A stretch of 28,816 nucleotides of DNA from a virus. The notes below the pieces were generated by a model that searched no databases, was not told the origin of the DNA, and worked only from the letters and a program-made list of their open reading frames with translations. Below are positions 1 through 28,816 of this stretch, piece after piece. The position numbers and the translations under genes are program-made. The stretch lies in the IMG/VR virus record IMGVR_UViG_3300007539_003240, positions 1-28,816 of that record; one strand, written 5' to 3'. The stretch's first letter is position 1. Each line of letters starts with the position of its first letter.

Positions 1-466
1 CAGCTTCGTCCTTAGTAACGATTCCTTTACTAGCCGCTCCCTCTAGGAAAGCTTTCTTTACTTTCGCCATCAAGTCAGCCTTCTTCTTGCCGATAGCTTT
101 GCGAAGATCGTCAGCTTGCTGTAAGTCGAATCCTGCCAGCTTTTGTGCGATACGCATAGCTTGCTCTTGATAAACCAAAACGCCATAGGTGGGCTTTAGA
201 ATATCTTCTAGCGACTCGTGAAGATAGTCAACTTCTTCTTTAAGCCACTTGCGATCCACAAAACGTTGGGTCATAGTTTTGCCACGGTCAACAGCCTTTA
301 AGCAGCCGGGACGAATGATAGCAATCAAAGCTGCCAGTTCTTCCAAGTTTTCGGGAGCCAGCTTTTTAGACCAGCTTCGCCCTAGATTGCTCTCCAGTTG
401 AAACACACCCTTGGTAAGCCCCTCTCGAAACAGCTCCCAAGTTTTATCGTCATTATAATCAATCAT
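1..466 (-). CDS. dnaE: DNA polymerase III alpha chain, C-terminal part (split DnaE, runs off the window)
   Basis: Second piece of a bacterial-type replicative polymerase. The first 155 codons are seen; the rest lies before base 1. It starts MIDYNDDKTWELF and carries the conserved alpha-subunit strings GVFQLES (residues about 20-26), ALIAIIRPG, YGVLVYQEQAM and the ADDLRKAIGKKK block. In E. coli DnaE these form the fingers that hold the incoming nucleotide and template. The palm and all three catalytic Asp residues are in the separate upstream gene at 1127-2755. The ATG at 464-466 overlaps the TGA of the exonuclease gene (463-465) as ATGA, so translation is probably coupled. No intein C-terminal sequence (HN-Cys/Ser) precedes the polymerase homology. 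The beta-clamp and OB regions would be expected further on but are not visible. Family identity is sure; that the pieces assemble into one enzyme is inference. Confidence 0.93.
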   Translation of the reverse strand, partial: MIDYNDDKTWELFREGLTKGVFQLESNLGRSWSKKLAPENLEELAALIAIIRPGCLKAVDRGKTMTQRFVDRKWLKEEVDYLHESLEDILKPTYGVLVYQEQAMRIAQKLAGFDLQQADDLRKAIGKKKADLMAKVKKAFLEGAASKGIVTKDEA

Positions 467-1137
467 ACAAAATAACCTTTAGCAAAAGTCTTCTCAATCT
501 TTAGGTTGCGGTAAATCTGCCGCCTAGTTTTTTGGTAAGCAATAAATAGGTTAGCAGTATCTTTAACGTCTTGCATGGCATCGTGAGCATTATCAGCACT
601 CATCCTGTGACGCTCTCGGTTTGCATCCATGCTGATCGACTTGACATCAGGATCACCCTCTGTCCACAAGAATTGATCATCCATCACATCAATCTTGTAG
701 ATCTTGTTAAACAGTTTGTTTTGCTTCCTGTCTGCATCCCAATACATGTTATGCTCTTCGCATAATCTATTTACAATAGGCAGATCATATCCGATGATGT
801 TGTAGCCACAAGGAACCGGAGCGAAAAACTGAGTGCCCTTCCAATTAAACTTATTTACAAACTCACAGAAAGACTCCCATACAGCTTTTGGTAGAGGTGC
901 TTTTGCCAGCATCTCTCTAGTCTGGCCGGTAACTTTTAAAGCACCTTCCTCCAGCGGGCCAACGCCAGCAGCGATAGCTTCATCGTCGTCGATAATTGGT
1001 CGCATATAAGACTGGAATTCCCCTTTGGGTTTGAAGTTTCTGCCGTCCAAAGCTAATGCAGCAATCTGCGTAGGTTGGCAAGTTAGTGGGTTACGTCCAC
1101 CAGTTTCAAAGTCAAATACAATAATATCACGCTTCAT
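463..1137 (-). CDS. DnaQ-like 3'-5' exonuclease (DEDDh)
   Basis: Predicted proofreading exonuclease of the DEDD superfamily. Motif Exo I is FDFETGG near residue 10 (Asp and Glu metal ligands). Exo II is the YNIIGYDLPIVN block near residue 113. Exo III is HDAMQDVKD near residue 185, with the His-x4-Asp spacing of the DEDDh class seen in the DnaQ epsilon subunit, RNase T and exonuclease I. ATG at 1137 is preferred over TTG at 1140 because an AAGGA sequence sits at proper distance. The gene overlaps the upstream polymerase piece by 11 bases and the downstream piece by 4 (ATGA), so it lies exactly between the two halves of dnaE. In bacteria epsilon binds the polymerase PHP domain; here the PHP metal site looks degenerate, so proofreading probably rests on this protein. 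An unrelated trimming role cannot be excluded. Confidence 0.92.
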   Translation of the reverse strand: MKRDIIVFDFETGGRNPLTCQPTQIAALALDGRNFKPKGEFQSYMRPIIDDDEAIAAGVGPLEEGALKVTGQTREMLAKAPLPKAVWESFCEFVNKFNWKGTQFFAPVPCGYNIIGYDLPIVNRLCEEHNMYWDADRKQNKLFNKIYKIDVMDDQFLWTEGDPDVKSISMDANRERHRMSADNAHDAMQDVKDTANLFIAYQKTRRQIYRNLKIEKTFAKGYFV

Positions 1138-2755
1138 CAATAAGTTCCTTTACATACATAAGTTTATCTAGTAAGTTAATCGCAAGAACATCAAACTTAA
1201 CATGTCCTAACGCTTCCAAGTCAGCCATCTCAAGTCCAGCGATTTTCTCACTTGAACTCTTGGAGTCTACCATCGGGCAGACCAAGTGCAGAGGCTTTGC
1301 TGAAATCACAACTCCTGCTGCATGTTTTCCTTGTGTCTTAAATGTTCCTTCGATTTCAATAGCTTGACGGAAGTATTCTGCATAGTCACCGTCAAGTTCG
1401 CCACGGTCATTAATTTGGCAATAATCAATAAGATCGTCTGAGTTGTTGATCAAAGCCCATCTGATAATAGATCGCTCGTCATCATCCATTAAAGATAGTT
1501 GGTCGGAAATGGCTGCTTCGTCGGGGATGCTCTTGGTGATATGATTCATCTCGCCAAAGCCGCAAGCCTCATTTACACGCAGCACTTCTTTTATCGCACT
1601 TCGTCCTTGCAGTCTTCCAAATGTCAACATCTGGCTTACTCTGTCATGTCCATACTTATCTTTTAAATACTCAATGATCTCGTCACGCTTGCCGCCCGGA
1701 ACATCAATGTCAATATCTGGTAGAGAAATATGATCCTTGGTATTACGACCAGCATTGTAAAATCTTTCAAACAGTAGGTCAAACTCGATAGGGTCAATCT
1801 GAGTAATACCAAGCAAGTAAGAGATCAGGCAACCAGCAGCAGAGCCTCGTCCCGGTCCTGCCATCCAGCCGTTTCGGTTTACAATAAAGTCTAGAATATC
1901 CCAAACAATTAGGAAGTAGCCAAACAAGTCAGCATCTTCAATAACAGAGAACTCGTGACGGAAGCGATCCCCGTATTCTTTCTTTGATTCTGGGTCTTTT
2001 ACTTTTTCATGCAGTAATCTCATCCACCCCTCGCGTGCTAAGTGCCGTAGGTAGTCGCCCTCAGACTCACCTTTTGGGGTTTGAAACTCTGGTAGCATTG
2101 GTTGATTTAATATGTTGTAGTTTTCACACTTATGAAATATGTCTTCAAAGCAATCCATTCTTGGATCTTCGATAACCAACCTAGCTACTTCTTGTCGGTC
2201 TTTTAGATACCAATCATTGGATTCAAAGAATCTTTGAAACTCTCCTGCGTTGGAAATATCTTTCTTGACTTTTGGTATTGTAGTCTTGAGTCCAGAGCAG
2301 ATCAAGATTCTATGCAGGTCGGCTTGAGATTTTTCTACATAGTAAGTGTCTGTAAAGGCGTCAGACTTTTCATAGAAGTCATCGCCCGAGATTGGCGATA
2401 AAAACTCAGAGACAGCAACCGCAATTAGATTGCCACGCCCACAAAGAGTGCTTAGTAGATAACTGTCTACTTCACCATTTTCTATACTGGAAACAAGCTG
2501 GATAAGCTCTAGCCAGCCAGTGTGGTTTTTGGCGAACAACGTATAATCGTCAAAGGCACAGCCGATGATTGGCTTGATATCATGTTTTACGCAAGCCTGA
2601 TAGAATGATACAGCACCAGAGATAGACTTGTAATCAGCAATGCCACAAGCAGAGTAGGAATTATCAGATGCTTTCTTTGCTATTTCTGATGGTTTTGAGA
2701 AAGCTCTCTGTAGAGAATAGTGCGTATAGTTACAAAGCGGAAACCAGTTTTTCAT
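1127..2755 (-). CDS. dnaE: DNA polymerase III alpha chain, N-terminal part (PHP plus palm)
   Basis: First piece of the split replicative polymerase, 542 residues. Residues 1-70 are a PHP domain with a poor metal motif: NYTHYSL stands where active relatives have a His-x-His pair. The palm follows: WMAGPGRGSAAG near 298, the catalytic pair in LPDIDID (Asp347 and Asp349, matching E. coli Asp401 and Asp403), MLTFGRLQGRSAI near 376, GKHAAGVVIS near 476, and KFDVL with Asp522 (E. coli Asp555). The protein stops 20 residues later, before the fingers, which are encoded at 1-466. ATG at 2755 is chosen because TTGAGGATTAAC gives a GAGG six bases upstream; the longer TTG start lacks this. It is the first gene of an operon with its own promoter and a structured leader. 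All catalytic Asp residues are kept, so it is not a decayed relic. Confidence 0.94.
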   Translation of the reverse strand: MKNWFPLCNYTHYSLQRAFSKPSEIAKKASDNSYSACGIADYKSISGAVSFYQACVKHDIKPIIGCAFDDYTLFAKNHTGWLELIQLVSSIENGEVDSYLLSTLCGRGNLIAVAVSEFLSPISGDDFYEKSDAFTDTYYVEKSQADLHRILICSGLKTTIPKVKKDISNAGEFQRFFESNDWYLKDRQEVARLVIEDPRMDCFEDIFHKCENYNILNQPMLPEFQTPKGESEGDYLRHLAREGWMRLLHEKVKDPESKKEYGDRFRHEFSVIEDADLFGYFLIVWDILDFIVNRNGWMAGPGRGSAAGCLISYLLGITQIDPIEFDLLFERFYNAGRNTKDHISLPDIDIDVPGGKRDEIIEYLKDKYGHDRVSQMLTFGRLQGRSAIKEVLRVNEACGFGEMNHITKSIPDEAAISDQLSLMDDDERSIIRWALINNSDDLIDYCQINDRGELDGDYAEYFRQAIEIEGTFKTQGKHAAGVVISAKPLHLVCPMVDSKSSSEKIAGLEMADLEALGHVKFDVLAINLLDKLMYVKELIDEA

Positions 2756-2787
2756 GTTAATCCTCAAATAATAAGACTCAAAAAGGT

Positions 2788-2817
2788 GCGGTTTTTAACT
2801 GGAACCGCTAACCAGTT
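2788..2817 (-). promoter_or_regulatory. Candidate H-type RNA pseudoknot in the polymerase leader
   Basis: In the transcript, AACTGG (2817-2812) pairs with CCAGTT (2802-2797). The GCGGTT in its loop (2808-2803) pairs with AACCGC (2793-2788). The loops are TTA and AAA, giving two perfect 6-bp stems in 30 nt. The second stem alone is followed by ACCTTTTT, so it could also act as a weak terminator competing with the first stem. It ends about 32 nt before the ATG. Folding is read by eye; function is inference. Confidence 0.5.
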
Positions 2818-2825
2818 TCATTTCA

Positions 2826-2849
2826 AACTCAATAGGGAGATATTGAGTT
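2826..2849 (-). promoter_or_regulatory. 5'-end hairpin of the polymerase transcript
   Basis: Perfect 9-bp inverted repeat AACTCAATA / TATTGAGTT with a 6-nt loop. It begins about where transcription from the promoter at 2857-2885 should start, so the mRNA would open with this hairpin. Hairpins in this place often protect mRNA from 5'-end-dependent decay; that role here is inference. Confidence 0.5.
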
Positions 2850-2856
2850 CTATTAT

Positions 2857-2885
2857 ATTATAGTTTAGAAACTAACATTTTGCAA
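2857..2885 (-). promoter_or_regulatory. Sigma-70-type promoter for the polymerase operon
   Basis: -35 TTGCAA, 17-base spacer, -10 TATAAT, continuing TATAATATAATAG. It belongs to the window's repeated promoter family (ACTTGC at -35, TATAATATARTA at -10). The AGAATTCACTTGCAAAA stretch around the -35 nearly matches the copy at 28668-28696. Confidence 0.8.
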
Positions 2886-2911
2886 GTGAATTCTCAAAAA
2901 AATGTCAAAGT

Positions 2912-3526
2912 TTACCAGAATTTACACGACCAATAGCGACTTTTCCAACGTGGGCCCGGATTGTCACAATTGTGACGAGCACGAAAATTCTTGCGACGAC
3001 CCGGATCAGATTTCTTGATCTTCATGTTAGGATCGCCAAAGTTAACTTTTACCACGTTGCCTTTATCGTTCTTAACGTAAACGGATCGTTTCTTTGGGCC
3101 ATCAGGCGTCAGGAAGGGCTTGCCTAGCTTAACCTTGCGGCCTTGGTATTCAGCGGCACGCACAGGAATCAAAGTTCTGCCGTCCTTCTTGTAGACACCT
3201 TGCTGGTCGTACTCGTAGATTTCTTGAGTCTTAGGGTCACGGTACTTGTACTTAGATTGAGCTTTCTTCCAAGCGTCTGGATCTGGACGATCTGGATCAC
3301 CCTTCTTGGCGGGTTTGTAGTTCTTGCCTTCACGCTCCTTCTTCTTGCGAATGTTTTCCCAAAGTCCGGGTTTTGCCTCAGCAATATCCCATTCTTCAGT
3401 TTCTTCGCCTTCGCACTCTTCGTACTCATCTTCTGAGGGAATGTAGAAGTTGTCTTCCGTTAATTCCTCTGTTGTCCCGAAGGTTTCTTCGTACCATAAT
3501 TCGTCAGCTTCTGAAATATCAAACAT
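2912..3526 (-). CDS. Conserved phage protein with FRARHNCDNPGP motif
   Basis: 204 residues. The first 50 are strongly acidic (runs of Glu and Asp). The middle, about 50-130, is Lys/Pro/Asp-rich and probably disordered, starting at KPGLWENI. The C-terminal 70 residues are basic and contain the conserved-looking block RRKNFRARHNCDNPGP, then RYWSCKFW at the very end. I recognise this ending from small proteins of many tailed phages, where it can be fused to varied N-termini, but I know of no proven function. The two Cys and one His could bind a metal. Start ATG at 3526 has AGGAG at good distance. It follows the PAP2 gene by 9 bases and is the last gene before the polymerase promoter. A virion-assembly or nucleic-acid-binding role is possible. 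Confidence 0.7.
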   Translation of the reverse strand: MFDISEADELWYEETFGTTEELTEDNFYIPSEDEYEECEGEETEEWDIAEAKPGLWENIRKKKEREGKNYKPAKKGDPDRPDPDAWKKAQSKYKYRDPKTQEIYEYDQQGVYKKDGRTLIPVRAAEYQGRKVKLGKPFLTPDGPKKRSVYVKNDKGNVVKVNFGDPNMKIKKSDPGRRKNFRARHNCDNPGPRWKSRYWSCKFW

Positions 3527-3535
3527 AATAATCTC

Positions 3536-4213
3536 CTATTTGGATATTAAGTTGGGGTAAAGTTTGTACCTGATGTTTTCCCAGATTGCACCAACTACTA
3601 CCATTGAGGCTTCATTGTCACTGGGGTAATGTACGCCCTGCAAGCATCGTGCAAGGCCGACTCTTCCGGGCACACTAAACAGACTACTGCTTAATTCGGG
3701 GTACAGAGCGGCGAAATAGTAAGCTCCAGTGGCCCCATAAGCAGCATGACCAGACGGATATGCGGGAGTAAGGTGGGATTCTGTGTGCATAACCTTGACA
3801 TCTATGTCCATAAGAGGGGCTAGATGATACGGTCTTGGTCTATTGTACTGAAATTTCAAGTTCATAATTACATTATATACAATATTCCATAGTTTGTCAA
3901 ACTCTTTTCTGTGTTTATTAAAGACTTCTGGAGATAAAATTGCCTCGAAAAGTCTTTCAGGTTCAACATCTACGGTTTTTACTAGGGAAACCTCAGAAAC
4001 AGACAGATCTCTGGTGATTTCCTGTAGGTATAATAGCTCGTATTTAGTAGTTTCGCTGGTGTTACTGGGGGGATCGGCTAGAATCTCTTTCCAGTTTATA
4101 TCAATAATCGGGTTGACTTTGTAGGACTTGGGCTTTTTACCCTCAATCTCCATGTATGTTAGGGAATCTACGTTCGTGCCTACATATTCCTGCATTTTTT
4201 CTAAGTAATCCAT
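3536..4213 (-). CDS. PAP2-superfamily acid phosphatase-like protein
   Basis: 225 residues. The C-terminal half carries the three signature parts of the PAP2 / vanadium haloperoxidase phosphatase fold: K-x6-RP (KFQYNRPRP near 128-136), PSGH (AYPSGHAAYG near 160) and R-x5-H-x3-D (RCLQGVHYPSD near 197). The two His and the Arg residues form the phosphate pocket and the phospho-His intermediate in the family. Unlike most bacterial PAP2 lipid phosphatases, I see no long hydrophobic segments and no signal peptide, so a soluble cytoplasmic enzyme is likely. The substrate is unknown; nucleotides or sugar phosphates are guesses based on the neighbours. ATG overlaps the TAA of the upstream nuclease gene (TAATG), so it is co-translated with replication genes. 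Confidence 0.85.
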   Translation of the reverse strand: MDYLEKMQEYVGTNVDSLTYMEIEGKKPKSYKVNPIIDINWKEILADPPSNTSETTKYELLYLQEITRDLSVSEVSLVKTVDVEPERLFEAILSPEVFNKHRKEFDKLWNIVYNVIMNLKFQYNRPRPYHLAPLMDIDVKVMHTESHLTPAYPSGHAAYGATGAYYFAALYPELSSSLFSVPGRVGLARCLQGVHYPSDNEASMVVVGAIWENIRYKLYPNLISK

Positions 4214-5253
4214 TATCCCGGAGCCTCATAATAACCAATATTGTGACCATCTCTAGTGTATTTAGCTACAGTTTTGTCGTAACCATCTGTTCTTAGACTA
4301 TTATACACGGTTTTGCACATATTATCGCTATCACCAGAGTTGAACTTGTTCTTGCAAAAATGACACAAAGTCTTACATTTGAAGTTCCTATGTGTAGGAT
4401 CTAACATAGATGGATTGATATTTCGTCTAATTTTCTCAACCTGATTTTTTAACATCTCCAAGAACCGTGGCTCATCTTCTTTGCTGAAAGGCATGGAGTA
4501 TGGCCTTGGATCGTATTTACCATCCTTGTCTTTAGAGAAAAATATACTCATAATCCTATTAGGAAATTGAGGATACAGCTTAGACATGGCGTAAAAGTAC
4601 AGTAGTAGTTGTGGATCATTCCATAACTTATCATAAGTCTTTTCCTCCATAGTGGCCCAGTTTAGTCTACGGCCAGTTTTCCAGTCAATCACTTCGATTG
4701 TGTCCTCGTTCACCAAGGTCACCAAGTCAATTGTTCCTTTGATCGCTAGTCGTCCTTCTACACGCTCGCCATTGATTTCGTAATCAAACTTAGCCCAATC
4801 CTCTTCGATTGCAATATCAAAGTGCGGCTCAGTAAAATAAATATTACGTTCTCGTGGGTCAAATTGACCATTATTATGATGCAGGAATAGCCAGCAGCCA
4901 TCCATAACTTCTTTGAAGTGTCGCGGCTGCCAAGTGTTGGGAGAATCTTTTTTGTAAGATTCGTAGCTCCTCTCAGCGAGTTCTTCGATAAACTCATCTT
5001 CGTACAATTTCTTCTTGCCCACCTTGACTTCACCAATAGCATCATCCACGATCTTTAGGATTCTAGCTTTTGGATTCTCTTGCTGGTACTTTTTGAGTGC
5101 GGCTAGGCACTCCATAACCTTGTGAACCATAGTTCCTTGCTCGGCTCTACGTCCACTATCAGACCTGTATCCTAAAACATAAGTAATAAAATACTGCATC
5201 TGGCAATAATCATAATTATTATAAGACGAACTTCTAACGTATGTTACTATCAT
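4213..5253 (-). CDS. PD-(D/E)XK nuclease, RecB/Cas4-like
   Basis: About 346 residues with the layout of RecB-family nuclease domains. SSSYNNYDYCQMQY at the start is the usual S-x-Y-x2-CP-like helix, and GTMVHKVME gives the His motif. Then come GTIDLVTLV and EVIDWKTG (Asp, Asp-x-Lys catalytic core), the QLLLYFYAM helix motif, and a late Cys cluster (CKTLCHFCKNKF) that together with the early Cys could hold an iron-sulphur cluster, as in Cas4 and AddB. The likely action is end resection or trimming of DNA during recombination and replication. Start ATG at 5253 is chosen over an earlier TTG because CAAGGAGAATCA gives AAGGAG six bases upstream. It overlaps the dNMP kinase gene by 20 bases and the PAP2 gene by one. 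No other Cas genes or arrays are present, so I do not call it Cas4. Confidence 0.88.
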   Translation of the reverse strand: MIVTYVRSSSYNNYDYCQMQYFITYVLGYRSDSGRRAEQGTMVHKVMECLAALKKYQQENPKARILKIVDDAIGEVKVGKKKLYEDEFIEELAERSYESYKKDSPNTWQPRHFKEVMDGCWLFLHHNNGQFDPRERNIYFTEPHFDIAIEEDWAKFDYEINGERVEGRLAIKGTIDLVTLVNEDTIEVIDWKTGRRLNWATMEEKTYDKLWNDPQLLLYFYAMSKLYPQFPNRIMSIFFSKDKDGKYDPRPYSMPFSKEDEPRFLEMLKNQVEKIRRNINPSMLDPTHRNFKCKTLCHFCKNKFNSGDSDNMCKTVYNSLRTDGYDKTVAKYTRDGHNIGYYEAPG

Positions 5254-6007
5254 TGATTCTCCTTGAGAAAGATTGGAAGGCTTCTCGGACTTTAGGGATA
5301 AGAGAATCAACAGTGCAATTATTATTGTCCAAGTAGTCTTTAAAAGAATAGTTATCTAAAGCTGTTTCGCTTGTGTGTTGGTCGTCAAAAACCTGTCGGG
5401 TTAATCTTAATGTAATTCCTCCTGCCTTTTCGATTGCTTCTACTTCATTAGGAAACCTAACATCTGTAACGATTGCCAGCTCGGTTCCTTCGCGTTGAAT
5501 ATCTTTAATGCACTTGTTGACCCAGATTGGTTCCCATATTCCCCGGCAAATGTCTGTACCAAAAACTTGCAGAAACTCGCGAGCTGTCATTGGCCCAAAT
5601 GCATTTGGATGGCCCCACTCAATATGGCGAACGGCGATTGGTAAGTTTTCCCACCGCAAATGTTCATGCTTTTGATTCTTCTGATCTTCTGTGCCAAAAC
5701 AGCACTCTGGAGGAACATCAAAAAGCTCAATAGCCATCCATTTTAATGCATCCGCAAAACTATACATTTTTATATATGGATACATGTTAGCTTCTGCCCA
5801 CTGCTTGAATTCGGAATCGCGTCTCTCGACATCAAACTCTCCCCAACCCTCGGTTCCAGAAGCATCTGTGGTCAATACCCATAACTTGCCTTCATCATTA
5901 ACAGTGAAGTCTTTCACCATACCCATTTTTTTAAGCACGATGCCATGAAGAACATTAGACACAGTATTCTTGCCGGCGTTCTTTTTTCCTGAAAGTCCAA
6001 TAATCAT
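5234..6007 (-). CDS. Deoxynucleoside monophosphate kinase (T4 gp1-like)
   Basis: 257 residues. A P-loop variant GLSGKKNAGKNT sits at residues 4-15. It is followed by FADALKWM near 91, a FGTEDQKN loop, MTAREFLQVFGTDICR near 145, and VTDVRFPNEVEAIE near 183. This order matches phage dNMP kinases, which phosphorylate dNMPs to dNDPs during phage DNA synthesis and recycle host nucleotides. Residues 39-75 form an extra Trp/Asp-rich stretch before FADALK whose role I cannot assign. The ATG overlaps the primase TGA as ATGA, and the 3' end overlaps the nuclease gene by 20 bases, placing it inside the replication operon. Confidence 0.9.
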   Translation of the reverse strand: MIIGLSGKKNAGKNTVSNVLHGIVLKKMGMVKDFTVNDEGKLWVLTTDASGTEGWGEFDVERRDSEFKQWAEANMYPYIKMYSFADALKWMAIELFDVPPECCFGTEDQKNQKHEHLRWENLPIAVRHIEWGHPNAFGPMTAREFLQVFGTDICRGIWEPIWVNKCIKDIQREGTELAIVTDVRFPNEVEAIEKAGGITLRLTRQVFDDQHTSETALDNYSFKDYLDNNNCTVDSLIPKVREAFQSFSRRINDSNIR

Positions 6008-7032
6008 TTTAGTATTTCCTTAATTTGTTCAATAGTTTTCTTACCAATGTCACTACCGGTTGTTTTAGGGAAAACTAAAGTAAATAGTCTGCCTAACTTC
6101 CTTTGTAGCTCTACCTTAGCTTCGCGTCCTGCTTGATCGTTGTCTAAAAGAACCACCAGCTTAGTTGCTCCGCTATTGAGTAGAAGAGATTTTTGCTCGC
6201 TAGAAACATCCTTGCCGAAAAGTCCGACTGCATTCTTGTAGCCAGCTTCCCAAAGCCTCCAAACATCGCCTTGCCCTTCTACTAAAATTAACGTTCCGAA
6301 CGTCGCGTTTGATAGTGCGGAGTCGTAATTGTATAAATATCTTGTTTTAACGAATCCTTCATTGAAGAGGAACTTTGGCTTGACCCACTCGTGCATGGCT
6401 CGCCCCATGTATCCGACAAGACCACCATTCTGCCAGATGGGTATAATGCTACGTTTGAGTCCATAGCAATCCCTGATGCCGAAAGCGTCGAGGACTGATT
6501 TGGAAAACCCACGCGACTGAAAGTATTCTGAAGCGGTGGCGGCTGTACTCGGGAGTTCAACCGAAATCTCAGGTCTGTCAGTTCTTCTTCTACTTGCGTT
6601 ACGGCTGATGCGAGTAACCAAAGCAGAAAAGTCGTCATCAGCATCCAAAGTATCATTGTGCCCACTATTAGTCCCATTTTTCTTCTCCTTTGAAGCACCA
6701 TTTACGTCATAAATTTTACATACATATTTTAATATCTCAGAAAAAGTTGGCTCTTGTCCTGTCTGTTTCGACAATACGCCCCGTATAAAACCGAATATAT
6801 CTGAGTTATATTCAGAATTACAGCCACGAGTCCAGCATCTCCACATCTGCTTGTCTAGCGATATCGAGCAGCCGTTAGGATTATCGCTACCCTCGTGGCA
6901 AGGGCAGCACATGAACACATTGTCCATATCCTGATAATACTCTATACCAAAACTATCTAGTAGTTTAGATATATCATTAAATATAATTTCTTTTACTTTA
7001 TTAAGATCCAGAGTTCGCTTTACTGTACTCAT
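6004..7032 (-). CDS. dnaG: DnaG-like DNA primase
   Basis: 342 residues, about half the length of bacterial DnaG. A CHC2-type zinc-binding domain is at 43-71 (Cys43, His46, Cys66, Cys71). A variable, Ser/Asn/Asp-rich linker covers 112-155. The catalytic core is at about 160-340 with RSIIPIW and GYMGRAM. The TOPRIM motifs are LVEGQGDVWRLWEAG (Glu252) and VVLLDNDQAG (Asp297, Asp299). No C-terminal helicase-binding domain or helicase fusion is present; the DnaB-like helicase is encoded separately at 8212-9648. It makes RNA primers for lagging-strand synthesis. Start ATG at 7032 lies within the 3' end of a small membrane-protein gene; the Shine-Dalgarno is weak, so translation may be coupled to that gene. 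Confidence 0.92.
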   Translation of the reverse strand: MSTVKRTLDLNKVKEIIFNDISKLLDSFGIEYYQDMDNVFMCCPCHEGSDNPNGCSISLDKQMWRCWTRGCNSEYNSDIFGFIRGVLSKQTGQEPTFSEILKYVCKIYDVNGASKEKKNGTNSGHNDTLDADDDFSALVTRISRNASRRRTDRPEISVELPSTAATASEYFQSRGFSKSVLDAFGIRDCYGLKRSIIPIWQNGGLVGYMGRAMHEWVKPKFLFNEGFVKTRYLYNYDSALSNATFGTLILVEGQGDVWRLWEAGYKNAVGLFGKDVSSEQKSLLLNSGATKLVVLLDNDQAGREAKVELQRKLGRLFTLVFPKTTGSDIGKKTIEQIKEILK

Positions 7033-7171
7033 AATATATAATACCTAAATTCGCTAAAACATAACCAGTCCACATTATTGCATGTCCCCAGTCTTGCTGT
7101 CTGATGTTATCAACTAAACATAACATATAACACAAACTGGCTATAATCACAGTCCAAGTTGTTAATGACAT
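7001..7171 (-). CDS. Small two-helix membrane protein
   Basis: 56 residues from ATG at 7171, one base after the GMP reductase stop; the 3' end overlaps the primase start by 32 bases. Two hydrophobic segments, about residues 6-22 (TWTVIIASLCYMLCLV) and 33-49 (IMWTGYVLANLGIIYYE), are joined by a short charged loop, with a polar tail. No family is recognised. It may exist partly to couple translation into the primase gene. The tight junctions and strong hydrophobic pattern favour a real gene, but short length keeps confidence moderate. Confidence 0.6.
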   Translation of the reverse strand: MSLTTWTVIIASLCYMLCLVDNIRQQDWGHAIMWTGYVLANLGIIYYEYSKANSGS

Positions 7172-7172
7172 A

Positions 7173-8222
7173 TTACACCGTCTGGTCAAAGTGGGTTCTG
7201 TTTACTCTTACAAACTGACAAGCCTTTGCAAAATCCTTGAGATTATCTACTCCTGTATAAGTGCAAGCACTTCTTACGCCGCCTTGAATGTCTCTTATTG
7301 CATCTTGAACTGGACCTTTGGTCTCCATCTCAATCACTCGCCCCTCGCTGGCACGATACCCTTTGAGTCCATCGCCGTGTTTTTCTTGAGCCATTTGTGA
7401 CGACATTCCGTAAAAAGTAAAGACGCCATCGTTCACTTCGCCTTCGCACTCATCGGTCCCAGCGAACATCCCGCCAAGCATCACAAAATCAGCTCCAGCT
7501 CCGTATGCTTTTGCAACATCTCCCGGAGTCCTACAGCCTCCATCTGCACAAATTAATCCTAGACGGCCAGTGTCTTTGCGTAGTCCGTGAGCAGCGTGGG
7601 CACATTCAGCGATGGCAGATAATTGTGGGTATCCAACGCCGGTTTTTAGTCTCGTGGTGCAAGCACTTCCGGGACCAATACCCACCTTGACGATATCAAC
7701 GCCGCCATGCAAGATGAGTTCTGTCACCATGTCAGGGGTGCAAACATTGCCCGCCATAATGATTGGATTTGCTCCAACAGACTGACGGATAGCTTTGCAG
7801 TAATCTACAAAATATTCTGTATAACCATTGGCAACATCAATACAGATATTAGGATAGAATCCATGCTTCTGAGCTACAATGTCTATATTCTGGAATGCCT
7901 CGCCAGTAGAGTTCATACCTAGAGTAACCCAAGTGTAAGGAAAGGCGTCATAGTATTCGTAATAAGCCGCCAGCTTATCTGAATCATAGTGCTTATGTAG
8001 GCAAGTGATCATGCCATACTTCATAAGCTCTGCGGACATACTAAATGTCCCAGTAGCAACCATATTGGAAGCAATGATGGGAGTTCCGTACCATTGCTTC
8101 TGCGAATGATAGAACTTGAATTTACGTTTTAGGTTTACGTCCCCTCTACTGCCAACGCTTGAGCGTTGAGGAACGATAAGTACGTCGTCAAAATCTAGTT
8201 TGGGTTCATTGTTAATTTTCAT
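7173..8222 (-). CDS. guaC: GMP reductase
   Basis: 349 residues, the usual length of bacterial GuaC. TIM barrel of the IMPDH/GMPR family, without CBS domains. The active loop reads GIGPGSACTTR with catalytic Cys188 (E. coli Cys186). It continues KTGVGYPQLSAI, which matches GMP reductase rather than IMP dehydrogenase. CADGGCRTPGDVAKA, GADFVMLGGM, YGMSSQMA, YRASEG and IRDIQGGVRSACTY follow as in GuaC. The enzyme turns GMP to IMP with NADPH, moving guanine nucleotides toward the adenine branch. ATG at 8222 has GAGG at good spacing and overlaps the helicase stop by 11 bases; an ATG two codons earlier is also possible. It sits between helicase and primase genes, so it is part of the replication operon. 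A purine-reductase gene in a phage replication block is unusual. Confidence 0.92.
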   Translation of the reverse strand: MKINNEPKLDFDDVLIVPQRSSVGSRGDVNLKRKFKFYHSQKQWYGTPIIASNMVATGTFSMSAELMKYGMITCLHKHYDSDKLAAYYEYYDAFPYTWVTLGMNSTGEAFQNIDIVAQKHGFYPNICIDVANGYTEYFVDYCKAIRQSVGANPIIMAGNVCTPDMVTELILHGGVDIVKVGIGPGSACTTRLKTGVGYPQLSAIAECAHAAHGLRKDTGRLGLICADGGCRTPGDVAKAYGAGADFVMLGGMFAGTDECEGEVNDGVFTFYGMSSQMAQEKHGDGLKGYRASEGRVIEMETKGPVQDAIRDIQGGVRSACTYTGVDNLKDFAKACQFVRVNRTHFDQTV

Positions 8223-9648
8223 CTTCATCCTCGAATAGTGGAATTTCCGAACCTTCAATCCCGCCATCGGGATTAGCAAGTCCTTGATCTCTTGTGTGTA
8301 ATTCTGTGAGCCTTGCGTACTCACCCTCAAATCTAAAGTTAATATAGTTCCCGTTTAGGGTTCTTGGTCCATGACGGGCTTTTAGGGTAACTAGTTTACG
8401 ATTACCGCCTCGTGGACCGTCCTCAGCAAGCTCGTCTGGCGACTTCTCTTTAAGCATAGAGAAAGAGGTACAGAACCAGATAATGCGGTCAGAGCCGCTC
8501 ACCGAGGCCGTAGTCTCTTGTGTGATACCGTCACGATTCAGCTGGGTCAAGCATACGCAAGGGATATCATACTTTACGGCAAGATTGTGTAGCTCTTGGA
8601 TCTGGAAGCCTAGAGCTTGAAACTCTTTAATGTCTACAATTCCTCCAGCAGACATTAGTTTCAGATAGTCTACAATAACTAGACAGTCGTTTGTTCTACC
8701 ATCTTCATCTGTTCCTACCTCTTGTAGAACCCAGCGTTTGATAGTGTTTAATATATTCTCCCACGGCTTTCCTGCTGCACACTCGTAGGTATATGGCATT
8801 TCTTTAAGTTCTGCGGCAGCTCGTTTTACAGCATTGTATTTCTCTTCGTCGTTGGCAAAGCGACCAGTGGCGATTTCGTCTTGCGGGACACTAGACATGT
8901 GAGCCAGAACACGATTGTAGTGGTCGTCCACTTTCATCTCTGTGTCAACCATGAGTACAGGAATACCGGCCTTTGTGTTATGGATAGCGATGTTGTCAGA
9001 GATGACAGATTTACCAACACCCGGACGAGCAGAGATAACATCAACGCAGGCTCTTCTGTGTCCACCGCCAAGAACAGCGTCATAGTTAGGAAAGCCGGAA
9101 GACAATCCCAACTGATCGCATTTGTTGTCCATGACAAATTCTAGGTAGTCATCCACCCCTTCGCCAATCATCTGCGGTTTTTCGCCATGCTCATCTTCTC
9201 TAAGGAAGTCAATAAGCGGAGTCTCGATCATGCTCACTATCTGATCAAAGGTTTCGTCTCCAGTCATGTTGTCTATGTTTTTTTCAATAGACTTGGTGAC
9301 TTTTTTAGAATTACGAGCGAATTCAAACTTCTTGATCTGCATAGCAAAACGCATAATGTTGCGTTTATCTACAGAATAGTTGATTAGATCTAGAATGTAG
9401 TCTAGGTTATTCTGAGTCGTAATGACTTCTTCTACACCAAGAGACTCCGCAGCAGAAACGATAGAAGGAATGTCAGCAACGCCATCTTCCATAGCGACCT
9501 TGCTTAGACATTCATATATTACTTGGTTGTTGGGGTCTGTGAATGTTGAACTGGTGATTATCTCCATCAAATCAACATAAGCCTCAAGGCCGTAGTTAGC
9601 CAGACCAGCTAGTACGGCACGCTCAGCACCAATATCCGAAAGTTTCAT
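8212..9648 (-). CDS. dnaB: DnaB-like replicative DNA helicase
   Basis: 478 residues, close to bacterial DnaB. The N-terminal helical domain covers about 1-110 (GAERAVLAGL near 7). The RecA-like ATPase domain begins near 178 (CDQLGLSSGF). Walker A is ARPGVGKS at 207-214. VLMVDTEMK follows, then Walker B VIVDYLKLMS near 335, and CVCLTQLNRDG (motif H4). The arginine-finger region is GGNRKLVTLKARHGPR. The C-terminus is acidic. It should unwind DNA at the fork as a hexamer with the primase at 6004-7032. ATG at 9648 has AGGATAGG just before it and is the first gene after the promoter at 9680-9708. No helicase loader is recognised in the window. Confidence 0.94.
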   Translation of the reverse strand: MKLSDIGAERAVLAGLANYGLEAYVDLMEIITSSTFTDPNNQVIYECLSKVAMEDGVADIPSIVSAAESLGVEEVITTQNNLDYILDLINYSVDKRNIMRFAMQIKKFEFARNSKKVTKSIEKNIDNMTGDETFDQIVSMIETPLIDFLREDEHGEKPQMIGEGVDDYLEFVMDNKCDQLGLSSGFPNYDAVLGGGHRRACVDVISARPGVGKSVISDNIAIHNTKAGIPVLMVDTEMKVDDHYNRVLAHMSSVPQDEIATGRFANDEEKYNAVKRAAAELKEMPYTYECAAGKPWENILNTIKRWVLQEVGTDEDGRTNDCLVIVDYLKLMSAGGIVDIKEFQALGFQIQELHNLAVKYDIPCVCLTQLNRDGITQETTASVSGSDRIIWFCTSFSMLKEKSPDELAEDGPRGGNRKLVTLKARHGPRTLNGNYINFRFEGEYARLTELHTRDQGLANPDGGIEGSEIPLFEDEDEN

Positions 9649-9679
9649 TACCTATCCTCAATAAACAAATGACTATTAT

Positions 9680-9708
9680 ATTATAGTCTGCAAACTCAAA
9701 TTTCGCAA
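9680..9708 (-). promoter_or_regulatory. Sigma-70-type promoter for the helicase-primase operon
   Basis: -35 TTGCGA, 17-base spacer ending TTTGCAGAC, -10 TATAAT continuing TATAATATAATAG. The spacer end plus -10 is identical to the promoter at 20300-20328. It lies about 30 bases upstream of the helicase ATG. Confidence 0.8.
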
Positions 9709-9732
9709 GTAAAAAATAGAAAAAAAGTAGGA

Positions 9733-10137
9733 TTATCCAGTGCATCTGTTGCATCGGATAAATTCTCCGTAAACAAGGCTAGAAGCGATCTCGAATTCTT
9801 TATTGCAAACCGAGCAGGTTTTCTTTACAATGTTTGTTCTAGACGCTTGCGGCCTAGTAGCTCGACCAATGGACTCATACTTAGCTGGGTCAAAGTCTGG
9901 GTCTCTTGACTCTCCGGTGTCAGACCAAGTATTAGACTTGGCTTTGACTGGAGCTTTCCCTTCAATATTCTTGCCCCAACTCGTAGAGAAATCATTGGCT
10001 TTTGAGGGCTTAGTGGTCGGCTCTGGCTCTTGTTCTGGTTGTAGATTACCAACATCTGTGATAAGTTTAGCAACCAATTGTTCTTTTTGCTCTTTTGTCA
10101 ACGTAGACAGTAATGTTTGTAGTATGTCTTCACTCAT
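9733..10137 (-). CDS. Zinc-ribbon protein, function unknown
   Basis: 134 residues. The N-terminal 30 form an acidic helix with LTKEQKEQLVAKL. The middle (about 35-100) is Pro/Ser/Lys/Asp-rich and probably disordered. The C-terminus is a four-Cys zinc ribbon: CSVCNKEF, then CNRC about 20 residues on, ending at RCTG. Such ribbons often bind nucleic acid or a protein partner. ATG overlaps the TGA of the upstream helical-protein gene (ATGA), and it is the last gene of the recA operon before the helicase promoter. I do not recognise a named family. The context suggests an accessory recombination or replication factor. Confidence 0.7.
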   Translation of the reverse strand: MSEDILQTLLSTLTKEQKEQLVAKLITDVGNLQPEQEPEPTTKPSKANDFSTSWGKNIEGKAPVKAKSNTWSDTGESRDPDFDPAKYESIGRATRPQASRTNIVKKTCSVCNKEFEIASSLVYGEFIRCNRCTG

Positions 10138-10598
10138 TTTCTTTTTCCTTTTTCAATTAAGATTTCGGCTTTCCGTTTAATATTGTATTCTCTGTTTCTT
10201 AGATGCTCAAGTCTGCCCTCAGCAGTGAGCTTCCAGTTGTTGACGGCACTGGCTATAGAGTCGTTGGCGAGAATTGTCGCGACTTTAGTATCATGTTTTG
10301 CGAACTTGTCCCACTCCCCATGCTGAACACCGTAAGCTATAACTCTTTGCAACGTATCGCTACACCAGCGGATAACATTCTCAGTGTGGGCACGCTCTTG
10401 GCCGACATGATCTGCGTACTGGTATAAAAGAAACGCTTCGTCAAACAGCTCATCTCTAGTCAGCGTTTTTAGTCGCTCGTCAGATATCTGATCTGCATTC
10501 TGGAACTCTTTTTTGAATTTACATGGCTGCAAATTCTTTCCCTCGATATACTCTGTGATACCATTCAAAAAGTATTCTAACCTATCTTGCGAGTTCAA
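10134..10598 (-). CDS. Helical protein next to recA; possible UvsY-like recombination mediator
   Basis: 154 residues from a TTG start at 10598. The TTG is preferred because TTGGAGGG lies seven bases before it; a TTG 33 bases upstream has no such site. The sequence is charged and helical, with LANDSIASAVNNWK near 108 and RLEHLRNREYNIKRK near 127, followed by a Lys-rich tail. This C-terminal pattern resembles small helical recombination-mediator-like proteins near recA-type genes in large phages, but the match is by eye only. It overlaps the nuclease gene upstream by 17 bases and the zinc-ribbon gene downstream by ATGA. If it is a mediator it would load RecA onto SSB-coated DNA. Confidence 0.65.
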   Translation of the reverse strand: MNSQDRLEYFLNGITEYIEGKNLQPCKFKKEFQNADQISDERLKTLTRDELFDEAFLLYQYADHVGQERAHTENVIRWCSDTLQRVIAYGVQHGEWDKFAKHDTKVATILANDSIASAVNNWKLTAEGRLEHLRNREYNIKRKAEILIEKGKRK

Positions 10599-11001
10599 TT
10601 TTTTCCCTCCAATATTCTGGGTCTTCGTCAAATCTAAAAATTACTAACTCAATACCATTTATTTTACACCACTCTTCCTTGTCTCTATCTCTGCCTCTTG
10701 CTTGAGCAAAACCAGCACGAGACTTGTGAAAGAATGGTATATACTTAAAATGCTGTTGCCCATGTACCTCTACAGCTATATTAACATTAGGAATAAAAAA
10801 GTCAAGGTATAAAACTGATCTTTTATATTTAGCCGTAGATCCCGGAAGTTTGACCTCTTCGTATATATTATAACCCTTAAACACATCCCTAAGTAACTCA
10901 CTAGCACTAATATGGTAATAAGACTTTTTAGATCTATCATTCACTGCGTACTTTTGCAGGTTTAAGTTGTACTCTCTGCCGTTTAACCCGATTATTCTCA
11001 C
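10582..11001 (-). CDS. PD-(D/E)XK endonuclease, Vsr/DUF559-like
   Basis: 139 residues. The nuclease core is in the second half. LDFFIPNVNIAVEVHGQQH near 66-84 gives the Asp followed by Glu-x-His. RDRDKEEWCKINGIELVIFRF near 103-123 gives the usual late helix and strand of very-short-patch-repair-like folds. An N-terminal domain of about 55 residues (ISASELLRDVFKG) probably binds DNA. GTG at 11001 is the start: AAGGAG lies six bases upstream and it overlaps the recA TGA as GTGA. The partner gene recA suggests a role in recombination or branched-DNA cutting. A free-standing homing endonuclease is the main alternative, but full operon integration argues against it. Confidence 0.8.
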   Translation of the reverse strand: MRIIGLNGREYNLNLQKYAVNDRSKKSYYHISASELLRDVFKGYNIYEEVKLPGSTAKYKRSVLYLDFFIPNVNIAVEVHGQQHFKYIPFFHKSRAGFAQARGRDRDKEEWCKINGIELVIFRFDEDPEYWREKIELAR

Positions 11002-12080
11002 AGTAAACTCCTTAGCTCCTGATATATAAAGTCATATATTACAGGATTATCTTCTAGGAAATCTATAACTTTAGCCATTCCTTGAAACTTAAATAACTTC
11101 TCTGGCTCCTTGCCTTCAGAGTTTTCTTCGATCCACTTTGCAATTGTTGGATCTGATTGGTTGTTAACAACGCAGTCTAGTGTGTACCAAGCTCCAGATT
11201 TGTCGATTAGGCAAAGTTCCGTTGCTAGTTCTGCCATCTCTCTTGCCTCGTCGATACCAATACCATAACGGATATAACTAGCACAAGTGCTGTTTGGTTT
11301 ACCGCCAGCCGAGCTTGTTTTAATTACCCAGTTAGCAATTTGGCCAATATGATTGCCGTCATTGTCTTCCCACTTGTTGCGATGAGTTATAGACATGTTG
11401 GTGCTAATTTGATACTGCAACTTATTACCAGAGTCAGCCATCTTAGCAGGAGCCCAGCGTGAGCCGCCAGTATTAGCGATGTTGTGAGTGATGAAGATAC
11501 AAATAGCTCCAGTTCTCTGAACATCGTTGGCGATACGCTTAAAGAACATAGCAAGCAGTCGCGGTAGGCCATTACGAACGTTGGCACGAATCTCACCGTC
11601 AAGCTCATCACGAGGACACATGCTAGAAGTAGAGTCGCAAATCAATACTACATCCTCTTCTTCTTTGATAATCCTCTCCATGATGTTGAGGTAATCCTCG
11701 GCAGACAGGATTTTATCATCAGATGACTGAATGATCTGCACCTTCTCTGCATCTAGGCTTTTAATTTGCTCAAGATTGTGACGATCAACACGCCCTTCAG
11801 AGCAGATATAATATACCCGCTTTCCTTGTTGTTGAGCCTTGCCCGCAAAGTACAAAGCGGTTGTGGTTTTGCCGGTCTTAGGGTCGCCGGCCATAGCAAC
11901 GCAGGTTCCTTCTCTCAAACCTCCGCCTAAAGCACAGTCAAGTGCTGGGCTAATACCGATAACTTTTAAGCTCTTTAGCCTTTCGAGTAATTCGATACCA
12001 CTTTCAACTACGTTGCCGTATTTTTTAATGATTCCATCAACAGTCGGATTACCCGTTGTCTTTGTTTTCTTTTTCCCCAT
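10998..12080 (-). CDS. recA: RecA/UvsX-like recombinase
   Basis: 360 residues. RecA-type ATPase core: GISPALDCALGGGL near 42, Walker A GDPKTGKTT at 65-73, YYICSEGRVD near 92 (catalytic Glu region), Walker B VVLICDSTSS near 145, then FITHNIANTGG near 198 (loop L2 region) and a C-terminal region unlike E. coli RecA. It should form filaments on single-stranded DNA and pair homologous strands during recombination-dependent replication and repair. ATG at 12080 has GAGGAAG upstream; a TTG two codons earlier is possible. It overlaps the upstream gene by 32 bases and the downstream nuclease by GTGA. Confidence 0.9.
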   Translation of the reverse strand: MGKKKTKTTGNPTVDGIIKKYGNVVESGIELLERLKSLKVIGISPALDCALGGGLREGTCVAMAGDPKTGKTTTALYFAGKAQQQGKRVYYICSEGRVDRHNLEQIKSLDAEKVQIIQSSDDKILSAEDYLNIMERIIKEEEDVVLICDSTSSMCPRDELDGEIRANVRNGLPRLLAMFFKRIANDVQRTGAICIFITHNIANTGGSRWAPAKMADSGNKLQYQISTNMSITHRNKWEDNDGNHIGQIANWVIKTSSAGGKPNSTCASYIRYGIGIDEAREMAELATELCLIDKSGAWYTLDCVVNNQSDPTIAKWIEENSEGKEPEKLFKFQGMAKVIDFLEDNPVIYDFIYQELRSLL

Positions 12081-12519
12081 TTTCAAACTTCCTCATTTTA
12101 GATAATAGATTTTTCTTTCCGTAGGACTTCTTTCTTCGTTTGGCATCAACCTTTACTTCGATGTCCTGTTTTGGCTGAGCCTTTTCTGTTTCTATAATAC
12201 GCTCATGCTTCTTTATAATTTTTATGCAATTAGGATGATTAAGAGAGAATATTCCCCTGAAGTCAGGGGAATTGATAGCTCTCACTAATGCTGCCTCGCT
12301 ATAATCTTTTAGTAACTTATTGGCGGCGAATAGTTGTCTTTTGAAGGTCCAGTCCCAAGGTTTCTTGCTCCAGAATTTATAAGGCAAGGAGCCTTGGTTT
12401 TTGTTCTCTGCGTTCTTCTTACACATAATTTCAGCAACATAAGCCGCACAGGTGCAATACTCGCCTGTGGACTCATGCTGATATTTACTTTTGTCGGTTC
12501 TCTTTCTTTTCTTCTCCAT
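12049..12519 (-). CDS. Unknown protein upstream of recA
   Basis: 156 residues, not recognised. N-terminus is very basic (KKRKRTDKSK). EYCTCAAYVAEIMCKK near 20-35 holds three Cys. WSKKPWDWTFKRQLFAANKLL near 50-70 is aromatic and helical, FRGIFSLNHPN near 88 follows, and the tail (110-156) is Lys-rich and probably disordered. The compact middle plus charged ends suit a nucleic-acid or replisome-binding protein. It overlaps recA by 32 bases and the gene before it by 35, so it is expressed with recA. The Shine-Dalgarno GGAGG is somewhat distant (12 bases). Confidence 0.7.
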   Translation of the reverse strand: MEKKRKRTDKSKYQHESTGEYCTCAAYVAEIMCKKNAENKNQGSLPYKFWSKKPWDWTFKRQLFAANKLLKDYSEAALVRAINSPDFRGIFSLNHPNCIKIIKKHERIIETEKAQPKQDIEVKVDAKRRKKSYGKKNLLSKMRKFENGEKENKDNG

Positions 12520-12913
12520 TGTAGATAATAGCCTCCGTAAAACAATGTTCTAAATCTTCTGTGGTTTCTCTTTCCATGATAAGCTCTGGAACTTTCCACA
12601 TTTTCTTATGCATCAAACCGTCTTTAAGTAGGCCAACAGTATAATACTGCTTCGTTTCGCCTCCGACCATGCCCATAACTGAAGGGACAAAATAGATAGC
12701 GTCTGGTTCGCCTATGTCCATTATAACACAGTGTGACCTAAATTGCAACTCCATTTCTGAAAGAAATACAGAATTTTTGTCGCAATGCTCCTTTACTTTC
12801 AGCCAATCTTTATGATCGGTAGTGAAGTATAATTGTCCGTCAGTTAGTTTAATTTTTAGCCAAGTAGCAGACTTGTTTGTTCTGTATGACGCTAACCATT
12901 TATCCCTATCCAT
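12485..12913 (-). CDS. Unknown protein, 142 residues
   Basis: Not recognised. Mixed alpha/beta composition with alternating strands (TWLKIKLTDGQLYFTTD near 17, CVIMDIGEPDAIYFVPSVMG near 62) and no membrane segment. The tail is Glu/Lys-rich. ATG at 12913 has AAGGTGAG upstream and starts 4 bases after the stop of the HTH-like gene. It overlaps the next gene by 35 bases. It lies in the block of small genes between phoH and recA. Confidence 0.7.
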   Translation of the reverse strand: MDRDKWLASYRTNKSATWLKIKLTDGQLYFTTDHKDWLKVKEHCDKNSVFLSEMELQFRSHCVIMDIGEPDAIYFVPSVMGMVGGETKQYYTVGLLKDGLMHKKMWKVPELIMERETTEDLEHCFTEAIIYNGEEKKENRQK

Positions 12914-12917
12914 TTAC

Positions 12918-13226
12918 TCACCTTATGTTTGTTGTACATCTTTTTGATCTAGGTGGAGGCCCGGTTTTTCTGAAGCTGTCACCTAGCTCTGATGCGTTAG
13001 GCGTCATAACCGTCGAGCCTTTTCCGTTGCGTGCGAACTGACCCATTGTGTGAGTCTCTTCTTTGCTGGAAGGTGGCTCTTGAGTCACTGCTGGCAGCTT
13101 TTTAATGTACTTTTCGATAGTGGTTTTTGCACGATCTAAATCCTTGCAAAGATCGCCAATCGACATATGAGTATTATTTTCAATGTAAAATCTTTCAGCC
13201 TTGCTGAGCGGTCCTTTCTTAGTCAT
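12918..13226 (-). CDS. Small protein with HTH-like N-terminus
   Basis: 102 residues. Residues 7-45 (LSKAERFYIENN, MSIGDLCKDLDRAKTTIEKY) have the length and residue pattern of a helix-turn-helix that recognises DNA, as in small regulators and resolvase-like proteins. The C-terminal half is Gly/Pro/Ser/Arg-rich, with a compact motif VMTPNASELGDSFRK near 73 that I recall from other large phages. It could be a transcription co-regulator, perhaps acting with the phage sigma factor, but that is inference. It overlaps the preceding gene by 8 bases. Confidence 0.68.
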   Translation of the reverse strand: MTKKGPLSKAERFYIENNTHMSIGDLCKDLDRAKTTIEKYIKKLPAVTQEPPSSKEETHTMGQFARNGKGSTVMTPNASELGDSFRKTGPPPRSKRCTTNIR

Positions 13227-13560
13227 TTAAAAATCCTCTCTGTGCCTTTGTTAGATATATAGAATTGTTTGTTTTAAGATATGTCATGTAATAGTCGAAA
13301 GTGTTTTTAGAAACTCGACGCATTTGAGTGTCAAGATTTCTCTCTCTTCTACCGTATGGCCCCATCGGATCAAAAGGAGTGCTTTGATAGATCTTAATAT
13401 AGTAGGTAGATACTCCTGCCTGTTCGACATTATCTTTTATGATCTTGGCAAAGTGGCTTCTCTTGTTGTGAACAGCGTCTTTGTTTAACTCTTCTCCAGT
13501 CCGTCCGAAAAGAGTAATTTCTCTTGTGTCAGATTGAGTTATTTTCTCAACATATTTCAT
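13219..13560 (-). CDS. Unknown basic protein, 113 residues
   Basis: Not recognised. ITLFGRTGEELNKDAVHNKR near the start is followed by basic, Tyr-rich segments (STYYIKIYQS, GPYGRRERNLDTQMRR, TFDYYMTYLKTNN). No membrane segment or Cys. The single-copy Arg/Tyr clusters suggest a nucleic-acid contact surface. ATG at 13560 is preceded by TGGAGGGAAGAAA and overlaps as ATGA the stop of a coding-like ORF at 13557-13742 that lacks a normal start. It overlaps the HTH-like gene by 8 bases. Confidence 0.7.
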   Translation of the reverse strand: MKYVEKITQSDTREITLFGRTGEELNKDAVHNKRSHFAKIIKDNVEQAGVSTYYIKIYQSTPFDPMGPYGRRERNLDTQMRRVSKNTFDYYMTYLKTNNSIYLTKAQRGFLND

Positions 13561-13742
13561 TTTCTTCCCTCCATTATATACCTGTGTTGTTGTTGAGGAG
13601 TCATTTTATTGATCTCCTTATGGGTAGCAGATCCATACTTGGGGTTTTGATACCAAGATTTAATTGTAGGGTTCGCTTCGCTCTTTTTATGAGCTTCTTC
13701 TTCTAGCTTGTTTTTATTTACTTTAGAATTGTGATCCGCTAG
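13557..13742 (-). pseudogene. 61-codon coding-like ORF without a usual start codon
   Basis: The frame is open from the TAA at 13743-13745 to a TGA at 13557-13559 that forms an ATGA overlap with the next gene. The reading (LADHNSKVNKNK at the start, SWYQNPKYGSATHK in the middle, PQQQHRYIMEGRK at the end) looks like real protein and fits the tight packing. No ATG, GTG or TTG occurs before codon 47. The first codon is CTA, just inside the FmdB stop. The sequence ACTAGCGG would become ACTAATGGCGG, a TAATG junction of the kind used elsewhere here, by adding just ATG. So the gene may have lost its start codon, or it uses a non-standard start. A short 15-residue peptide from the ATG at 13604 (AAGGAG upstream) is another option. 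Confidence 0.5.
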
Positions 13743-13915
13743 TTACCAACGGTATCAATGGTGTTTACTTTAGCCATGATACCGCCAGTAACAACTCTAA
13801 ATAATTCATCCTTTCCGCACTCCGGGCATGTAGTCAAAGCATCGTCGTGAAATGATTGCTGCACGTCGATAAGTTGATGTTCACACCCAGAGCATTCGTA
13901 GTCATATTTCGGCAT
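13739..13915 (-). CDS. FmdB-family zinc-ribbon protein
   Basis: 58 residues. Start MPKYDYECSGCEH gives the family's opening aromatic strand and first Cys pair (Cys8, Cys11). LTTCPECGKDELFRVV gives the second pair (Cys30, Cys33). This is the layout of FmdB-type small zinc ribbons, found across bacteria and in some large phages. Members have been linked to transcription regulation, but the molecular role is not settled. The ATG directly follows the phoH TAA (TAAATG), and the TAG stop lies at 13739-13741. The short C-terminal extension (GGIMAKVNTIDTVGN) is not part of the zinc site. Confidence 0.82.
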   Translation of the reverse strand: MPKYDYECSGCEHQLIDVQQSFHDDALTTCPECGKDELFRVVTGGIMAKVNTIDTVGN

Positions 13916-14593
13916 TTAGTTCTCCAGTGCGTTTAGCACATCTCCAATGATACCATTCCTTTGTATGTCTTCAATCCCTAAGTGACATACCGCAACGCCA
14001 CGCACGTTGCTTAATTTATCCATACAAATTTCTAATCCACTCCTACCCCTTAGATCGTTTTGGTTAATATCACCATTAATAATTACTTTAGAGTTTTCAC
14101 CCATTCGAGTGATAAACATCTTAATTTGTTCTAAGGTGCAGTTTTGAGCCTCGTCTAGAATCATGTATGAGTTATGAAAAGTAGAACCTCTCATAACTTC
14201 CAAGGGTTTGTACTGGATGGCTCCTTCATTAGCGTACAAACCGTAATATGCTTGGCTTAAAAAATATTTTAGATTTTCTTGCATAGGTAATAAATATGGG
14301 GCGATCTTTTCCCCAAGCTCACCCGGAAGCGAGCCGATATCTTTTCCTGTGCAGACCAAAGGTCTGGTTACAATTATCTGCTCTAAATAACCTTTATGTA
14401 AGTGGTTAGCTGCGATGCCTGCTGGAATAAAAGATTTTCCTGTTCCAGAAGGGCCAGAGCAAATAATGATATCGTTTTCTATGATAGATCTAATATACTC
14501 TTTCTGATTAGGTGTTTTAGCCTCCAATGGGGTAATACGTTGTTTGTTGCGATCACGTTTCATCTCACGCTTCAGTTTTCGATTAGGCTTCAT
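13916..14593 (-). CDS. phoH: PhoH-like P-loop ATPase
   Basis: 225 residues. N-terminus basic (RKLKREMKRDRNKQR). TPNQKEYIRSI precedes Walker A GPSGTGKS at 47-54. IIVTRPLVCTG, GSLPGELGEKIAPYL and a Walker B-like MILDEAQNCT follow near 143, then VIINGDINQNDL near 170. This is the standard order of PhoH proteins, a helicase-like NTPase family very common in environmental phages. The cellular role is not firmly known; RNA or DNA metabolism under phosphate stress has been proposed. There is no toxin-like PIN partner. It is followed immediately by the FmdB-type gene. Confidence 0.92.
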   Translation of the reverse strand: MKPNRKLKREMKRDRNKQRITPLEAKTPNQKEYIRSIIENDIIICSGPSGTGKSFIPAGIAANHLHKGYLEQIIVTRPLVCTGKDIGSLPGELGEKIAPYLLPMQENLKYFLSQAYYGLYANEGAIQYKPLEVMRGSTFHNSYMILDEAQNCTLEQIKMFITRMGENSKVIINGDINQNDLRGRSGLEICMDKLSNVRGVAVCHLGIEDIQRNGIIGDVLNALEN

Positions 14594-14622
14594 TTGCCAT
14601 CCCTAAATGTTAGTGGTTATAC

Positions 14623-14919
14623 TTATTCCAGATCGTCCTCCTTAACAAATATCCCGTCCACCATTTTGCCTTTGCGGTCTTTGATGTCGTCCCATGCTTT
14701 GGCTAAGCAATCGTCCATCTCTAAACCGTTTCTCTCCATGATATTGATCATGACAACCATCATATCGCCAAGATCATCCCTTATATCTTTGCCTTTGCAC
14801 ACACTGTCAGAAAGCTCGCCAAGCTCTTGCAACAACTTCAAGGTTTGATCCTTGTCGGTGCTACCCTCAATGAGATTTCTGTCGTGATGCCATTGTCTAA
14901 TTTTATCTACGTAACTCAT
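14623..14919 (-). CDS. MazG-like nucleotide pyrophosphohydrolase
   Basis: 98 residues, one MazG-type four-helix unit. KLLQELGELSDSV near 28-40 carries the paired Glu ligands (ELGEL), and IRDDLGDMMVVM near 46-57 the Asp-x3-Asp ligands for magnesium. Members cut nucleoside triphosphates to monophosphates; phage versions may cleanse dNTP pools or lower alarmone levels. ATG at 14919 overlaps a TGA that closes the nrdB tail frame (ATGA), showing that the two genes were once directly coupled. Confidence 0.88.
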   Translation of the reverse strand: MSYVDKIRQWHHDRNLIEGSTDKDQTLKLLQELGELSDSVCKGKDIRDDLGDMMVVMINIMERNGLEMDDCLAKAWDDIKDRKGKMVDGIFVKEDDLE

Positions 14920-14996
14920 AGTCCTAAATCTCCAAAATCCATGTCCTCTAAATCATTTTTACTAGCACCTATTTTGTAGCTGGTGATCTCGTGTTC
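14916..14996 (-). other. In-frame C-terminal tail of NrdB beyond an internal TAA
   Basis: Directly after the nrdB TAA (14997-14999) the same frame continues for 26 codons, EHEITSYKIGASKN and DLEDMDFGDLGL, then TGA. This is the class I R2 tail: E. coli NrdB has VQVAPQEVEVSSYLVG where this phage has VQVAP-stop-EHEITSYKIG. TAA thus stands at a Gln position (CAA to TAA is one change). The Tyr in ITSY matches E. coli Tyr356 of the radical pathway, and the acidic-hydrophobic end should bind NrdA. The tail's TGA overlaps the MazG ATG. Either readthrough makes the full 357-residue protein, or the copy is mutated or mis-sequenced. Confidence 0.8.
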
Positions 14997-15989
14997 TTAC
15001 GGTGCGACTTGAACAGATTCAGATTTCATCCAGCTTTCGGTCCATCCAGCGATTGGGTTCTTTCCAACCTTTTCGTATGGCAGACCAATGGTTTTTCTGC
15101 GGCTCATGCAAAGCCAATCAATGTATTGGTGAAGGACTGTTTCATTCAAGCCAAGAATACTTCCGTCTTTGAACAAATAACTAGCCCAAGCCTTTTCTTC
15201 TCGTGCAGCACTTTCGAACATTTCTACGGCTGCCTCTTTGCAATCCGCTGCTGTTTTCATGAAACCCTCAGACTCTACAGTGTGGAAGATCTTCAAGATT
15301 TCCTGAGTAGTCGTTAGGTGTAGGGCTTCGTCCCGCTTGATTAACTTGATGATATCAGCATTGCCTACCATCTTCTTGTTCTCTGCAAAAGCAAAGCTGC
15401 AAATAAAGCTGACGTAAAAACGAATAGCTTCTAAGATATTAATCGAGATGACAGTCATGTAGATCTGCTTCTTGATATCTGCCTTAGTGTTAGAATCGCA
15501 AGCCATTCCTCTCAGATTGTCGTAATCCTCAATGGCGACCTTGGCACGTTTGATAATTTCTTTATCTTCATAAATGCCGTCAAACATTTCACCAGAGTCA
15601 GCATAAACATTTTGGATGATATAGCTGTAGCTCTCGCTGTGGATTTGCTCAAAGAACATCCAAGTTATCAGGCAGGCTTCCAACTCGCTGTTGGTGACAT
15701 AATCTAGCAGCGTAGGAACGCCACGACAGATCACACTGTCAAGCATGATTTGATATTTCAGATTGCTTGTAAAGATAAACTTCTCGTTATCAGTTAGCGT
15801 GTTAAAGTCATTACGATCCTTCTTTAGCTCAACTTCTTCTGGCATCCAGAAGTTCTCTTTTTGTTTCTTTGTCAGCGTTTTGAATACTGGATACTTGATT
15901 CTATCGTAACGCTGAACACCCAAGTCTTTACCCAAGAACAAAGGTTGCTCCATAGGGTCTACATTCTTCAAATTAAAAATCGTTTTCAT
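14997..15989 (-). CDS. nrdB: Ribonucleotide reductase class Ia small subunit (NrdB), ended early by TAA
   Basis: 330 residues to the first stop. The di-iron ligands are all present: Asp84 (IMLDSV), Glu114 and His117 (FFEQIH), Glu187 (NILEAIRFY), Glu221 and His224 (RDEALH). The radical Tyr121 is in HSESY. With NrdA it reduces ribonucleotides to deoxyribonucleotides. The protein ends at VQVAP, where relatives continue for about 26 residues with the radical-transfer Tyr and the NrdA-binding tail; that tail is encoded in frame just past the TAA (14916-14996). A protein ending here should not support catalysis. ATG at 15989 overlaps the TAA of the beta-helix gene (TAATG); an earlier start would be poor. 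Confidence 0.93.
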   Translation of the reverse strand: MKTIFNLKNVDPMEQPLFLGKDLGVQRYDRIKYPVFKTLTKKQKENFWMPEEVELKKDRNDFNTLTDNEKFIFTSNLKYQIMLDSVICRGVPTLLDYVTNSELEACLITWMFFEQIHSESYSYIIQNVYADSGEMFDGIYEDKEIIKRAKVAIEDYDNLRGMACDSNTKADIKKQIYMTVISINILEAIRFYVSFICSFAFAENKKMVGNADIIKLIKRDEALHLTTTQEILKIFHTVESEGFMKTAADCKEAAVEMFESAAREEKAWASYLFKDGSILGLNETVLHQYIDWLCMSRRKTIGLPYEKVGKNPIAGWTESWMKSESVQVAP

Positions 15990-16747
15990 TATCTTACCTT
16001 TACATCCCAAATTACTTTATCATTATTTACTACGTCTGTTAAATTAACACCTCTTGGCGAGTGAACATTATCAACCACTAAAACTCTAGACCCATAAGAA
16101 CTAGTGTCTCTAACTAAAGTTGGCACAACGTCCTGCTTCCAATCATATCTCAAATCTCGAACTACAAAGTTTCCATTCTGAGTTCCTGTCTTAGATCCAT
16201 CGCCTCTGATTTCGTATACCACGGGCATTTGTGTCATGTAGCAGTTTTTCATGGTAACAATACCGCCACCCAAAACATTCACCACTCTAGGACATCTGTA
16301 GAACATAGAGTTCTCTATTAAGTAATTAACATTTTGCGAGGTTGTAAGCTCGACAGGATTCTCACATCTATTGAAAGTGCAATCTCTAAACGATGAGTCA
16401 GCAGCGTTGCCGTTATAGGACTCGTCGCCAAACTTGACTCCCGATTTGTAGAACGAACATCTTTCAAATGTACACAGCCCAGTTCCCAGCCCGCGAATAG
16501 GCATGATATGTATCATACCTCCAACGAATTGAATATCTCTGAAAACTCCATGTCTGATCGAGCCTTTGAACATAGGCTGATCTTTTGGACCCATCCAAAT
16601 TAACCGTGTTACATTGCCATCAGTTGGATGTGTGTTTGGGTAATACGCTTGACCAACACCTTCCATCAACAAGCCAACCTGTTTGACCTCATTGATAGTT
16701 TCATAGACCGGATAATTTCCAGCGGGATATTTATAACTAACTGCCAT
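15989..16747 (-). CDS. Right-handed parallel beta-helix protein
   Basis: 252 residues. Repeated short strands with turns (FRDIQFVGGMIHI, FERCSFYKSGVKF, FRDCTFNRCEN, IENSMFYRCPRV, MKNCYMTQMP, VVRDLRYD) form the ladder of a pectate-lyase-like beta-helix. The Asn/Asp/Cys at turn positions is typical. No signal peptide, no membrane segment, and no catalytic set I can assign. In phages this fold is most often a tailspike or sugar-binding or cleaving fibre part, yet this one is short and sits between nrdA and nrdB, co-translated at both ends (TAATG junctions). It could be an inserted receptor-binding module or a cytoplasmic beta-helix of another use. Confidence 0.78.
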   Translation of the reverse strand: MAVSYKYPAGNYPVYETINEVKQVGLLMEGVGQAYYPNTHPTDGNVTRLIWMGPKDQPMFKGSIRHGVFRDIQFVGGMIHIMPIRGLGTGLCTFERCSFYKSGVKFGDESYNGNAADSSFRDCTFNRCENPVELTTSQNVNYLIENSMFYRCPRVVNVLGGGIVTMKNCYMTQMPVVYEIRGDGSKTGTQNGNFVVRDLRYDWKQDVVPTLVRDTSSYGSRVLVVDNVHSPRGVNLTDVVNNDKVIWDVKVR

Positions 16748-16995
16748 TATTTATCCTCATGATTACAATTAATAGGTCGCCACTCAAGAAAGTGAATTAC
16801 TAATCCACCAACAATAAACCCAAAAAAGAATACCCCAACTGCATTTACGTTTGTACCATCGGGATACGCCCACTCGTTAATAACATTACTAAAACTGGCC
16901 TCTTTACCATAATAAGTAATCAGTAAAACATCTAAAACCACAATAAGGATAGCTGAAATACCAATCAAAATTGCTGTAATAGCTTTAACATTCAT
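16747..16995 (-). CDS. Small two-helix membrane protein between nrdA and the beta-helix gene
   Basis: 82 residues from the ATG at 16995, which overlaps the nrdA TGA (TGATG). Hydrophobic segments are at about 6-29 (AILIGISAILIVVLDVLLI) and 54-74 (AVGVFFFGFIVGGLVIHFL), with a 20-residue polar loop between (ASFSNVINEWAYPDG) and a short charged tail. Not recognised. It could be a holin-like or envelope protein, but neither charge pattern nor context proves it. Confidence 0.7.
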   Translation of the reverse strand: MNVKAITAILIGISAILIVVLDVLLITYYGKEASFSNVINEWAYPDGTNVNAVGVFFFGFIVGGLVIHFLEWRPINCNHEDK

Positions 16996-19241
16996 CAAAT
17001 CGCACATGCACCTCCGGCACATCCTCCATCTTCGCCCATATCTGCGTCACCACCGAAAGCTCCGTCACCATCTGGCGTGTTCGCGTAATAAAAGTTTTTA
17101 AGTCCATATTTATATCCGTATACCTGATCCTTAATTAGAGCAGATAAAGGAATATTACCATTATCATAGTGTGAATAATTATAATATAAGTTAGTTGACA
17201 TACTCATATCTACAAACTTTTGGATAACTGCCGCCATGTTCATGATAGTTTTGTTATCGGCAATATCCCAAGCCATTGTGTAGAAATTCTTGCGAGTTTT
17301 GTAATTTGGCACTAGCTGCTTCAGGATGCCGTTCTTAGCCTTCTTGTAGATCAGCAGTGACCTCACAGGCTCAATGCCATTTGTTGAGTTCTGGATGACG
17401 CTAGAGGACTCGCATGGCATAATAGCGGACAGCGTGCTGTGTCGCAACCCATGTTTCTCTACACGCTTTCTAAGACCTTCCCAGTCCATATTGTAGCTAG
17501 GCTCAATAATCTCGTCAACGGTCTTTTTGTACCAGTCAATTGGAAGCAACCCCTGAGAGTATTTAGTGTCTTGAAATCCATCACAAGCACCTTTTTCTTT
17601 AGCTAGGTCGCAAGAAGCACTGATTAGATTCCACTGTATCTGCTCCATAGTTTCGTGAACCAGCTCAAGTGCGGCAGGATCATCGTAGCCCAGCTTGTTT
17701 TTAGCCAAGAAGCCTGCTAGGTTAGTAATACCAATTCCCAAAGACCTACGATACTTAGTAAAGGTTTCGCCAGCGACCACTGGGTATTCTTGGTAATCAA
17801 TAACAGAATCCAAAGTTCTGACGGCGATCTTGCAAGCCTTGGCAATATCTTTTTCGTTGGTTAGTTCTAGCAAATTAAGAGCAGACAAAATACAAATACC
17901 AATCTGGCCAGTTTCATCGTTAATATCTTTGATGGGTACTGTTGGATGAATAATCTCTTGACAAAGGTTTGACATATAGCAGGGAATCGCCCACGACCCG
18001 TGTGCATTAGCTGAGTCAATATTCATGCTGTAGATACGTCCAGTTTCCAGACGTTCGCGAGCATAGATTTCTGCGATCTTACGGGCAGGCACTTTCTTTC
18101 TGAACTTTAGACTGCGAGAATTCTCGTACTTGGTATATAGTTCTTCAAACTTCTCGTTGTCGCCAAATGCCTCGTACAAACCCTTAGCCTCATGAGGGCT
18201 AAACAAAGTAATGTCTTCTCCTGCCATAAGTCTCTTGTAGAAAAGCTCGCAGAATTGTACAGAATAGTCCAGCTTTCTGACTCGGTTATCATCAGTTCCA
18301 GCGTTGTTTTTGAGAACCATAACATCCTCAATCTCATAATGCCAGAATGGAACATGGACCGTTGCAGAACCTCCGCGAATACCATTTTGTGTGGTAGACT
18401 TTACAGAAGATTCAAAACATTTAAGATATGGAATAAGTCCTGTGTGAATTACTTCACCGCCACGGATAGGAGAATTGATGGGACGGATACGCCCTACATT
18501 GAGACCAATACCAGCTCGGTTAGCTGTGTACTTGCCAACAGCATGAACAGATGAAAATATACCATCCAAATCATCGTCTACATCTACAAGCACACAACTA
18601 GCGAACTGACGTTTTACTGTGCGGACCCCGCACATGATTGGTGTAGGAAGATTGATCTTAAAGCGTGAGTACATGTCATATGCGTCACGAACCTCTTTAA
18701 CGGTATCAAAGAGACACATAGCAATCAGCATGTAAGCGAATTGTGGTGTTTCGTATATTTGATCAGTTTCACGATTCTTGACTAGGTACTTGTCAATCAT
18801 CTGCTGCAATCCAGCGTATGTGAACTCATCATCTCTATCGTGATTAATGTATTTTTCCAACTCTTCGATATCGTCGATAGACCACTTATCCAAGATCGCG
18901 GGGTCGTAATGACCATTGTCCACATTACGCTCGATAAGTAGCGAGAAAAGAATAGGGTGATCACCACATCCCCAAACATCTTTACGAAGCTGCATGTTTA
19001 GCAAACGAGCAGCAACGTATTGATAGTTTGGTTCTGAGGTTGAAATCAAATCATTTGCAGACTTGATTAATATCTGATGAATCTCGTTGGTCGAGATGCC
19101 GTCATAGATCGACAGGTTAGCGTTCATTTCTATGTCGGAGAAAGATACTCCGTTAATGCCATCCGTAGCCCATTCCACAACCTTGTGAATTTTATCCACT
19201 GAGAAATCTTCTTTTTCCCCAGTACGTTTAGTAACTTGCAT
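16995..19241 (-). CDS. nrdA: Ribonucleotide reductase class Ia large subunit (NrdA)
   Basis: 748 residues. An ATP-cone at 1-95 (VTKRTGEKEDFSVDKI) suggests dATP activity control. The ten-stranded barrel holds the three active Cys: Cys216 (RQFASCVL), Cys427 with Asn425 and Glu429 (SNLCQEI), and Cys450 (GICILSAL). The substrate phosphate motif PCESSS is present, and NLYYNYS carries the double Tyr of the radical path. The C-terminal CAGGAC (Cys741 and Cys746) is the redox pair recharged by thioredoxin or glutaredoxin. ATG at 19241 has GAAGGAG seven bases upstream and follows the promoter at 19275-19302. It leads an operon with two unexpected genes before nrdB. Confidence 0.96.
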   Translation of the reverse strand: MQVTKRTGEKEDFSVDKIHKVVEWATDGINGVSFSDIEMNANLSIYDGISTNEIHQILIKSANDLISTSEPNYQYVAARLLNMQLRKDVWGCGDHPILFSLLIERNVDNGHYDPAILDKWSIDDIEELEKYINHDRDDEFTYAGLQQMIDKYLVKNRETDQIYETPQFAYMLIAMCLFDTVKEVRDAYDMYSRFKINLPTPIMCGVRTVKRQFASCVLVDVDDDLDGIFSSVHAVGKYTANRAGIGLNVGRIRPINSPIRGGEVIHTGLIPYLKCFESSVKSTTQNGIRGGSATVHVPFWHYEIEDVMVLKNNAGTDDNRVRKLDYSVQFCELFYKRLMAGEDITLFSPHEAKGLYEAFGDNEKFEELYTKYENSRSLKFRKKVPARKIAEIYARERLETGRIYSMNIDSANAHGSWAIPCYMSNLCQEIIHPTVPIKDINDETGQIGICILSALNLLELTNEKDIAKACKIAVRTLDSVIDYQEYPVVAGETFTKYRRSLGIGITNLAGFLAKNKLGYDDPAALELVHETMEQIQWNLISASCDLAKEKGACDGFQDTKYSQGLLPIDWYKKTVDEIIEPSYNMDWEGLRKRVEKHGLRHSTLSAIMPCESSSVIQNSTNGIEPVRSLLIYKKAKNGILKQLVPNYKTRKNFYTMAWDIADNKTIMNMAAVIQKFVDMSMSTNLYYNYSHYDNGNIPLSALIKDQVYGYKYGLKNFYYANTPDGDGAFGGDADMGEDGGCAGGACAI

Positions 19242-19274
19242 CTTGTCTCCTTCAATATTATTAATGACAAACCT

Positions 19275-19302
19275 ATTATACTATACATCGTCCCAAAGTC
19301 AA
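19275..19302 (-). promoter_or_regulatory. Sigma-70-type promoter for nrdA operon
   Basis: -35 TTGACT, 16-base spacer, -10 TATAAT. The TTACTTGACTTTG stretch around the -35 is shared, as ATTACTTGACTTTGACGAT, with the promoter at 26549-26576, marking a second promoter subtype. It lies about 35 bases upstream of the nrdA ATG. Confidence 0.75.
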
Positions 19303-19314
19303 GTAAAATCTTAA

Positions 19315-19488
19315 CTATTTTTTAATCTTTATTTCGATGTTAGGTCCGACATTAATCACAATCTCATCCTCCTTCATCTCAAGCATATCAAGAATGCCTT
19401 TTGCTTTCTCGACATGTTCTTTTTCAATACCGAATTGTTTAAGGATGTTATCGGCCATCCATCCTTCGTATTTATTTTCTTCGCTCAT
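19315..19488 (-). CDS. Small acidic protein, 57 residues
   Basis: Not recognised. Helical first two thirds (WMADNILKQFGIEKEHVEKAKGIL), then a beta-like end (DEIVINVGPNIEIKIKK). ATG at 19488 overlaps the TGA of the upstream gene (ATGA). It is the last gene before the nrdA promoter. Small and soluble, with no Cys or membrane part; possibly an adapter. Confidence 0.65.
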   Translation of the reverse strand: MSEENKYEGWMADNILKQFGIEKEHVEKAKGILDMLEMKEDEIVINVGPNIEIKIKK

Positions 19489-19973
19489 TGATGCACCGCC
19501 CAAGCCACAGCGTCACAAACTTGAGCTGCCCTTTCTCTCATTGCAGGTGTCCATTTGATATCTTCTGTGCCAAGAGTAAGGATAAATACATTGTCAACTG
19601 CTTCTCCTAGCCCAATGTACTTACCTTTGATTTCAGGGTTGAAGTTTAATGAACCAGACTTGATGTACCATTCCCTAAACGGTTTGTTTTGTAGGATAAT
19701 TTTGTCAATATTATCATCCCTGATTACTTCCGCAAGCTGACCGTAGAAGTCAGAGATTGCTTTAGCGTCTGACTGAGCAATAGTGAACTGCTGAATCTTC
19801 TTTGTTAGGTTTTTATCCGCTTCGCTAGGAGGCGTAATATTAATAACTACTACCTCTTCTGGAGAGGGTGCGGGTTTGATATCAATATTTTTCAGTTGCT
19901 CCCAAGCAGATTCTCCGAAGTAAGCAACAAATAATAGTAAGAACCCAATAATTAGTCTAGCTGATTTCGACAT
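19485..19973 (-). CDS. Membrane-anchored or exported protein, 162 residues
   Basis: One N-terminal hydrophobic segment (LIIGFLLLFVAYFGE, residues 7-21) behind a short positive start, with no clear signal-peptidase site, so it is probably a signal anchor. Then a Pro-rich linker (KPAPSPEEVVVINITPPSE) and a soluble domain with FYGQLAEVIRDD, KPFREWYIKSG and an end helix RERAAQVCDAVAWAVHQ. Family unknown. ATG at 19973 has GGAGGAG upstream and overlaps the preceding gene by 17 bases. Confidence 0.7.
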   Translation of the reverse strand: MSKSARLIIGFLLLFVAYFGESAWEQLKNIDIKPAPSPEEVVVINITPPSEADKNLTKKIQQFTIAQSDAKAISDFYGQLAEVIRDDNIDKIILQNKPFREWYIKSGSLNFNPEIKGKYIGLGEAVDNVFILTLGTEDIKWTPAMRERAAQVCDAVAWAVHQ

Positions 19974-20259
19974 TATCCGCTCCTCCTTCTACGAGTAGTG
20001 GCCAAATTAAAGTTAATTCTTCCACCGCTTGATCCAAGCCAGCTTCGTCGCATCTGTAACGAAGATTATCCCAAGCCGCTACAATCATCATTAGCTCAGT
20101 TTTTTGAGATACGGTGTCCTGAGCAATATCATCAATCCAATCCGGGGTGGATGGCGTCTTTGGCTTCATGCTGCGGAACATTGCCGCAATATTTTCCCAA
20201 AACGTGCTGGCAATTAAACCAGCAGCGATTACTGTCATTACAATTTGAAACACACTCAT
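19957..20259 (-). CDS. Single-pass membrane protein, 100 residues
   Basis: N-terminal hydrophobic helix (VFQIVMTVIAAGLIASTFW, residues 3-21), then a basic-Pro stretch (RSMKPKTPSTPDW), then an acidic helical domain (TELMMIVAAWDNLRY, LDQAVEELTLIWPLL). It is the first gene after the promoter at 20300-20328. ATG at 20259 is preceded by TGGAGAAAATA. Together with the next gene it makes a pair of anchored proteins whose soluble parts may meet on one side of the membrane. Confidence 0.7.
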   Translation of the reverse strand: MSVFQIVMTVIAAGLIASTFWENIAAMFRSMKPKTPSTPDWIDDIAQDTVSQKTELMMIVAAWDNLRYRCDEAGLDQAVEELTLIWPLLVEGGADNVEIS

Positions 20260-20299
20260 TATTTTCTCCATTGAAAGGTTTATAATTTTCCCATACTAT

Positions 20300-20328
20300 A
20301 TTATAGTCTGCAAAGCCGTTTTTCACAA
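20300..20328 (-). promoter_or_regulatory. Sigma-70-type promoter
   Basis: -35 TTGTGA, 17-base spacer ending TTTGCAGAC, -10 TATAAT continuing TATAATATAGTATGG. It shares the spacer end and -10 with the helicase promoter at 9680-9708. It drives the three small genes at 19315-20259. Confidence 0.78.
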
Positions 20329-20363
20329 ACAAAAAATCTCAGTACAGGCGGTTTTTATAGAAA

Positions 20364-20726
20364 TTAAACGCTCATCATTAGTTCTTTTACTTCACATTCT
20401 GAAAGGTTAGAACAAGCTGATAGCAATCCCTCATAGATAGACTTCCTCTGCTCGTGAGGAAAGTTCTTTTTTACCTCTCGATAAAGAAGATACTTTTGAA
20501 CTCTACCCGGATTCTTAATCATTTTTGCCACAGTGTTATCTTTAAGACAAGTATATAAAAGTCTGATAACATTAACAATTATATTTACTATGATAAGCAG
20601 CGTTGCGGGATCGACAGTGCATGTCGCGTTTTTAGCATTAGCATAATTGGCGACTTTTAACGCTGTGTTGTATTGGATCTCAGGAACAAACCATTGATCC
20701 ATAGTTTCTTTGTTTGCATCTGTCAT
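20364..20726 (-). CDS. Single-pass membrane protein with cytoplasmic-like basic domain
   Basis: 120 residues. Polar start, one hydrophobic segment about 41-59 (ATLLIIVNIIVNVIRLLY) flanked by Cys residues, then a basic helical domain (RVQKYLLYREVKKNFPHEQR) and an acidic Cys-containing end (SNLSECEVKELMMSV). Not recognised. ATG overlaps the thioredoxin-like gene's TGA (ATGA), so it ends the peptidase-thioredoxin operon. Confidence 0.65.
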   Translation of the reverse strand: MTDANKETMDQWFVPEIQYNTALKVANYANAKNATCTVDPATLLIIVNIIVNVIRLLYTCLKDNTVAKMIKNPGRVQKYLLYREVKKNFPHEQRKSIYEGLLSACSNLSECEVKELMMSV

Positions 20727-21292
20727 TTTAGTTTTTCCTCTAGTAATTCAAGTAATTTATCCGGCCCTATATAACCTTCATTTTTAACAATCGGGTTTCT
20801 TAATTCTCCATCCTTGAATATCAAGATAGTAGGCATTAATTTTACATTGTAATAATCAAAGAACTTTTTGTCAAAAGCGTTTTGGCTGTCAAATGTGTGA
20901 ATCTTAACGCCTTTTGCTTCAAGCTCTTTAATTACTCTGGCATCGTCCCAAGTGTCTCTCTTCATTTTCTTACAAAAGCTACACCAGTCTGCTGTAAAAA
21001 AGTATAGCTTATATTCATAACCAAGATAAGCAGAGGTTTTCTCTGGTTTACACTTGTCACATCCGGGGCAGGGGGTTCGGTGTCCATCACCGTGTATAAT
21101 CCAGCCCGAACCGTCACAGCCCTCTTCTACATCGTCTGGGTTGGGTACTACGTTAGACTCATACTTCATTATCTCTAATGCTAGACCTGTAGCTATGTAA
21201 GGTCTCCAGTTTTTGTCATACTTTGGTGCGTCGTCTACTAAGAATAGACTACCAAATATACCAATACTGGCTAATACTGTTAAGCTCTTCAT
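20723..21292 (-). CDS. Exported thioredoxin-like protein with Cys-rich insert
   Basis: 189 residues. N-terminal hydrophobic segment (LTVLASIGIFGSLFL, residues 4-18) suggests export or anchoring. A Cys-rich loop at about 59-82 (GCDGSGWIIHGDGH, then CPGCDKC) is built like a small zinc-binding knuckle. A thioredoxin fold follows: YFFTADWCSFCKKMK near 98-112 holds the CxxC redox pair, with the usual LMPTILIF cis-Pro strand near 155. It may keep disulfides reduced or shuffle them near the envelope, possibly for the adjacent cysteine peptidase. It is less likely to serve the NrdA Cys pair because of the leader. Confidence 0.85.
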   Translation of the reverse strand: MKSLTVLASIGIFGSLFLVDDAPKYDKNWRPYIATGLALEIMKYESNVVPNPDDVEEGCDGSGWIIHGDGHRTPCPGCDKCKPEKTSAYLGYEYKLYFFTADWCSFCKKMKRDTWDDARVIKELEAKGVKIHTFDSQNAFDKKFFDYYNVKLMPTILIFKDGELRNPIVKNEGYIGPDKLLELLEEKLK

Positions 21293-21301
21293 TGGTTTCT
21301 C

Positions 21302-22231
21302 CTATAGAAAAGTGCTTGTGCCATAATCAGGAAGTCTTTTAGCTGGGAACCCGTCAACATTTGACATCACCCAACTACCATTATGGCTTAAAATTGCTTG
21401 CATGTCATTCTCAGTTACCCAGAAGCTACCATGAGGCTGATTGTGGACTCTGGTTCCACCGTTCCATTTACCCCAAGAGTTTTGAATCAGAAACAACATC
21501 TTGTTGTGTCTTTTTCTGGTGTCATCGCAGCCGATACAAGCCATTGCGTGTGCCCACTTGCCTTTACGCCTTGTGATACCTTTACTGTCTCTTTTGCTGT
21601 CAAACCCAAGCATAGAGCAGTGAGCAAAAGCGTACCCATTAGCTAGTGCGTCACGAGCTTCTTCTACAGTCTTGATAAGTGAGACGGTTTTAACTTGGTG
21701 TTTACGGGCCTGAGTGATAAATAAGCTATGAGGGATTCTTAAATTAGCACCTACAGAAGAATTGTATGTACTTAAATCTAGTTCTGGATATTTCTGTCTT
21801 AGTAGAATTCCACCCTTTTCACTTACATATCTTGCAGCGGTGCCACAAGTCATGCCTTGACCTCTATCGCCACGAGACTGATAGATACCTTCAGTTGCTC
21901 CTCTGGTTACAAAAGATTCTGCCTCTCCTTGTACGTCGATTTCAACAGCTCTCGTTACGTCGATAGCATTTCTGAAAGCATGACTGACACAATCGCCAGT
22001 AGTTTGCCTTTCAGCGGGACCAAACCCTTTATCGAACTTTAATAACGAAAGAAAGGGCAGAGAGAGTTTCCCCTCGCCTGCCCCGTATAAATCATAAGCT
22101 GTTGCACCAAAGAGAGGAGTTCTTAATTCTGCGAGGAGTGCTTTGGTTTCTTCTGGATCGCAAATCGAACCTTCAAAACCCCGCTCATAAGAGCGAATCA
22201 GTTCTTCCGTCGTGTCAAAATTAAACTCCAT
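21302..22231 (-). CDS. Papain-like (C1 family) cysteine peptidase
   Basis: 309 residues. The catalytic set is complete: oxyanion Gln76 and Cys81 in RQTTGDCVSHAF, His228 in KWAHAMACIG, and Asn251 in FLIQNSWGKWNGG. The NSWG string and the spacing are those of C1A peptidases. No signal peptide or long inhibitory pro-domain is seen; the first 70 residues are a helical, acidic lead. Possible roles: processing of phage or host proteins, or peptidoglycan-peptide cleavage at lysis, given the holin-like gene next to it. The substrate cannot be told from sequence. ATG at 22231 has TAGGAG upstream. Confidence 0.9.
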   Translation of the reverse strand: MEFNFDTTEELIRSYERGFEGSICDPEETKALLAELRTPLFGATAYDLYGAGEGKLSLPFLSLLKFDKGFGPAERQTTGDCVSHAFRNAIDVTRAVEIDVQGEAESFVTRGATEGIYQSRGDRGQGMTCGTAARYVSEKGGILLRQKYPELDLSTYNSSVGANLRIPHSLFITQARKHQVKTVSLIKTVEEARDALANGYAFAHCSMLGFDSKRDSKGITRRKGKWAHAMACIGCDDTRKRHNKMLFLIQNSWGKWNGGTRVHNQPHGSFWVTENDMQAILSHNGSWVMSNVDGFPAKRLPDYGTSTFL

Positions 22232-22240
22232 TTCATACTC

Positions 22241-22453
22241 CTATGCTTCTTTCTTATTGTTCTTCATCCACTTGATCGCCGTGTCCAAGACAACAGCAAC
22301 AACAGGGACAATAGCTGGACCCCACATGCCAAGCTCAATAACGTGTAAGTTTTGAGCAACATATGTGAGAGCAGCAGCTCCACCGACAAGCAGTGCGTTT
22401 TTACCAACACCAACAAAATCAGCCATGTCTAACTTAAACTTTTCAGAACCCAT
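22241..22453 (-). CDS. Holin-like small membrane protein
   Basis: 70 residues. Charged N-terminus (GSEKFKLDMADF), two hydrophobic segments at about 18-36 (ALLVGGAAALTYVAQNL) and 43-60 (MWGPAIVPVVAVVLDTAI), and a basic Lys/Asn tail (KWMKNNKKEA). This size, Gly/Ala-rich helices and positive tail fit class II-like holins. It sits between the PAS membrane protein and the papain-like peptidase, so it might deliver that enzyme. Proof by sequence alone is not possible. Confidence 0.6.
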   Translation of the reverse strand: MGSEKFKLDMADFVGVGKNALLVGGAAALTYVAQNLHVIELGMWGPAIVPVVAVVLDTAIKWMKNNKKEA

Positions 22454-22455
22454 AA

Positions 22456-23040
22456 TTAGTTCTCCTTCTTTATCTTTAGATGAATTAAAAAACCTTCATG
22501 GTTATTCCTACCAATTTTGTAGGGAAAACCAATAAAGTAAACGACACTTCCTTGCGTATCCACAGTCTCAACGTCAATCTTCCTGCACATTTTTAAGCAG
22601 GATTGAACTTCTTCTACGAAATCTTTTCTAGAATCTTCGTCTACAACTGCGATCCAATCTTTTCCGGTGCTTACCACACCGCCTTCTTCTACCATAAGCG
22701 TTCGAAACGCCTCATTACACCAAGTCATGTTTCCAGACTTGTCAATTTCAAACAATGCTTCTTTTTGGTAATGCAGAGCTGCCTTAGACCGTTGATCTAA
22801 AACACGCTGCCTAACATCCATACGCTCACAAGTAATCTTCATCTTGTAAACAATATCTTTCAAAGATTTACCACCGTTAGGTGTGACTTCGTTTTGTATA
22901 ACCTTAATGGATTCCTTAACTTCTTCTTGGGCTTCTATAAAAGATGATACCTGTTTGTAAAATTTACGCCCAAAAGCCAAGAATGTGCCTAACAGTCCCA
23001 ATACACCAGAAATAATTGCAATGAGTTCTGAGGTTGCCAT
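22456..23040 (-). CDS. Membrane-anchored PAS-domain protein
   Basis: 194 residues from ATG at 23040. A hydrophobic segment at about 5-23 (LIAIISGVLGLLGTFLAFG), then a long coiled-coil-like linker at 25-90. Next is a PAS fold at about 93-190: ALFEIDKSGNMTWCNEAF, DWIAVVDEDSRKDF, DVETVDTQGSVVYF, GFLIHLKIKK. No kinase, HD, GGDEF or HTH output domain follows, so it would sense a ligand or redox state and signal through partners or dimer shape. It is the first gene after the terminator at 23064-23102 and leads the peptidase cluster. Confidence 0.75.
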   Translation of the reverse strand: MATSELIAIISGVLGLLGTFLAFGRKFYKQVSSFIEAQEEVKESIKVIQNEVTPNGGKSLKDIVYKMKITCERMDVRQRVLDQRSKAALHYQKEALFEIDKSGNMTWCNEAFRTLMVEEGGVVSTGKDWIAVVDEDSRKDFVEEVQSCLKMCRKIDVETVDTQGSVVYFIGFPYKIGRNNHEGFLIHLKIKKEN

Positions 23041-23063
23041 ACGCAAACCGCCTTTCTGCTTCT

Positions 23064-23102
23064 AGAAAAAGATAGCTCACCCCACAAAAGCAGGATGAGC
23101 TA
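23064..23102 (-). terminator. Rho-independent terminator
   Basis: Minus-strand hairpin TAGCTCATCC / GGGTGAGCTA (10 bp with one G-T pair) and a 10-nt loop, followed by TCTTTTTC. It closes the gene at 23115-23762. No promoter is visible between it and the ATG at 23040, so genes below probably depend on leakage through it. Confidence 0.85.
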
Positions 23103-23114
23103 ATTGATGCTATA

Positions 23115-23762
23115 TTACTCAGCGGAATCTTTTGCTTTGTAGTTGTCGTTCTTTGGCATCTTGCCTCCGAACATGTAAGTCAACTCACCCGGAACTGCCA
23201 TTGTGGTGTTAGCAGCAGCATCCGTAGATGCTGTAGTTCCACCAGCAACCGCTGGGTCAATAAACTCAACCAACTGACCGCCACCCGTCTTGGTAACGTA
23301 AGCGTTGTAACCAGACGAAGGCATAGCAAAGATGTCGATGTCGATTTGCCCGTAGTCACGAGTCGTTTCCAACTCAGCAACAAAGTCACGGGTAGAATCA
23401 GGACCAGCGGCTCCACCAGCTAAACCAGCGTAAGCACTGCCAGCCAAGGTAGTAGTGACGTTTCCGCCCATAACTACCCATTCGTCGCGACCAGCTTTGT
23501 AACCAAGCTCAGTCGTTCCGCCAGTGACAGATCCGCCGTCAGCTTTGATGATGCCAACACGATCAGAGTACAAACCGCCATCTTCTTTAGCAATAACCTT
23601 AGAACCAAAAGCCTGACCTTGATCATCAGCCATGTCAGCAATGCTTTTATTCTGAGTGATTGGACTGTCAGCGGCCAGATCGCCTGCGTGAAGCAAAGTG
23701 CCGCCATTAATTTTTTCAACTGCGGGCTGTTGCCCGTCGCCTGTAGGTGCTACAGTAGCCAT
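23115..23762 (-). CDS. Gly/Ala/Thr-rich protein, possible virion protein
   Basis: 215 residues, not recognised. Rich in Gly, Ala, Thr and Asp with few hydrophobic blocks and no Cys. Strings such as NGGTLLHAGDLAADSP, DGGSVTGGTTELGYKAG and VTTTLAGSAYAG alternate with strands (DYGQIDIDIFAMPSSGYNAY). It has its own promoter and a strong terminator, the usual arrangement for a highly expressed structural protein such as a decoration or fibre-surface protein. No neighbouring capsid genes are present to confirm this. Confidence 0.65.
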   Translation of the reverse strand: MATVAPTGDGQQPAVEKINGGTLLHAGDLAADSPITQNKSIADMADDQGQAFGSKVIAKEDGGLYSDRVGIIKADGGSVTGGTTELGYKAGRDEWVVMGGNVTTTLAGSAYAGLAGGAAGPDSTRDFVAELETTRDYGQIDIDIFAMPSSGYNAYVTKTGGGQLVEFIDPAVAGGTTASTDAAANTTMAVPGELTYMFGGKMPKNDNYKAKDSAE

Positions 23763-23837
23763 AGTAAAATCTCCATTATGGAATTATTGTTTAGATTTCC
23801 TATGTTGTCCCTAAAATTACAGTCCTTTTCCTACTAT

Positions 23838-23866
23838 ATTATACACTAAAAATCCTCAAGCAAAAG
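23838..23866 (-). promoter_or_regulatory. Promoter with strong -10 and weak -35
   Basis: -10 TATAAT continuing TATAATATAGTAGG like its family, but the -35 place holds only CTTTTG (17-base spacer). It lies over the last codons of the sigma-factor gene. A weak -35 could make it depend on an activator or on the phage sigma factor. It drives the 23115-23762 gene. Confidence 0.6.
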
Positions 23867-24329
23867 AATTTTTAATCTTTTTTAAGCATTTCTCAAGTCG
23901 AATCCTGATTAATTCGCCGCTAACATTACGGTCGCTTGCAAGCTCTCGATACGACTTGTTTAGGTAAAACCTGTCGTATACAAGCTGTGGGTCTCCGCAG
24001 TTAGCGATCTCATCCATAATGTCTACTTTTTCAAATCCGTCAAACTTGCCTGAAATGCTATACCCGTCAACGCCTCTTTCGATAGAGTAAAAGTTACTAC
24101 TGTTGAATCTAACAGTGTTATTACATTCATTCACCACAACATGGTATAAGAACGAAGTAAATTTAACTCCCTTTTTCTCATCAAAACTATGGGATGCCGA
24201 CCAGATAGCCTTGTCAATGCAAGTTCTGATTTCATCCTTGGAAAGCTGCCCTCTGTAATTAGCAGACGCTCTTTCTCCAATCTTTCTTAGTTCATCGTTA
24301 CTCAATAAGCTCTCAATAGAATTACTCAA
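23856..24329 (-). CDS. Small sigma-70-family factor
   Basis: 157 residues. The first half holds a region 2-like segment: IDKAIWSASHSFDEKKGVKF then TSFLYHVVVNECNN near 38-72, the part that binds RNA polymerase and the -10. After a short linker, region 4-like helices DRFYLNKSYRELASDRNV and ELIRIRLEKCLKKIKNSF near 117-156 form the helix-turn-helix for the -35 or a partner. Regions 1.1 and 3 are absent, like the T4 late factor gp55 and other phage sigmas. The start is TTG at 24329, with AAGGAG six bases before it and overlap with the upstream TAA. It may switch transcription to late or middle genes. Confidence 0.85.
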   Translation of the reverse strand: MSNSIESLLSNDELRKIGERASANYRGQLSKDEIRTCIDKAIWSASHSFDEKKGVKFTSFLYHVVVNECNNTVRFNSSNFYSIERGVDGYSISGKFDGFEKVDIMDEIANCGDPQLVYDRFYLNKSYRELASDRNVSGELIRIRLEKCLKKIKNSFA

Positions 24330-24723
24330 TTTCTTCTCCTTGGTTAATATTTAGCTCGTCTTCAATCTGACGACGAACATCCTTAAAATCAAACATTTGG
24401 CCTATGCCAATAAAAAATCTATAACGGCTACAGATTTTCAATACCTCAATACCATCAACTCTGTTTAAGGTGTCCCTAATAGATGGTGTTAAATTAAAGT
24501 TCGTGTGTGCCATCCAGCAATCAAAGTTTGCCGTCAGTGCAATGCTCTCCATTAATGTTTCATCAACGGGTACAGCCACGGTTTCTTGCATCCCATCGCT
24601 ATCCCCCATATCAAAACTATCTGTCTCTTCCTCAGAAACTTTGCCCAGAATAGCGTCGAATAAAGGCGATTCCAGTTGTCGTTCTAGTATATCTTCGTAT
24701 TTTTGCCATCCAATTTTATTCAT
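24322..24723 (-). CDS. Conserved-looking protein, 133 residues
   Basis: Not recognised with certainty. N-terminal helix with KIGWQKYEDILERQLESPLF, an acidic middle (VSEEETDSFDMGDSDG), then a folded end: ANFDCWMAHTNFNLTPSIRD and VLKICSRYRFFIGIGQMF. The latter pattern (a mixed alpha/beta domain with WMAHTNF) reminds me of small proteins in T4-like and marine phages. ATG at 24723 has GGAG six bases upstream; a GTG start at 24735 is possible. It overlaps the sigma gene by 8 bases. Confidence 0.68.
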   Translation of the reverse strand: MNKIGWQKYEDILERQLESPLFDAILGKVSEEETDSFDMGDSDGMQETVAVPVDETLMESIALTANFDCWMAHTNFNLTPSIRDTLNRVDGIEVLKICSRYRFFIGIGQMFDFKDVRRQIEDELNINQGEEIE

Positions 24724-24734
24724 AGGAGTCTCCA

Positions 24735-25094
24735 CTATATCATATCTGAGGGTTTAATGTACGGTTCGTCCTTTACTTCTACTCCATATTCCTTCAACAA
24801 ATTATCAGTTTGTAGCATATAATCGGTAATAAAACATATATACTCCTCCGTCTTTCCGTCTTTAATTAGTGAGTTTTTAATCATATCCAGAACTGTTACT
24901 GGCATTTCTGGAGAAGCAACTGCTGTTAGCACGCTAGATAAACTTTTTATTGACTCCTTTTCTTGGTCGCCAATGTTGATATCTACAAAAACCTCACCAT
25001 TATCATCAATAGAAAACATAATCGCAGACAGAATATTAGGTTCTTCCTGTACAGGAGCGGTTTCCTTCTTGTTAAACATTTTGAAGAATTTCAT
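24735..25094 (-). CDS. Unknown acidic protein, 119 residues
   Basis: Not recognised. A short basic start (KFFKMFNKKE) is followed by strands (AIMFSIDDNGEVFVDINIG) and helices (KESIKSLSSVLTAVAS, ICFITDYMLQTDNLL). No membrane segment. ATG at 25094 has GGGAGAACA upstream and overlaps the glycosyltransferase gene by 23 bases; ATG at 25079 is an alternative. It lies between the glycosyltransferase and the gene upstream of sigma. Confidence 0.65.
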   Translation of the reverse strand: MKFFKMFNKKETAPVQEEPNILSAIMFSIDDNGEVFVDINIGDQEKESIKSLSSVLTAVASPEMPVTVLDMIKNSLIKDGKTEEYICFITDYMLQTDNLLKEYGVEVKDEPYIKPSDMI

Positions 25095-26127
25095 TTGCTG
25101 TGTTCTCCCAGCTAAATTTATTTGACCAGTTTTGAATTTGCTGAGTGTAATTATCTGATGATTCACAGAAAGTATTCATTGCCTTTGTGATATCTTCTTG
25201 TTTGATGGTGGCCCAGTTGCCCTGACCAAAGAACCATTTTCCATCAAAAGCAGGCTCTACCCCGTGACTTGGTATTAAAATAGCGTTATATTTATCAGCA
25301 AACTCTGTATGAGCAGAGTAATCAGTGGCGATAACTGGTCTGCCTACCGCCATCATTTCGAGAAGTTCGAGATTCCACCCCTCACCGCGAGAAGGGAACA
25401 CGCCACAATCAACCTGTGACATTATATTATACACTTCTTGCTGTGTCTCAGCCCTTGGAATGATGCGTATATTAGGGTGATTATACAAATTTAGCCATTT
25501 ATTATTTTCTTCTTGCGTATTGAAAGGATTGCTGCACATCATCCATAATTGACTGTTAGGATATTCTTTGAGATGCTCCTTGAAAGCGGTTGCAAGTAGA
25601 TCATGTCCCTTTCTGACTTCCCACTTTCCACAATTAAAAAATACTGTGTGATTTCTATCAACACTCGGTGATCGCTTGAAGATAGTACTGTCAACACCAA
25701 GAGGAACAACGTGGACCCTATCTTCAAAAAGGTCGTGACCAACAGGCGTAGGGTACACATTAGTCAGCACAACGTCCTTCGCCCACTGAGAGCAAACAAG
25801 CAGTTCATCGCAAGCCATTAGATGATGCTTTTCTAAATCAGTAAAAGTGTCCAGTTCAAATATTGGAAAACCAATAAACTTACCCGATCCGATTCGCTCT
25901 GCCATCTGGTTTTGATGCCAGATCTTGACGCATGTTGCTTGAGGGTCGAACATCTGAGCGGTCTGTAAGCCTTTCTTTACCGCGTCAGCGTCCGCTTGGT
26001 TGGTTACTTGTGGTTGTCCAATCACGTGCAACGCAACGTCTGTGCGGGCTTGTAGGGCTTTCAGGATGTTCAATCCTGCGACTCCGTATCCAAGTTGATT
26101 GATTGGTGTTTGTAAGTTAATTCTCAT
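25072..26127 (-). CDS. GT-B glycosyltransferase (GT4-like)
   Basis: 351 residues with a two-domain GT-B layout. The N-terminal half has the acceptor-side start (NQLGYGVAGLNIL) and HVVPLGVDSTIF near 142-153 as the inter-domain hinge. The C-terminal half has FFNCGKWEVRKGHDLL, RIIPRAETQQEVYNI, and the donor-binding block VFPSRGEGWNLELLEMMAVG with the Glu-x7-Glu-like pair, then PVIATDYSAHTEF. It should move a sugar from a nucleotide sugar. Possible targets are phage DNA bases, virion proteins or host surface sugars; the sequence does not tell which. ATG overlaps the upstream TGA (ATGA). Confidence 0.9.
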   Translation of the reverse strand: MRINLQTPINQLGYGVAGLNILKALQARTDVALHVIGQPQVTNQADADAVKKGLQTAQMFDPQATCVKIWHQNQMAERIGSGKFIGFPIFELDTFTDLEKHHLMACDELLVCSQWAKDVVLTNVYPTPVGHDLFEDRVHVVPLGVDSTIFKRSPSVDRNHTVFFNCGKWEVRKGHDLLATAFKEHLKEYPNSQLWMMCSNPFNTQEENNKWLNLYNHPNIRIIPRAETQQEVYNIMSQVDCGVFPSRGEGWNLELLEMMAVGRPVIATDYSAHTEFADKYNAILIPSHGVEPAFDGKWFFGQGNWATIKQEDITKAMNTFCESSDNYTQQIQNWSNKFSWENTANEILQNV

Positions 26128-26528
26128 TTTGTTGCCTCTCTTAAAAGTTCTTGCTCTGTAAGTTTTGGGTTTTGTGTGAGTAATGATTTTGTTTTAGACT
26201 TTGCTTCTGATGAGGTAAAGCCAATTGCTTTAAGTATATCGCAGTAGTCTTGTAGCTTTTGTTTATCTATTTCTGGTTTCTTTGGTGCTTTTTGTTTTGG
26301 CTTTGGCTCCATTGCTAGATTTGGTTCCATTACTAGATTTTTAATCTTTATACTTTCAGTAGGCTTAGGGAGCTTTGCTGAACTAATAAAGTATGGAACA
26401 TGCTCTTCTAGATACTTGTCTTGATCAGTATCAGGAAAAAGATTTTCTGTGTCTGAGTCTAGCGTTACCCAGCACCAAATAAAATAAACAAGTATTAAAA
26501 GAAAAGTAATTGCTAGTGTTGTTATCAT
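26124..26528 (-). CDS. Membrane-anchored protein with helical C-terminal domain
   Basis: 134 residues. N-terminal membrane helix (LAITFLLILVYFIWCW, residues 5-20). A low-complexity Pro/Lys/Glu linker with a repeat (NLVMEPNLAMEPKPKQ) runs to about 85. The end domain is helical (YCDILKAIGFTSSEAKSKTK, NPKLTEQELLREATK), with the L-x2-IGF and helix pattern seen in UBA-like and RuvA C-terminal domains that bind protein partners. It is the first gene after the promoter at 26549-26576 and is co-translated with the glycosyltransferase. Confidence 0.7.
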   Translation of the reverse strand: MITTLAITFLLILVYFIWCWVTLDSDTENLFPDTDQDKYLEEHVPYFISSAKLPKPTESIKIKNLVMEPNLAMEPKPKQKAPKKPEIDKQKLQDYCDILKAIGFTSSEAKSKTKSLLTQNPKLTEQELLREATK

Positions 26529-26548
26529 GCCTTTGTCTCCTTGCTAAC

Positions 26549-26576
26549 ATTATAGCATATGTATCGTCAAAGTCAA
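26549..26576 (-). promoter_or_regulatory. Sigma-70-type promoter
   Basis: -35 TTGACT, 16-base spacer with TTTGACGAT, -10 TATAAT. Same subtype as the nrdA promoter (TTACTTGACTTTG). It starts the operon with the anchored protein, glycosyltransferase and sigma factor, about 20 bases before the ATG at 26528. Confidence 0.8.
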
Positions 26577-26599
26577 GTAATAACTTTAGTAAAAAGCAG

Positions 26600-26628
26600 A
26601 AAAAAGCCTCGCCATTGCTGACGAGGCT
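26600..26628 (-). terminator. Rho-independent terminator
   Basis: Minus-strand hairpin AGCCTCG / CGAGGCT (7 bp, 10-nt loop) followed directly by TTTTT. It closes the gene at 26686-27567 and stands just before the promoter at 26549-26576, so this is a clear operon border. Confidence 0.88.
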
Positions 26629-26635
26629 AGTTGCC

Positions 26636-26689
26636 GTAAAGTAGTTCACCGTATGAACAGCGTCGTGGGGGTGAAAGTATCTACTTTAC
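26636..26689 (-). ncRNA. Structured 3' UTR element, candidate small RNA
   Basis: 9-bp inverted repeat GTAAAGTAG / CTACTTTAC around a second repeat TTCACC / GGTGAA. The base of the stem includes the stop codon of the hydrolase-like gene. The terminator at 26600-26628 follows within 8 bases. Together they would make a stable 3' fragment of about 90 nt, the form of 3' UTR-derived small RNAs. The fold is read by eye; that it is an RNA in its own right is inference. Confidence 0.4.
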
Positions 26690-27567
26690 ACTGTCTTTCT
26701 GTTTAACAAAACAGATTCCCAACCTTTAATCTTTGGTTGATTCCTTGAGTTAAAGACATATAATCTTTTAACTTTCTCGTTTAGTAGGAAGTTTACAGTC
26801 TTGTTCCAAACACTTAATGGTGCTGGATTCCAGCTTACAGTGAAGTTTGGTTGCACGAAAGCGTAAATCGGTTTATCTTGGAAAGCAGTGGAGTAGGCTT
26901 CTAATTTACTTCTCACTAAAAACTCCCAAGCGAACCATTTCCAGTGTCTATTGTAGTTAGTATTGGGTATGTCGTAGCCCATATAAAACTCAGGGACAAC
27001 TGCATCAATCTCAGGACTAAACCTATCAGATAGTATATTCAACTTTCTTAATAGCTCTCTTTCCTTTTGCTTGTACTCTTCTAATTTGTTATGCCAATAC
27101 TGTACTGTTGCTTTACTTGCATATCTGTATTTCGGATTTAGTTTTGGAGTTGTGTACCAAGTGAATCGTCCAAGATTCAACCAAATTTGATACTCCATCG
27201 CTTGGAGATAAACTCCGTAAATAGCTACAGGTTTTCCTGCCGCTTTCATCATTCTTGCGATGTTGATGTACTCTTGAGTCCATCTATCCCACTCAGGATC
27301 TTCCGTTTTCCATATGTGGTTCATCTCTAAATCTAAAATAACATCTCTATACAAGTGGGGATGATTACCATCTCGCCACCAGCGTCGTTCGTGAGACAAA
27401 TAATTCTTGTTAAAAACAGCGGGGTCGATACTGCTGTAATCGTAAGTCTCGCCATTCGGTCCCGGCTTGCGGTAAAAGTAATGGTTTGTTAAATGCCAAT
27501 ACTCATACAGGCTAGGATCTTGATCCAAGATAAAATCGTCTTTGAAGTGAACGTAAATATCAGTCAT
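26686..27567 (-). CDS. Possible TIM-barrel glycosyl-hydrolase-like protein
   Basis: 293 residues, family not sure. Several strand-loop pieces look like barrel edges with acidic residues at the ends: VILDLEMNHIW (near 78), PVAIYGVYLQAMEY (near 113), IDAVVPEFYMGYDIP (near 186), IYAFVQPNFTVSWNP (near 234) and KRLYVFNSRNQP (near 272). The Asp-x-Glu in ILDLE and the Glu in PEFYMG are candidate catalytic acids. Trp and Tyr are very common, as in sugar-binding enzymes. No signal peptide. It could attack host surface sugars or peptidoglycan. ATG at 27567 has CGGGTG upstream; GTG at 27576 is possible. The stretch 27568-27714 before it holds only hairpins. Confidence 0.6.
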   Translation of the reverse strand: MTDIYVHFKDDFILDQDPSLYEYWHLTNHYFYRKPGPNGETYDYSSIDPAVFNKNYLSHERRWWRDGNHPHLYRDVILDLEMNHIWKTEDPEWDRWTQEYINIARMMKAAGKPVAIYGVYLQAMEYQIWLNLGRFTWYTTPKLNPKYRYASKATVQYWHNKLEEYKQKERELLRKLNILSDRFSPEIDAVVPEFYMGYDIPNTNYNRHWKWFAWEFLVRSKLEAYSTAFQDKPIYAFVQPNFTVSWNPAPLSVWNKTVNFLLNEKVKRLYVFNSRNQPKIKGWESVLLNRKTV

Positions 27568-27613
27568 AATATGCACCCGAGGGTTGTGTACCAACTTATT
27601 TTATAAAACAAGT

Positions 27614-27655
27614 AAAAGGGAGGCATGGGCCTTTAACACCAACCCATCGCCTCCC
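27614..27655 (-). terminator. Hairpin with short T-run after ssb, probable terminator
   Basis: Minus-strand GGGAGGC plus ATGGG pairs with CCCAT plus GCCTCCC (12 bp with one bulged base), followed by TTTT. It is strong in GC but the T-run is short. It stands about 60 bases after the ssb stop. Confidence 0.6.
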
Positions 27656-27659
27656 GTGG

Positions 27660-27703
27660 GCGTCTCTCGATTGGGTTTTTTACCGAGGAAGGATGAGAGA
27701 CGC
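27660..27703 (-). other. Second hairpin between ssb and its terminator
   Basis: Perfect 9-bp inverted repeat GCGTCTCTC / GAGAGACGC with a 26-nt loop that itself has GGT-A5-ACC. No T-run follows. With the next hairpin (27614-27655) it forms a tandem structured 3' end for the ssb transcript. Confidence 0.5.
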
Positions 27704-27714
27704 GAAAATCTTTA

Positions 27715-28077
27715 TTAGGCAGTGGGAATTGATCCCATAGACTCCATTTCTTCACGACTGCGAATCATGGCAGGATCGTAACCAAGCGAGATTTTGTCTG
27801 CCATGATAGCGGCACTCATTCTTGGTCGTCCTTCCTTGTCTTCGTATTCGTCAATCTTGAGTTCGCCTTCTACAGCGACAACTCGCCCTTTGACCAACAT
27901 GTCGTTAAGCGTCTCGGCAGTTTTACCAAAACATAGAACATTGATAAACAGCGTGCTATCGTTTCGACGATTGTTTACAGCGAGACGAAACTTAGACATT
28001 GAGGTTCCTGCTTTTGTTGTACTCAGAACTGCGTCTTTAGTTAAACGTCCTGCTAAATGTGATGAATTAAAGTTCAT
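27715..28077 (-). CDS. ssb: Single-stranded DNA-binding protein
   Basis: 120 residues. OB-fold of bacterial SSB type: NSSHLAGRLTKDAVL at 4-18, SKFRLAVNNRR near 28, TLFINVLCFGKTAETL near 42, LVKGRVVAVEGELKIDEY near 61 and GRPRMSAAIMADKISLG near 83. It is shorter than E. coli SSB. The usual Gly-rich linker and acidic DIPF tail are missing; the end reads MESMGSIPTA. So it may not recruit partners in the host's way. It coats single-stranded DNA at the phage fork. ATG at 28077 lies two bases after the upstream stop. Confidence 0.88.
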   Translation of the reverse strand: MNFNSSHLAGRLTKDAVLSTTKAGTSMSKFRLAVNNRRNDSTLFINVLCFGKTAETLNDMLVKGRVVAVEGELKIDEYEDKEGRPRMSAAIMADKISLGYDPAMIRSREEMESMGSIPTA

Positions 28078-28079
28078 AA

Positions 28080-28397
28080 TTAAATCTCCAAGGCATTTCT
28101 AATTTTTCCACGAACAACCTGAGCATTACCGCGATTGGAAGATGCTGTAGTCGCATTATATACATGATTAACAAACTGGCTGTTCAAACCAATCGCTCGC
28201 CCAGCACGCTGCGTTTCACGTTTGTTTGTTCCGTAAACAGTACCAGTTTCACGCAATGCTACTGCGGTTACAGGATTTACTGTTTCTCCACGATACTCAC
28301 CACGTTGGATTTGACCAGTGATAGAGCTACCATCAACATTAAAGTTGTAATACTGTGGTAGATCGCTCAAAGCCGAATAAAACTCATTACTTTCCAT
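28080..28397 (-). CDS. Unknown protein, 105 residues
   Basis: Not recognised. Begins FYSALSDLPQYYNFNVDGSS with a strand-rich first part, then NPVTAVALRETGTVYGTN and an Arg/Ala helix (RETQRAGRAIGL) followed by QFVNHVYNATTASS. No membrane part or Cys. It lies immediately before ssb (two-base gap) and after the coiled-coil gene, so it is probably expressed with DNA-binding partners. ATG at 28397 has AGAGAGG upstream. Confidence 0.65.
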   Translation of the reverse strand: MESNEFYSALSDLPQYYNFNVDGSSITGQIQRGEYRGETVNPVTAVALRETGTVYGTNKRETQRAGRAIGLNSQFVNHVYNATTASSNRGNAQVVRGKIRNALEI

Positions 28398-28418
28398 ACT
28401 AAATCCTCTCTTACTAAA

Positions 28419-28616
28419 TTAGGAAGTTACTGCTTCTAATGGACTCGCGGATTCTTGAACGCTTGCCGTATCAGCTTTAACATCTTCAATAGCCTGCTGC
28501 AAGAACTGTTGCATTTGGCTAATCTGTTGCTCAATTTGTGCTTTCTGTTCGGTCAACTGCTGAATTTGCTGCTGAACATTTACCAAGTGCATCTGAGCGT
28601 ACTCTAACGATTTCAT
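28419..28616 (-). CDS. Small Gln-rich coiled-coil protein
   Basis: 65 residues, almost all one predicted coiled coil. Heptads run from about 5 to 45 (MHLVNVQQQIQQLTEQKAQI, EQQISQMQQFLQQAIED), with a short Ser/Ala-rich tail. Function unknown; a self-assembling or bridging protein is likely. First gene after the promoter at 28668-28696, with a perfect GGAGG six bases before ATG. Confidence 0.68.
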   Translation of the reverse strand: MKSLEYAQMHLVNVQQQIQQLTEQKAQIEQQISQMQQFLQQAIEDVKADTASVQESASPLEAVTS

Positions 28617-28667
28617 TTGAAACCTCCAAAAAAACTAAAAAACATTTGTTGCTTTGTTGTATACTAT

Positions 28668-28696
28668 ATTATAGTCTTGAAACCGACTTTTTGCAA
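28668..28696 (-). promoter_or_regulatory. Sigma-70-type promoter for ssb operon
   Basis: -35 TTGCAA, 17-base spacer, -10 TATAAT continuing TATAATATAGTATAC. It is the closest match to the shared ACTTGCAAAA / TATAATATARTA form, together with the polymerase promoter at 2857-2885. Confidence 0.82.
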
Positions 28697-28724
28697 GTTA
28701 ATTCTGATAATTTTCTTAAAAAAG

Positions 28725-28796
28725 TAGAGCCGGTAGGATTTGCACCTACGTATCGCACTTTATGAGAGTGTTGCTTTACTCATCAGCCACGGCTCC
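28725..28796 (-). tRNA. tRNA with CAT anticodon (Met or Ile2 type), unusual elbow
   Basis: Acceptor GGAGCCG / CGGCTCT (one G-T pair), a 3-bp D stem GCT / AGC, an anticodon stem CACT / AGTG with an A-C mismatch on top, loop CTCATAA (anticodon CAT), a 5-nt variable loop, and T stem GTAGG / CCTAC. The T loop is TGCAAAT rather than TTCAAAT, and the D loop lacks the usual GG pair. No CCA is encoded. Met elongator and lysidine-modified Ile are both possible readings of CAT. Confidence 0.7.
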
Positions 28797-28816
28797 ATTC
28801 GATCTTATTGCATCGG

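What the first reader, a model, noticed from the sequence alone, without database searches (positions are those of the whole stretch)
1..2755. Replicative polymerase split in two with its proofreading exonuclease gene in the gap
Seen: DnaE palm with all three catalytic Asp residues ends at residue 542; the fingers start in a separate gene; a DnaQ-like gene lies exactly between, joined by 11-base and ATGA overlaps. Known: cyanobacterial DnaE is split by an intein at a different place and trans-spliced. Here neither intein half is visible at the junction, so the two chains would need to assemble as they are, probably with the exonuclease. The gene order palm-exonuclease-fingers could help co-translational assembly of a three-chain polymerase. 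I am not aware of this arrangement being described, but cannot search.
Basis: partly seen in the sequence, partly recalled or inferred. Interest (0 to 1): 0.8.

Follow-up and report, generated by a model that had tools for sequence, protein, structure and literature searches.

The report
Phage DNA polymerase in three genes
A large group of uncultured phages encodes its only recognisable DNA-copying enzyme as two separate protein pieces with the gene for its error-correcting partner always sitting between them, an arrangement found in all 229 relatives examined and apparently needing assembly without any splicing.

Summary
On the minus strand a DnaE PHP+palm gene (2755-1127), a DEDDh exonuclease gene (1137-463) and a DnaE fingers gene (466-, cut by the contig end) overlap by 11 and 4 bases. 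IMG/VR relatives supply the complete second piece (518 aa), so no part of the polymerase core is missing except a ~13-residue linker.

The arrangement is not a quirk of this contig. All 229 non-redundant loci with both pieces (fingers down to ~34% pairwise identity) have palm - exonuclease - fingers in this order; none is unsplit. The family is one clade. All three genes are under strong purifying selection. Twelve contigs of 122-174 kb show no PolA or PolB and a single palm, fingers and RNase_T exonuclease gene.

No intein half, known intron family, conserved frame or flanking repeat joins the pieces, and exonuclease and fingers have their own ribosome-binding sites. Best explanation: a genes-in-pieces replicase assembled non-covalently, with the gap exonuclease as proofreader. 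Both gaps are hotspots for HNH and endonuclease VII-like genes, suggesting an origin like T4-type split gene 43. Split Pol III alpha is known in some jumbo phages, but as distant genes beside PolB. New variant of a known kind.

The parts
1127..2755 (-). dnaE-N: PHP domain, palm and thumb of a family C DNA polymerase, all three catalytic Asp; ends in the helix that precedes the palm-fingers linker
   Evidence: AF2 pLDDT 86; Foldseek to DnaE, E down to 5e-31
463..1137 (-). DEDDh 3'-5' exonuclease (DnaQ-like), inferred proofreading subunit
   Evidence: phrog_192 DNA polymerase exonuclease subunit, 4e-26; catalytic residues invariant
1..466 (-). dnaE-C: fingers, cut off by the contig end; complete (518 aa, to the OB fold) in relative L002 8651-10207
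   Evidence: AF2 of the L002 chain, pLDDT 85; Foldseek to DnaE, E 1e-19
1146..1150 (-). Shine-Dalgarno-like AAGGA before the exonuclease ATG, inside the dnaE-N coding end
   Evidence: 162 of 215 relatives have such a site against 9% background
476..480 (-). Shine-Dalgarno-like AAAGG before the fingers ATG, inside the exonuclease coding end
   Evidence: 75 of 195 relatives against 9% background

Best explanation
A genes-in-pieces replicative DNA polymerase of family C. The single alpha chain of other DnaE enzymes is made as two separately translated polypeptides that meet in the short linker between palm and fingers and fold together without a covalent link; the DEDDh exonuclease encoded between them is the proofreading subunit. 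The split arose once in the ancestor of this phage clade, plausibly by insertion of a mobile endonuclease gene (with or followed by the exonuclease gene) into the linker region, and was then fixed. Shown: the gene anatomy, its universality in the sampled clade, purifying selection, the absence of a detectable other polymerase, and the absence of splicing elements at the junction. Inferred: non-covalent assembly, contact of the exonuclease with the polymerase, proofreading, and the endonuclease origin.
For: Same order and break in 229/229 non-redundant loci. The two pieces tile the DnaE core with only ~13 residues of linker missing: the palm profile aligns to Taq residue 636 and the fingers profile from 650. 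dN/dS medians 0.05, 0.02, 0.04 for palm, exonuclease, fingers; window against L002 about 0.05, 0.02, 0.03. Distances of the three genes correlate, r 0.87-0.90. Monophyletic, SH-aLRT 100. No PolA or PolB hits, one palm gene and one RNase_T gene in each of 12 contigs of 122-174 kb. Ribosome-binding sites before exonuclease and fingers. Relative reading frame of the two pieces not conserved and no in-phase flanking repeat beyond control, so no frameshift or excision fusion. No Rfam intron. Endonuclease-type genes in both gaps, present or absent between close relatives: L034 none, L029 HNH_3, L025 a different HNH-like ORF, with palm 84-93% identical in DNA. Precedent: phage 25 gp43A and gp43B co-purify and have polymerase activity; split NrdA of Aeh1 is functional (PMC2988022).
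Against: No experiment and no prediction of the complex: only single chains could be modelled. No cultured phage in the searched collection was found with the arrangement. Conserved gene order alone does not prove physical contact. Correlated distances are also expected from plain co-inheritance. The large contigs are not certified complete genomes.
Confidence: 0.8

Rival explanations
1. The pieces are joined after translation by a split intein, as in cyanobacterial DnaE or the 'fractured genes' of Dassa et al. 2009.
For: Split inteins do appear in this family at other DnaE sites: L004 is interrupted by intein-like halves with endonuclease-type ORFs at GPGRG|SAGG and FNK|SHA, its first N-half resembling the NrdJ-1 split intein.
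Against: At the palm-fingers junction the palm chain ends 0-17 residues after the last homologous residue and the fingers chain starts only a few residues before its first, far too short for intein halves, in the loci inspected. L004 itself has no intein there.
Confidence: 0.03
2. The pieces are joined at RNA or ribosome level (intron, bypassing, frameshift) or by excision of the exonuclease segment from the DNA.
For: In the window the two ORFs happen to be in the same frame and share ATTGAT in phase, so an excision could in principle fuse them (sequence).
Against: Across the family the relative frame is 58/77/94 for 0/1/2 and in-phase repeats equal the shuffled-pair control; no Rfam match at the junction; gaps vary from overlap to +2817 nt; the exonuclease ORF is strongly conserved.
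Confidence: 0.04
3. The split gene is a decayed or accessory polymerase, and replication uses another enzyme (host or unrecognised viral).
For: Some jumbo phages carry a minimal split Pol III alpha next to a PolB (PMC7824862). The 12 contigs may lack genome parts.
Against: dN/dS 0.02-0.05, invariant catalytic residues; no PolA or PolB hits in 12 contigs up to 174 kb; position near primase, DnaB-like helicase, UvsX-like and RNR genes.
Confidence: 0.07
4. The exonuclease is a passenger in the gap and does not work with this polymerase.
For: Many other unrelated genes sit in the gaps.
Against: It is the only gap gene present in every one of 229 loci, the only RNase_T hit in each of 12 large contigs, hits the PHROG 'DNA polymerase exonuclease subunit', has a conserved C-terminal tail, and the PHP domain's metal-binding motif looks degenerate (read by eye against the motif quoted in PMC12926913).
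Confidence: 0.1

Closest known systems
Split gene 43 (43A/43B) of T4-like Aeromonas phages 25 and 44RR; split nrdA of Aeh1 (genes-in-pieces)
   Same: A phage replication enzyme broken into two genes with an endonuclease gene or spacer in the gap, no splicing; pieces co-purify and are active (PMC2988022).
   Different: Family B polymerase or RNR, few phages; here family C, a break at the palm-fingers linker, the exonuclease gene always in the gap, fixed across a deep clade.
Split minimal DNA Pol III alpha of group 2.2 jumbo phages
   Same: Family C polymerase split into two viral proteins predicted to reconstitute an enzyme (PMC7824862).
   Different: There: distantly located genes, minimal core without the other Pol III domains, beside a PolB. 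Here: adjacent genes, PHP to OB fold present, exonuclease between, no PolB detected.
Cyanobacterial split DnaE with trans-splicing intein
   Same: DnaE encoded by two genes.
   Different: No intein at this junction; break point different (general knowledge, not compared here).
Fractured genes (Dassa et al. 2009); split-intein PolB of phage MIJ3 (PMC6892783)
   Same: Phage essential enzymes interrupted with a free-standing endonuclease gene; L004 of this family shows what appear to be two such sites in DnaE.
   Different: The palm-exonuclease-fingers break carries no intein. The Dassa paper itself was not held, so its list of genes was not checked.
Cellulophaga phage phi13:1/phiST dnaE (gp038/gp039)
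   Same: Phage DnaE in two adjacent genes.
   Different: Broken between the FERFLNSGR region and the PDID catalytic motif, nothing between, DEDDh exonuclease gene elsewhere; palm end and fingers are on one chain.
Escherichia phage Bas100 and other unsplit phage DnaE
   Same: Phage DnaE; in Bas100 an exonuclease-subunit gene lies directly upstream.
   Different: Polymerase unsplit.

Membership tests
Family C DNA polymerase (DnaE) | PHP, palm with three catalytic Asp, fingers, OB fold | tested here: met
   spread over two chains; OB fold seen in the relative's C-part
Family C DNA polymerase (DnaE) | polymerase activity | not testable with these tools
   needs bench work
DnaQ-like DEDDh exonuclease | RNase_T domain with D, E, D, H, D | tested here: met
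Fractured gene / split-intein gene | intein N- and C-halves flanking the break | tested here: not met
   no room for halves at this junction
Genes-in-pieces enzyme (T4-type) | one enzyme encoded by two ORFs at a break absent from relatives | tested here: met
   a split clade apart from unsplit phage and bacterial DnaE
Genes-in-pieces enzyme (T4-type) | homing endonuclease in the break | tested here: inconclusive
   absent in the window; endonuclease VII-like, HNH_3 and HNH-like genes in many relatives' gaps; homing itself not tested, and the HNH-like ORF of L002 had no Pfam hit
Genes-in-pieces enzyme (T4-type) | pieces assemble into an active enzyme | not testable with these tools
   no complex prediction or assay available
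Split Pol III alpha of group 2.2 jumbo phages | accompanied by a family B polymerase, genes far apart | tested here: not met

The most novel reading that the evidence does not exclude
An obligate three-chain replicase in which the exonuclease physically bridges or stabilises the palm and fingers chains, so that polymerase activity depends on the proofreading subunit, kept by selection across a whole phage clade as its only polymerase.
Probability: 0.25. Interest if true: 0.85.

Novelty: new variant of a known kind. Interest (0 to 1): 0.66.

Why it matters
It shows a replicative polymerase that has apparently lived in two unjoined pieces throughout the diversification of a large phage group, with the break at a domain boundary of the catalytic core. 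That makes testable how a split active site assembles, whether proofreading and polymerisation are coupled through assembly, and whether mobile endonucleases can leave permanent marks on an essential enzyme. The pieces are also a natural starting point for a split family C polymerase tool. Annotators could easily mistake the two pieces for truncated genes.

Tried and rejected
Rfam introns at the junction: none. Direct repeats or frame conservation that would allow excision or frameshift: none beyond control. Intein halves at the junction: none. Second polymerase (PolA, PolB): none in 12 large contigs. T4-like capsid gp23 and T4 clamp families: no hits, but the control genomes did not ring either, so uninformative; bacterial beta clamp: no hit with working controls. 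Cultured phage with this order: not found; the Bacteroides phage DAC16 exonuclease is not next to a recognisable DnaE. The Dassa 2009 paper was not held.

Full report
WHAT IS THERE. The window is a complete IMG/VR record of 28,816 bases and a genome fragment. On the minus strand, dnaE-N (2755-1127, 542 aa) carries PHP and palm (Pfam PF02811, PF07733), the next gene (1137-463, 224 aa) is an RNase_T/DnaQ-like exonuclease, and dnaE-C (466 to the contig end) begins with the fingers domain PF17657. The contig end cuts dnaE-C at 155 aa; in the closest relative found, L002 (exonuclease 96%, fingers 97% identical over the shared part), it is complete at 518 aa and runs to the OB fold.

THE POLYMERASE IS COMPLETE. 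Profiles of both pieces align to solved DnaE structures: the palm profile stops at Taq residue 636 and the fingers profile begins at 650, leaving about 13 linker residues unaccounted for. AlphaFold models of the two chains are confident (mean pLDDT 86 and 85) and match DnaE structures by fold. The palm chain ends in a helix (527-541) and the fingers chain starts just before one (7-14), so the break falls between two helices. I could not measure solvent exposure or model the complex. Catalytic residues of palm and exonuclease are invariant.

HOW GENERAL. Scans of IMG/VR with the exonuclease, palm and fingers and of GTDB genomes gave 229 non-redundant loci with both pieces; in every one the exonuclease lies between the palm and fingers genes and none is a single ORF. 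Two lie in metagenome-assembled bins (L242, L243), most simply phage contigs binned with a host or by mistake. Pairwise identity within the set falls to 35% (palm), 26% (exonuclease) and 34% (fingers). Each scan keeps only the nearest 80 hits, so a more distant unsplit sister could have been missed; the unsplit DnaE found are 78 bacterial ones and phages at about 30% identity. In a tree with unsplit phage and bacterial DnaE the split family is one clade with SH-aLRT 100 (quick method).

SELECTION AND DEPENDENCE. Median dN/dS over 20 usable pairs is 0.05, 0.02 and 0.04 for palm, exonuclease and fingers, and the distance matrices correlate at 0.87-0.90. Twelve contigs of 122-174 kb have no family A or B polymerase hit and exactly one palm gene and one RNase_T gene each; fingers also occur once each, with the domain of G006/L111 found in two stretches of one ORF. 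The same families rang in the control genomes. Completeness of these contigs is not known.

HOW THE PIECES COULD BE JOINED. Not by an intein: the chains carry no extra sequence at the junction. Not by a known intron: no Rfam match. Not by frameshift or excision: relative frames vary and in-phase repeats equal the control. Exonuclease and fingers have ribosome-binding sites well above background (75% and 38% against 9%), as expected for separate translation. Non-covalent assembly is therefore the simplest reading, with precedent in phage 25 gp43A/gp43B and Aeh1 NrdA (PMC2988022).

ORIGIN. Both gaps accept other genes: endonuclease VII-like in 24 loci, HNH types, methyltransferase- and glycosyltransferase-like and others, and small conserved ORFs between palm and exonuclease in 70 and 44 loci. 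Close relatives differ in what they carry (L034, L029, L025), as mobile endonuclease genes do. L004 shows what look like split inteins with endonuclease-type ORFs at two other DnaE sites. I infer that a mobile endonuclease broke the gene once; whether the exonuclease came with it or later is open.

WHAT IS KNOWN. Split Pol III alpha has been reported in jumbo phages as distant genes beside a PolB (PMC7824862), split PolB with a split intein in MIJ3 (PMC6892783), and Cellulophaga phi13:1 has dnaE in two adjacent genes at another site. I found no description of palm-exonuclease-fingers, within a library that lacks most subscription papers and the Dassa 2009 paper.

Noticed in passing
L004 748-3638 and 4985-7826: dnaE appears interrupted by intein halves at GPGRG|SAGG and FNK|SHA, each with an endonuclease-type ORF in the gap; the first N-half resembles NrdJ-1.
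   Followed up: partly
L032 8671-11518; L051 8679-11024: Fingers gene interrupted near the FNK/SHA site (L032) and in one long ORF near residues 50-56 (L051); probable inteins.
   Followed up: no
L111 (G006 47183-48358): Fingers domain matched in two stretches about 700 nt apart within one 529-aa frame; insertion or rearrangement not identified.
   Followed up: no
e.g. L052 7769-7993 and L202 5013-5192: Two small conserved ORFs (about 75 and 60 aa) between palm and exonuclease in 44 and 70 loci, no Pfam hit; possible extra subunits.
   Followed up: partly
gaps in many loci (L002, L006, L025, L029, L034 and others): Palm-exonuclease and exonuclease-fingers gaps are insertion hotspots with presence/absence between close relatives.
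   Followed up: yes
window 4213-19241: Replication and nucleotide genes nearby: exonuclease, dNMP kinase, primase, IMPDH/GMP reductase-like dehydrogenase, DnaB-like helicase, UvsX-like recombinase, PhoH, NrdB, NrdA.
   Followed up: partly
12 large contigs (G001-G012): No bacterial beta clamp domain found although controls rang; the sliding clamp of these phages is unidentified.
   Followed up: no
L084 5680-9280: Cellulophaga phi13:1 dnaE is split inside the palm, with an unusual tail on gp038; a separate split event.
   Followed up: partly

Follow-up and report, generated by a model that had tools for sequence, protein, structure and literature searches.

The best-supported reading of a compact, 30-nt H-type pseudoknot in the leader of a phage DNA polymerase operon is that of a portable, cis-acting translational element, and the pseudoknot is very probably a real, conserved RNA element. 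It recurs in related phages, with paired changes that preserve the fold, and stands in front of a different gene in one of them, which points to a small, movable element that probably controls translation, rather than to a switch of the polymerase only. The leader as a whole would be modular, with a replaceable stem protecting the 5' end and a portable pseudoknot acting on translation, an account that we prefer at somewhat less than an even chance.

The operon and its leader

The window, that is, the whole stretch of DNA analysed, is a viral contig of 28.8 kb (28,816 nt), in which the genes of interest lie on the minus strand, from which the pseudoknot leader is also transcribed. The position of the promoter places the likely first transcribed nucleotide (the predicted +1) at G2850, which gives a leader of 95 nt, made up of a hairpin (2850-2825), a 7-nt linker, the pseudoknot (2817-2788), and 32 nt to the ATG. 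The extended sequence of this promoter (2885-2857) is found again at positions 9708 and 28696 of the window. The features of the leader and operon are as follows.

2857 to 2885, minus strand: sigma-70-type promoter, TTGCAA-17-TATAAT, with 10 of 12 consensus matches
2825 to 2850, minus strand: 5'-terminal hairpin, GAACUCAAUA-UCUCCC-UAUUGAGUUU, with nine Watson-Crick pairs, a terminal G.U and the loop UCUCCC
2788 to 2817, minus strand: predicted H-type pseudoknot, with stem S1 at 2817-2812/2802-2797, loop L1 (UUA) at 2811-2809, stem S2 at 2808-2803/2793-2788 and loop L3 (AAA) at 2796-2794
2780 to 2784, minus strand: U5 run, 3 nt after S2, which opens an A+U-rich unstructured stretch and is not terminator-like in a terminator scan
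2761 to 2765, minus strand: Shine-Dalgarno sequence GAGGA, within the unstructured tail
1127 to 2755, minus strand: N-terminal half of DnaE, operon gene 1 (PHP domain and Pol III alpha palm; PF02811, PF07733), with its ATG at 2755-2753
463 to 1137, minus strand: DEDD exonuclease, operon gene 2 (PF00929), overlapping the N-terminal half of DnaE by a few bases
1 to 466, minus strand: start of the C-terminal half of DnaE, operon gene 3, overlapping the exonuclease stop and truncated by the window end

The polymerase is thus split in two genes with the DEDD exonuclease between them, all joined by stop/start overlaps (window 1-2755, minus strand), and the break falls just after the FDVL motif, which we take to hold the third catalytic Asp, as in the DnaE of E. 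coli. The order of the three genes is common to the related contigs L101 and L102, and the full C-terminal half lies at 4269-5828 of L102, with 97% identity across the part inside the window. In L003 (1680-2930), an insertion that contains an intein-like or homing-type open frame separates the conserved stretches GPGRG and SAGG of a related dnaE. Among sequenced genomes, the closest DnaE relatives reach approximately 31% identity, and the assignment of a host failed. The window also contains an SSB gene (27715-28077) and a zinc-ribbon gene after phoH (13561-13917, minus strand), which is apparently frameshifted near 13740, the first frame ending at GGTAACTAG and the homologous sequence resuming in another frame.

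Sequence and geometry of the pseudoknot

The sequence-only reading had described two interlocked, perfect 6-bp stems, and these were found exactly at 2817-2788, as S1 (AACTGG/CCAGTT), L1 (TTA), S2 (GCGGTT/AACCGC) and L3 (AAA), with the second loop (L2) absent. Perfect 6+6 bp knots of such geometry occur 0.037 times per 28.8-kb strand in dinucleotide-shuffled windows, and the chance of one in a 95-nt leader is approximately 1e-4 by the same kind of shuffling. A scan of 1.30 Mb of related phage DNA for such knots with perfect stems of at least 6 bp recovered only the window pseudoknot and its own reverse complement. When the leader was folded with its first codons, just one of 200 shuffles did better (z -3.1), and nearest-neighbour sums, an estimate that excludes loop penalties, put the knot, with its stems coaxially stacked, at -22 to -25 kcal/mol, against -2.6 to -8.6 kcal/mol for either hairpin alone.

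The length of S1 is 6, 5 and 4 bp in the window, in the relative L001 and in the contig L007, respectively, which marks it as the weaker stem. It reaches 6 bp in the window alone, the conserved portion being 4-5 bp and the third loop effectively UUAAA. With an S1 of 4 bp (L007) or 5 bp (L001), the third loop has 5 or 4 nt, an arrangement sterically easier than the 6-bp stem and 3-nt loop read in the window. Two other pairings were discarded. The pairing of a pseudoknot strand with dnaE codons 3-6 (AACTGG), seen in the nested fold, is impossible in L001 or L007, and hairpins formed from the U run that would sequester the ribosome-binding site (RBS) are no better than shuffles.

Conservation and probable mobility

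Loci of relatives were fetched through their DnaE, and comparison of these leaders, which had been proposed as a search for compensatory changes in both stems, returned one compensatory pair in each. The relative concerned is L001 (the same contig as L009 and L102), whose DnaE is 88% identical to that of the window, and which has the same promoter and a pseudoknot at the orthologous place (TAATGGTTAGCGGCTCCATTTAAAAGCCGC). Between positions 3 and 30, its sequence departs from that of the window at four sites, which make up both sides of one S1 pair (C-G to A-U) and of one S2 pair (U-A to C-G). A pattern scan of IMG/VR recovered a further example in L007 and L008, two near-identical contigs in which the core is identical to that of the window (CTGGTTAGCGGTTCCAGTTAAAAACCGC) over 28 nt and the flanks are unrelated. 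The pseudoknot there heads not dnaE but a zinc-ribbon gene located after phoH (Zn_ribbon_8, at an E of 8e-7, below the cut-off of Pfam), in a phage whose DnaE is 51% identical to that of the window and whose own dnaE leader is plain and carries no pseudoknot. Only three distinct pseudoknot sequences are thus known (window, L001 and L007/L008), and their loops, UUA and UUAAA, do not vary in a single letter. When shuffles were scored by their pair counts, 59 of 500 attained the observed values.

The sharing of one core by the window and L007, and the small number of examples, would also be expected if a short, functionless stretch had recently been duplicated by chance or transferred horizontally. 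This is highly unlikely, given that the flanks are unrelated and that all four core changes in L001 are compensatory, a placement for which the probability is 4.5e-4 with four random substitutions. The same overlapping inverted repeats (AACTGG-N9-CCAGTT and GCGGTT-N9-AACCGC) might instead be an operator bound as duplex DNA, where symmetric half-site changes would likewise appear compensatory and a position downstream of the promoter would be natural. It is against this explanation, which we consider highly improbable, that two unrelated pairs of half-sites have altered their letters and remained complementary, that the invariant loops lie off the symmetry, and that the position follows the AUG rather than the promoter.

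The element is real but rare. When IMG/VR was scanned with the loops and four S2 pairs fixed and S1 left free, both stems paired only in the three known cases among the 10 contigs recovered, and the other seven, which are unrelated and never pair in both stems, served as negative controls. Two further relaxed pattern scans returned no other real copy. A covariance search had also been suggested, and when 27 phage records were searched with a model, no true copy emerged beyond those known, most DnaE relatives being without the pseudoknot. There was no copy in the sister phage L002, with a DnaE identity of 91%, nor in plasmids, and the exact pattern was not matched in 84,980 bacterial and archaeal genomes. 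The absence of the pseudoknot from L002 and most DnaE relatives indicates that it is not essential for dnaE.

Three other matches were set aside as chance. A pattern match in L010 pairs wrongly, and two model matches in G008 (20 and 15 bits) lie within a coding open reading frame and do not have S1. The sole match among GenBank phages covers 25 nt of Streptomyces phage Patelgo (L011:1499-1525, E 0.07), where GGTTAGCGGTTCCATAAAAACCGC lies between a gene and that of tRNA-Phe; only the second stem forms, and since S1 cannot, the match is probably fortuitous.

Placement with respect to the start codon

In the three examples, 32, 32 and 35 nt separate the end of the pseudoknot from the AUG, and 33, 64 and 67 nt separate the +1 from the pseudoknot. 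A constant distance to the AUG, with a variable distance to the promoter, suggests an action on translation, and not on transcription. The intervening tail of 32-35 nt is A+U-rich and no more structured than shuffled sequences, its minimum free energy being weaker than the shuffle mean.

In transcriptional terms, S2 and the U run would form a terminator, prevented by S1 or a bound factor, or the RNA polymerase would be modified as by put of phage HK022, an antiterminator RNA that renders the enzyme resistant to terminators. The location soon after the promoter, the overlap of S1 and S2 as hairpins, and the terminator-like S2 and U5 of L001 (GCCGCC-UUUUU) are compatible with attenuation, which the sequence-only reading had offered on the grounds of a T5 following the second stem. 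The T5 is present (2784-2780), and begins 3 nt past the stem rather than directly. The terminator scan rejects S2, in which a 9-nt loop and this gap take the place of the GC-rich stem, short loop and immediate U run of an intrinsic terminator. The adjacency of stem and U run is not conserved, the run being broken in L007 (AUCUUUAUUU), and it is the distance to the AUG, not that to the promoter, that is fixed. Attenuation or antitermination is therefore quite improbable.

A small-molecule riboswitch of the compact H-type kind deserves consideration for the size of the element, its A-rich third loop, UUA first loop and invariant loop letters, and its position in an mRNA leader, much of which recalls preQ1-I. 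Membership of preQ1-I or SAM-II, raised in the sequence-only reading, was not borne out by Rfam, in which a tRNA at 28725 is the sole match of the window at gathering thresholds. The window has no meaningful match, and its leader no riboswitch family, even at E<=10. The pseudoknot differs from preQ1-I, furthermore, in the absence of the second loop, where such aptamers hold a pocket, and in a 6-bp second stem that lies away from the Shine-Dalgarno sequence, which the knot does not occlude. The downstream genes (dnaE and the zinc-ribbon gene) suggest no shared ligand, and a riboswitch is considered very unlikely.

The 5'-terminal hairpin

The 9-bp hairpin that had been noticed at the likely first transcribed base is present at 2850-2825, and, given the predicted +1, its pairing includes the very first base of the transcript, with a pairing probability of 0.86-1.0 at +1 to +5. 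This resembles the 5'-terminal stem-loops of the ompA/papA type, which impede conversion by RppH and stabilise the mRNA (PMC3997798); the likeness is that of a 5' end paired from the +1, whereas the sequences are unrelated. The hairpin sequence is not conserved in the relatives compared, in which other stems occupy its position, namely, another RNA in L001 and two larger RNAs in L002. Most structured leaders of the phage group have a stem that starts at the predicted +1 or within a few nt of it, and those without structure are short; in L007 and L106, the stem starts at least 2 nt after the +1 or is weakly predicted. Stems at or near the +1 in most structured leaders fit the protection of the 5' end, and suggest that the 5' module is replaceable.

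The interchange of unrelated stems at or near the +1, the known stabilising role of 5' hairpins (PMC3997798), and the sporadic occurrence of the pseudoknot would all suit a purely passive structure, in which hairpin and pseudoknot merely protect the mRNA or insulate the RBS, with no regulator involved. Passive structure would not require invariant loop letters (UUA, UUAAA), however, nor the same stem sequence across phages whose DnaE proteins are 51% identical, and this explanation is, on the whole, unlikely.

A second leader RNA in the same phage group

The leader module of L001 is found again upstream of dnaB in that phage and in the zinc-ribbon leaders of L106, L108 and L110; it also precedes an additional gene in L108 (353-405), and recurs weakly in L002. 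This RNA, named here for its 8 x 8-loop, has seven distinct copies (L102:8532-8594 and L102:15438-15500, both on the minus strand, L108:2403-2465, L108:353-405, L110:2012-2074, L106:2402-2465 and L103:7587-7650), placed before dnaE, dnaB, zinc-ribbon genes and another gene. It is built of an outer stem, a G-rich stem of 7 bp, an internal loop, a hairpin and two paired AGGTYA repeats; in most copies, the internal loop measures 8 x 8 nt and the hairpin is closed by a pentaloop. Six of its 19 pairs have changed on both sides, with 12 such cells against 4.3 expected, a value reached in 0 of 500 shuffles; these counts call for caution, since alignment A6 had itself been adjusted to the model. The RNA has no Rfam match (E<=10 for the L102 region, gathering thresholds for L103, L106, L108 and L110), and the window contains no copy of it.

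Other leaders have features of their own. Those of dnaE at L017:2527-2600, L019:3013-3090 and L034:7902-7980 have a different structure, with a basal stem of 7-8 bp and a 7-bp hairpin, to which L017 adds a symmetric 10 x 10 internal loop. A TTGA-N7..10-ATTGAAGGA motif is repeated upstream of most dnaE starts in L014-L036, even where the leader is not structured.

Comparison with known systems and proposed mechanism

In the operator of T4 gene 32, a 28-nt knot nucleates the binding of gp32, and the protein then extends along an A+U-rich RBS that has no structure (PMC3014915, PMC535899). The present leader is similar to that of T4, T2 and RB69, in that the sequence and covariation point to an H-type pseudoknot of approximately 28 nt, with stems able to stack coaxially, and to a downstream A+U-rich stretch, free of structure, that covers the RBS, in a phage that has an SSB gene. 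It differs in its sequence and loop sizes, in a U-rich tail instead of UUAAA repeats, and in the gene that it heads, the single window copy preceding dnaE, and the other example a zinc-ribbon gene, rather than ssb. As the pseudoknot does not head ssb, it is not classed as a member of the gene 32 operators. The likeness to the gene 43 operator of T4 and RB69 is limited to the placing of a structured RNA some 30-40 nt ahead of the start codon of a phage DNA polymerase gene. Here there is a pseudoknot, and not a hairpin with a UAAC-type loop (the loop of the 5' hairpin is UCUCCC), the polymerase is a DnaE (Pol III alpha) and not of family B, and the element also precedes a non-polymerase gene.

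Of the T4-type leader control that had been proposed from the sequence alone, the likeness of the layout to the gene 32 leader is supported, and a polymerase-specific switch of the gp43 type is not. The same pseudoknot heads a zinc-ribbon gene in a phage without a copy in its dnaE leader, the sister phage L002 has no copy, and the movement of the element between genes makes polymerase autoregulation unlikely. As two phages have it ahead of dnaE and another has it ahead of a zinc-ribbon gene, the regulator is probably not the polymerase.

Under the modular account, the first module would be whichever stem starts at the +1 or close to it (in the window, a hairpin of 10 bp), which would most likely guard the 5' end of the mRNA from 5'-end-dependent decay and be interchangeable. 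The second would be the portable 30-nt pseudoknot, 32-35 nt upstream of the AUG, with the unstructured A+U-rich RBS stretch that follows. Most likely it would affect how the first gene is translated: an RNA-binding protein encoded by the phage would recognise the pseudoknot, or nucleate there, and would then cover the RBS stretch, as T4 gp32 does, and repress translation. The SSB (27715-28077) is a candidate regulator, in trans; the promoter of its own operon (28696) has no pseudoknot, so that classical autoregulation of the gp32 type does not apply. With three distinct examples, this mechanism is something that we infer, and a translational operator is put forward only tentatively.

It is also conceivable, though doubtful, that the pseudoknot and the 8 x 8-loop RNA are two undescribed families of leader RNA, interchangeable modules in a small RNA-tag regulon of one phage group, in which several operons would be jointly controlled after transcription by a trans-acting phage factor.

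According to a review of T4 from 2010, the pseudoknot of gene 32 was perhaps unique among viruses in serving translational autoregulation (PMC3014915). The present element is short enough for a direct reporter test, and if the translational reading is true, a second, unrelated phage lineage would possess a conserved 30-nt leader pseudoknot that moves between operons, and such knots would be portable regulatory tags.
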